This document shows positions 1 to 42,786 of a stretch of DNA of 42,786 nucleotides, one piece after another (the first letter of the stretch is position 1; each line of letters begins with the position of its first letter). The notes under the pieces were generated by a model. The model was not told where the DNA came from, did no database searches, and saw nothing but the letters and a program-made list of their open reading frames with translations. Source of the stretch: a virus; the IMG/VR virus record IMGVR_UViG_3300009788_000061, positions 1 through 42,786 of that record; one strand, written 5' to 3'. The translations under genes were made by a program, and so were the position numbers.

Positions 1-113
1 ATTGGCAAAACGCCTAGAGTCACGATGACTTCGCGAGGATTAATGACGTCCCTTATATTGTTGTTTTTGTCTTCTGCCAGCACTTCGGTTCCTGTTTTTT
101 CTCCTGCAACGCC
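1..113. repeat. terminal direct repeat, left copy (circular overlap)
   Basis: These 113 bases are identical to 42674-42786, and both copies lie exactly at the sequence ends. That is what an assembler leaves when it closes a circular or circularly permuted molecule. The minus-strand gene starting at 155 stays open through the repeat and terminates at 42619 when the ends are joined, which supports circularity. The unique length would be 42,673 bp. A real short terminal redundancy on a linear virion molecule is the alternative. Confidence 0.9.
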
Positions 114-155
114 TTTCACAGGCTTTTCTTCTTTTTTAGATTTATCTTCCGGCAT
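1..155 (-). CDS. 69-aa chimeric protein with tail-tube-like C-terminal segment (5' part; gene crosses the junction)
   Basis: The gene starts at ATG 155 and runs off base 1. Joined across the repeat to 42673-42619 it encodes 69 residues ending in a stop that overlaps the start of the next gene. Residues 1-23 (MPEDKSKKEEKPVKG...) are Lys/Glu-rich and nearly duplicate the N-terminus of the downstream gene at 42632. Residues 39-57 (NPREVIVTLGVLPIKGWAD) closely match residues 11-29 of this genome's own tail tube protein (26265-26702: NPREISAIIGTLPIKGWSD). The similarity is visible in the DNA too. It therefore looks like a fragment of a tube gene fused behind a copied leader. The 16-mer repeat at 179-194 lies 24 bp upstream. 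Function unknown. Confidence 0.6.
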   Translation of the reverse strand, partial: MPEDKSKKEEKPVKGVAGEKTGTEVLAEDKNNNIRDVINPREVIVTLGVLP

Positions 156-178
156 AATATCTCTCTTTAAAAAGTGTC

Positions 179-194
179 CAGTAATAATAATTAC
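179..194. repeat. 16-mer repeat CAGTAATAATAATTAC, copy A
   Basis: One of four identical 16-mers in the genome (others at 10773-10788 inverted, 10931-10946 and 13197-13212). It sits between the end of the beta-barrel-like gene (209) and the start of the chimeric small gene (155). The sequence is close to palindromic. The flank on the CAG side is similar between copies (GTG followed by a few bases). A regulatory or recombination site is possible; neither is proven. Confidence 0.7.
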
Positions 195-208
195 TTAAAA
201 GTTTTTAT

Positions 209-907
209 TTAGAGATTCCACAGTGGCAAATTAAGCTCGACACTGAGAATGTTGGTGCTGGCGTCGGCCTGACTAGCGGCTATATTTGCGTCATCGTCAG
301 CCAATCCAGCTTCCACCGACCTGAAAGCGATCGTCATTTTGTACCCCATTCCGCTCAGGGGAATATCCCAGGCGACGCCTCTCTCCAAAGCAAACGTCAA
401 GTTTTCCGAGCCTGCCGCGTTTTTGGGAATGACTTTTCCTAAACCGGCGAAAATTTTCAGAGTGGGATGCATATAAAAACCGGCTCCCGCTATGAATGTC
501 TGATAGTTCCATTCTTTGTCGTAAATGGAACCCTCGTATTCGATTTTATCGACTCTTCTCGCGCTGTAAGATCCGTAAAGGAAAAAAACAGGGGAAAGGT
601 TGTGATAAATTGACGCGGAGAAATTTTCAGCGTGGAACTGGGGCCGGCCTCCGGACGGAGATTCGAAAATGTCCAGCCGCAGTCCCAGCTCGAAACTTGA
701 TCGTTTTATTTCGTCGTAGGGCGTATTGGGACAGACAACGCCATTGTCGTTCACGGGACAAGCCGGGCAACTGCAGGAATTATCCCCGTCAATCCATTTG
801 CCGATTTTAGTGACGAAACCTTCGTCTTTTTCCGCAAAAGCCGTGACAGGCATGAGCAACAATCCCACCGTCATTAAAAACATCAAAGCGAAAATGTTTT
901 TTTTCAT
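209..907 (-). CDS. signal-peptide protein, probable outer-membrane beta-barrel
   Basis: This 232-aa protein has a clear Sec signal peptide: MKK, a hydrophobic core of about 17 residues and a TAFA cleavage region near residue 25. A short Cys-rich stretch follows (CSCPACP, about residues 45-51). The rest alternates hydrophobic and polar residues in short strands with aromatic ends (SFELGLRLDIF, FAGAGFYM-like segments), as in small outer-membrane barrels. Its start overlaps the stop of the upstream DHH gene by 4 bases, so the two are co-transcribed. A phage-encoded surface protein could alter receptors or block superinfection, but that is inference. No specific family was recognised. Confidence 0.6.
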   Translation of the reverse strand: MKKNIFALMFLMTVGLLLMPVTAFAEKDEGFVTKIGKWIDGDNSCSCPACPVNDNGVVCPNTPYDEIKRSSFELGLRLDIFESPSGGRPQFHAENFSASIYHNLSPVFFLYGSYSARRVDKIEYEGSIYDKEWNYQTFIAGAGFYMHPTLKIFAGLGKVIPKNAAGSENLTFALERGVAWDIPLSGMGYKMTIAFRSVEAGLADDDANIAASQADASTNILSVELNLPLWNL

Positions 908-1758
908 AGCTTGACTTCTTCCAGTAGATATTTTTCCGATTGAAAGCCGGCTGCTCCGGCGTGTCCGCCTCCGCCGTATTTGGCTGCGATTATTGAGATA
1001 TCCAGTCCGCTATCAGGCGCGGAATAGAGGCTGTATTTCCAAATTCCAGCTCGATAACGGAACAATATCCAAAGCGGCCTTTCATCGCTATTTTCAATCG
1101 TCTCAAAAATCAGGGAATTACTCAATGCTTTATTAATCGCCCAGGCTTTATTGCCTTCAAATTCAACGGGAAACGCCATTTCTTCGGCGTAAATCGTATT
1201 TCTCTGATACTCATAGTCAAGAATTGTCGCGCCCATATCCGTTCGGGCTTCCGTCATTTTTCGAGACAATTCATTGGATTTCAAAATATTTTCCCATGGA
1301 ACGTCTTCAGGAGACCATTCGCTCAACCTCATCCCGTATTGGAAGGGCAAGACCGTTTCGTCTTCATGATCCCAAACATCATAGCGACCAAGCAGCCGGA
1401 CGGCCTCCGGCATCGGCTCGTCAGGGAACAAATACTCCCAGGTCAGTTCGCAAGCGGCTGTGTCGACTGCACGACGCCCTCTAAACAGCCAATTTTCTCC
1501 TTTCATTTTCTCGATAGCGGATTTGTGATGATCAATCCAAAACACTTTATTCGGCCCCGCTGCAGTAGTTAAAGCTAACATATCTTCCCGCTCGAAACTA
1601 AAATCCACCACAAAAATAGTATCTCCAAGCTTTATTTTTTTAAAATCCGGCCTGTCGGGATAATCAACGCCTATCAGCTCACAATCAGGATATTTCCGCT
1701 TGACGATCGCCGCGCTGCATTTTCCACCAAGACCGATTTTATGATAATAACATTTCAT
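904..1758 (-). CDS. DHH-family phosphoesterase (NrnB-like), motif I altered
   Basis: This 284-aa protein carries the DHH signature WIDHHKS (D76-H77-H78), an earlier metal-ligand region VVDFS (D52), the RYDVWD block (about 125-130) and a C-terminal DHHA1 substrate motif GGGGHAG (262-268). Family members hydrolyse short oligoribonucleotides or related phosphodiester substrates with Mn2+. The first motif, normally HxxDLDG-like, reads HKIGLGGKCS here (6-15), so the usual Asp ligands are missing. The enzyme may be impaired or may use another ligand set. Its stop overlaps the start of the beta-barrel-like gene. Phage roles could include nucleotide recycling or removal of signalling nucleotides; both are inference. 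Confidence 0.82.
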   Translation of the reverse strand: MKCYYHKIGLGGKCSAAIVKRKYPDCELIGVDYPDRPDFKKIKLGDTIFVVDFSFEREDMLALTTAAGPNKVFWIDHHKSAIEKMKGENWLFRGRRAVDTAACELTWEYLFPDEPMPEAVRLLGRYDVWDHEDETVLPFQYGMRLSEWSPEDVPWENILKSNELSRKMTEARTDMGATILDYEYQRNTIYAEEMAFPVEFEGNKAWAINKALSNSLIFETIENSDERPLWILFRYRAGIWKYSLYSAPDSGLDISIIAAKYGGGGHAGAAGFQSEKYLLEEVKL

Positions 1759-1791
1759 TTTTATTTTTTACTTAAGTAAGTTTCAAATTGG

Positions 1792-2019
1792 TTACAAAAA
1801 AGCTATGCTTTGTACATCCATCATGGAAGGGATAAAAGTGTTTACCTCAACTTTTTCATATGCTCCTTCTATTTCTCCTTCCAGGGCACTAAATTCAACA
1901 ATCAAAAAGCCATTTTGCACTAATGCTTCAATAATGTCTTCGGCTCTACGCGGTCTTATTTTTGACCCTAAAACATCCTCAATAATTAATCTAACCTTCG
2001 CCCTGCTTATTTGATCCAT
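1792..2019 (-). CDS. small hypothetical protein (75 aa)
   Basis: This short gene lies between the Rep initiator and the DHH gene on the same strand. An AGGAGCTCT-type ribosome site (AAAGGAG) lies just before its ATG at 2019. The product begins MDQISRAKVRLIIEDVLGSK and looks alpha/beta, with a middle segment (IIEALVQNGFLIVEF) resembling a small globular fold. No signal peptide or membrane helix is seen. I do not recognise the family. Its position suggests an accessory role in the plasmid maintenance operon. Confidence 0.5.
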   Translation of the reverse strand: MDQISRAKVRLIIEDVLGSKIRPRRAEDIIEALVQNGFLIVEFSALEGEIEGAYEKVEVNTFIPSMMDVQSIAFL

Positions 2020-2035
2020 TAGAGCTCCTTTATGT

Positions 2036-2057
2036 CCTGACAGTCCGGCCTATCAGG
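2036..2057. other. intergenic hairpin that looks like a remnant of DHH coding sequence
   Basis: An imperfect inverted repeat (CCTGACAG / CTATCAGG, one mismatch) lies between rep and the 75-aa gene. On the minus strand the same DNA reads EYPDRPDCQDIKEL followed by stop, very similar to residues 32-44 of the neighbouring DHH protein (DYPDRPDFKKIKL). It may be a short duplication scar that now forms a hairpin. Confidence 0.35.
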
Positions 2058-2074
2058 ATATTCTATTTTAATAA

Positions 2075-3481
2075 TTAAGCCTTCCTGGAAGGCAACAGAA
2101 AGCTAAAAATCAACTGCCCGGCTTCAAAATAAACTTCGTCAAAATCGGTCTCAGCTTCAACTAATCGTTCTATTTCATGCTCAATAAGCAGCTGAATTCT
2201 TTTTTTCACGCTTTGAAAATCTTTATGTAAACTCAAAATATAGCTTGTTTTATCAGCGCGTTGATTAAATTCCGTTTCCCAAACTTCGAGACGTTTCTGA
2301 TAATCGTCCATGGCCTGATTATGTTCGTTTTCATATATCTCATATTTTTCATTCTCTCTTTCGAGCAAGCCTATCGCTAGTTTTTTAGCAGTCTCGATCT
2401 CAGCTAGTTTTTTAGCTGATTTTTCCGCATCTTCCTGACGTCGAATTTCTCCCTTAGACACCCAACCGTCCAGCAGCGCGCTATTTAATATTTTATTCGG
2501 CGATCTTATTTTATGATTCCGCTGATATTCCTCAAGTGCCTCTACCGCCGACGATATTTGACTGCGTTCATAGTCGGAATTCAGAACGATATTGGCTAAT
2601 CGAGACGAAACGTTCAACTTTAGAAGCCGCGCCAGAAGCCCTTCGTCATGAGGTTCAACCTCAAAATCTGGCGGTGGCGTGGCGGGTTCAGGAAGAGAAA
2701 GCGGGCGCTGGTTTTCGATTTTCAGAGGCTGGCGGACGAACTGCCCGAAAATCAGCAGTTTAACAGCTTTGTTTTTGCGGCGATCCATAGGATCTTTAAG
2801 AATTTCAAATTCAAAATAAGAGTTGGTTTTTGTATTAACTTCTCTTTGTGAAGCCAGCAAAACTCGTTTTCGAAAATCGGCTAATTGCGGATAAATATTT
2901 TCAGGAATACCCAAAGTCCGCCGCAATTTCAGCAGATCATAAACTCTAATATTCACATAACGACCGTTAATAATTTTTTCATGATATTTCGGCCTTGGCT
3001 CATTGTTTTTGCAGAATTCCAGAAAGCGGAATGAATGAGCGCATTTTAATTGTGCTACTTCTTCGTGAGAATAACTTGTAAAATTTTTCTGACGCTGCAA
3101 CAGATACGGCTTGAGATGCTCTGAAACGCGCAGAGTGACCTCATTTTTATTCCAATCGAAAAGCGGACTTTCTATCCAGGCGGACATTGTTAATGTTTCG
3201 CCGCCATGTTTTGGGTGATGACCTACCATTTCAATAATATTGCGTTGTAGCGACCGCAAAATTCTTTTTAACGTTTGCTTTTTTATTGTTTTATTTTGAG
3301 CTGATAATTTTAGTAAATCATATAACTCGTTGATACCAAAAGTATAACGCTCAAAACCCGAAGCTTTCGGATTAATTTTGGAGATCAAATTCAATACGAC
3401 TCTCTGCTCGTTGACGGATAAACGATAGTGAGCACGTTCCACTAAATCGTTGCATTTCACGATGATTTTTTTTTTATTCAT
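2075..3481 (-). CDS. plasmid-type replication initiator (Rep_3/RepB superfamily)
   Basis: The N-terminal 35 residues (CNDLVERAHYRLSVNEQR at 10-27, then LNLISKINP) match the typical opening of Rep_3-family initiators, which bind iterons as monomers and repress their own gene as dimers. The first 200 residues or so are winged-helix-like. The C-terminal third is long, charged and coiled-coil-like, making the protein (468 aa) longer than many relatives. I chose ATG 3481; an in-frame GTG at 3526 would add 15 residues that overlap the upstream inverted repeat. The gene faces away from the probable origin at 3596-3960. A phage carrying this initiator can be maintained as a plasmid. Confidence 0.8.
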   Translation of the reverse strand: MNKKKIIVKCNDLVERAHYRLSVNEQRVVLNLISKINPKASGFERYTFGINELYDLLKLSAQNKTIKKQTLKRILRSLQRNIIEMVGHHPKHGGETLTMSAWIESPLFDWNKNEVTLRVSEHLKPYLLQRQKNFTSYSHEEVAQLKCAHSFRFLEFCKNNEPRPKYHEKIINGRYVNIRVYDLLKLRRTLGIPENIYPQLADFRKRVLLASQREVNTKTNSYFEFEILKDPMDRRKNKAVKLLIFGQFVRQPLKIENQRPLSLPEPATPPPDFEVEPHDEGLLARLLKLNVSSRLANIVLNSDYERSQISSAVEALEEYQRNHKIRSPNKILNSALLDGWVSKGEIRRQEDAEKSAKKLAEIETAKKLAIGLLERENEKYEIYENEHNQAMDDYQKRLEVWETEFNQRADKTSYILSLHKDFQSVKKRIQLLIEHEIERLVEAETDFDEVYFEAGQLIFSFLLPSRKA

Positions 3482-3501
3482 ATTGATTAAAACGAAAAAC
3501 C

Positions 3502-3572
3502 CGGAATCTTTGAGCGATGCATACACATCTTCGCGATCCGGATAGCAGCCTGATCGTTCTTCAAAGATTCCG
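3502..3572. promoter_or_regulatory. inverted repeat upstream of rep, possible autoregulatory operator
   Basis: A perfect 12-bp inverted repeat (CGGAATCTTTGA at 3502-3513, TCAAAGATTCCG at 3561-3572) flanks 47 bp that include a smaller CGATC/GATCG pair. It lies directly upstream of the rep start at 3481. Rep_3-type initiators commonly bind inverted half-iterons in their own promoter. A large hairpin in the transcript is an alternative. Confidence 0.45.
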
Positions 3573-4625
3573 AGCCTTAGCCCTGACTCTGATCGGTGCT
3601 ATCCTTAGAGGTTATGTATGTATTCTCTGGTCAGAAATCAATTAATATTTTTCATCTTAACTTTCAGAAAAGTCAAAGTCAAGTCTCTAAAAAAAACAGT
3701 CTTGATTTTTTTGGTAAAAAGAGGCTTGTTTTTCCGGTTTTTCCACCTGAGCATTCTGTATTTTTATCCTGGATATTCTGTATTTTTGTCAGATTCGTCA
3801 ATATTTTTGTCCAGACTGTTTTGAATAATTATTTGAAATCATTGTCGATTTTACCCCCCCCCAAACAGAAGACAAAGGGTAATAAGACAATAAGATATAT
3901 CACCTATCTTATGTTACTATACAATCTACGCGCGCGCGTGAAGAGCAAGGAGCGGGCCATAGGTTGAAAATTTTTCTTGTTTTTCTTTTTCATAAGAAAA
4001 CTTTGAGAAAAGGGCATTTTTCAGGTAAAAAATAAGAATAAAAGTTTTCCGGCAAAGCTTAACTCGGTACGCAGAACGGCGTTTCTTGAAGATCTGACCT
4101 TCTAACACCTTGAATGACCTCTAGCGCGCTGTTTTTCACTTTGACTGTTAATAAAATCCTTTTCAGGCTAAAATTGAGATCAAAATAAACCTCTAAAAAA
4201 TAACGGTGCTGTTACTTAATCAAGTAGTTTTTAATTTTACCACGTGTAAATGCTTAAAATTACTAGTCTTTTTTTGGGTTATAAAACTGGTGGTCTGTCG
4301 GGAACTATGCAATCTCTCAATTATCAATTTTATCTCAATTTTATATATCAAAGCCTTTAGCCTCTAGTAAAAAAAGAGCGACAAAAAAGTTTTTTATCTG
4401 CCTGATTTGCCATGATGTGGATTTATAATTGAGATCATTCTCAAAAAAGGGCCAAAAAAAGTCTATGCTTTGTCGAAAATGACGTTTTGCCGTATTTTGA
4501 CATGTTCATATTAAACGGTCGTTTTTGCTGGACATACAGGAAAAGGTGATTTATACCTATAATTATAACATTGAGTGTTAGTTTAAATATAAAAAACACG
4601 TTTTCCCTAACAAACAGGTATAAAA
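3527..4625. other. probable replication origin region, no gene seen
   Basis: About 1.1 kb without a convincing gene between divergent rep and the recombinase. It is AT-rich and contains iteron-like repeats (3753-3815), a run of nine C (3854-3862), an 8-bp inverted repeat ATAAGATA/TATCTTAT (3890-3912) and a CG-alternating palindrome (3928-3939). Rep_3 replicons usually carry iterons and an AT-rich melting zone beside rep, which fits. The right half (4000-4620) holds AT-rich sequence and presumably the recombinase promoter or resolution site, but I cannot define these. No clear DnaA box was found by eye. Confidence 0.55.
3753..3815. repeat. iteron-like direct repeats
   Basis: Three tandem units share the core ATTTTTRTC, starting at 3760, 3782 and 3803, so the spacing is 22 and 21 bp (two helical turns). 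The first two units also share ATTCTGT immediately before the core. This spacing is typical of Rep_3 iterons. Only three good units are visible, fewer than in many replicons. Confidence 0.5.
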
Positions 4626-5264
4626 ATGGCTAAAAAGAGCAAAATGACGACGTACGCTTATATCAGAATCAGCAGCGATAAGCAGACAGTCGAGAATCAA
4701 AGATTTGAAATTCTCAAATTTGCAGATGAGAAAAAAACTCATATAGATGAATGGGTTGAGGAAACTGTCAGCGGTGTTAAAAAAATAGCGGATCGTAGGC
4801 TGGGCGAGCTTTTCAAATATATGAAAGAGGACGATGTTTTAATTGTCACGGAATTGTCCAGACTGGGCAGGAGCATGATGGAGGTGATGAGCGTCCTCCA
4901 TGACTGCATGGAGCGAGATATCAGAGTTTTTACTACAAAAGAACGCTATGAGCTTGGAAACAATGTCAATTCGAAAGTATTGGCCTTCGCCTTCTCCTTG
5001 GCGGCTGAGATAGAAAGAAACTTAATTTCAATGCGTACCAAGGAGGCCCTGGCAAGGCTGAAAAGTGAAGGAAAAAAGTTGGGCAGGCCAAAAGGGAAGT
5101 TGTCCAAAATCGTCAAACTGACAGGCAAGGACGCGGACATCAGAAGATATTTAGTTCATCAGGTCCCCGTTGCGGCTATCGCCAGGATGATGGGCGTACA
5201 CCGCGTGACACTCGTCAACTATATTAAAAGTAGAAAAATAACTATATTAAAAACAGATATATGA
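4626..5264 (+). CDS. serine recombinase (resolvase/invertase family)
   Basis: This 212-aa protein has the standard small serine recombinase layout. The N-terminal catalytic domain has YIRISSDKQ (R14, probable nucleophile S16) and ELSRLGRS (76-83, active-site arginines). The long E helix follows (AAEIERNLISMRTKEALA), then a GRPKGK linker near 155 and a C-terminal helix-turn-helix ending VHRVTLVNYIKSRKI. On a plasmid-like replicon the likely role is dimer resolution; DNA inversion is the alternative. Its TGA stop uses the first two bases of the insertion sequence that follows, so the last residues (about ITILKTDI) may be altered by that insertion. A 13-bp direct repeat (5217-5229, 5240-5252) lies in its last codons. 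Confidence 0.88.
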   Translation: MAKKSKMTTYAYIRISSDKQTVENQRFEILKFADEKKTHIDEWVEETVSGVKKIADRRLGELFKYMKEDDVLIVTELSRLGRSMMEVMSVLHDCMERDIRVFTTKERYELGNNVNSKVLAFAFSLAAEIERNLISMRTKEALARLKSEGKKLGRPKGKLSKIVKLTGKDADIRRYLVHQVPVAAIARMMGVHRVTLVNYIKSRKITILKTDI

Positions 5265-6339
5265 GTTACGCAGTTGAATAAATAAGGGTAATATTTTCTG
5301 TTTTTTAACGATTTTTAGAATATTTTCGGGTTTTCCCATGAATCCTCCTCGCTGTGACGAATACGACTATATTAATTTTTTTATCGCCGCTCAAAGAGCT
5401 TTCAGCTGCCTCGAAGCGGCGAGAGTTCAACCGAAAAAGGAAAACTCGCCCTCGCATGACTCAATAAACAGACTGCTCCACCGTCTTAAACCGGAGCCGG
5501 CTTCTTTATGGGAAGAAGCCGGACATTATATAACCCCTGGAAAAGGGTTCTTTGTCATTGATGATTCCACTCCGGATAAACTGTACGCTCGAAAAATAGA
5601 GCTGGTTAGCGGACATTGGTCTGGAAAACATCACGGAGTGCTTCAGGGAATTAATCTCGTCACCCTTCTCCGGACTGACGGAGACGCTCATATCCCATGC
5701 GACGTCCGTGTCCACTATAAACAACAGGATGGAAAAAACCAAAAACGATCACTTTCAAGATATGCTTTTCAAAGCGAAATCCAGAGGATTTTTCCCTGAA
5801 TGCGTTCTATTCGATTCATGGTGCGGCAGCCTGAAAAACCTTAAAACCGTTCGCTCGCTTGGCTGGAAATGGCTGGCTCGCTTCCATTCCAACCGCCTGG
5901 TCAACCCTGATGGAACAGGAAATATCCCTCTTTCGGAAGTTTCAGCCTCGGAAAACGGAACCGGAGTTCATCTTAAGGAATACGGCTTTGTTCTCGTGTT
6001 CAGGATTGTTTCTCAAAATGGAGACGCTGAATATTGTGTGACCAATGATCTTGACATGGACTTTTTCCGCCGCCTGAAACTTTCCGGCTACTCATGGAAT
6101 ATCGAGCATTACCACGGAGGTCTGAAACAGTTTTGCGGAGTTGAAAAGTCTATGGTTCGCTCCGCCAAGGGACGGAGAAATCATATCCTTCTTGCAATAC
6201 GGGCTTTTCTGCGTCTGGAAGTGTTTTCCATTAAAACCGGATACTCATGGTTTGAGGAAAAAACACAAATTATCAGAGAGGCTGTCAGAGCTTATCTGGA
6301 AAAGCCAATTTATGTTTTATAAACTCAACTGCGTAACTC
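5263..6339. mobile_element. insertion sequence with perfect 15-bp terminal inverted repeats
   Basis: GAGTTACGCAGTTGA at 5263-5277 is the exact reverse complement of 6325-6339. The enclosed 1,077 bp carry a single DDE transposase reading frame that is broken. No matching target duplication is seen in the flanks. The left end abuts the recombinase stop codon, and the right end lies 30 bp before the terminase small subunit. The transposase recalls IS701/IS4-like elements common in cyanobacteria, from memory. Confidence 0.85.
5338..6322 (+). pseudogene. DDE transposase, frame disrupted
   Basis: The first frame (5338-5799) opens MNPPRCDEYDYINF and holds the first catalytic Asp (FVIDDSTPDK) and HWSGKHHGV. 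The second frame (from about 5730 to 6322) holds the second Asp (VLFDSWCGS) and the Glu motif (NIEHYHGGLKQ), ending KPIYVL. The two join at a run of six A (about 5732-5737). Reading continues correctly only if one A is removed or the ribosome shifts +1, so this is probably a one-base insertion. Transcriptional slippage or a sequencing error are alternatives. A canonical -1 shift does not restore the frame. All three catalytic residues are otherwise present. Confidence 0.8.
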
Positions 6340-6369
6340 CTAAGATAAATAACTCCCTGACTCCCTGAC

Positions 6370-6939
6370 ATGGCCTATACAAAAAAAGAAAAGGAAGACA
6401 TAAAATTTGATTTTGAATCCGGGCAGTATACTGGTCAGGAAGTCGCCGCGCGCTGGAAAATGTCGCCGCAGACGCTAAAAAAATTCTCCGATGCGGGTGG
6501 TTGGATTCAAAATAATTTAGACGAGGAACTGAAAGGCCGGATCGAAAATGATGCGGCTGAACTTGTGATCAGCAAAGGTGCACGAAAATTAGCGGAGATT
6601 GTTAAAGAGCATCTTGAAGTAATTGGCTTAATAGATGACACATACAAGATCATGTTGATGATGCACATACAGGAGCTGAAAGAGTCGCAAGGCCTGATCA
6701 CCAAACTCGACGGCGAAAAATGGACTGCGAATTATAAAGCTCTCCAAATCGCCATTGACTCGTTCGACAAATCATTCCGGAGCAAACGCTTGGCCATGGG
6801 GCTAAAGGATACCGAAGCACCACAACAGATCATGAATTTCAATCTGACCAAAGTGGAAAACATCAAGGGGCTCTCCGACGAGGAGCTGGATTACATTATA
6901 GCGAACGAGGGAGAAGTTGAATCGAAAACAATTAATTAA
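6370..6939 (+). CDS. terminase small subunit
   Basis: This 189-aa protein sits directly before the large terminase and overlaps its start. Residues 1-45 form a helix-turn-helix-like region (FESGQYTGQEVAARWKMSPQ) as in small terminases that recognise the packaging site. The middle is helical and charged, suited to ring formation. The C-terminus ends in an acidic segment (LSDEELDYIIANEGEVE) of the kind that contacts the large subunit. No strong ribosome site is visible before its ATG; the upstream DNA is the IS flank with a CTCCCTGA tandem, so original regulatory DNA may have been lost. Assignment rests on order and general features. Confidence 0.75.
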   Translation: MAYTKKEKEDIKFDFESGQYTGQEVAARWKMSPQTLKKFSDAGGWIQNNLDEELKGRIENDAAELVISKGARKLAEIVKEHLEVIGLIDDTYKIMLMMHIQELKESQGLITKLDGEKWTANYKALQIAIDSFDKSFRSKRLAMGLKDTEAPQQIMNFNLTKVENIKGLSDEELDYIIANEGEVESKTIN

Positions 6940-8500
6940 ACAGGCGAGGCTGGAACGTGCGCGGCGGGAGAAGGCGCGGCGGGATATATTCAACTTCACT
7001 AAATACACTTTCCGAGCCTATAAGCGGGAAAACTGGCATCATAAGACCACCAGCGACTTTATTCAGAGAGGTATCGAAAAGGAACTTCTCAGACTGATGA
7101 TTTTCGCTCCTCCCAGACATATGAAGACGGAGAGCATGCAGCGAGGCTTCTCTTATGCGATTGGGCAAGATCATGATCTGAAACTCATCATGACGGCCTA
7201 CGGAGGCGACAAGGCTCATAAAATCTCCAATCAGATCAAAACGAATGTCAACGACGAGCCGTTTTTTAAAGTGTTTCCCAAGTTTCCCGGCATTAAGGGC
7301 CTGAATAAAATAAACAATTGGTCACTGGGAGATGAACACCGAGGAGAGGTATTGGCGGCGGGCGTGAACGGTCCTATCACCGGCGAGGGCTTCAATATCG
7401 GATATATCGATGATCCGGTGAAAACTCGTGCTGAGGCTGAAAGCCCAGCCTATCAGGAAAAAACATACGAATGGTACGGGGAAACATTCCTGACGCGGCA
7501 AGACGAGATGGACTCGGCCATTTTCATCACCAATACGCGCTGGAATAGAAAGGATCTCTGCGGCAAAATATTGGCGGAGGACGGGATCGCGACGTATAAC
7601 GGACGAATACCCGAAGATGGTTGTCCTGAATGGAATGGAGATCCAGCCGGCATCTGGCATATCCTTTGCCTGGTGGCGGAGATGGACGAAGCCTCCTGGG
7701 ACTGGCGACACCCTGACGATCCTCGTCAGATTGGGGAAGCCCTCTGGCCGGAGAGGTTTCCAATGCATTTTTTGGAGCAATTCAAGAAAAACAAATACAA
7801 CTGGGCGTCAAACTATCAACAGAGGCCGCAGGCGAAGGGCGGAAACCTCATCAACCGCACTTGGTTCGGTGTCGTGGATAAAATGCCTCCCGGTGCTAAA
7901 ATCATCCGCTTCTGGGATTTTGCGGGCACTCCCAAGTCCTCCACTAAAAAAAACGATCCTGATTTCACGGCTGGCAGTCTGGTTGGCTTCAAGGACGAAA
8001 AACTGTACATAGGGGACGTGGTAGCCACCAGAGACACGCCGTTCGAGGTTGAAAAACTCGTCAAACAGACCGCATTGCTGGACGATAGTAAGTATGGACA
8101 AGTCCGGCAATATTGGGAGGAGGAAGGCGGCGCGAGCGGCAAACATAGCTCAGCGCATTATAATCAGCTCCTGTCGGCTCATTGGCGAGAACCATACCGA
8201 GTCGGCAAAAACAAAGAATTTTACATTGATCTCCTGGCCAACAAAGCGGAGGCCGAAGAGGTTTTCCTGGTCGATGGCAAATGGCTGCATGAAGTTCATG
8301 ATGGCAATACATTCCTGGACGAAGCGGAGGAATATCCGAAAGGGCGTCATGATGACAGAATAGACTCGGCGGCGAAGGGCTGCTATATTCACACGGGCGA
8401 TCCACCGACGCTTGCCGACGCGCTGGAAACGGCGATAAAAAGAGGAGATAAACAATTGCTGGGGATAGGTAAATCTTCTCATCTGAGATTAATCGGATAG
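6917..8500 (+). CDS. terL: terminase large subunit (ATPase/nuclease)
   Basis: This 527-aa motor protein packages DNA into proheads. The ATPase half has a Walker A-type loop APPRHMKTE (64-72, with Met where Gly is usual), Walker B IGYIDD (161-166) and a coupling motif ITNTRWNR (204-211). The nuclease half begins near RFWDFAGT (Asp334) and continues with NDPDFTAG (Asp349) and a late acidic RHDDRIDS motif. I use a TTG start at 6917 because GAGGGAGAAG lies just upstream and the next residues read naturally; it overlaps the small subunit by 23 bases. Length and motifs match phage large terminases of the PPRHGKSE type. Confidence 0.93.
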   Translation: MNRKQLIKQARLERARREKARRDIFNFTKYTFRAYKRENWHHKTTSDFIQRGIEKELLRLMIFAPPRHMKTESMQRGFSYAIGQDHDLKLIMTAYGGDKAHKISNQIKTNVNDEPFFKVFPKFPGIKGLNKINNWSLGDEHRGEVLAAGVNGPITGEGFNIGYIDDPVKTRAEAESPAYQEKTYEWYGETFLTRQDEMDSAIFITNTRWNRKDLCGKILAEDGIATYNGRIPEDGCPEWNGDPAGIWHILCLVAEMDEASWDWRHPDDPRQIGEALWPERFPMHFLEQFKKNKYNWASNYQQRPQAKGGNLINRTWFGVVDKMPPGAKIIRFWDFAGTPKSSTKKNDPDFTAGSLVGFKDEKLYIGDVVATRDTPFEVEKLVKQTALLDDSKYGQVRQYWEEEGGASGKHSSAHYNQLLSAHWREPYRVGKNKEFYIDLLANKAEAEEVFLVDGKWLHEVHDGNTFLDEAEEYPKGRHDDRIDSAAKGCYIHTGDPPTLADALETAIKRGDKQLLGIGKSSHLRLIG

Positions 8501-8535
8501 ATTTTATAAAAAGTTGGTGTTATTTATGAGAGGCG

Positions 8536-8564
8536 GGCGGGAGCCCCGCCGGAGCGGGGAAAGT
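8536..8564 (-). repeat. degenerate CRISPR-repeat-like hairpin
   Basis: The 16-bp core CCCCGCCGGAGCGGGG (8544-8559) has the same stem, loop size and following AA as the better match at 8590-8618. The outer bases have diverged. The core-to-core distance is 53 bp, so a spacer-like stretch of 25 bp would lie between the two, shorter than the 32-33 bp usual for type I-E. Confidence 0.4.
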
Positions 8565-8589
8565 TCAGCGGTTTAAGTAATAGATACAC

Positions 8590-8618
8590 GGTTCATCCCC
8601 GCTGGTGCGGGGAACTTT
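8590..8618 (-). CRISPR. solitary type I-E-like CRISPR repeat
   Basis: On the plus strand this reads CGGTTCATCCCCGC then TGGTGCGGGGAACTT. It differs at three of 29 positions from the reverse complement of the E. coli type I-E repeat as I recall it, and keeps the GC stem and the 8-base handle region ATGAACCG on the minus strand. No cas gene is present. It lies between convergent terL and a decayed gene. The hairpin is followed by a T-rich stretch, so it could also act as a terminator for terL. Repeat mimics on phages can act as RNA anti-CRISPRs; whether this one does is untested. Confidence 0.45.
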
Positions 8619-8634
8619 TCCGGTTTTTTTGGTA

Positions 8635-9209
8635 TTAATCATCCTCCGAGTATCTCAAATTAAAATAGGATTTCAGTTCTTTTATAAGCCTGTTTTCAGT
8701 ATCGGCGTATTGTTTTTTCATTTTATCCAATGCCTGGAACGTGGGTTGCGGAAACTTTGCCAGACGTCCGTGGGTATTTCCTGCACCGGTTTAAATAGTA
8801 CCGTGTAAGCCCACTTCGGAGTGGTCGAGACTACCAAACAATAACTGTCTAGTTCGTAATATTCGCGGTTTTTTTCGATGATTGTTTTTTGATCTTTTTT
8901 AGTGAGGTTGTCCCATTTTGGATTCTGGGACAACTTTTCAAGACTCCCCTGAACATCGACACTAGCTCTGAATGTTTCATTCGGGTGTAAGAGCGCGTGA
9001 AGCAACAAAAGATTCGGATCTTTTATATACGTTACTCCCGCTTCGCCTTCCGCGAAATCCGTCGAAATAATTTTCAGTTTCGGCCAGATCCGGAAGGGTT
9101 GCTTTTTTGTATATCTGCATCGGAATTGTTTCAGCCAGCGGACAATATGTCGCCGGTGAGCTGTTGCGGATTTCGCGGAGGCTGGTATACTCAGTGCACG
9201 TAACATCAA
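8635..9209 (-). pseudogene. decayed gene with apparent frameshifts
   Basis: The longest open frame (9209-8718, 163 aa, TTG/ATG start) looks natural only in its middle, from about DFAEGEAGVTYIKDPN to PTDVWQ. Its N-terminal 45 residues are Arg-rich and off-frame in character, while an overlapping frame reads YTSLREIRNSSPATYCPL and IPMQIYKKATLPDLAE. Its last ten residues also look off-frame: another frame reads FPQPTFQALDKMKKQY and continues to a stop at 8635. At least two frameshifts would be needed to restore one protein of about 190 aa. I do not recognise the family. Sequencing error is possible but would need two events. Confidence 0.5.
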
Positions 9210-9255
9210 ATCATATGAATGTTTTTCCTACCGAACACACTGAAAATAAATCAAT

Positions 9256-10761
9256 ATGCCGCCTCCAATCGTAGACGCTAAAGGGAATCCTTATTATCGC
9301 GATGAGAACGGTGAATACCGCGCTGACGGCTATTTTAATCCGGATACAGGCTATGGCGGTGCGGATGACAGCATTGATAATACTCAGTTTGCTCCTTCGC
9401 CCCAGCTCGATCAGAATGAGCTATCCGCTCAGTATGAAAGCAACTGGGTAGTGTCGCGGGGGATTGAAGCTCCGGTCAATGATCGATTGTCGAAGGGGAT
9501 TCTTTTTATTACAAATGATGATGCATCAGGTAATCGGAGACGACAACTCAAAAAACTTGACGTTGATATTAAAAAAATAGCGATGTGGAATCATTACCTG
9601 GAAGCTGCGTATTGGGATCGGCTTTACGGTGGTTCGATTATTTATTTCGATTATGGAGATGATAATGATTTCGGGATTGATCTGGATTCGCGAGGAGTTA
9701 AAGTCAAAAGGAGTGTTAATTTCGACATTAAAGAATCGCAGCGCGGTATCCCTAACAAAGTCTGGGTTGTCGACCGTTGGTTTGCATTTCCCGCATCGTA
9801 TTATCTCCCTGAAATTCACGGATACGACCATCCGAAACTGGGAGAACCAGAGATCTATTCGCTGACGCTTTTTACTACCGGTTATGCTCGGGTGGTTTTC
9901 GCGCATGAATCACGTTGCATAATTTTCAAGGGATTACCGCTTTCGATTCGTCAAAGAGCAGCGAATCATATGTGGGGCAATTCTGTTCTTCAGCGTGTAA
10001 ATGACGCGGTGAAATATTTCGGAATCAGCATGAAGGCCATGGCTGATACGTTTGAAGACTTTAATTATAAAAGTCTTCAAATAGAGAATTTACAGGAACT
10101 GATAGAGAAAGGGGCCTGGGAGGTCATCGGCAAAATGATTGGCATGGCCGCGAAAAACGCTCACAATCAAAATATTGGCATTCATGGCGGGGAAACAAAG
10201 CTGTTAAAACAAGCAACGACGGTGACGGGCTTGCCCCAGATGGCGCAAATTATGACGAATGTTGTTTGCGGAGCTTGGAATATTCCCTATTCGAGATTTT
10301 TTTCGGCGGAAGGTGGAGCCTTGGCCGGGACTGCGGCGGAAACCGACGTCAAAAACTATCACGAGAGTCTGCGTTTCGATCAGGAACATAAGGATCGTTC
10401 ACGTTTGGAAAAGATGATCTGGCTTTTGGGATATGATCCGGAAGACTTTCCTTTCCTTTTTCCACCGCTCAAGGATTTGGATTTGAAAGAGCGAGTGGAA
10501 GCTGAAAAAAGCAAAGTTGAGATGTACCAAATGGCTATAGACGCCAATATGATTCACCCGGATGAGGCCGCAATATCGATGTGGTCGACTCCGGAGGCGA
10601 ATTTGGAGCAGACTATAATTGATTTTGACGGGCGGGAGAGTATGGAGCCTGATGATGAGGAAACGGAGCTGGCGGAAGATCCTTCCTCGGAAGAGGACGA
10701 AAAGCGGACGGATATGAAAAAAGAGGATACGCCAACAATTTTTAAAGTGATCATAAAATAG
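9256..10761 (+). CDS. portal protein (DUF1073-like)
   Basis: This 501-aa protein follows terminase, as portals do. The pattern fits the DUF1073 portal family: an early segment about a displaced helix (YESNWVVSRGIEAPVNDRLSKG), then WNHYLEAAYWDRLYGGSIIY, a central region on a stem helix, and the late block WNIPYSRFFSAEGGALAGTA followed by YHESLRFDQEH. The C-terminal 60 residues are acidic and probably disordered. Portals form the dodecameric gate for DNA. Some database relatives are labelled by an Acb1 anti-CBASS domain fused to this family; I see no such added domain. The normally adjacent Mu F-like gene is displaced by 4.7 kb of inserted genes. Confidence 0.82.
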   Translation: MPPPIVDAKGNPYYRDENGEYRADGYFNPDTGYGGADDSIDNTQFAPSPQLDQNELSAQYESNWVVSRGIEAPVNDRLSKGILFITNDDASGNRRRQLKKLDVDIKKIAMWNHYLEAAYWDRLYGGSIIYFDYGDDNDFGIDLDSRGVKVKRSVNFDIKESQRGIPNKVWVVDRWFAFPASYYLPEIHGYDHPKLGEPEIYSLTLFTTGYARVVFAHESRCIIFKGLPLSIRQRAANHMWGNSVLQRVNDAVKYFGISMKAMADTFEDFNYKSLQIENLQELIEKGAWEVIGKMIGMAAKNAHNQNIGIHGGETKLLKQATTVTGLPQMAQIMTNVVCGAWNIPYSRFFSAEGGALAGTAAETDVKNYHESLRFDQEHKDRSRLEKMIWLLGYDPEDFPFLFPPLKDLDLKERVEAEKSKVEMYQMAIDANMIHPDEAAISMWSTPEANLEQTIIDFDGRESMEPDDEETELAEDPSSEEDEKRTDMKKEDTPTIFKVIIK

Positions 10762-10772
10762 ATATACTGTTA

Positions 10773-10788
10773 GTAATTATTATTACTG
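10773..10788. repeat. 16-mer repeat, copy B (inverted)
   Basis: GTAATTATTATTACTG, the reverse complement of the other three copies, 11 bp after the portal stop codon. With copy C at 10931 it forms an inverted pair flanking about 140 bp of AT-rich DNA in which I see no gene. Confidence 0.7.
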
Positions 10789-10930
10789 ACCACTTCTTGT
10801 TTTAGGCACTCTCTGATATTGTTCGCTTTTCTTATACTTTTCATTAGAATAAAGGTCTGTGATTTTATTGTTTTTAAATATTTTTTTTGGTCGGTGATTT
10901 CGTTTTAACGAAGTGGAACACGGAGGCGTT

Positions 10931-10946
10931 CAGTAATAATAATTAC
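10931..10946. repeat. 16-mer repeat, copy C
   Basis: CAGTAATAATAATTAC, 12 bp before the ATG at 10959. It is in the same orientation as copy D (13197), and the 2.27-kb repeat-to-repeat span holds five genes including a tyrosine recombinase. Confidence 0.7.
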
Positions 10947-10958
10947 ACACAAAATGTT

Positions 10959-11138
10959 ATGGGTGAAGAAAACGCGAAGGCTTGTCTTGAATGCGGGGCT
11001 ATGTTCGAGCTTACATCTGACAAAGAAAAGAGCGTGAAGGAGCGTCAGAGGCTTTTTCCTGACACCGCTGAGGCTTTGGAGCAGGAATTGATTTGTTGCG
11101 AGGATTGTGCAATTCCAAAGATGATAGATTTGTTATGA
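10959..11138 (+). CDS. small zinc-ribbon-like protein (59 aa)
   Basis: I start the gene at ATG 10959 (MGEENAKACLECG) because upstream in-frame codons cross the 16-mer repeat. It has a CLEC pair near residues 9-12 and a CCEDC cluster near 48-52, spaced as in small zinc-binding modules. A charged helix lies between. The last codons overlap the next gene's start (ATGA), implying coupled translation. No known family recognised. It is the first gene of the segment bounded by repeats C and D. Confidence 0.55.
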   Translation: MGEENAKACLECGAMFELTSDKEKSVKERQRLFPDTAEALEQELICCEDCAIPKMIDLL

Positions 11139-11416
11139 AATATCAAGAAATCGCTTGGACGGAAATGCGGCCGGATGTGTATGGCGGAGATACATGCGAT
11201 AAAATTATACCGCAGTTCTGTAATTTTTCCGATGGGGATAAAGACGAGGATACATCAGACGATGTCACCTTTCTTGCTAAGAATTTTCCCGCTGGAACTA
11301 AAATTACAGTTAAAGTTCCCGAGTGTCCAAAGTGCCAAATGGACGCAATGCTTTGTCAGGAATTAGGAGATTGTGACTTTGATTGGAAAAAATGGACCGA
11401 AGAAAACTATTCGTAA
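11135..11416 (+). CDS. small Cys-containing hypothetical protein (93 aa)
   Basis: It starts at ATG 11135, overlapping the previous stop. The product is acidic (a DGDKDEDTSDD-like stretch near the middle) and contains CPKC plus scattered Cys residues (Cys near 20, 28 and in MLCQELGDC), suggesting a metal site. No signal peptide or membrane helix is seen. The pairing with another Cys-rich small gene suggests a joint accessory function. Family not recognised. Confidence 0.5.
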   Translation: MKYQEIAWTEMRPDVYGGDTCDKIIPQFCNFSDGDKDEDTSDDVTFLAKNFPAGTKITVKVPECPKCQMDAMLCQELGDCDFDWKKWTEENYS

Positions 11417-11417
11417 T

Positions 11418-11870
11418 ATGAAATTTTTAGGACATGCTGTCGGGGCTGGCGTCGTAGGGATCATCGCGACGGCGTTGACGTTGGAGGCAGGGAATTCTTT
11501 GAGGATGGCGGCGGAAATTGGTGGCGTATTATGGCTGGGTGGTCAAGTTCCTGATTTGGATATAGCATCAATCCCCGCGAAATGGTTTGGCAGACTGGGC
11601 TTCTTGGCGGCGGGACTATTGTTCGGTTACGGTTTTTTAGCGCGAGAGCATGGCGCGATTGCAATTAGCGCGGTAATCGGACTGATGGCCTTGCTGCTGA
11701 TGGCCATACAGCATCGGGGGCCGTTGCATAAATACTGGTTGCCGGCTGCATGTGTTTTTATGAGCCTTTTTCAGGGAAATTCTTTGATGATGGCCTTCGG
11801 ACTCGGAATTATAGTGCATCTGATGCTTGATAAAATCTTTCCCTGGCAATTCAGAGGTTGGTGGCTTTGA
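11418..11870 (+). CDS. membrane protein, YdjM/DUF457-type metal-dependent hydrolase family
   Basis: From ATG 11418 the 150-aa product is largely membrane-embedded, with four or so hydrophobic helices. It carries the sequence marks of the YdjM/DUF457 family: GHAVGAG near the N-terminus, QVPDLDIAS and HRGPLHKYW. The His and Asp residues are those expected to bind metal. The family is annotated as inner-membrane metal-dependent hydrolases of poorly known function, some SOS-regulated. Here it lies in the accessory segment between portal and Mu F-like genes. The activity in this phage is unknown. Confidence 0.72.
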   Translation: MKFLGHAVGAGVVGIIATALTLEAGNSLRMAAEIGGVLWLGGQVPDLDIASIPAKWFGRLGFLAAGLLFGYGFLAREHGAIAISAVIGLMALLLMAIQHRGPLHKYWLPAACVFMSLFQGNSLMMAFGLGIIVHLMLDKIFPWQFRGWWL

Positions 11871-11873
11871 GCA

Positions 11874-12188
11874 TTAAAATGCCCATTGCCCGTCTTTGTT
11901 TAGGTCAATAGGCGCGGCCGGACGTTTTTCTGGAAGTGGCGCGGCCTCGACTTTATCACACCGTTTTTCAACTATTGTTATTTTATTGTCGCCTCGGTAA
12001 TAAAATCCTTGTTGAAATTCGTCTGATGTTACGGGCGTGGGAATACTATATTTCCACCATGTTGCGTTTTTTGATATACTCAAAGCGGCGTCTAGATCTT
12101 GGCAAACTATTCTCGCCCCAGTCTGGGAACTTTCTAAAACCGCTTTAAATGTTGCCCCTAATTTTTCTTTAAAAAATATTGGTTTCAT
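11874..12188 (-). CDS. hypothetical protein (104 aa)
   Basis: It starts at ATG 12188, directly after the recombinase stop (TAAATG), so it is expressed with that gene. The product is a small soluble protein with a Trp pair (TWWKYSIPTP) and a Pro-rich C-terminal part (PLPEKRPAAPIDL). No helix-turn-helix or other motif is evident. By position it could be a recombination directionality factor, but nothing in the sequence supports that directly. It converges with the DUF457-type gene. Confidence 0.45.
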   Translation of the reverse strand: MKPIFFKEKLGATFKAVLESSQTGARIVCQDLDAALSISKNATWWKYSIPTPVTSDEFQQGFYYRGDNKITIVEKRCDKVEAAPLPEKRPAAPIDLNKDGQWAF

Positions 12189-13133
12189 TTATACCTTTGT
12201 CTTTAAAATTGAACTTACCGGAATAACCTGTTTGGAATAATCGTAATATTGACGCATTGTCTGAGTGCTTTTATGCAGAGTGGCGTTGAGCACTTCCGTC
12301 AGCGAATCCTCGCGTTCGGCGGCCCATCTGATAAAGCTGGCGCGAAAACTCATGAAGCTGATCGAATCATCAATTCCCACTTGGCGGGCGTGAACTTTCA
12401 GCGTTTTGTTCATGACCTGCGGATGAATTGTAAAAAGAGGCTCGTCGGGATCCTTGGTTCCTCTGAAGTTCTTGAGAATTTTTTTCAGCTCCGGAATCAG
12501 TTCCAACTCATTTTTCCATTGCGCTTTCCTGATCACGATTCTGTTGTTCTTAAAGTCCACGTCATTCCAGACCACATTTTTGCATTCAGCGAAAGTGCGT
12601 CCTCCTCCCATGACGGCCAGACATGCCAGCGGGCGGACTTGCGGATTTTTGGCATGTTTTAACTGTTCCTTGAGCTTTTTCCATTCTTCTATTGTGATAG
12701 TCGGGGCTGAACTGCGAATTGCCTCTTGATCCGGATTCTTGTATTTTAGTGCCGGGACAACAGGTAAAATCCAGGCTTGAGTTTCCGCCAGGTGATTGAG
12801 AAAATTTTGAATAGTGCTGATTCTACGCCGCAGCGTCCGGGAACTGTCGCCGGCGTTGCTTCTTTGAGTCATAAACATCTGGCACAAATCATTGAGTTTG
12901 GACAGTGACTCAACGGCTAGGTCATTCAGTGTTTTAATACTATGCTCTGTTAAAAAAGTTAAAAACTTCTTCAGATCGTTTTTTTTGGCGGTTCTGGTCT
13001 CGGCTTTAGAAAAATTATCTTTTATGTAAATCGACGCGAATGTTGTTAAAGAGGTCAGCGTTATTAACTTTTCTTCAGGCGTTTCAATTAAACAGTTCTG
13101 AAAATCATAAACTTCTTCTTCAGCATTGTTCAT
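12189..13133 (-). CDS. tyrosine recombinase, atypical active site
   Basis: This 314-aa protein has a core-binding domain (about 27-125, SAM-like helical) and a catalytic domain. I can place the first catalytic Arg in GGGRTFAE (R179), Lys in RKAQWKNE (K203), the second Arg in MSFRAS (R264), the last His in LHKST (H287) and the Tyr in RQYYDYS (Y296 or Y297). The usual HxxR box reads MSFR, so its His is replaced by Met, and the GHxx box is weak. It may still be active, as this His varies in the family. It starts 63 bp from 16-mer copy D, as expected if a recombination site lay beside the recombinase. Confidence 0.82.
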   Translation of the reverse strand: MNNAEEEVYDFQNCLIETPEEKLITLTSLTTFASIYIKDNFSKAETRTAKKNDLKKFLTFLTEHSIKTLNDLAVESLSKLNDLCQMFMTQRSNAGDSSRTLRRRISTIQNFLNHLAETQAWILPVVPALKYKNPDQEAIRSSAPTITIEEWKKLKEQLKHAKNPQVRPLACLAVMGGGRTFAECKNVVWNDVDFKNNRIVIRKAQWKNELELIPELKKILKNFRGTKDPDEPLFTIHPQVMNKTLKVHARQVGIDDSISFMSFRASFIRWAAEREDSLTEVLNATLHKSTQTMRQYYDYSKQVIPVSSILKTKV

Positions 13134-13196
13134 TTTATTTTTTATCAGAATAAGTTGCAGGGACTTTGTTTTTCAGGAATACTTGCCGTAGTGGCT

Positions 13197-13212
13197 CAGT
13201 AATAATAATTAC
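13197..13212. repeat. 16-mer repeat, copy D
   Basis: CAGTAATAATAATTAC in the 119-bp gap between the divergent recombinase (start 13133) and fibre-like gene (start 13253). It is the distal bound of the recombinase-bearing segment that begins at copy C. Confidence 0.7.
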
Positions 13213-13252
13213 ATAAATCGTAATTTATCGCAATCGTTTAGAGGAATCAAAA

Positions 13253-14341
13253 ATGAGTAAAAATCAGAAAGAGCTTGTTTTATCGTCTGAAGCAATACAC
13301 GCGATTGCTCAGGAAGCTGTCAACATATTAAAAAAACAGCTTCTGCTGGATGATCAGATTGAAATCGCTCCAGATCAATTGAATCAGCTGGCGGAGAAAA
13401 TTTCTTCGCGCATGGACGCGACTGTCGATTATGACAAGATTAGACATCAGTTCAAAAATTATGAACTGACGGATCAGGACCGAGTAGATATAGCTGAAAA
13501 AGCCTTGTTGGATCTGGATTTATCGGACGATATCAGGGCCACGCTGGCGCGGAGCTTTGTTTCTAAATCGTTCTTTAATGAAAAAATCGGGGCGTTGAGG
13601 CAATTCGTCCAGGACAACAAAGTCCGAAAAATCACTGCGGGCATTTCCGGAAAGGAGATGATTGCGGAAATCAATAAAGTCCTGGGGACTGATTGGCAGG
13701 ACGGTGGAGGAGGAGACGTCGTCAGCGTGGATGGTCGTGTTGGAGTAGTGACTCTGGGTGATCTTTATGAGCTTGTTTTCGCAAAAAACACAGCTTTTAA
13801 TAAAGACTTTGGCAGCGGAGCTGGCGACGTGGCCGAAGGTTCACTTTTAGCTGCGAAAATAACCGGGCCTGGTTCTTCAACTGTTGATCAGATAGCGATC
13901 GCGTCGGATGTCAATGGTAATGTCAGTTTTTCTCCTGTCACTATTGATCCATCAACCAGAAAAATGGCGGGCTTGGGGGTTACAGAGCAGGACGGAACTC
14001 TTTATCTGAAAACAAATCAATTCGTCAGGTGGACGACTACCGGGCTATCTGGCGGGACAATAAAAGGCGATATGTTTGTAGATACAAATTCTTTTTTGTA
14101 TCTTCGAATCGGCACTAATGTCAAAATATCGATATCTAGTACTGGGTTGGTCACTGTGACTAACGATATGAAAGTTAGTCAAAATTTAGACGTGATCGGT
14201 GAACTGGATGTGTCCGGCAGTTTATTTACAAATAGCCCCAGCGGGGCAACGCAGGCGGCGGCGGGCGCGGCGGCGGGCGAGGAGTGGATTACATCAGGGC
14301 ATGCAACTTTGCCCGATAATGTAAAAATGATAGGAGTTTAA
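13253..14341 (+). CDS. fibre-like or virion surface protein
   Basis: This 362-aa protein has a GAGGAATC ribosome site before its ATG. The N-terminal 130 residues are helical and charged. A Gly-rich hinge (DGGGGDVVSVDGRVGVVTLGD, about 160-180) resembles linkers in tail fibres. The C-terminal half is beta-rich with short repeats. The final motif (DVIGELDVSG... to GATQAAAGAAAGEEW and HATLPDNVKMIGV) is a common end of phage fibre and appendage proteins. It lies between the two tyrosine recombinases in the middle of the head module, so it is probably a transferred gene. A head-attached fibre is possible. Receptor unknown. Confidence 0.6.
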   Translation: MSKNQKELVLSSEAIHAIAQEAVNILKKQLLLDDQIEIAPDQLNQLAEKISSRMDATVDYDKIRHQFKNYELTDQDRVDIAEKALLDLDLSDDIRATLARSFVSKSFFNEKIGALRQFVQDNKVRKITAGISGKEMIAEINKVLGTDWQDGGGGDVVSVDGRVGVVTLGDLYELVFAKNTAFNKDFGSGAGDVAEGSLLAAKITGPGSSTVDQIAIASDVNGNVSFSPVTIDPSTRKMAGLGVTEQDGTLYLKTNQFVRWTTTGLSGGTIKGDMFVDTNSFLYLRIGTNVKISISSTGLVTVTNDMKVSQNLDVIGELDVSGSLFTNSPSGATQAAAGAAAGEEWITSGHATLPDNVKMIGV

Positions 14342-14342
14342 A

Positions 14343-15359
14343 TTATACAAAACTATACTTCAACGTGGCGTTGTGGCCGGCTTCCGATTTATCGTATTCT
14401 TCGAGTTGTTTTAAATTACTATGTCCTGTGATTTTCATAATATCAGAATCATGAACTCTTAACTCTTTCAAACGAGTAACTAATGTCACTCTCATGACGT
14501 GCGGAGTAACCCTGAAGGGGATACGTGCGTTTTTGCCGGCTTTGACAAAAACCAAAATCAGCGGATTATTGCAAATTTTTTTACCCGTCCTGGTGACGAA
14601 AACAAGATCATCGCCAGTACGGTCGCCTATATGACGTCGTAAGTCGCGCATAATGTGAGAAGGATAATTAATAACCGTTACTTTTATAGTTCCGCCTGTT
14701 TTGCTTTGTCTGAAAGTAATTTGTTTTTGCAGTAAATTAACGTTTTTCACTGTCAAACTCAAAACCTCGTTCGTTCGTTTTCCCCCCTGCAGCATAACTT
14801 TAGCAAGCAGAGCATACCGCTCATCAAGCTTTTCCAACTCCCGCATAAACAGTTTAGTCTGCCTGATAGATAATGATTTCGTTTTGACTTTGTCTCTAAC
14901 CTTGAAAAAGGTTTTATTGATTCCTGTTTTTTTTATAATTGCTTTTTGAATAATTCCGCCCGTCTGACGGTCAAGAAATCCGGTAAATGAGACATAAGCG
15001 GCGGCGCGGGCTTGCCTTGTGGCTTCGCTCCAGGGTACGTAGTTTTTAACGGAATCAATAACAATTTCATGATTAAACATGCTGAACTGCTTCAGAGTAC
15101 AGTTAATAATCACAAATTGCAGTTCCTCCAGGCGTTTAAATGCATATCGATAAGCCTTCGCTGTATGGAAATTCAGGGTTGACAGCCAATTATCGAGGGC
15201 TTCTTGTAATGAAATTTTGTGGAGTTGGCCCGCAATGTATTCATAACGCGCTCTCGTGGCTTCGAACTGCTCCATGTAATTTGGAGTGCGATTATTAGAC
15301 TGTGCGGCGATCAGGTCTAATGGAGATTGGTCATCTGGTCCGGGGATTAAATCATTCAT
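14343..15359 (-). CDS. tyrosine recombinase resembling chlamydial plasmid integrases
   Basis: This 338-aa protein has a complete active-site set: R195 (GGKRTNEV), K220 (RQSKTGG), H287 and R290 (TPHVMR), H313 (TGHSN) and Y322 (EEYDKS). Segments such as KVMLQGGKR, RVTPHVMR, DSDIMKITGHSN and YDKS match what I remember of the chlamydial plasmid proteins pGP8-D and pGP7-D, including the N-terminal FSMFNHE and ARAAAYVSF regions. Those proteins are plasmid-borne integrase homologues. The gene is convergent with the fibre-like gene and starts 18 bp from a perfect palindrome (15377-15414) that is a natural candidate binding site. It may resolve dimers, integrate the replicon or invert DNA. Confidence 0.88.
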   Translation of the reverse strand: MNDLIPGPDDQSPLDLIAAQSNNRTPNYMEQFEATRARYEYIAGQLHKISLQEALDNWLSTLNFHTAKAYRYAFKRLEELQFVIINCTLKQFSMFNHEIVIDSVKNYVPWSEATRQARAAAYVSFTGFLDRQTGGIIQKAIIKKTGINKTFFKVRDKVKTKSLSIRQTKLFMRELEKLDERYALLAKVMLQGGKRTNEVLSLTVKNVNLLQKQITFRQSKTGGTIKVTVINYPSHIMRDLRRHIGDRTGDDLVFVTRTGKKICNNPLILVFVKAGKNARIPFRVTPHVMRVTLVTRLKELRVHDSDIMKITGHSNLKQLEEYDKSEAGHNATLKYSFV

Positions 15360-15376
15360 GTTTTCCTTTATATAGA

Positions 15377-15414
15377 AATTTAGTTATCATATGATTTTCT
15401 ATGATAACTAAATT
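15377..15414. repeat. perfect 14-10-14 bp palindrome beside the integrase (loxP-like layout)
   Basis: AATTTAGTTATCAT (15377-15390) and its exact reverse complement (15401-15414) flank a 10-bp spacer. The architecture resembles tyrosine recombinase core sites such as loxP (13-8-13). It is 18 bp upstream of the integrase start codon, so an operator is also possible. No T run follows, so it is not a typical terminator. No second copy was found by eye. Confidence 0.6.
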
Positions 15415-15517
15415 ATTACACATAAAGACATAGTGAAACGAATTTCTGACGAACTATTAATAATAATCCATTGATTTTTTTGATTTACTTGTTTTAAGAT
15501 AAGTATTAAAATCATCT

Positions 15518-16534
15518 ATGCCTCAAAAAATTTCCGAACGCAGAAAAAAGTTGCTTCGCGCCCGGGCTAAAACAGGGCGACGTCCTCTTGATCCAATTCA
15601 TCCTGATTTGCTCGCGGCGGCTTGGTCTAAAAAGCTGCGGACTGAAGTCGGCAGGGGATTCGAGTTAGTCAAAAAACATTTGTTTCCGGTTCTAAGAGAA
15701 GACGACTTGGACGGCTTCGGAGGCGCGGTCAGGACGGACATAGACGATGACGCGGATATTATAAATCCAGTCATCAACAAAATTTTAGATCGGTATTTCG
15801 GCGGCATGTCCAGCCTGGAAAAGCCCAATCTGGGCAGATACTCCTCGCTATTAGCCAAACAATTAGTTCAACCTATGCAGAAGCAGGTTGACAGGCATCA
15901 CAAGACGCAGTTTTCGAGGACATTTAAAAAAATCGCCGGCGTTGATCCTTTGCAGTTCGAGCCTGAACTAAGCGGTTTTCTGGAAGTGGCCGGCGACCAG
16001 AACGTGAATAAAATAGTTTCTCTGAACAATTCTTATTTCGATACGATCAGAGAGAAAACCAATCAGGCTCTGAGGAAAGGCACGAGCGTCAGTGAACTGA
16101 CGGCAGAAATTACGGACCTGACTAAAACGACTCAAAGCCGCGCCAACCTGATCGCGATCGATCAGGTTCAAAAACTCAATTCCGACCTGGAGAGTCAGCG
16201 TCAGCAGAATAATCATATAAAACGTTATATATGGAGAACTCGTCGCAATACTCGCGTCAGGTCAAAAGCGAACTCAGACGGAACAGATGATCACGCCGGA
16301 CTAGAGGGAGCTGTATTTGATTGGAACTTTCCGCCTATAACCGTTTTGGCGGGGAAACGAGCCGGAGAGCGAAATCATCCAGGGCAGGATATAAACTGTA
16401 AATGTTGGGCGGAGCCGGTGATCGATGATCTTCTGGGGAGACGATCCAGGGCTTTGGAAGCGGCGGAACTTAAAACACAAAAACTGATTGGCGAGGGAAG
16501 AATTCCCGGCTATACTCTACCAAAAGCGGCTTAA
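15518..16534 (+). CDS. Mu F-like minor head protein
   Basis: This 338-aa protein matches the Mu F/SPP1 gp7 head morphogenesis family. It has a helical, charged N-terminal region. The conserved C-terminal part contains ARTD-like family marks: KTTQSRANLIAIDQVQKLNS, YIWRTRRNTRVRSKAN, DDHAGLEGAVFDW and the closing NHPGQDINCKCWAEPV. These proteins are injected or packaged minor head components, normally encoded right after the portal. Here the portal is 4.7 kb away. Its stop overlaps the next gene start (TAATG). Confidence 0.88.
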   Translation: MPQKISERRKKLLRARAKTGRRPLDPIHPDLLAAAWSKKLRTEVGRGFELVKKHLFPVLREDDLDGFGGAVRTDIDDDADIINPVINKILDRYFGGMSSLEKPNLGRYSSLLAKQLVQPMQKQVDRHHKTQFSRTFKKIAGVDPLQFEPELSGFLEVAGDQNVNKIVSLNNSYFDTIREKTNQALRKGTSVSELTAEITDLTKTTQSRANLIAIDQVQKLNSDLESQRQQNNHIKRYIWRTRRNTRVRSKANSDGTDDHAGLEGAVFDWNFPPITVLAGKRAGERNHPGQDINCKCWAEPVIDDLLGRRSRALEAAELKTQKLIGEGRIPGYTLPKAA

Positions 16535-16770
16535 TGAATGTAATTGAAATAGTCCATAAATACCTAGAAGACAATAATTTCGATGGGCTTTGCGGGGAAG
16601 AATGCGGCTGCGATTTGGAAGAGTTAGCTCCCTGCGATTCCGAGTCCGCGCTGTCTTGCGTTCCTGGATATAAAGTTCCCAAAACCTCTGATGATGGCGC
16701 AGGCCCAGGCGATTGGGAGATGCGCACCACTCGTGAAAATATCGATCAAACGCATGACTCTCCACTATGA
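16534..16770 (+). CDS. small Cys-rich phage protein (78 aa)
   Basis: The start overlaps the Mu F-like stop. The product opens MNVIEIVHKYLEDNNFDGLC and has a cysteine cluster GEECGCDLEELAPC, a pattern I have seen in small conserved proteins of many phages, usually without a known role. The cluster could bind zinc. The C-terminal half is low in structure. It is the first gene of a short accessory run between head genes. Confidence 0.6.
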   Translation: MNVIEIVHKYLEDNNFDGLCGEECGCDLEELAPCDSESALSCVPGYKVPKTSDDGAGPGDWEMRTTRENIDQTHDSPL

Positions 16771-16849
16771 TGATGGATTGATATACGATTGGGAAGAACT
16801 TGACAAAACGCCTGAAAAATCGAGCATAAAGAAGCTCAGTGTATATTAA
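16733..16849 (+). CDS. possible small gene (38 aa), GTG start
   Basis: A 38-codon frame overlaps the end of the Cys-rich gene and reads MKISIKRMTLHYDDGLIYDW and onwards to SIKKLSVY. A GGGAG ribosome site lies 11 bases before the GTG at 16733; an internal ATG at 16754 is an alternative start. It occupies most of the gap before the next gene and its composition is protein-like, but the short length limits confidence. Confidence 0.35.
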   Translation: MKISIKRMTLHYDDGLIYDWEELDKTPEKSSIKKLSVY

Positions 16850-16871
16850 ATAAAAAATCCTGAGAAAAACA

Positions 16872-17891
16872 ATGCCTACGTCCAGACAAAAAATTGAACT
16901 TGGTAAACCTTTCACGGTTGCCGTTCCGAATTCCCGCGAAAAAGATTTCGAAGTCATAAATTTGCAAAATCATAATTTTGACCTTTTGATTTGCAAAATT
17001 CTGAACAGCACTTCTTATGCCCCGCCGACCGCATACATCACAGATCAGACGAACAATATCATAAAGATCAGATTCGATGATTCTCGTCTGAATTTGAATA
17101 CCCCTTTGGAGCTGATTGTACAGGGAGTGGTTAACGAAAAAATTGAGGTGGTTCAAAAGAATGTTCTGCTTGACGGAGAAAAAACCGCTGCGGCAGTTCA
17201 AAAAGCAGCTTCCGGAAGCTGGAAAACTATAAAATTCATTTTTTGGTCATTTTTTTTCCTATCAACATTTTTTTATTTCATAAAAAGTACCACCTTCGGC
17301 GATTTTATAATTGACGTCTGGAGTCGCTTTAATGCCGCTCAAGTTATAAAAATGACCGACGAAATGGATCCTCGGATTCTGACGAACAAACATCATGTTT
17401 ATGAAACAGCAGCTTTTACTGAGTTTAACGCGTTGTATAAACGAAATTTCGGTTCCGGCAAAAAGCTGAAAGACCTTTATCGATTCGCCGGCAACAATTT
17501 CTTTGTGACGGATGATCTGATCCAGAATAAAGATGGTTCCTTTATGCTCGTTACAAAGAGTCAGGCGGAAAAATTTTGCGAGATGATCGCCGGACGGCTT
17601 CTTTCAGTCGAGGAACTCGGTGCTTATTTAGCGGGACAATACTTGACGATTGAAAATTTCATCTGGCCGATAAGTCTGCGCGCCGCAGTCCCGGAATGGA
17701 GCGGGACAAAATATCGTTGGGACGACTACTGGCTATATTTGAAAAACGCGCCGGTGGAAAATATAAAAGACATTGACGAGGATGATATAAAGTTGAGTCC
17801 TGATAAAAAATTCGTAGTGGCCGACGACGGCGACGTGAAAGCGGCTTTTCGATGCGGCTTTGATGGCAACATATTTTCACCGGCGATATAA
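16872..17891 (+). CDS. membrane-anchored protein with a possible FGE/C-type-lectin-like C-terminal domain
   Basis: In this 339-aa protein, residues 1-100 form a beta-rich domain (GKPFTVAVPN ... LELIVQGVV). A strong hydrophobic segment at about 117-135 (FIFWSFFFLSTFFYFI) is a single membrane helix. The C-terminal domain (about 205-339) has SQAEKFCEMIAGRLLSVEEL, then AAVPEWSG, a Trp/Tyr-rich stretch and the end AAFRCGF, an order reminiscent of formylglycine-generating-enzyme-like and C-type-lectin-fold domains. That match is suggestive only. The catalytic Cys of true FGE cannot be confirmed. It could be a surface or inner-membrane ligand-binding protein. Its position among head genes is unusual. 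Confidence 0.5.
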   Translation: MPTSRQKIELGKPFTVAVPNSREKDFEVINLQNHNFDLLICKILNSTSYAPPTAYITDQTNNIIKIRFDDSRLNLNTPLELIVQGVVNEKIEVVQKNVLLDGEKTAAAVQKAASGSWKTIKFIFWSFFFLSTFFYFIKSTTFGDFIIDVWSRFNAAQVIKMTDEMDPRILTNKHHVYETAAFTEFNALYKRNFGSGKKLKDLYRFAGNNFFVTDDLIQNKDGSFMLVTKSQAEKFCEMIAGRLLSVEELGAYLAGQYLTIENFIWPISLRAAVPEWSGTKYRWDDYWLYLKNAPVENIKDIDEDDIKLSPDKKFVVADDGDVKAAFRCGFDGNIFSPAI

Positions 17892-17892
17892 A

Positions 17893-18237
17893 ATGGGAAC
17901 AGGAATTGAGTTAATAGCAAAGGAAAGAAAAAGGCAGATAAACGATGAGGGGTGGTCTGCTGAGCATGATTTGCAACATACATCAAACGAATTAGCAATG
18001 GCAGCTGCATGCTACGCGCTGGATAAAGAAGAAGTTTTTGTTTTAAAGTCCCAAATGGGCGAACCACCAGAAATTTTTGATCCATGGCCTTGGTTCAGTA
18101 AATATTATAGATATTCAGATAATGCCCCTGGGTACATAAAAACGCATGACAAAAGAGATACGCATGATCGCATAAAAAAACTAACAATATCGGGGGCTTT
18201 AATTGCAGCCGAATTAGATAGATTACTGTCGACATAA
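17893..18237 (+). CDS. conserved small phage protein (ERxRQ...EGW...EHD family)
   Basis: Starting at ATG 17893 the 114-aa product opens MGTGIELIAKERKRQINDEG and continues WSAEHDLQHTSNELAMAAACYA, then a Trp/Pro-rich middle (DPWPWFSKYYRY) and DRIKKLTISGALIAAELDRL. This exact order (ERxRQ, EGW, EHD, GELAxAAxCYA-like, WPW, LxxAGALIAAEIDRL-like) is shared by many small phage proteins of unknown role, some loosely related to all-alpha NTP pyrophosphohydrolases. No enzymatic residues can be assigned with confidence. An upstream in-frame ATG exists but overlaps the previous gene. Confidence 0.65.
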   Translation: MGTGIELIAKERKRQINDEGWSAEHDLQHTSNELAMAAACYALDKEEVFVLKSQMGEPPEIFDPWPWFSKYYRYSDNAPGYIKTHDKRDTHDRIKKLTISGALIAAELDRLLST

Positions 18238-18240
18238 AAA

Positions 18241-18786
18241 ATGAAATTTTATATACCGTTCTTCGGGCTTTTGGAAAAAACCATCAAGATGAACTTTGTA
18301 CAGAGGTTTTTGATGGTTTTTCGCGATACTCAGGATATACATAGAGTGTTGATCATCATTCCCCTGGTATTATTGATTTCGCATTCTATATATTTAAAAA
18401 CTCAGTCTCATGTCGAGGTGATTCTCTACACGTTACAAAGCAGCGAAATCTTTTGGTTGGTTCTTGCGGGCTTCATTCTTTTATTTGTCGCCTGCTGGGC
18501 TGTTTTTTCGACGCCCTTCAATCCGTCTTTATATGTTCGCCAGATGATCTTCGCAATCTGGACGGCGTTACTGCACCGTTTGGGATACGGACTCGAAATT
18601 TTGGGATCTACATATTTTACGCTGGTGTCTTTCGTAGCACTCACTTCGTTCTTGCCTTTCGCATTCACGGGATTGAAGATCGAGCAATTATTCAAGAGTT
18701 GGAAAGAGGAATATGAGTCAAACAAAAAATCAGAGCCGGCCGTGGTCTCCTTATCCAGCTCAAATTCTAAAAGCAACGTGGCATAA
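18241..18786 (+). CDS. integral membrane protein (181 aa)
   Basis: Three or four hydrophobic segments are visible: about 34-52 (HRVLIIIPLVLLISHSIY), 69-90 (FWLVLAGFILLFVACWAVF) and 122-140 (YFTLVSFVALTSFLPFAF). The C-terminal tail is polar and Ser-rich. The gene overlaps the next membrane gene by 74 bp, so the pair is probably co-expressed. A holin-like role is possible because no other lysis gene was found, but no holin signature is present. No family recognised. Confidence 0.5.
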   Translation: MKFYIPFFGLLEKTIKMNFVQRFLMVFRDTQDIHRVLIIIPLVLLISHSIYLKTQSHVEVILYTLQSSEIFWLVLAGFILLFVACWAVFSTPFNPSLYVRQMIFAIWTALLHRLGYGLEILGSTYFTLVSFVALTSFLPFAFTGLKIEQLFKSWKEEYESNKKSEPAVVSLSSSNSKSNVA

Positions 18787-19105
18787 GTATTTTTTATTAA
18801 GCTTTTTTTTGCCCCGCGTTGCTTTGGGATTTTCCTTCACTGACGCTGCAGGAGCCTACGATATTATCCACAAAGCGAACAATATGTATTTTTTCGCAGC
18901 AGTGGGGTTGCTGATGGCTTCGATCAATATATCATGGAGAATCAGGAATGGCGGTCAAATGCGGCTCTGGCTCAGCCGATCCATGGCGTGTATGTTTTTT
19001 ACTATTAACGCCGTCTGTATTATCTTTCTAGTTATCCATTTCGCGCCGGAAATGGAGTCGATTTTCGACTGGTGCTTTAATTTTATCGGTAGGATTTTCG
19101 GATGA
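18713..19105 (+). CDS. integral membrane protein (130 aa)
   Basis: The protein has hydrophobic segments near 26-42 (KYFLLSFFLPRVALGF), 59-73 and 90-110 (ACMFFTINAVCIIFLVIHFA). The first could be read as a signal-anchor with AFS-like residues after it. Its layout recalls conjugation pilin-like or holin-like small membrane proteins, without a defining motif. The stop overlaps the DUF2213 gene start (ATGA). It belongs with the preceding membrane gene to a compact cassette inside the head module. Confidence 0.5.
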   Translation: MSQTKNQSRPWSPYPAQILKATWHKYFLLSFFLPRVALGFSFTDAAGAYDIIHKANNMYFFAAVGLLMASINISWRIRNGGQMRLWLSRSMACMFFTINAVCIIFLVIHFAPEMESIFDWCFNFIGRIFG

Positions 19106-20229
19106 CAGACGAATTCAGGACGGACAGCTTCATCCCCAGCGTAGCGGAAAAAGTAGACGAAAATGGATTTCTGGTACTAAACGCCAGGCCCACCAAGGCG
19201 GGTGTTTTTACATATAAAGATCACCGTGGGAACACAGTCAGAGAGCTGAGACATCCGGACGATGTTTTTGATCCGGACTCAATGAAAACCTTGGCGATGA
19301 AGCCTTTCAGTATGCTTCATAAAGGCCAGCTGCTTAATTCCGAGACAGTCAAAGAAAACTCTCACGGCATGACGGGCGAAAATGTCAGCAGAATCGATAA
19401 TTATCTTCAATGCAAAATATCGGTTCAGGACCAGAAAGCGATAGACGTCATTATAGGTTTAAAAAAACCTAAACTTTCGGCCGGCTACAGATGTAGTATA
19501 GAAAAAGTCACCGGAGAATTTGAGGGAGTCAGATACGATCAGAGACAAAGAAATATAAGATACAATCATGTTACGGGCGGCCTTTCCGCCGGAGAAGCCA
19601 GAGGCGGTGATGGATGCGAATTCCGTTTTGATCAAGTTTCCGAGCTAATTGATAAAATTGAAAAAGAGGATTTGGTTATGCCAAAAATAAAAATACCGGG
19701 CGTAGAAATAGGCAAAGGAGAAAACGCCATCAGGCTGGATTCTCTTACACTTGATGACACGCCGGAAGTCGCGATATTGCTCAAACAGCGCGATGACATG
19801 ATAGTCGCTTTAAATGGATCTCAAACGAGACTGGACAGGGCCGAGGGGGAAAGGGATCAGGTCAAAGCCGACAAAGAAAAGGTCGAGCAAAAGCTTGCGG
19901 AAGCGATCCCGGCTGAAAGATTTGATGCCGACGTCAAAGAACGCTCCGAACTTGAAACCATGGCCGGAGAAATCAAGATCGAAGATTTTCAAAAAATGAG
20001 CAACAAGGAAATCAAAAAAGCCATCTGCATGGCTGAAAATCCGAAGGCCGACGAAAGTCGGCTTGATTCGAGTGGTTATCTGGAGGGTCAGTTCGATAGC
20101 ATAAAATTAAATTGGAGCGGGGTGGCGTCAAAACAAAAGACTTTGAAAGCTCTGGACTTTTATAAAAGCAAGAATGCTTCGGACACTATGCCTGATCAGC
20201 AAGGCGAAATCAATTATATGCCGAAATAA
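19102..20229 (+). CDS. DUF2213-type prohead protease/scaffold protein
   Basis: This 375-aa protein has the DUF2213 N-terminal region: an opening with NARPTKAGVFTY, HPDDVFDPDSMKTLAMKP, then THxx-like HGMTGENVSRID and PKLSAGYRC, RQRNIRYNHVTGG. The family belongs to prohead proteases with a Ser-His active site (candidate residues S in KLSAGYR and H in SMLHKGQ). After about residue 190 the sequence is charged and coiled-coil (QTRLDRAEGERDQVKADKEK), typical of a scaffold. Protease-scaffold fusions direct capsid assembly. It is followed by cement and capsid genes in the usual order. Confidence 0.8.
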   Translation: MTDEFRTDSFIPSVAEKVDENGFLVLNARPTKAGVFTYKDHRGNTVRELRHPDDVFDPDSMKTLAMKPFSMLHKGQLLNSETVKENSHGMTGENVSRIDNYLQCKISVQDQKAIDVIIGLKKPKLSAGYRCSIEKVTGEFEGVRYDQRQRNIRYNHVTGGLSAGEARGGDGCEFRFDQVSELIDKIEKEDLVMPKIKIPGVEIGKGENAIRLDSLTLDDTPEVAILLKQRDDMIVALNGSQTRLDRAEGERDQVKADKEKVEQKLAEAIPAERFDADVKERSELETMAGEIKIEDFQKMSNKEIKKAICMAENPKADESRLDSSGYLEGQFDSIKLNWSGVASKQKTLKALDFYKSKNASDTMPDQQGEINYMPK

Positions 20230-20241
20230 GGAGAAAATAGT

Positions 20242-20976
20242 ATGTCGCAAACGACTGTAAGCAAATATCAGGATCAGTGGCAAAAGGGCCAGGTGGCGAC
20301 TTCTCATTATGTGAGAGACGTAACCGCGATCTCTGAAGATGTTACCAATATTGAATTCGGCGAGCTGCTCGTAAGAGGCGCGGACAAGGACGACGGAGCC
20401 AGACAACCGGATTCGATTCTGTCTGCGGTGACGGGTAAAGTATATGATATCACTGATAATGTCGCAGAAGTGACCAGCGCGGCTCATGGCCTTGAAGACG
20501 GACAGAAAATCCTGGTCGCTACCGCTACTCCCACGACGGCACTGAACGGTGAACGCCACATAACTATTATTGACGCAGGGAGTTTTTCTTTCCCCACTTC
20601 AGAGGGAGACGCATCGGGAACACTAGATTATAGCGTTGTGGCTTTCGTTCAAAAGGACATAAAGGGTCTCGTGGTCAAGCCCGTTTCTGGCGGTAAGGCG
20701 AAGCGTTTTTCTGACGGAGTTATCAATTTCAGTCTCGGTGACGCAATAACGCTGTTGGAGGAGGGAGATATCGCCATCGAGCTGGGCTCCACCGTGGAGG
20801 CCGGAGATGACGCCTATTACGTCCACACTGCGGGCGGAGCTTCGACCCAGTATACCTACAGAAATGATGCCGATACGGATAAGGCGACAAAAATTCCGGG
20901 CAGCTTTCAACAGGGCGGCGTAGAGGGTGATATCGTTATGATGAGATTTAACATTGACGCCGTGCTCGGCTCATAA
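20242..20976 (+). CDS. capsid cement/decoration-type protein with an inserted FCCH-like domain
   Basis: This 244-aa gene between protease and capsid occupies the place of capsid cement proteins. AAGGAGAAAATAGT precedes its ATG. The N-terminal (1-60) and C-terminal (135-244, IELGSTVEAGDDAYYVHTAG) parts resemble cement/Gp24-type folds. Residues about 66-131 form an inserted module: VAEVTSAAHGLEDGQKILV, LNG, then DAGSFSF and SGTLDY. The same module appears twice in the sheath and, more diverged, in the baseplate J-like protein. It resembles the E1 FCCH-like domain often inserted in phage structural proteins. The insertion probably projects from the capsid surface. Confidence 0.68.
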   Translation: MSQTTVSKYQDQWQKGQVATSHYVRDVTAISEDVTNIEFGELLVRGADKDDGARQPDSILSAVTGKVYDITDNVAEVTSAAHGLEDGQKILVATATPTTALNGERHITIIDAGSFSFPTSEGDASGTLDYSVVAFVQKDIKGLVVKPVSGGKAKRFSDGVINFSLGDAITLLEEGDIAIELGSTVEAGDDAYYVHTAGGASTQYTYRNDADTDKATKIPGSFQQGGVEGDIVMMRFNIDAVLGS

Positions 20977-20988
20977 GGAGATAAAAAA

Positions 20989-22221
20989 ATGAGTAGTGTT
21001 GTGAGACTTGATTCAAGAGTTCGAGCAGAAATCAGTCGTGTTGACATAATTATGCACGAATTGACGAGCAAACCGTCGTGGATGAGAGCATTCGGCGTTG
21101 GACATTCGGACAGTGAAATGAAAAATGGATTAAATAGATTGAGCGAGGGATTCAGAGGTGCGCACCTGGAAGCTCAAGAAGCCACTAATCCTTTGTATAA
21201 CGGCGTGTCTGAATTATTTGAGCGTTGCGACACCAAAGAGGCGCGGGCCAATAATATCGCCGAAATTGAAAAATTTATCTGGAAACGAAAACAGGCCCGG
21301 ATGGATGCCGAGGAAGGAATTTTCTACGAGCCTCAACTGACTGATTTCGATCCGATCAGATACCGGGTTCTGAAGCAAGTGCTGGGGAAATGGAAAGGTC
21401 TATTGCCCGTCAAAACCGTGGCGGTGGGAGCGACGGAGACAAAATACACGATGTGGGAATCCACTGGACGGACTAATAAGTCCAGTCCTGGCAAAATGAC
21501 TGGGGTGAATTACGTCGGCGTTAAAAACGAGCGTTTCACTAACAAAATAGTGACCTCAACGCTCGGTTATCAGTATACCACTGACGACCTGAGAAAAGCG
21601 GCCTATTCAGGGGAACCACTCACGGATGAACTTTTAATAGCCTCGCTACAGGCTGTCGCGATAGAGCTAGATGACACGGCATGGAACGGAGACTCGGCCA
21701 GAGGACTTTTCGGAGCGATCAATCATCCGGGAGTTCCCAATCTTCAGGCGGTACTGGATGGAGGGACGAGAAGCTGGTCAGATCTCAATAAATCAAATGA
21801 TTCCGTATTTGCGGACATCAATGGCGGGATCGGACAAATAGCCGTCAATTCAAGAGAAAATTGGACGGCCGAGAATACGGTATTCAATATGATTATAGAT
21901 CGGGCGACGAAACAGAATCTGAACAGGCGGATGGCGGCTGGAACCGACACCACCTTATTGAGTTTCATCAGAAATAACGTCGACGCCGGTATCGGCAGAA
22001 TCGATGTTATTCCCGATATAGCAGGCAGCGGTCCCGGCGGCAGCAATCAGGCGTTGATCTATCCGTTTGATCCAAGGGTTTTAAGATACCGCGTCAATGA
22101 AAATATTTTATGGGCCCCAATGCAATGGGTCGATCTCCTTATCAAATTCCCCGGTGAAATTATTCACGGCGGAGTTGAAGTCATTTATCCCGTGGCGATA
22201 ATAGAAATCTATGACATTTAA
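20989..22221 (+). CDS. major capsid protein (DUF2184-like)
   Basis: This 410-aa gene has a strong AAGGAGATAAAAAA ribosome site, as expected for the most abundant virion protein. It lacks a homopolymeric motif but has the DUF2184 pattern: FYEPQLTDFDPIRYRVL, LPVKTVAVGATETKYTMWES, LGYQYTTDDLRKAA, DDTAWNGDSARGLFGAINHP and the end WVDLLIKFPGEIIHGGVEV. These belong to HK97-fold capsid proteins. The N-terminal 110 residues are helical and may act as a delta domain. Order (protease, cement, capsid, connectors) supports the call. Confidence 0.88.
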   Translation: MSSVVRLDSRVRAEISRVDIIMHELTSKPSWMRAFGVGHSDSEMKNGLNRLSEGFRGAHLEAQEATNPLYNGVSELFERCDTKEARANNIAEIEKFIWKRKQARMDAEEGIFYEPQLTDFDPIRYRVLKQVLGKWKGLLPVKTVAVGATETKYTMWESTGRTNKSSPGKMTGVNYVGVKNERFTNKIVTSTLGYQYTTDDLRKAAYSGEPLTDELLIASLQAVAIELDDTAWNGDSARGLFGAINHPGVPNLQAVLDGGTRSWSDLNKSNDSVFADINGGIGQIAVNSRENWTAENTVFNMIIDRATKQNLNRRMAAGTDTTLLSFIRNNVDAGIGRIDVIPDIAGSGPGGSNQALIYPFDPRVLRYRVNENILWAPMQWVDLLIKFPGEIIHGGVEVIYPVAIIEIYDI

Positions 22222-22226
22222 TTAAT

Positions 22227-22583
22227 ATGCCTAAAAAACAAGAATATTTCAGAGTTAAATCCACCTCCGCAAAAACGACATCATTCAGCCCGGAAGCGTT
22301 GCAGGTTGATAAAAAAAGCGGAATGCCGATAACCGTTACAATTGCGGGGGTGCTCCCGAAAGCAAATCCTCAGATGCTGAAACCCGTGTTTAGTTATATA
22401 AGTCGGAAGGAGAAAGAGGCATTGGTGAAGGAAAAATCTTTTTGGGCTATGGAAAAAGAAGGGCTCTATAAAATCACTGCAATTGAGTTCGAGAGTATGC
22501 CGGACGAAGATCAGTTAAAATATAATCGCAAACGCCATCTGCATCTTTTGGAAACGCGCAGGAAAGCGTTGGAAGAGGACTAA
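22227..22583 (+). CDS. hypothetical virion-module protein (118 aa)
   Basis: This small basic protein lies directly after the capsid gene and is followed immediately by a connector gene. It opens MPKKQEYFRVKSTSAKTTSF and contains ITVTIAGVLPKANPQMLKPV, then helical charged segments. The final region (DEDQLKYNRKRHLHLLETRR) is strongly helical. Similar short genes after DUF2184 capsids are common, but I cannot assign a role. Confidence 0.55.
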   Translation: MPKKQEYFRVKSTSAKTTSFSPEALQVDKKSGMPITVTIAGVLPKANPQMLKPVFSYISRKEKEALVKEKSFWAMEKEGLYKITAIEFESMPDEDQLKYNRKRHLHLLETRRKALEED

Positions 22584-23003
22584 ATGGCTTACGAAATCAC
22601 TTGGGACGACGTTCTGGCCACAGCCAAATCCATAGAGGACAAACTTGCTCTTTTCACGGCAGAGGAACAGGAGATGATTATCGACGAGGCTAATTGTCAT
22701 GTGCCGGAGACCTACGGGAAGCTGACTAAAATTTTGCGGCGTTATTGGGCTGCGCATGTCGCGGAACAGTCTACGCTCGAGTCAGCCGGCGAGGGGGCGT
22801 TCACGACTGAGGTTATAGGCTCGATCAGTTCAGCGAAGAATCAGCCGGTCAATAATCCGACTGCGGATCAATATTGGGGTGAGACTCATTATGGCCGGGC
22901 GTATTTTAATTATATAAAGAACTTTAAAGCGAATAATATCGTCAGTTTTGGGATTTACAGCGGAGGCAAGCTACAGGGTTTCAAAAAGAACATTCCTGGT
23001 TAA
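22584..23003 (+). CDS. head-tail connector (DUF4054-like)
   Basis: This 139-aa protein is helical: residues 5-60 hold two to three helices (WDDVLATAKSIEDKLALF, EEQEMIIDEANCHV), then a second helical pair with RYWAAHVAEQS. The region ending NPTADQYWGETHYGRAYFNY and a short C-terminal tail fits head completion adaptors of the DUF4054 type, which bind the portal ring. It starts directly at the previous stop. The assignment combines fold impression with position. Confidence 0.68.
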   Translation: MAYEITWDDVLATAKSIEDKLALFTAEEQEMIIDEANCHVPETYGKLTKILRRYWAAHVAEQSTLESAGEGAFTTEVIGSISSAKNQPVNNPTADQYWGETHYGRAYFNYIKNFKANNIVSFGIYSGGKLQGFKKNIPG

Positions 23004-23069
23004 TAATGCCGTGCTATTGCTTAATGCTTGAAAGTCGTTTTAACCCTCGTTAAAAAGGTAAAAATTTTC

Positions 23070-23648
23070 ATGATCGAATTAACCGCAAGCATTTCCGAGA
23101 CCGACAGCGGCTGGGATAAATTGGCCAAGACATTGAAAGATTTTTCCTCGAAAAGCGTCAAAGTTGGAATTCAGTCGGATGAGGATGCCGAGCTTTTGAT
23201 GATAGCGAACGTTCAGGAGTTTGGAGCGGACATTGATCATCCAGGCGGAACGCCCTATATTATAGGAAAAGGCGGTAGAGCCAAATTTGTAAAAAAAGGA
23301 ACGCAAAATGTTGCAGGGATCACTAAGCCGCATAAAATCAAAATTCCCTCCCGTCCTTTTATTCGTCAAACATTTGATAAAAGATTGGATGAGCTTAAAA
23401 AACTAGGTTTCGATCTTGGTGGGCTGGTGATTGATGATAAGCTGCTGCTGAAACAAGCATTGGAAAACTGGGGAGATCAATTTGTAGCTTTTATTAGAAA
23501 CGAGATTGCCGAGGGCAATAATTTCGAGCCGAACGCGCCGGCCACTATTCGTATGAAAGGAGGCGGGAAACATCCTCTACAGGATTCCGGACGACTTCAG
23601 CAAGCCCTCAAAGCGGTGGTCTTTGGCCGTAGAGGTCTGGAGGTTTAG
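23070..23648 (+). CDS. HK97 gp10/Mu G-like neck or tail completion protein
   Basis: I start at ATG 23070 (MIELTASISETDSGWDKLAK), which has AAAAGGTAAAA before it, rather than an upstream start that would add a basic leader. The 192-aa protein has VKVGIQSDEDAELLMIANVQEFGADI, a small insert, then IPSRPFIRQTFDKR and the closing HPLQDSGRLQQALKAVVF. The last block, equivalent to DTGRLxxSI in relatives, is diagnostic of HK97 gp10/virion morphogenesis proteins, which complete the tail or neck. Confidence 0.78.
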   Translation: MIELTASISETDSGWDKLAKTLKDFSSKSVKVGIQSDEDAELLMIANVQEFGADIDHPGGTPYIIGKGGRAKFVKKGTQNVAGITKPHKIKIPSRPFIRQTFDKRLDELKKLGFDLGGLVIDDKLLLKQALENWGDQFVAFIRNEIAEGNNFEPNAPATIRMKGGGKHPLQDSGRLQQALKAVVFGRRGLEV

Positions 23649-23650
23649 TT

Positions 23651-24037
23651 ATGTCAGCTAGATTTCCCGGAGGAAAAGACACCAGACGTATCATAGATCG
23701 ATATTCGTCGGCTCATGATATAATCAGGTTTGGAGACCGGACAACGCAGACGTATGATGAGAATGGGGATCCGATCCCGCTTCCCTCCACTCCGGGAACT
23801 ATTATGTTGCATACTCAGCCGATCGGCGACGGGAAGCTGATCAAAGATCTGCAGGAAGGGCAGCGACTGGAGGACGTCAAAAGGGGCTGGACATATGAGG
23901 CAGTGAAGGAAAAGGATACGATTAGCGTAGAAGGAGCAATTTTCACGGTTAACGCTATTCAGACATGGCCAGGCCGGACAGGTGGGCATAAAGAGTTGGA
24001 TTTAATCAGGACCGGAGAACAGGACAATATAGCATAA
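23651..24037 (+). CDS. probable head closure/neck protein
   Basis: This 128-aa protein sits between the gp10-like gene and the tail terminator, where head-closure or stopper proteins are usual. It opens MSARFPGGKDTRRIIDRYSS and has a beta-rich centre (GTIMLHTQPIGDGKLIKDL, DTISVEGAIFTVNAIQTWPG) consistent with a small barrel. No specific family is recognised. The stop codon is followed immediately by AT-rich repeat element 1. Confidence 0.55.
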   Translation: MSARFPGGKDTRRIIDRYSSAHDIIRFGDRTTQTYDENGDPIPLPSTPGTIMLHTQPIGDGKLIKDLQEGQRLEDVKRGWTYEAVKEKDTISVEGAIFTVNAIQTWPGRTGGHKELDLIRTGEQDNIA

Positions 24038-24200
24038 TGTTTGCTAATATATAACAATATTATGTATTATCTGCTAAAGTATAATATTAGAATATATTAG
24101 CAAATAATGTGTAATATTATTATATATGCTAAGGTTATCTTATATAAGACATTAGAATATAAAATTAGCCAATATATGCTTTTAGATAATAATATATAAC
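24038..24200. repeat. AT-rich palindromic intergenic element 1
   Basis: These 163 bp fill the whole gap from a stop codon to the next ATG and are far more AT-rich than the surrounding genes. It contains a perfect 13-bp inverted repeat TTTGCTAATATAT (24040-24052 and 24092-24104). Words such as TATGCTTTTAGATAATAATA recur in the three sister elements at 30444, 37131 and 40226. There is no ribosome site before the following gene. Role unknown: promoter, RNA structure, recombination joint or mobile repeat. Confidence 0.75.
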
Positions 24201-24710
24201 ATGGACGCGGGATTATTGAAACAATTTGTGGACGAGGTATTAAAAAAACCGACCGTCCAGGTTATCAAAAAAAACTCCTATTCCGCCGCCCCTCCAAAAC
24301 CTTATACAACCGTTTGGGTCCAATCTGATGATGATAAAGGTTTTCCTATCTCGGAAACGATCAGCCAGAGCGCGTCTCAGGTTGATGAACAGATGTCTAC
24401 TTTTAACATAGCTCAATGCGAGCTGATTTTTTATAGCAATGACAATAAGGGCGAATTTTCGGCGCAGAACTTGGCGAAATTCTTTAAAACGGCTCTGGGC
24501 TTTTCCAGATCACGCCAGTTCCAAGCCGATAACGGTTTTGGAGTTCTGGCAGTCAGGCCGAGCATAAATGGAGATATTGCGCTTGGAGATCTGGTGGAAC
24601 GGCGTCAGATCATGGAATTCAGCGTTAATTATGTTTTTACCATAACTGAAGAAGACGTTCCGTTTTTCAATGCGGACGGCTTGATTGTCACACTCGAAAT
24701 CGAGGACTAA
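24201..24710 (+). CDS. tail terminator/neck protein
   Basis: This 169-aa protein precedes the sheath, the normal place for the tail terminator. It has PKPYTTVWVQSDDDKG, then LIFYSNDNKGEFSAQNLAKFFKT and a C-terminal beta sheet (MEFSVNYVFTITEEDVPFFN) ending in VTLEIED. This resembles the LIC_12616-type neck terminator family. Its start codon lies directly at the end of AT-rich element 1 with no Shine-Dalgarno sequence, so its expression may depend on that element. Confidence 0.7.
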   Translation: MDAGLLKQFVDEVLKKPTVQVIKKNSYSAAPPKPYTTVWVQSDDDKGFPISETISQSASQVDEQMSTFNIAQCELIFYSNDNKGEFSAQNLAKFFKTALGFSRSRQFQADNGFGVLAVRPSINGDIALGDLVERRQIMEFSVNYVFTITEEDVPFFNADGLIVTLEIED

Positions 24711-24713
24711 AAT

Positions 24714-26255
24714 ATGGGAATTTTGGAGGATCAAGCGGTCAACGTCGGAGTTGTTGTCGCGGATGATTCGATAACGTCAACTGATTTGAACGTCGCCGCT
24801 ATTTTGACGAATGAAAGTCCGCAAGCGGTAATAGCAACGAGGACGAAAGAATATTTTCTGCTGGCTGATATCGCCGACGATTGGGGAACGACCAGTAAAG
24901 TGTACAAGGCGGCGGTTCCGCATTTTTCGCAACAGCCGCATAATTCCAGCATCAAAATAGCGATTCAGAAGCCTAAGGGAATTGTTGAAACTGGCAAAGC
25001 GGTGGTGGTGGTGAGCAATGGAGCGACTGTCACAAGCATTGGTCATGGTTTATCTCCAGGCGAAGAAGTTACAAATTTAAACTCCGATATCAGTCCACTT
25101 CTGAACGGGGTAAAAACTATTATATCCACTCCGAGTGCGGATACTTTCACTTTCGCGGCCGCCGGAGTGGCTGACGATACTGGAACGCTTGATTATCATA
25201 CGGGGGACGCTGATATAACTGCGGCTCTGAACGCGATCTGGGATAAAGACGCGAACTGGTTTCATTTGATTACTATTTACAAGCTCACCGCCGATATTCT
25301 GGCAATAGCCGCTTGGGTCGAGGCAAAGCCGGTTATTTACGGAGTCACTGTTGAGGACAACGACATTTATGACTCGAATGATACTACTGATTTGCTTTCG
25401 ACTCTGGAGGGGCTGGGATACGACAACACCTATCTGATGTGGTATCATAGAGCCGGCGTGGATGCGGTCGACGGCAATATAACCGTTGCCGACGAGGTAG
25501 CCACTTTCACTCTTGTTAACCATAATCTGAGAAAAAACGAATCGTTGACCGTCTCCGGAGCGGACGGAGCCGCTTTAAATGGAAATCAGACCGTGCTGGC
25601 AGTTGTCGATCTCGACAACTTCACATTTGCCTCGCCGGGAGTTGCGGACGGAGCTGATACCAATAACGGGGCTATAGACTATTTCGGCCACTACGGATTT
25701 AAGGAAACTGGGGTGCAGTCAAGGCAGCTCGGCAGGCCGGAAGGAATAGGCGGATCTTCCTGGGGATATAAAAACATTGTCGGGTTCGAATCGACTCCGG
25801 ACGAAATTCTCAGCCCGTCTCAGGCTTTAGTGATCGCTCAGGCGGATGGAGGAGGCAAAGGCGGTAATTTTTATAAAAAATTGGCTGGACAGCCGGTGCT
25901 ACAGTATGGACGTATGGTTTCGGGGCGGACAATTAAAAGCCAAGCCGTGGCTATCTGGCTGAAAATTCGCCTGCAGGAAGCGGGACTTCAGGCTTTTATC
26001 GGCAATGAGCAGCTTGTATATGATAACGCCAGCTTGGCGATACCGCCTAATGCTTTTCAGGTGCCGCTGGGACAACAGTTTGATCGGAAAGGAATAACTC
26101 CCTATAGCGACACGCTGAATTGGCTTATAACCTACAATCGAGCGAATACAGTGCCGACTGAAGATAAAAACAACAATATCATGCGCTATAATGTCAAGGT
26201 CAGGAGCGGCAACGAAATTCTGTCCCTCGCGATTAATATCAAAGTGGTCACATAG
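24714..26255 (+). CDS. tail sheath protein (DUF3383-like) with two inserted FCCH-like domains
   Basis: This 513-aa protein forms the contractile sheath. The DUF3383 core is visible in VAAILTNESPQAVIATRTKEYF, VTVEDNDIYDSNDT, YGFKETGVQSRQLGRPEG and the C-terminal closing domain DTLNWLITYNRANTVPTEDK ... NNIMRYNVKVRSGNEIL. Two modules interrupt the core: about residues 95-164 (TVTSIGHGLSPG, LNGVKTI, DTFTFAAAGV) and 252-324 (ATFTLVNHNL, LNGNQTVL, DNFTFASPGV). They are related to each other and to the insert in the cement-like protein, and likely decorate the outer sheath surface. Confidence 0.85.
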   Translation: MGILEDQAVNVGVVVADDSITSTDLNVAAILTNESPQAVIATRTKEYFLLADIADDWGTTSKVYKAAVPHFSQQPHNSSIKIAIQKPKGIVETGKAVVVVSNGATVTSIGHGLSPGEEVTNLNSDISPLLNGVKTIISTPSADTFTFAAAGVADDTGTLDYHTGDADITAALNAIWDKDANWFHLITIYKLTADILAIAAWVEAKPVIYGVTVEDNDIYDSNDTTDLLSTLEGLGYDNTYLMWYHRAGVDAVDGNITVADEVATFTLVNHNLRKNESLTVSGADGAALNGNQTVLAVVDLDNFTFASPGVADGADTNNGAIDYFGHYGFKETGVQSRQLGRPEGIGGSSWGYKNIVGFESTPDEILSPSQALVIAQADGGGKGGNFYKKLAGQPVLQYGRMVSGRTIKSQAVAIWLKIRLQEAGLQAFIGNEQLVYDNASLAIPPNAFQVPLGQQFDRKGITPYSDTLNWLITYNRANTVPTEDKNNNIMRYNVKVRSGNEILSLAINIKVVT

Positions 26256-26264
26256 GAGTAATAT

Positions 26265-26702
26265 ATGCCAAGTTCGCAAGAAACGGGAATCATTAACCCG
26301 CGTGAAATCAGCGCGATTATAGGCACTTTGCCAATAAAGGGGTGGTCCGACGACGTTTTTATAGCGTTCCGCCAGCTTGGACAATCCATAAACGACAGCC
26401 AGGGAGCCAGCGGCGAAGCTGGAATTATTCTGACTCACGATACCAGATTCGAGGTTGATATTAATCTGCTGCAAACATCTAATGATAATTTTCTATTAAC
26501 CGCTCTTCACCAGGCGACTCTTAAAAGCGGCATTACTTACCCTTTTCAATTTGACGATGCTTCCGGGACAACCGTGGCGGCGGGCGGAACGGCTGTTTTC
26601 AGAAAATGGCCGGATTGGAGTTATAACAAAAACAGCGTGCTGACGCGCACCTGGACGCTTTTGGTTCTGCATCTTGAAATGATTCTGGGAGGAAACGCCT
26701 GA
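26265..26702 (+). CDS. tail tube protein (DUF3277-like)
   Basis: This 145-aa protein follows the sheath with an AGGAGTAATAT ribosome site. The start INPREISAIIGTLPIKGWSDD is the first beta hairpin typical of DUF3277 tube proteins, followed by DVFIAFRQLGQSINDSQGAS, TRFEVDINLLQTSNDNFLL and ITYPFQFDDASGTTVAAGGT. The C-terminus (YNKNSVLTRTWTLLVLHLEM) completes the tube fold. Hexamers stack inside the sheath. Its N-terminal hairpin has been copied into the small chimeric gene at the genome junction. Confidence 0.85.
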   Translation: MPSSQETGIINPREISAIIGTLPIKGWSDDVFIAFRQLGQSINDSQGASGEAGIILTHDTRFEVDINLLQTSNDNFLLTALHQATLKSGITYPFQFDDASGTTVAAGGTAVFRKWPDWSYNKNSVLTRTWTLLVLHLEMILGGNA

Positions 26703-27235
26703 TGTCCGACATACCTTTTACACCTCGAACGAAAAAAGTCACGTTTGACGGCGTGAATTACAGCATCATGGAAATGCTGGCCTCCAGTCGTAATGTTTTT
26801 TTGTGCAGAACAAACGAATTGATGGGGGTATCAATTGAAGCGTTGTTCAGCGGTTACGCGGGAGACAAGGATCTCTTCGTCGCGGCCGGCGAAATAGTCA
26901 GCGGCCTATCAAAAAACGCTTCCCCGCAAGAGCTTAGTGATTTTATTAAAGAAACTATTCTGGCTTGCGTTCAATCGCCAAAATCGGCTTGCGTGTCTAA
27001 TGAATACGAGCTTCATTTTACGCAGTATTACGAGCATCTCCCCAAACTTTTAAAAGAAATTTACGAGCAAAACTTTGGCTCGGTGATTGAAGAACTTAAA
27101 AAAAAATTATTCTCCTTAGAAATTCTTGCCCCGCTGTTTTCAAAAGAATCCCAGCCGGAAAAGACAGAACCTCCGAACAAAGAATCCGCGAAAGCTTCTC
27201 TGAGTACGAACTTTTCAAGTGGGACATCGTCCTGA
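26702..27235 (+). CDS. tail assembly chaperone, short form
   Basis: This 177-aa product starts on the last base of the tube gene stop. It lies between tube and tape measure, the place of the lambda G/GT-type chaperones. It opens FTPRTKKVTFDGVNYSIMEM and is then helical. The C-terminal tail is low-complexity (EPPNKESAKASLSTNFSSG). The overlapping -1 frame encodes a conserved C-terminal domain (next feature), so this is probably the unshifted product. Confidence 0.75.
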   Translation: MSDIPFTPRTKKVTFDGVNYSIMEMLASSRNVFLCRTNELMGVSIEALFSGYAGDKDLFVAAGEIVSGLSKNASPQELSDFIKETILACVQSPKSACVSNEYELHFTQYYEHLPKLLKEIYEQNFGSVIEELKKKLFSLEILAPLFSKESQPEKTEPPNKESAKASLSTNFSSGTSS

Positions 27236-27396
27236 CCGGGAAAGCCACCGCTACGGAAATTGAAAATCATTGGACTTGGTCAGACATGCTCAGATGCATT
27301 ATTTTTTTGGACATGGAAGCGATCGATACGTGGAAAGAATCTAGAGATCCGGAAAAGGATAAAAACACGGAACTTGTCTTGCCATATTCTTCATAA
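27098..27396 (+). CDS. tail assembly chaperone frameshift extension (GT-type, -1 frame)
   Basis: The -1 frame is open from the A run to a TAA at 27394. Its later part reads SEYELFKWDIVLTGKATATE, then IENHWTWSDMLRCIIFLDM, the conserved T-domain found after chaperone frameshifts. No good start codon exists for it alone. The best slip site is a run of nine A at 27098-27106 (codons AAA AAA AAA in the zero frame), giving a product of about 230 aa. A later GGAAAAG near 27160 is a weaker alternative. The long form would link the tape measure to tube subunits during tail assembly. Confidence 0.78.
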
Positions 27397-27416
27397 ATTA
27401 TTCTCCCTGATTCATT

Positions 27417-28670
27417 ATGCCGTCGATTAGAGAATTAGTCGCAACGTTGGGTTTTAAAGTCGACACTACGCCGTTAACGCGCTTTAACGCGGGTGTGACC
27501 AGATCCAAAAAAAATCTGGAGGGTTTGACTCAGGTGCGTCTGGGACGTTTCGGTTCCCGCTTGAAAACATTTTTCAAGGGGGCAGCAGCTGGAGTGGTGG
27601 CGGTAGGAGCCGCATCGGTGCTGGCATTCAATAAATTTTCCGACGTCGCCCGGGGGCTGAAGCAGCTTGAATCTCAATTTAAAGGCAAATTCAAGCCACT
27701 TAAGGCGGAAATCGATAGTATTCTGGACGATAAAACGCTCGGCAAACTGACAACGGAATTAGAGCTGGTCAATACGGCTGCAGCCGCTTTCGAGTTGGGA
27801 CTGGATCCTGACGTTTTTATCAGAAGTTTGCGTCCGGCTCTGGAATTCGCCATCGTTAATCGGAAAAGCGTTTCTGAAATTACGGCCGCGATTTCCAGTT
27901 TTATTGGCCAAGCTGATCTTGATTTGCTGATTAAACTAGGTAATTTAAACCAGCGGCAGATAGAACTCCTCAAAACAGCCGGAGTGGGACCGGGCCAAGC
28001 TGGGATTATCGCCAGAACGGCGAAAGTGGAGGAATTATTTAAAGCGATCCAGCCACAAATTCAAAAACAACTTACAGAACTTCTCGAATCAGGAGTCCTT
28101 TCACAGAAACAACTGCTGAATACTCTTGATGAGACGGCCAAAGAATTAGGAGAAAAGACACTTCCGGCAATCAGGGCAATCACAAAATCGGCTATCGGCG
28201 TTCTCGAAGAATTCCGGGCCCGACTCAAGGCGAAAAGTCTTTTCGAATCTATTGTCGAAACGGTTGCTGAAAATATAGTTCCATCAGTCGGTGAATTTTT
28301 GCCAGAGGCGGATGGAGTTGACAGAGAAATAAAAATTAGTAAGGATCCGATCGTCGGAAAATTTTTTAGAGAAATTATAGAAGAATTTAAAAAACGATTT
28401 GAGGAAGCTCGTGCGCGTGGTTTTCAGCCAAAGAGACGTTTTCAAACTTTGCCTATCCCTGATTTTACAAGAAGGACGGATCAAAATATTACTCGTCCAA
28501 CAGACACAACTGATCAGAAAATCAATATCACAGTTCCAATCACCATCCAGTCCGGAGCGTCTGCGGATCCGGTGGCGATCGAGCAAGCGGTTCAAAATGG
28601 AATTCGGAAGGCGATGGGCTCGGTGGCGGAACAGAGCAAAGCGACGACGCTGCGGCGCGGAGGTGACTAA
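27417..28670 (+). CDS. tape measure protein (short)
   Basis: At 417 aa this is short for a tape measure and predicts a tail about 60 nm long by the usual 1.5 A per residue rule. It opens with LVATLGFKVDTTPLTRFNAG, a common tape-measure start. Ala/Val-rich hydrophobic residues follow at about 53-70 (GAAAGVVAVGAASVLAF), then long helices with heptad character. The C-terminal part is Thr/Pro-rich (TRRTDQNITRPTDTTDQKIN) with an amphipathic end. Position after the chaperone pair supports the call. It overlaps the next gene start (TAATGG). Confidence 0.78.
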   Translation: MPSIRELVATLGFKVDTTPLTRFNAGVTRSKKNLEGLTQVRLGRFGSRLKTFFKGAAAGVVAVGAASVLAFNKFSDVARGLKQLESQFKGKFKPLKAEIDSILDDKTLGKLTTELELVNTAAAAFELGLDPDVFIRSLRPALEFAIVNRKSVSEITAAISSFIGQADLDLLIKLGNLNQRQIELLKTAGVGPGQAGIIARTAKVEELFKAIQPQIQKQLTELLESGVLSQKQLLNTLDETAKELGEKTLPAIRAITKSAIGVLEEFRARLKAKSLFESIVETVAENIVPSVGEFLPEADGVDREIKISKDPIVGKFFREIIEEFKKRFEEARARGFQPKRRFQTLPIPDFTRRTDQNITRPTDTTDQKINITVPITIQSGASADPVAIEQAVQNGIRKAMGSVAEQSKATTLRRGGD

Positions 28671-29206
28671 TGGTGGCTTTTTTCCCACCGACCGAATCGC
28701 GACTGATCATCCAGCTCGATGACCGCTCCGATCTGATTGAAGTGGACGTGTCCGAATCGGAAGATCATAATTTCCCTGGAGACGTGTCCGAACTTCCGAT
28801 TGAGGATGGCTCGAACGTCTCCGATCATATCACCAACTTGCCTTTGAACCTCTCGTTAGATCTGCGCTTTTCTGATACTCCCGTCAGCAAATTCAACCCT
28901 TTAAAATCCCTGGAAGCTGAAGAAGGCCGAGGACGTAAAACGGCTCTGAAATTGATCGGCTGGAAGTTGGACAAACGGCAATTTATCATTACGACTGGCT
29001 TGGCGTCCTATAGTAATATCGCATTGAAAAGTATAAGCATTCCCCGGACGGCGGCGGATGGGCGAAGCGTTCTCTGTCGGGCCGTGTTCGCGGAACTTCC
29101 TATTATCGCCCGCTCCGGAGCCGGTGTTCAGGGGACTACCAAAACAGTTATTACTGAAGTTGAACATACGGCTTTCGGTCTGATTAGATTGGGAGATCTG
29201 AGCTGA
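28670..29206 (+). CDS. baseplate protein, Dit-like
   Basis: This 178-aa protein follows the tape measure. The first part contains SNVSDHITNLPLNLSLDLRF, the pattern of Dit-like baseplate proteins (ISDHIxxxPLxLxLxGxxSDTP). The centre (GRKTALKLIGWKLDKRQFII) and IALKSISIPRTAADGRSVL match simple contractile tails such as Pam3. It likely forms the ring between tube and hub. Confidence 0.72.
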   Translation: MVAFFPPTESRLIIQLDDRSDLIEVDVSESEDHNFPGDVSELPIEDGSNVSDHITNLPLNLSLDLRFSDTPVSKFNPLKSLEAEEGRGRKTALKLIGWKLDKRQFIITTGLASYSNIALKSISIPRTAADGRSVLCRAVFAELPIIARSGAGVQGTTKTVITEVEHTAFGLIRLGDLS

Positions 29207-29508
29207 TGGCGATAATTATAATACCTCTGCGTAACGACATTTTCCATTATTCATTCACGAAAGAACTGGATGGCGTGGTTTATACGTTCAGAGTGCGCTA
29301 TAATAGACGCATAGACAGCTGGAATCTGGATTTTATCGACGTAGTCAATGGTATCCGCTTGGCGGGAGGTCAAGACCTGACGAGACAATTCAAGCATCTT
29401 GAAATTCCGCCTGGGCGTTTGGAGATCATCGACCTTGATGGAAAATATACAGAGCCGAATAAAACAAATTTGGGTGATAGGATAATTTTGCAATATACGG
29501 AGGTATAA
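29206..29508 (+). CDS. baseplate plug-type protein
   Basis: This 100-aa protein is a small beta-rich protein: IIIPLRNDIFHYSFTKELDG, VYTFRVRYNRRIDSWNLDFI, then a short closing sheet ending NLGDRIILQYTEV. The pattern Y..R...W.LDI.....G..L..G..L equals the baseplate plug family seen in Pam3-like phages. Start and stop overlap its neighbours by 1 bp each, showing tight coupling. Confidence 0.72.
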   Translation: MAIIIIPLRNDIFHYSFTKELDGVVYTFRVRYNRRIDSWNLDFIDVVNGIRLAGGQDLTRQFKHLEIPPGRLEIIDLDGKYTEPNKTNLGDRIILQYTEV

Positions 29509-30443
29509 TGACTGATCTCCTTTTCAACCGCGAGGTAATCGTAAAATTTACGGACCGGGACAATCCCGCCGACGTGGTCGTAATCGACGATCCGAAAATA
29601 CCAGGCAAAGAGCCGATCAAGATAGACTTCCAGGTGGAGAAGCAGGTCTCCACCGAGCCGAACCGGGCGGACATAACTTTTTGGAATCTGAGCAACGACA
29701 CGGCTGCCAAGATCAATTTCAGGAAGCCAATTCTGGAATTCAAATTCGGGCGCAAAGTCGATTTATTCGCCGGATTTGAAGGACGCTCAAAAAGAATTTT
29801 TTCCGGGGTAGTGATTGCGGCCATCACCACCAGGGAGGGCAAGCTGAAAATCACCCGGGTGGAATGTCGAAATATTTTCTATGAGCTGATGAAGCTTCCG
29901 ATCAATAAAACATTCGCAAAAGGGCAGCTCAAGAGCAACGCGGTTCTGGAAATTCTTAAGGAAATCGATGCGGTTATAGACAGCAAGGCCAAGGGAGTCT
30001 TAATCAGCAGAATGGCTGGGCAAGTTTTCAAGACCGCGACAACATTCAAGGGAACGGCCTATAATGTGATTAATGAAATCAACAGGGGATTGCTGGGAGT
30101 CGTCAATATTTATTTTGACGATATAGCCGCCAGTTTTAATCCGGTCGGCGTTCCTCTTGATGAGCCGGCAATTATTTATGATCAGGAAACTGGGTTGCTC
30201 GGATCTCCGAAACCTACTGAAATCGGCGTGGATTTTGTAGTGCAGCTCGATAACGAACTAAAAATCAGTAGCCCTGTTCTATTACTTTCAGACACGATTT
30301 CATCTTTTTTTCCGTCCGGACGATTTGTTGTCAAAAGAGTCACTCACGCGGGGACGAACAGAGCGGACGGAGATTTTGACAGCAGAGTCGTTTCCGTGTT
30401 TGATCGAACTAAACAAATTGACACCACGGTCGGAATTGCCTGA
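29508..30443 (+). CDS. baseplate hub protein
   Basis: This 311-aa protein is in the hub position between plug and spike. It has an N-terminal barrel-like region (LFNREVIVKFTDRDNPADVV, FQVEKQVSTEPNRADITFWN), a central helical part and LKISSPVLLLSDTISSFFPS, GRFVVKRVTHAGTNRADGDF near the end. These features match the hub proteins of simple myovirus baseplates (gp27/gp44-like). The stop codon is immediately followed by AT-rich element 2. Confidence 0.72.
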   Translation: MTDLLFNREVIVKFTDRDNPADVVVIDDPKIPGKEPIKIDFQVEKQVSTEPNRADITFWNLSNDTAAKINFRKPILEFKFGRKVDLFAGFEGRSKRIFSGVVIAAITTREGKLKITRVECRNIFYELMKLPINKTFAKGQLKSNAVLEILKEIDAVIDSKAKGVLISRMAGQVFKTATTFKGTAYNVINEINRGLLGVVNIYFDDIAASFNPVGVPLDEPAIIYDQETGLLGSPKPTEIGVDFVVQLDNELKISSPVLLLSDTISSFFPSGRFVVKRVTHAGTNRADGDFDSRVVSVFDRTKQIDTTVGIA

Positions 30444-30602
30444 TATGCTAAAAGCAGACAATATATTTTATTATTATATCTCGGAATATATTATCTGCTT
30501 TTAGCATATCCTGGAATATAAAAGAATATATTATATTGTTTGCTTAAATTATCTATCAGAATATAAAAGCAAATAAAATAATATTTTATACTACAATATA
30601 TT
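30444..30602. repeat. AT-rich palindromic intergenic element 2
   Basis: These 159 bp lie exactly between a stop codon and the next ATG. A perfect 17-bp inverted repeat (30442-30458 and 30494-30510, core TATGCTAAAAGCAGA) extends after one mismatch by another 8 bp, leaving a 17-base loop, so a hairpin of about 25 bp can form. Further GAATATAAAAGCA-type words follow. There is no ribosome site before ATG 30603. Sister of the elements at 24038, 37131 and 40226. Confidence 0.8.
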
Positions 30603-31238
30603 ATGGCTGAAGACGCGGAATTTATAGAGGCTCAGGAGGCGATAATCACTCGCGTGCTGGATAATGTTTCGACCGTTTTTACAGCTACAATTATAGCTCC
30701 TTTGGCTCTAGTTGGGCTTGTGAACGTTCAGCCCAATCATAAGTTTAAAGTCGAAGGAAACGATACGGAGTTGACTCCTGAGCCAATTAACGACGTTGTC
30801 CTGATGTATCCAGGGCGGACTCAAAAAACAATCATCAGGCCGCCAGAAGAAGCTTTGATCGGCTCGAAAGTGTTGGTGCTGGCTTGCGAGCACGATATCA
30901 CGGAATGGCGATCAAGCGGCGGAAAAACCGTTTATCCTGGGGAAAACCGACGATTTAACATCAATGATGCAGTGGCAATTCCGGGACTTTATCCAGAAAC
31001 ACTACAATGGCCGAATCCCCAATTACCGAACACATTTGAATTTTTGGGTCTGGAGGGGGTAAAGTTCAAAATTGGCAATAGCAACGCGGACTTTCTCAAA
31101 ATTATGTATGATTTTCTAAACTTTTTTCAGACAGTAACGGCGACTGACGGAGACACGCTGGCCGCTAATCTGACAGCGGCGCAACCTCTATTGCTGGCCA
31201 CATTGAAAACTTTAATGGAAAGCATCACTAATATTTAA
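30603..31238 (+). CDS. baseplate spike protein (Gp138/gp45-like)
   Basis: This 211-aa protein has an N-terminal OB-like region (STVFTATIIAPLALVGLVNV, QPNHKFKVEG ... INDVVLMYPG) and IGSKVLVLACEHDITEWRSS, as in Gp138-type membrane-piercing spikes. The middle (NDAVAIPGLYPETLQWPNPQ) is the usual entry into the beta-helix, here very short. The C-terminus becomes helical (AANLTAAQPLLLATLKTLME), which differs from spikes that end in a metal-binding tip. Its ATG directly follows AT-rich element 2. Confidence 0.72.
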   Translation: MAEDAEFIEAQEAIITRVLDNVSTVFTATIIAPLALVGLVNVQPNHKFKVEGNDTELTPEPINDVVLMYPGRTQKTIIRPPEEALIGSKVLVLACEHDITEWRSSGGKTVYPGENRRFNINDAVAIPGLYPETLQWPNPQLPNTFEFLGLEGVKFKIGNSNADFLKIMYDFLNFFQTVTATDGDTLAANLTAAQPLLLATLKTLMESITNI

Positions 31239-31239
31239 A

Positions 31240-31623
31240 ATGAAAAAATTATACAAAAAAATGCTGATAACTGATGCTCAAGGAAATATGTCCCTGTCAT
31301 CCGATAAACCCAAAATTGTATGCCTTTGTGGATCAACTAGATTTTATGATGCTTTTCAAAAAGCGAATTATGATGAGACTATGAACGGTAATATTGTATT
31401 ATCTGTTGGTTTTTATCCTCATTCTCAAAAAAAAGCGCACGGGCAAGATGTAGGATGTTCCAAAAAGCAAAAAATATTCCTTGATGAGCTTCATAAACGA
31501 AAAATCGATCTTGCAGACGAAATTTTTGTTTTGAATGTAGATCATTATATTGGTGAAAGCACACGTAGTGAAATTAATTATGCTATCAGTGAAGAGAAAC
31601 CAATTCGATATTTGAACGCATAA
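31240..31623 (+). CDS. nucleoside 2-deoxyribosyltransferase-like protein
   Basis: This 127-aa protein carries the family's pattern: KIVCLCGSTRFYDAFQKANY, NGNIVLSVGFYPHSQKK, IFLDELHKRKIDLADEIFVL and YIGESTRSEINYAISEEKPI. The fold binds nucleosides or nucleotides, and relatives transfer or hydrolyse deoxyribosyl groups, which suits phage nucleotide salvage. Several Met codons near the start leave the true start uncertain (31240 or one of the next). It is an accessory gene placed inside the baseplate operon and is more AT-rich than its neighbours, so it is probably acquired. Confidence 0.78.
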   Translation: MKKLYKKMLITDAQGNMSLSSDKPKIVCLCGSTRFYDAFQKANYDETMNGNIVLSVGFYPHSQKKAHGQDVGCSKKQKIFLDELHKRKIDLADEIFVLNVDHYIGESTRSEINYAISEEKPIRYLNA

Positions 31624-31632
31624 GCGAGTAAT

Positions 31633-32013
31633 ATGGCCGCGCAATTCATCATTTTTAAGGAAACTGCGGATCAGGACTTGGCCGTGGAGGACGGAACTTT
31701 CGTCATGTTGGAGGACGAAGACGCGGTCGTTCAGCAGATCGGGACAGTTCTGCGCTTGGCGAAGTTCGATTGGTTTCTGGACCTTGACGAGGGCTTGAGA
31801 TATGTCGACGGCGAGCGGGGAATTCTGGGAGCGGCTGATCTGAGTCTTGAGAACGAAGCGGAAATTATAGAGACAATTAATAATGTCTTCGGAGTTCAAC
31901 AACTGATCAGTTTGACCACCACTTTTCTGACTGAAACCAGCTTTGAAATTAAAGCGACTGTAACCACGATCTTTTCAGAGCAACAAATAACCACAACAGT
32001 AACGGTGAACTAA
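31633..32013 (+). CDS. baseplate wedge protein, gp46/W-like
   Basis: This 126-aa protein has the short LysM-free gp46 pattern: DLAVEDGTFVMLEDEDAVVQ, LAKFDWFLDLDEGLRYVDGE and ETINNVFGVQQL. The Trp-containing core (FLDxxxGLRY...G) is diagnostic for gp25/gp46-type proteins that join tube and wedge. Its stop overlaps the start of the baseplate J-like gene. Confidence 0.78.
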   Translation: MAAQFIIFKETADQDLAVEDGTFVMLEDEDAVVQQIGTVLRLAKFDWFLDLDEGLRYVDGERGILGAADLSLENEAEIIETINNVFGVQQLISLTTTFLTETSFEIKATVTTIFSEQQITTTVTVN

Positions 32014-33440
32014 TGACCATTACATTAGACGAAAATGGGCTTGTAATTCAGACACTAGCCGAAATAAAAGACGAACTGATCAACGGCTATGAATACAATG
32101 ACGATTTCTACAACGGGTATAAACAGCAATACGGAGCTGGCATACAGGTTGAGGACGACACCAACCCCGGCAAGCAGCTTTCAATTTACGCGGAACGGGA
32201 GCTATTGCTTCAGGAGCAGATAGAGGGAAATTATTTTTCTCATTACCGGGCAACGTCGGGAGGCGCGTCCCTGGACAGAAATCTGGAGACTAACGAGCTT
32301 CAGCGGCTAATCAGTCAACCGTCCACCGTCGTCATCTATGCGGCCGGAGATCCCTCGACGCCCGTTAGTGCGGAAGCACTTAAGATGGCGGTGGATGGGA
32401 CTGGCGAGATTTTTCTGAACACGGAAGCTTTCGTTCTTGGGGCTCTGGTTGATAAATCGGTCGATTCAATAACCCGGGTCGGTACGACGGTGACGGTTAC
32501 GATTTCGGGCGGGCATTCATTTCCTGTTGATTCCTGGGTATTCATAGAGGGCGCGGAGCAGGCGGAATATAACGATCTGCAACAAATCACAGCCGAAACT
32601 GCAACGACATTCGAATATGAACTCACAGGAACTCTGCCTGCGACGCCGGCAACCGGGACTATAATAGCCAGGGAGGCGACGCCTTTTAACGCCCGTTCCG
32701 ATCAGGACGGGCCAATCCAAGCTTTGTCCGGAGCGATCACGACAATAGCCGCAGCCGTTTCCGGAATAGATAGGGTCGAAAACGCGGTTAACGCTACGCT
32801 CGGACGAAATGTTGAAACGGATCCGGAAGCGAAAATCAGGGCGATCGCCACTCTGGCGGTTCAGGGAGGATCCACCACCACCGCGATCCGCTCCAAACTT
32901 TTGGACGTTACAGGAGTGACGTTTGCGACGGTCTTTCAAAACGTCACTGATTTTGTAGATGCGAACGGACTGCCGCCGCATTCCATCAGATGTTTGGTAA
33001 CGGGCGGAGCCGATGCGGATATATGGAATATTTTGTTGCTGGAGGCCGTTTCAGCCGGCATAAAAATGGATGGCACGGAAGAAACCACGCTGATCGATCA
33101 GAGCGGCGAACCCCAGCCCGTGGCTTTTTCCAGGGCTATATCCATCAGAATTTATGTTGACGCCGGCAATGGATTGGTGACTAATTCAGATCCGGCTGAA
33201 GGCAAAATTTTCCCTGCAAATGGTAATGATCAGATCAAAGCGGCTTTGATTGGCATTCAGTTTCAAAACGGCTGGAACGTGACGCCGTCTTTAATTAAAG
33301 GAGCTATCGACTCCGTTGACGGCGTGGTGGAGTCTGATCCCGAATTTGATATTATAACTCCGCCCGTGAACAAAGCCGTAATCGATATTGAGACGGACGA
33401 AGTGGCTAACATAAATATTGGAGATATAACTGGGCTATGA
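32013..33440 (+). CDS. baseplate J-like protein (gp47)
   Basis: This 475-aa protein has the gp47/J-like frame: LAEIKDELINGYEYNDDF, NPGKQLSIYAERELLLQEQI, the RATSGGASLDRN segment, then TPFNARSDQDGPIQALSGAI, ENAVNATLGRNVETDPEAKI and PPHSIRCLVTGGADADIW. Residues about 150-220 (SITRVGTTVTVTISGGHSFP, YNDLQQITAETATTFEY) form an insert related to the FCCH-like modules of the sheath and cement proteins. The final domain ends VDGVVESDPEFDI. It forms the wedge ring of the baseplate. Confidence 0.85.
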   Translation: MTITLDENGLVIQTLAEIKDELINGYEYNDDFYNGYKQQYGAGIQVEDDTNPGKQLSIYAERELLLQEQIEGNYFSHYRATSGGASLDRNLETNELQRLISQPSTVVIYAAGDPSTPVSAEALKMAVDGTGEIFLNTEAFVLGALVDKSVDSITRVGTTVTVTISGGHSFPVDSWVFIEGAEQAEYNDLQQITAETATTFEYELTGTLPATPATGTIIAREATPFNARSDQDGPIQALSGAITTIAAAVSGIDRVENAVNATLGRNVETDPEAKIRAIATLAVQGGSTTTAIRSKLLDVTGVTFATVFQNVTDFVDANGLPPHSIRCLVTGGADADIWNILLLEAVSAGIKMDGTEETTLIDQSGEPQPVAFSRAISIRIYVDAGNGLVTNSDPAEGKIFPANGNDQIKAALIGIQFQNGWNVTPSLIKGAIDSVDGVVESDPEFDIITPPVNKAVIDIETDEVANINIGDITGL

Positions 33441-34735
33441 CCGAGGAAATGTACGAGCCGATTGACGATCATGTCGATCAGGCGAAAGGACGGGCCGTCT
33501 GGCAATATAAAGGAAAGACAAATTGGGATGCTCTTCACGAAATTCATGTCCAGAGGATTCAGGTTCTGGAGGACTTGAATAATCGGCTGTTGGTCGAGCA
33601 ATCGCTATCGAATGCTGTCGGAGTTCAGCTTGATCTGTTCGCGGCGGACTATGATATTTTGCGAGAGGGTAAATCAGACGAGGACTTCAGAGTTGAAATC
33701 AGGACGAAGTTGAATTTACTCCGCAGCTCAGGGCAAGTGAACGTTCTGCTTTTTAACTTGCAGCGGCTCGTCAATCATGGAGCTCTTCCTGTTGCTTTGC
33801 GGCAAGTGTTTCCTTTGACTGTGCTGATGTGGTGTTTTGTTAATGATTTTGGGGATATAACGAGCGAGGAAGCGGCAAGAGTTAATACCGCCATGCAGGA
33901 GATCAAGGCGGCGGGAGTGAAGTTGGAAATCGGATTGCAGCTTAATGCCTCGGCATTTATCGTTTCCGACAATCCGTCCGGCGGGCCGGCCGGTCAGGGA
34001 GTGGCAACCTTGCTGGACGGCTCTGACGGCGGGGCTTTTGTGAAATCAATAGTAACCTCCAGAGCATCCTTTTCCCCAACTGATATTCCCGAGTTAACAT
34101 TATGGCTCGACTCAGCGGATGAAGAGACAATTAGTTTAAGAGATTCAATTCATGTTACGGGCTGGGCTGATAAATCTGGAAATGGGTATAATACTACACA
34201 AGGGACGTCTTCTCTTCAACCTGAATACGATGCAGAGCAGTTGAACGGATTGCCTGTAATAACTTTTGATGGAACTGAATACCTGAAAAATTTATCTTTT
34301 TTTGATTTAAAAAAGTTTTCAATGTTTATCGTTGCTAGAATAGGAGGCGCAAGTCAAGCTATTTTCGACGTGAGCACTGCTTTTGGAACGAACACAGGTG
34401 TGAATTCATTCGTAGATGCTACCGATTTTTTGGCAAGAGTCATCGATCCGGCAGTGATCACGGTAACCAGTCCAATATTTTTTCCAATTACTCATGTTTT
34501 CGAAATTCATTTGGATGGAAGTCAATTAACTCTATATTTCAATGGGGTCTTGAAAGATACCCAAAGTTCTAATCAGCTGAGCAACACCTTAACTCAGCTA
34601 ACCATTGGCGCCCTTTTTGGAGGAATCCTTCCTGTTTCAGGGATAATAGCAGAAGTTGCTTTATATAAAGAAGCTCTGTCGACAACAGAAAAGCAAAGGT
34701 TAAGGGGCTATCTGTTCAACAAATGGGGGTTTTAG
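33437..34735 (+). CDS. gp48-like baseplate/tail protein fused to a LamG-type lectin domain
   Basis: Residues 1-180 match the gp48/DUF2612 type: VWQYKGKTNWDALHEIHVQR, LDLFAADYDILREGKSDEDF and RVEIRTKLNLLRSSG. After a short hinge (about 185-205, NPSGGPAGQGVATLLDG-like) comes a concanavalin/LamG-like domain: IPELTLWLDSADEETISLRD, WADKSGNGYNTTQGTS, GLPVITFDGTEYL, then FEIHLDGSQLTLYFNG and EVALYKEALSTTEKQRLRGY. The fusion would place a sugar-binding module on the baseplate. It is the last gene of the plus-strand tail operon. Confidence 0.78.
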   Translation: MTEEMYEPIDDHVDQAKGRAVWQYKGKTNWDALHEIHVQRIQVLEDLNNRLLVEQSLSNAVGVQLDLFAADYDILREGKSDEDFRVEIRTKLNLLRSSGQVNVLLFNLQRLVNHGALPVALRQVFPLTVLMWCFVNDFGDITSEEAARVNTAMQEIKAAGVKLEIGLQLNASAFIVSDNPSGGPAGQGVATLLDGSDGGAFVKSIVTSRASFSPTDIPELTLWLDSADEETISLRDSIHVTGWADKSGNGYNTTQGTSSLQPEYDAEQLNGLPVITFDGTEYLKNLSFFDLKKFSMFIVARIGGASQAIFDVSTAFGTNTGVNSFVDATDFLARVIDPAVITVTSPIFFPITHVFEIHLDGSQLTLYFNGVLKDTQSSNQLSNTLTQLTIGALFGGILPVSGIIAEVALYKEALSTTEKQRLRGYLFNKWGF

Positions 34736-34797
34736 AGGAATCATTGGATTATATTACTGAAATTTCCAGTTCTTTCAATTTTGTTTCCATTTTGACC

Positions 34798-35451
34798 TCA
34801 TCCAATCTGTTTTAATAATTTTTGCAATTCAGTCCACCAATCCTCTCCATGCTTTTCGTATAGATTAAGAAAAAAGTGAATCACTTCCGCTTGCTCCTCT
34901 CTTGATTCGTCCCCTATATCATGTCCCATTGCTCTGATTGCGGCAACATATTGAAAACACAGAAAATTTATCCTCCCAAAAATCCATTTTGTGTGTTTAT
35001 TTAACTCTGTTTTGCCGCCAGTGAATTTTTCAAGTATTTCTCTTTTTAAATCCTCATTTGAAATCCCGTCATCCAGAATCCAATGCACGACATCTGAAAT
35101 CCTGTCATCCAGAATCCAATGCACGACATCGCTGCTGTCTGTTTTCACACTGCGTATTGCGATACTAAACATGTCGAGTAAGGCTGGCCAAGCATCTCCA
35201 TGCGTTTCATACAGATTCAGCATGAAGTGAATAGCGGCCGCTTGCTCTTCTTCAGCTTTTGTCGGTATTTCCACGCCCAGAAAACGCAACTCATTAGCGA
35301 TCCGAGCGCATGTGAAACAGGGTTTTCCTAAAATTTTTATGGTGTGTTTATTTAATTCAGTTTTCAAGCTGTACTCCTCATCAATTTTTTCATTTTCAGA
35401 ATATGTTTTTTTCACTGCGTCATCCGTGTTTCCTTTTTTAAATATAACCAT
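34798..35451 (-). CDS. hypothetical protein with two repeated domains and a tandem 12-aa repeat
   Basis: This 217-aa protein contains two related halves: TELNKHTIKILGKPCF ... EEEQAAAIHFMLNLYETHGD and TELNKHTKWIFGRINF ... REEQAEVIHFFLNLYEKHGE. Between them a 36-bp unit is tandemly duplicated at 35059-35130 (one mismatch), giving SDVVHWILDD twice. The protein looks helical and soluble. It overlaps the end of the ribbon-helix-helix gene by 14 bp, so it belongs to the partition operon. Family unknown. Confidence 0.6.
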   Translation of the reverse strand: MVIFKKGNTDDAVKKTYSENEKIDEEYSLKTELNKHTIKILGKPCFTCARIANELRFLGVEIPTKAEEEQAAAIHFMLNLYETHGDAWPALLDMFSIAIRSVKTDSSDVVHWILDDRISDVVHWILDDGISNEDLKREILEKFTGGKTELNKHTKWIFGRINFLCFQYVAAIRAMGHDIGDESREEQAEVIHFFLNLYEKHGEDWWTELQKLLKQIG

Positions 35452-35653
35452 GTTTCTTCAGAATACTTCTGAGCAACGGCGAAAGTTTCAGTCCCTTATC
35501 TTCCGCGATTTTCTCAAATTTCAACTTTTCGGACGGTCGAACTTTTATTATTATTTGTCCCGTCAGCAATTCCTTTTGGTTGGTCTCTTCCTCCGCATCG
35601 AGAATGTCTTTGCTTTTTGGTTTCTCTAATTTTCCCATATTTATTTTCGGCAT
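35438..35653 (-). CDS. small ribbon-helix-helix-like protein beside ParA
   Basis: In this 71-aa protein the N-terminal 30 residues are Lys/Glu-rich and flexible. The rest (TGQIIIKVRPSEKLKFEKIA, EDKGLKLSPLLRSILKKHGY) has the strand-helix-helix layout of CopG/ParG-type DNA-binding proteins. Directly downstream of a ParA-like gene it is a good candidate for the centromere-binding partner and operon repressor. Its site is not identified. Confidence 0.62.
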   Translation of the reverse strand: MPKINMGKLEKPKSKDILDAEEETNQKELLTGQIIIKVRPSEKLKFEKIAEDKGLKLSPLLRSILKKHGYI

Positions 35654-35680
35654 TCTTTTCCTTTTTTTATAAAATCTTCA

Positions 35681-36397
35681 TTAACCACATCCGGAGCTTT
35701 CTCCGCAAAACGTACAAACCTGACAAGTTCCAGCCGGCGCGAACAATCTCTCTCCGCAGTTATGGCATCTATTCAAATCGTTTTTTCCTAATAAATGCTC
35801 GGTTATGCGGGTAAACTGATCCGCCACCTGATTAAAATGCCTGGCGTGAAACTTATATTTGAGAACGAGTTCTTCGATAGAAAGTTTGCGTTCCATCATC
35901 CAGGCGAATACCGCCGACTTTTTTATATTGAAAATTGGCATCTCCTGATAAAAATGCCTGAAGACCGAGCTGAATTCCTGGCATTGATTGCCGGTCGTCT
36001 GATTCATTATCAAAACTATCTGTCGAGGAGCTTTATATCTGCATACTTCCTTTATAAAATCCAGCGAGGTTTGCAGATTTTCAGTATAAGGCAAGATTGG
36101 GATCAGGACGAATTGAGACATTTTCAGAGCCACAGACGCTCTTTTGTCCGGATATCCGCCAAAATCGAAAATGGTCGGCGATTCATCCACAACTTCCAGT
36201 ATTGATTGATTTTTGGAGAGGATTGTATATTTCTCTTGGGGCAGGACTTGTTCCACCGCGCTGAGCCGATCATTCGTTATTATTTTATAACCATGCGTCA
36301 GCGCGAGATTGAGCGCGATCGCTGTTTTGCCAACGCCGCCTTTGGCGTTGAAAATCATCAGACTTTTGACCTTGGACGAGAAAGTTTTTTCAAGCAT
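35681..36397 (-). CDS. parA: ParA-like partition ATPase with C-terminal zinc ribbon
   Basis: The Walker A motif NAKGGVGKTAIALNLAL lies near the N-terminus, followed by a Walker A' region (FDFGGYPDKRASVALKMSQF) and the late LIPILPYTENLQTSLDFIKE and QIVLIMNQT blocks of small ParA/MinD-like ATPases. The last 30 residues carry six Cys (CHNCG, CQVCTFCG, then a final Cys), a zinc-ribbon-like addition I do not associate with ordinary ParA. I start at ATG 36397 because AAAAGG lies 8 bases upstream; GTG 36406 is an alternative. It overlaps the upstream gene by 8 bp. The protein would position plasmid copies on the nucleoid. Confidence 0.82.
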   Translation of the reverse strand: MLEKTFSSKVKSLMIFNAKGGVGKTAIALNLALTHGYKIITNDRLSAVEQVLPQEKYTILSKNQSILEVVDESPTIFDFGGYPDKRASVALKMSQFVLIPILPYTENLQTSLDFIKEVCRYKAPRQIVLIMNQTTGNQCQEFSSVFRHFYQEMPIFNIKKSAVFAWMMERKLSIEELVLKYKFHARHFNQVADQFTRITEHLLGKNDLNRCHNCGERLFAPAGTCQVCTFCGESSGCG

Positions 36398-36761
36398 TTC
36401 CAACACCTTTTAATTTTAAAATAGCCATTTCTTTTTTTGTTTTATCCACGCCAGTCCAGTCCTCAGTTGTTTGATCGCCGCCGAGTAGCAAGCTGGCCAA
36501 GCTCTCATCCTGTTTCCACAGATATTTATCACCCAACAATTGTTGGAAATCGAACAGCGGCCTGCCTTTCATACGGTCGTAAGCGAAAAATCTTTCTGTA
36601 TCCGTCAGGTCGCTTTTAATCAAATCATTCATATAGTGCTTCATAATACCTCCGCACCATTTAGGATCCGCGCCCATTGTGAATCGTTCGGATGCTATGA
36701 TGACCATTTTGACTGCATGTACGACAATGTCTCGAACGTTTTTAATACTCTTAAAATTCAT
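36390..36761 (-). CDS. hypothetical protein (123 aa)
   Basis: A GGAGG site 9 bases before ATG 36761 decides the start (MNFKSIKNVRDIVVHAVKMV) over an upstream in-frame ATG. The product is helical with ASERFTMGADPKWCGGIMKH and a C-terminal EMAILKLKGVGNA. Its end overlaps the ParA start, so it is co-translated in the partition operon. No family recognised. Confidence 0.6.
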   Translation of the reverse strand: MNFKSIKNVRDIVVHAVKMVIIASERFTMGADPKWCGGIMKHYMNDLIKSDLTDTERFFAYDRMKGRPLFDFQQLLGDKYLWKQDESLASLLLGGDQTTEDWTGVDKTKKEMAILKLKGVGNA

Positions 36762-36762
36762 A

Positions 36763-37122
36763 TTAATCATCCTCCTGGTCACCCATTTTTTTTAGCTTTT
36801 TTGTCATATCGTTTTCGACGGAAGAGCTGGCGAATTCAAAAATAGGTCTATGAGTACCATTGTCTAGAATTACTTCCAACTTATGAATTCTAAATAATCC
36901 TCCCAACGTCCAGTCGCAACCGATCTGAGATTTGTTGAATCTGCCTATACAACTGAAACCCAGATATCTCTCAATATAGTCATCCTGAACGCCGGCTTTT
37001 ATTAAATCATTGCCCTTCTGCTCAGTGCCGCAGATGGGACAGACAAAAATCCACTTCATTAAATCATCACCGAATTTCTGACGACCTAGATCGAACCACT
37101 CTTGGCGAGTTAAACGTTTCAT
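36763..37122 (-). CDS. VVA0879-like small phage protein with CxxC motif
   Basis: From ATG 37122 (GGGAG 4 bases upstream) the 119-aa product has MKRLTRQEWFDLGRQKFGDD, KWIFVCPICGTEQ, GFSCIGRF, IGCDWTLGGLF and IFEFA. This is the pattern of the VVA0879-type proteins found in many phages, with a likely zinc-binding CxxC. Function unknown. Its start region (76 bp) is duplicated at 37389-37464. It lies immediately downstream, on the minus strand, of AT-rich element 3. Confidence 0.72.
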   Translation of the reverse strand: MKRLTRQEWFDLGRQKFGDDLMKWIFVCPICGTEQKGNDLIKAGVQDDYIERYLGFSCIGRFNKSQIGCDWTLGGLFRIHKLEVILDNGTHRPIFEFASSSVENDMTKKLKKMGDQEDD

Positions 37123-37130
37123 ATATCTCC
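37055..37130. repeat. 76-bp direct repeat, first copy
   Basis: Covers the ribosome site and the first 22 or so codons of the VVA0879-like gene. It is identical to 37389-37464, 334 bp away, with AT-rich element 3 in between. Confidence 0.85.
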
Positions 37131-37300
37131 CAATAGATAATATTATTATACAATATATGCTAAAATAGAGTTTTAGCAAACAATGTATAATAATATAAAA
37201 CATTATCTGCTAAAAGAATACAAAAATTAGCATACATTGGCATATAAAAGCAAATAATGTATAATATTAAATACTAATAGATTCTATTTAATGGATTGTT
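37131..37300. repeat. AT-rich palindromic intergenic element 3
   Basis: AT-rich stretch carrying TGCTAAAA-TAGAG-TTTTAGCA (37158-37178, 8-bp stem, 5-base loop) and the words GGCATATAAAAGCAAATAAT and AAATACTAATAGATT shared with the elements at 24038, 30444 and 40226. It lies directly upstream of the minus-strand gene starting at 37122. The right boundary is approximate. Confidence 0.7.
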
Positions 37301-37324
37301 TTCGGATGGGTTGATATATTTTTT

Positions 37325-37456
37325 CTAGATCGCAATTTTTACGGACACGACCAAAAAGGGCTTCTTGGTCTTTTTTCTAATTTTCACTTTCATTAAATCA
37401 TCACCGAATTTCTGACGACCTAGATCGAACCACTCTTGGCGAGTTAAACGTTTCAT
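37325..37456 (-). CDS. chimeric 43-aa frame created by the 76-bp duplication
   Basis: The first 23 residues (MKRLTRQEWFDLGRQKFGDD) are copied from the neighbouring VVA0879-like gene together with its ribosome site. The last 20 are unrelated and basic (VKIRKKTKKPFLVVSVKIAI). It may be translated, since the ribosome site is intact, but is more likely a by-product of the duplication or of the adjacent TnpB element insertion. Confidence 0.35.
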   Translation of the reverse strand: MKRLTRQEWFDLGRQKFGDDLMKVKIRKKTKKPFLVVSVKIAI

Positions 37457-37464
37457 ATATCTCC
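37389..37464. repeat. 76-bp direct repeat, second copy
   Basis: Identical to 37055-37130. Identity stops exactly where the TnpB element appears to begin (37465), suggesting the element end marks the breakpoint. Confidence 0.85.
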
Positions 37465-38770
37465 TGTTGACTGCTCCCAAGGCTAAAGCTCTTGGGATTC
37501 CTAATTCACGGAGAACAGGATATGCCCGCAAGGGACATTTCACTTACATTCTCTCCAAAGGCTGAAACCGCTTGCCCAGCGGCCAGAATGTTACGGGCTG
37601 CGTTGATGTCGCGATCATGGTTGGATCCGCATTCTTCGCAAGCCCAAGTTCTGTCTGAAAGTCGCAGGTCGTCGTTTATCCAACCACAGTCAAAACAGCG
37701 TTTGGATGAAGGATACCAGCGGTCGATGCCGATCAGTTCACGGCCATACCAGGAAGCTTTGTACTCAAGCTGGCGAAGCAATTCGCCCCAGTTCGAATCG
37801 GTGATCGATTTTGACAGACGGCGGTTTTTGATCATATTCTTCACCGCCAACGTTTCCACTGCTATTACTTGGTTTTCGTTTATTAGCTTCGTGGTTAATT
37901 GGTGGGTGAAATCGCGGCGACAATCAGCTATCTTAGCGTGTACTTTCGCCACCTTTAATCTGGCTTTGGCTCTGTTTTTAGAACCTTTCTTCTTTTTGGA
38001 AAGAGAGCGTTGAGTCTTGGCTAGTTTTTTTTCATATCTACGGGTATATTTAGGTGAACCGGACTTAAAACCATCGGAAGTGACTAGAACGTCTTTTATC
38101 CCAAGATCAACGCCTACTTGCTTTTTAAGAACTTTTTTAGGTTGAATATTCTCTTCAACCAAAATGGACACAAAGTAGCGTCCGGCTGGGTCTTTGGACA
38201 CAGCCACGGTTGAAGGAATGTCTTTAAAAGAACGAGACCAGCGAATATCCAAAGATTCTTTCTGCTTGGCCAATTTCAGATTCTCGCCGTCCCATTTGAA
38301 AGCCGTGGCAACGTATGTAGCGAATTGTCTATGAGATTTTTTCTTAAAATTAGGATACCTGGATCGTCCGGCCCAAAAGTTAAGGAACGCTTTGTTGAGA
38401 TGACGTAGGGACTGTTGCAAAGGCACGGATGGAACATCTTTCAACCATGAATGATCCGGTCGCTTTTTTAAAGCGGTAAGCATGGCGGACGTATCATCGT
38501 AGCTTATTTTTTCCTGACGCGAATACCAAGCGTCTTGTCTTTGACGCAAAAAATAGTTGTAGGTGTAGCGGACGCAGCCGAAAGTATGGGCTAACTGTTC
38601 CGCCTGTTCATCAGTCGGGTAAAATCTGTATTTATATGCTTTCTTGACTTTCATAATCTACATTATGGAGCGTTTAACGTAGAAATCAAGAAAATAATAC
38701 AGCTGAAGCAAAAAACTTATATCCCAAACCTGAAGGTTTGGGTTTTACGGCCTAAAGGCCATCTTTATAA
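37465..38770 (-). mobile_element. IS200/IS605-type element carrying tnpB only
   Basis: The tnpB gene is flanked by end hairpins instead of inverted repeats: CCCAAGGCTAAAGCTCTTGG(G) at 37476-37496 downstream and CCCAAACCTGAAGGTTTGGG at 38724-38743 upstream, with a second small hairpin GGCCTAAAGGCC at 38750-38761. There is no tnpA, so it is non-autonomous. In this family the region from the end of tnpB to the right end usually encodes a guide RNA (about 37560-37465, minus strand). The exact left boundary cannot be fixed. Confidence 0.7.
37506..38654 (-). CDS. tnpB: TnpB RNA-guided nuclease (IS200/IS605 family)
   Basis: This 382-aa protein has full family features: N-terminal KAYKYRFYPTDEQAEQL helix-turn-helix-type region, RuvC residues D183 (VGVDLGIKD), E267 (VIAVETLAVKN) and D347/D349 (NHDRDINAARNI), and a zinc finger C320-C323/C339-C342. 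Relatives are ancestors of Cas12 and cut DNA next to a short target motif using an RNA from the element's right end. All catalytic residues appear intact. It is on the opposite strand to the following fibre gene and interrupts the region between partition and fibre genes. Confidence 0.93.
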   Translation of the reverse strand: MKVKKAYKYRFYPTDEQAEQLAHTFGCVRYTYNYFLRQRQDAWYSRQEKISYDDTSAMLTALKKRPDHSWLKDVPSVPLQQSLRHLNKAFLNFWAGRSRYPNFKKKSHRQFATYVATAFKWDGENLKLAKQKESLDIRWSRSFKDIPSTVAVSKDPAGRYFVSILVEENIQPKKVLKKQVGVDLGIKDVLVTSDGFKSGSPKYTRRYEKKLAKTQRSLSKKKKGSKNRAKARLKVAKVHAKIADCRRDFTHQLTTKLINENQVIAVETLAVKNMIKNRRLSKSITDSNWGELLRQLEYKASWYGRELIGIDRWYPSSKRCFDCGWINDDLRLSDRTWACEECGSNHDRDINAARNILAAGQAVSAFGENVSEMSLAGISCSP

Positions 38771-38794
38771 AAATCTGGCAAATACGGAGTAAAC

Positions 38795-40225
38795 ATGGGA
38801 AGAACTTTAGCGCATGGTAGACATTCAAAAGAGGATCCTGGCGAAGCCTTCAGACAAAACGGTTTGATAGACGCGCTCGGAAACGAGGGGGTATTCGGCA
38901 ATCATCTGGACCAGCTGCTTTTCGAGGCTCATGGGTATGAGCATATTTTAGGATCGGCTTCTCAGCTGGCGGCGGACTTCGCGACTATTACCTGGGATCA
39001 GGCTCAACAGAGATTTGAGGACAAAGCAGGCGCGGAGGTCGTTTTAGCTGATTACGAGCGGGTAGCGGTGATCGGCATGGACACGCTGACCGATAATCTT
39101 GTGCTGGATAATCTGACGGGACTGGAGATATTTCATATTGGAAACACGCCAAGCCAGACTGGAGACAATCCAAAGTTCCAACTCGGAGATGCCGGCGGCG
39201 GCGAACCTTACAAAATCAAGTTGGGACCGAGCACGCAGGACTGCAAACTGGACCTGCTGACGGATAAGCCCTTCCGGGAGCTTCTGCGGACGCTGACGCT
39301 TGATCAGAAGAGGTATATAGCCAATCAGGGGCTGAATAATCATATCCGCGTGAACGGGGAGGAAATCTACAATCCGTCGCAGACTGGGGAAATCATCCAG
39401 CTGGACGCTTTGCCGGCGAATCCGTATCTGGTGCGAATGGATGGAGCAGACAATCCTTGGGCGGCTGATGTTTCCGTTAACAATTCAGCGTGGTTCAGAA
39501 ATTTGAACATATTTCTGGACGGTCTGAGATCGAACGGAACCATTTTGGAGGAGACTAACAGTCGATTTACTAATCCAGCCACGATAGCGGCCACACCTTG
39601 GCTTTTTCAGGTGAACGTTGCTTATCGTTTTCTGACCGATCTGTCGGAGCTTGACACGCGCACTTTCGCCCGAGATTCGCCAACGGCCGATTTGAGTCTG
39701 GTCGCCGATTTCACGTTGAATTCCGATATCGTGACCTTTGTTGAGTTCGAGGGCAAATACGAGGGGGACGCTAAAAACTATATGAGAATTTACGGTCCAG
39801 CTGAGATTCCTCTCGTCAATGTCGCCACCGTTCTGCTTGTCGATATCAACACCACAGCTCACACGGCGAAAATGATTGACGCTCTGACCGGGAATCCGGT
39901 TCTGGCGACCGGCAACGCGACTAGTGAGTTCGTCATAGTCAATAACTCCGGCGCGGCGGCTGGTTCGCAGGACGAAGATGCTTTTCAGGATATCACCGGT
40001 GAATTTGATATTCGCCCTTCAGGTACTCCTATTATATCGCATCCAGCCGGAGCTTTCAGTTTTACACTAGGCGGTGGAACAGGAACGTCGCAGCCTATAA
40101 CGGCTGCCGGCGCAGCCGTAGCCGAAGATTTGATTGAATTTACCGCATCGGATGATATCAACACCAGGATTCATGATCAGACTCAGCCGAAATCAACATC
40201 CGTACGTTTTTACTACAAACCGTAA
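38795..40225 (+). CDS. tail fibre-like protein
   Basis: This 476-aa protein lies downstream of the baseplate genes but is separated from them by the plasmid block and TnpB element. It opens MGRTLAHGRHSKEDPGEAFR and is beta-rich throughout. The end (SDDINTRIHDQTQPKSTSVR, FYYKP) resembles the closing motif of collar/fibre proteins with N-terminal baseplate attachment. No enzymatic motif is seen. It likely forms the host-binding fibre. The stop codon runs straight into AT-rich element 4. Confidence 0.6.
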   Translation: MGRTLAHGRHSKEDPGEAFRQNGLIDALGNEGVFGNHLDQLLFEAHGYEHILGSASQLAADFATITWDQAQQRFEDKAGAEVVLADYERVAVIGMDTLTDNLVLDNLTGLEIFHIGNTPSQTGDNPKFQLGDAGGGEPYKIKLGPSTQDCKLDLLTDKPFRELLRTLTLDQKRYIANQGLNNHIRVNGEEIYNPSQTGEIIQLDALPANPYLVRMDGADNPWAADVSVNNSAWFRNLNIFLDGLRSNGTILEETNSRFTNPATIAATPWLFQVNVAYRFLTDLSELDTRTFARDSPTADLSLVADFTLNSDIVTFVEFEGKYEGDAKNYMRIYGPAEIPLVNVATVLLVDINTTAHTAKMIDALTGNPVLATGNATSEFVIVNNSGAAAGSQDEDAFQDITGEFDIRPSGTPIISHPAGAFSFTLGGGTGTSQPITAAGAAVAEDLIEFTASDDINTRIHDQTQPKSTSVRFYYKP

Positions 40226-40401
40226 AAGCAGATATTATATGCTTTTATATGCTATTATATTGGAATATAAAAGCATATAATATGCGATATTAGCCTAGAT
40301 TAGATTATTTTGGATTACAAAAGCACATAATATATAATATTATATCAGGTGCTTTTAGAGGACAAAAGCATACAATATATAACTTTAGATACTAATGGAT
40401 T
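40226..40401. repeat. AT-rich palindromic intergenic element 4
   Basis: This 176-bp element between the fibre stop codon and ATG 40402 has a perfect 16-bp inverted repeat (40235-40250 and 40265-40280, core TATATGCTTTTATAT). Several copies of the word AAAAGCAYATAAT-like and AGATACTAATGGATT near its end match element 3. There is no ribosome site before the next gene. Confidence 0.8.
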
Positions 40402-40905
40402 ATGAGCAAAACAATATATCGAAAAAATCAATATGTGATTTCCAGTGAGCAAGCCGAAAAATTACTGTCGGCTATGGATGACTTCGTCAATAATCCCGTT
40501 ATCGGCAAAGGTCAGCCGCGTCTCGATCCTGAATTGATGAAAATCTGGAATAGTGGTCAGCGACTGGACTGGGAATGGAGCGAGAAAACGAAGGTCGAAT
40601 ACGAGCGAAAAAAGGCATTGGAAGATCAGGCGTTGAAAAAGTTGGCTTTATTTAAGTCGGACAATGATGCTTGGAAAAACGCTATTGTCCGACATTGGCG
40701 AAATATAAAATTGGTGGCGTGGATTGACGATACTTTCACCAGACCTCTCCTCTACAATCTGACGGTCGAACAGGAAACGGAGAGAGTTGCAAAACGGCAG
40801 GAACTTCTGGAATGGCCGGCCTTGCCTGAATTAGGCAGCTACAAAACCGACGAGGAACTTGACGTGCTCCAGCCCAGCGCGCCGAGCTGGATTGACCGGA
40901 AATAG
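40402..40905 (+). CDS. small tail-associated protein (fibre assembly-like)
   Basis: This 167-aa protein follows the fibre gene, where chaperones or fibre assembly proteins are typical. It opens MSKTIYRKNQYVISSEQAEK and contains LDWEWSEKTKVEYERKKALE, WKNAIVRHWRNIKLVAWIDD and a Pro/Leu end. No diagnostic domain is recognised. Its ATG lies 3 bp after the last repeated word of AT-rich element 4. Confidence 0.5.
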   Translation: MSKTIYRKNQYVISSEQAEKLLSAMDDFVNNPVIGKGQPRLDPELMKIWNSGQRLDWEWSEKTKVEYERKKALEDQALKKLALFKSDNDAWKNAIVRHWRNIKLVAWIDDTFTRPLLYNLTVEQETERVAKRQELLEWPALPELGSYKTDEELDVLQPSAPSWIDRK

Positions 40906-40908
40906 CTC

Positions 40909-40962
40909 ATGCCAGCCGTATCAAACATTCAGCTCGGCACTCTGAACTGGATCAGTGGATGA
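40909..40962 (+). pseudogene. 17-aa remnant of a gene start
   Basis: The frame MPAVSNIQLGTLNWISG followed by stop starts 3 bp after the previous gene and overlaps the end of the convergent lipoprotein gene. It reads like the start of a longer tail protein that has been cut off by the inserted minus-strand genes. Low confidence because of its length. Confidence 0.25.
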
Positions 40963-42286
40963 ACTGAGATATATTATCCTGAATCATAGTCCTGATATTG
41001 CCGCTCAATTGAAAAGTCTCGTATTTGGAATTGGCGGTATTCAGGCCATGAATGATCAAATTGTCATCGCCCTGACACTGAAGAGTATAAATATTAAAAC
41101 CCGTTAAAATCACTTCGAACGCGCTTAAATCTCTGTTGATTTCATACAAAGATTCACCGGCCGCATAGAAAATAAAATTATCAGTCAAACAAACTATTTG
41201 ATTACTTCCGTTGACTCCCAGCAGTTGCCGCCAATCGATTTCCCTGACATCCTGGGAACTGTCAGCCAGCAGAAAGCCCCGTGTTCCGCAAAGCAATAGA
41301 TCATCATCCCTTTCGCAATAAGGTATGTGTATGTTCCTCAATGGGCATTTAGGCCCACCAGCTGGTCCGATAGTAGGATCATGAAGCCATTCCTGAAAAG
41401 CCACGGGCACTCCTGAAGCTTGCGCTTCAAGCATATTACCGGATGCGTCAAAGATGGCATTTCTACACTCATTTCCTCCGTAGGTATAACCGATATCATT
41501 ACTGGAATTTTTAAAAAAATCATCCACAGGACGTAAAGCACCTCTGATTCCAATTGCGACTCCGTTTTCATCTGTGATCCAGCCGGGTACGGAAAGATCC
41601 AGTATCGAGCCATCCGGCCTAAGCATTTTCATTCCGACCAGATCTTTATAGACGATATGATCGCCGTTATTTTTAGGCAGAATCACGTAACGTCCCACGC
41701 GGGACGCGATAATTGTTTCTTCTTCGTCCGAACTCATGTCAAAAACCGCTAAAAAATCGTCCTGAGTCAAATAAACGGGCTTGCCCTTGTATTTCCTTAT
41801 CTTCTTCTCGTTTTTGAATCCTCGGTCTTTTTTGGGGGCTTTTGGCAGATGATGAATTTTGCCGTTAGCGTCGGTAATGAACCAGACGTCCGGCGAGGAG
41901 TCGGAAGGGCTATATTGTCCGAAAATCATGCCAGGCTCCCAGAACCTCACATTTTTAAAGCAGGGCGTCTGGTTGCCATGCAGTTTGATTTTTTTATAAA
42001 CCGCGTTGTCCAGTGTTCCAAGCTCGTCGCAGCGTTTCGTGGCTCCCAGCGTCAAATCGAAACCGACCTGTTTCCTCTTTGATAAATCTAACGAGACCTC
42101 GACTTCTTTGAGAACGAGGGTTTGGGCGTCATTGATTTCGATTCGTTCCAGCATTTCAACGATCGGAGCCGAGTCCGATGATATATCCGATACATCCGGT
42201 ATTTCCGGTATCTCAGCCGGATCAATTTCTCCGCAAGCTGCCAAAGAAAAGGCGACTATCAGCAATAAAATCCATAATTTTTTCAT
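40952..42286 (-). CDS. secreted lipoprotein (444 aa)
   Basis: ATG 42286 (MKKLWILLLIVAFSLAAC) has TTGGAG upstream and gives a perfect lipoprotein signal with Cys18 as the lipidation site. A longer in-frame start would put a basic leader before it and is less likely. The mature protein starts Glu/Pro/Asp-rich. It then has repeated short segments (WFITDANGKIHHLP, VYLTQDDFLAVFD, WITDENGVAIGIRG, CLTDNFIFYAAGESLYEINR) that look like blades of a beta-propeller. Pairs of Cys are present. A phage-encoded lipoprotein may block superinfection or alter the envelope; this is inference. Confidence 0.68.
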   Translation of the reverse strand: MKKLWILLLIVAFSLAACGEIDPAEIPEIPDVSDISSDSAPIVEMLERIEINDAQTLVLKEVEVSLDLSKRKQVGFDLTLGATKRCDELGTLDNAVYKKIKLHGNQTPCFKNVRFWEPGMIFGQYSPSDSSPDVWFITDANGKIHHLPKAPKKDRGFKNEKKIRKYKGKPVYLTQDDFLAVFDMSSDEEETIIASRVGRYVILPKNNGDHIVYKDLVGMKMLRPDGSILDLSVPGWITDENGVAIGIRGALRPVDDFFKNSSNDIGYTYGGNECRNAIFDASGNMLEAQASGVPVAFQEWLHDPTIGPAGGPKCPLRNIHIPYCERDDDLLLCGTRGFLLADSSQDVREIDWRQLLGVNGSNQIVCLTDNFIFYAAGESLYEINRDLSAFEVILTGFNIYTLQCQGDDNLIIHGLNTANSKYETFQLSGNIRTMIQDNISQFIH

Positions 42287-42305
42287 GATTAACTCCAATA
42301 TATTT

Positions 42306-42632
42306 TTATTTTTTGACGTTCTTCTTGCCGTGATTTTGCGCAAGTTTTAAGGAATCCTGGAACGACATTTCCCCGAAGCCATCATGTCGTTCTTTTTTGA
42401 CGGTCTTGGCCTTGGCGACGTTTCCCGCTAAATCAGCCGGCGGATTTTTGATCGATCCCGCAGCTATTTGCGTAATTGTGCTTTCGTCGCGGTTCGTGGC
42501 CTTGCCGATGCTTTCCGCTGTGGCTCCACGCCCTTTCGCTTTTTCAATCGCCTTCCGCGCGGCGGTTCCTGTATTTTTTCCTGCAGTGCCTTTTTCAGGT
42601 TTTTCTTCTTTTTCAGATTTATCTTCCGGCAT
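42306..42632 (-). CDS. Lys-rich protein with helix-turn-helix-like centre
   Basis: In this 108-aa protein the N-terminal 25 residues (MPEDKSEKEEKPEKGTAGKN) are nearly identical to those of the junction-spanning gene, in DNA as well. The centre GATAESIGKATNRDESTITQ followed by IAAGSIKNPP resembles a Cro/XRE-type helix-turn-helix. The tail is basic. It could be a DNA-binding regulator of the accessory genes. Its start overlaps the stop of the chimeric gene and it precedes the lipoprotein gene by 20 bp, so all three form one minus-strand unit. Confidence 0.6.
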   Translation of the reverse strand: MPEDKSEKEEKPEKGTAGKNTGTAARKAIEKAKGRGATAESIGKATNRDESTITQIAAGSIKNPPADLAGNVAKAKTVKKERHDGFGEMSFQDSLKLAQNHGKKNVKK

Positions 42633-42786
42633 AATACCCTACCTCAAAAGTGCTGGCGTCCGCCCAGCCCTTGATTGGCAAAACGCCTAGAGTCACGATG
42701 ACTTCGCGAGGATTAATGACGTCCCTTATATTGTTGTTTTTGTCTTCTGCCAGCACTTCGGTTCCTGTTTTTTCTCCTGCAACGCC
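42619..42786 (-). CDS. 69-aa chimeric protein (3' part of the junction-spanning gene)
   Basis: This is the continuation of the gene that begins at 155. Positions 42786-42674 repeat 113-1, and the unique part 42673-42619 encodes the tail ending in ...FEVGYYAGR and a TAA stop. The stop lies inside the start region of the next gene (ATG at 42632), so the two are probably translationally coupled. The reading frame is continuous across the join, which is independent support for a circular molecule. Confidence 0.6.
   Translation of the reverse strand, partial: GVAGEKTGTEVLAEDKNNNIRDVINPREVIVTLGVLPIKGWADASTFEVGYYAGR
42674..42786. repeat. terminal direct repeat, right copy (circular overlap)
   Basis: Exact copy of positions 1-113. 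It should be counted once if the genome is treated as a circle. Confidence 0.9.

Follow-up and report, generated by a model that had tools for sequence, protein, structure and literature searches.

A solitary type I-E CRISPR repeat between terL and portal in a phage genome, a candidate RNA anti-CRISPR

In this study we analysed a stretch of viral DNA of 42,786 nucleotides (IMG/VR record IMGVR_UViG_3300009788_000061), which we call the window, and found that a 29-mer on its minus strand is, judged by its letters, a genuine type I-E CRISPR repeat. According to the criteria of SRUFinder, which we approximated by re-implementation, the element is a solitary repeat unit and a candidate type I-E RNA anti-CRISPR (Racr). 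Our favoured reading, which we hold with modest confidence, is that this phage-borne unit would act as a Racr-like decoy, and it is the reading that fits precedent best. The repeat and its immediate companions are the following:

8589-8617, minus strand: intact type I-E CRISPR repeat (solitary repeat unit), AAGTTCCCCGCACCAGCGGGGATGAACCG
8536-8562, minus strand: degenerate second repeat, with TTCCCCGC, stem and GCGGGG kept and the handle lost, CTCCCGCC replacing ATGAACCG
8563-8588, minus strand: spacer-like linker TGTATCTATTACTTAAACCGCTGAAC, 26 nt long when counted up to the second copy's TTT, the distance between the 29-mers being 24 nt

The intact repeat consists of a TCCCCGC/GCGGGGA stem with a loop of 4 nt and the 8-nt handle ATGAACCG, and the folding energy of its hairpin is -14.3 kcal/mol (z -3.6). 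An earlier note had placed it one base too far along, at 8590-8618, and had counted about three differences from the E. coli repeat; this count agrees with the 3 of 29 positions at which the 29-mer departs from the type I-E repeat of E. coli K-12. The 3' 27 bases of the 29-mer, GTTCCCCGCACCAGCGGGGATGAACCG, are letter-identical to repeats of chromosomal arrays. This 27-mer is found at a single site in the record with 0 mismatches and at no other site with up to 3, while none of 100 dinucleotide shuffles of the window contains a match even when 3 mismatches are permitted. A blastn-short search of the repeat against the window gives an E-value of about 4e-11. A scan of Rfam returned only weak matches, with no family above the gathering score, and the exact 27-mer has no further match in IMG/VR beyond the window.

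Our scan of GTTCCCCGCNCCAGCGGGGATGAACCG over about 85,000 species genomes resulted in 36 stretches, many of which are long arrays. In Andreprevotia an array of 9 copies has the exact 27-mer as its unit; one Vandammella array contains several copies of it, and contigs of Paracoccus and Pantoea have it singly. Such agreement (27 of 27 bases, against 0 of 100 shuffles) goes beyond chance GC hairpins, the possibility against which the earlier note had wanted the repeat to be searched. The Vandammella genome has both cas6e and cse1, and among the genomes with such repeats that were checked, Cas6e (PF08798) is present in five of six and Cse1 (PF09481) in three of four. In Andreprevotia sp. IGB-42, whose array lies at 1887-2340 and further along its contig, neither of these two families was detected. 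The Andreprevotia repeat CTGTTCCCCGCACCAGCGGGGATGAACCG is identical to the 29-mer of the window at 27 of 29 positions. The two 5' bases of the 29-mer (AA) differ from all chromosomal repeats found, and a search of the chromosomal genomes with the 28-mer that includes the leading A gave no exact match, so that the 5' bases of the window repeat are distinct from those of the compared chromosomal repeats.

The second hairpin proposed in the earlier note, with the same stem architecture and 53 bp away, is real. The sequence CCCCGCNNNNGCGGGG occurs at exactly two sites in the window (8544-8559 and 8597-8612; expected 0.00), and the second copy lies 53 bp downstream of the intact repeat on the same strand, measured from stem to stem. 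Preserved in it are the 5' part and, letter for letter, the CCCCGC/GCGGGG stem; the 8-nt handle is gone. In the orientation of the repeat it matches at 18 of 27 positions (16 of 27 on the opposite strand), which makes it the second-best site in the window, and when the local 100 nt downstream are shuffled this score is reached in 2 of 2000 cases. The lost 3' end resembles the worn terminal repeats of viral arrays on four other contigs (L016, L032, L035 and L041). This compressed second hairpin is the sole unusual part of the element, and only mildly so. The gap, given earlier as 25 bp, is 24 nt between the 29-mers and is indeed too short for a normal spacer.

For the classification as a solitary unit we used thresholds from Camara-Wilpert et al. 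2023 (PMC10651486). These require that a known CRISPR repeat be matched with identity and coverage of 90% or more, that the bit score reach 41.1 and the position be intergenic, that no further complete repeat lie within 100 bp and that the flank identity not exceed 70%. The window repeat matches the Andreprevotia array repeat as described above, scores 54.0 bits with blastn-short, although the settings of the published pipeline may differ, and is intergenic; its best flank similarity is 65.5%, contributed by the second hairpin and near the limit. The spacing speaks in the same direction. Among 540 repeat-to-stem intervals in the chromosomal loci compared, 484 measure 61 bp and 41 measure 62 bp, and none is below 59 bp, so that a spacing of 53 bp is incompatible with a normal type I-E array. 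On viral contigs, with the present window excluded, three of 65 intervals are below 59 bp (36, 52 and 58 bp). A one-sided Fisher test gives p = 0.001, or p = 0.011 if only intervals below 55 bp are counted. These p-values serve as a guide only, since the viral set includes contigs that nearly duplicate one another and perhaps also cellular DNA that was misassigned.

Compressed type I-E pairs were returned only twice by the scan of all IMG/VR, on contigs L012 and L027. Both pairs resemble the window in their intergenic position and too-short spacing, and both differ from it in having nearly intact copies and an unrelated genome. The L012 pair, 52 bp apart, lies between tail genes. Around its repeats are major head, tail terminator and tape-measure genes, and the contig is a phage. 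In L027 (1273-1335) two near-identical repeats 36 bp apart are situated between convergent genes. Six further IMG/VR contigs have a single type I-E repeat without a partner, which shows that viral repeats of this kind are not unique to the window. L003, with a P22-like neighbourhood, has one intact repeat with a divergent hairpin on either side, 63 bp ahead of it and 50 bp behind it. We also observed a viral contig, L045, with three type I-E-like repeats at 2752, 4491 and 7093, about 2 kb apart and forming no array.

The repeat pair is flanked by the ORF ends at 8500 and 8635, the neighbouring genes being convergent:

6917-8500, plus strand: terL, terminase large subunit (phrog_38, 2.8e-73), convergent with the broken gene
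8635-9120, minus strand: frameshifted gene of unrecognised family, its end 17 nt upstream of the repeat
8616-8630, plus strand: T-rich stretch downstream of the hairpin, a possible terL terminator tail

The broken gene can be followed on the minus strand from about 9120 to its stop codon at 8635-8637 through two frame switches, that is two apparent frameshifts, and the repeat starts 17 nt past this stop codon on the same strand. Searches of Pfam, PHROGs and NCBIfam assigned it to no family and to no known anti-CRISPR, and tblastn against phages, plasmids and IMG/VR found no relative. As the gene is frameshifted, the locus may be decaying. No cas or defence families were found among the ORFs scanned, which were part of those in the window, in line with the lack of cas genes claimed earlier. 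A scan of the region for sigma-70-like promoters found none. Between terL and portal the repeat occupies a slot for accessory genes. Three phages with TerL proteins 55-71% identical to that of the window have other material after terL and no such repeat, which argues that the element is cargo, and neither a conserved terL terminator nor a part of the packaging operon. A close TerL relative was absent from 398 Pseudomonadota genomes, where the best matches have about 31% identity. Relatives of the TerL, Rep, TnpB and transposase proteins are nearly all below 60% identical or scattered across taxa, and they do not allow a host to be assigned.

The main alternative in the earlier note was a plain transcription terminator between convergent genes, in which the terL transcript stops at the hairpins and their resemblance to a CRISPR repeat is incidental or secondary. 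The convergent intergenic position and the presence of CTTTTCCGGTTTTTTT behind the stem on the plus strand are what one would expect of it, and a simple scan gives a terminator-like site at 8608-8622. But this site is a different stem, weaker than the repeat hairpin, and the region has about as many terminator-like sites as shuffled sequence (2 against 1.3 +/- 1.2). In the intrinsic-terminator check the repeat stem is followed by AACTTTTCCGGTTTTTTT; on the minus strand there is no T-run directly behind either hairpin. A terminator furthermore requires neither the GTT nor the ATGAACCG flanks, for which we estimate a chance match, given the stem, of about 1e-6, and in the relatives L046 and L047 no hairpin is seen by eye after terL. 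We therefore regard a terminator as unlikely to be the whole explanation: it leaves the flank identity unexplained and is not conserved in relatives. A terminator role on the plus strand, where the T-run is present, could nevertheless coexist with a decoy.

It is also conceivable that the phage has, or had, a repeat-spacer-repeat that uses the type I-E system of the host against rival phages, of which what remains is a shortened spacer with a worn terminal repeat. We consider such a degenerate mini-array quite unlikely. Viral mini-arrays that target related viruses are known (PMC6858448; PMC11656645), and the window shares with them two repeat-like units in one orientation and the absence of cas genes; the decay of the second copy at its 3' end is that of the viral terminal repeats mentioned above. 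It differs from them in having one intact repeat only, its second copy reaching just 18 of 27, a 24-nt spacer instead of the typical 32-33 nt, and no target found. An exact search of IMG/VR with the linker gave no match, and a seed-type search with every sixth base variable gave 4 matches where about 7 are expected by chance on a rough estimate. The best of these reaches 23 of 28 and none has an AAG-like PAM in front. Nor does the linker match elsewhere in the window's own genome. Matches at chance level and without a PAM lend no support to inter-phage targeting. The last alternative, to which we give very little credence, is that recombination brought in a piece of a host CRISPR array, which now has no role and is a neutral relic or landing pad. 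The neighbouring gene with its two apparent frameshifts and the worn second copy would fit such decay, and it has been suggested that solitary repeats serve as sites for integration into arrays (PMC10651486). However, the 27 informative positions of the intact copy are all unmutated while the copy beside it has decayed, which suggests retention, and there is no recognisable host flank or leader.

How might a decoy function here? Cas6e cleaves after GCGGGG, for which it needs the stem and the cleavage position, and the canonical crRNA is 61 nt long. Both the stem and the cleavage position are retained in the intact repeat. Transcription of the minus strand would probably occur by read-through from the broken gene, whose transcript would present upstream RNA followed by a stem-loop, and the latter may be bound and cut by the Cas6e of the host. 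If Cas6e cuts both hairpins, the following product is predicted:

8544-8596, minus strand: predicted crRNA-like fragment of 53 nt with a proper handle, AUGAACCG

This fragment would be 8 nt below the normal crRNA length. Either the upstream product or this handle-linker-hairpin fragment might hold Cas6e and Cas7 without a useful guide, and their sequestration would leave fewer working Cascades. The precedents come from Camara-Wilpert et al. 2023 (PMC10651486), where a type I-E system was inhibited by two Racrs of this subtype, RacrIE1 and RacrIE2. In the same study the stem-loop of RacrIF1 was bound and cut by Cas6f, its upstream product nucleated a Cas6f-Cas7f filament without Cas5f and Cas8f, and mutations in its stem abolished inhibition (PMC10651486); the arrangement expected of the broken-gene transcript is that of RacrIF1. 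An acr-racr pair on one bicistronic transcript was also described (PMC10651486), and the layout of broken gene and repeat in the window resembles it without proving the same arrangement. Like the Racrs and solitary units of that study, the window has one intact intergenic repeat of a defined subtype on a virus, on the same strand just after a gene and without cas genes. Unlike them it has a worn second hairpin 53 bp on, and its upstream gene is frameshifted and of unrecognised family. The decoy reading of the earlier note thus holds as far as a genuine solitary type I-E repeat, no cas genes seen and a spacing foreign to arrays are concerned, and the decoy activity itself is argued from precedent. 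One might speculate further, with a small chance of being right, that the compressed pairs of the window (53 bp), L012 (52 bp) and L027 (36 bp) represent a distinct decoy design. Cutting at two Cas6e sites would then free a crRNA-like fragment that is too short and has a proper handle, leading to a truncated and untargeted Cascade, whereas the bound product of a single-repeat Racr has no handle.

The window as a whole looks like a phage-plasmid. It combines a plasmid-type Rep3 initiator (2075-3526), a resolvase (4626-5264) and a ParA-like protein (35681-36406) with head and packaging genes. An insertion sequence with terminal inverted repeats GAGTTACGCAGTTGA lies upstream of the terminase genes (5263-6340), with its transposase split across two overlapping ORFs, and a TnpB-family gene (37506-38654) is about 59% identical to plasmid-borne homologues of Proteobacteria. 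The virion gene block contains two tyrosine recombinases. An AT-rich near-palindrome, GTAATAATAATTAC(TGA), is found in both orientations at 10773, 10930, 13196 and 179, and its copies flank the tyrosine recombinase gene at 12189-13133 on both sides as possible recombination sites. In L046, whose TerL is 69% identical, the portal-to-fibre block (6649-9672, corresponding to 9256-14341 of the window) is inverted relative to terL, and one end of the inverted block falls directly behind terL. Because of this inversion a recombinase site was considered and rejected: no inverted repeat of at least 12 bases joins 8450-9256 with 10700-16900.

The Racr class is already known from phages. To it the window contributes a clear type I-E candidate, from a group of phages about which little is known, and it shows one place where such elements are located, an accessory slot that separates terL from portal. 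The worn and close second hairpin raises the question of how viral mini-arrays and single-repeat decoys interconvert.
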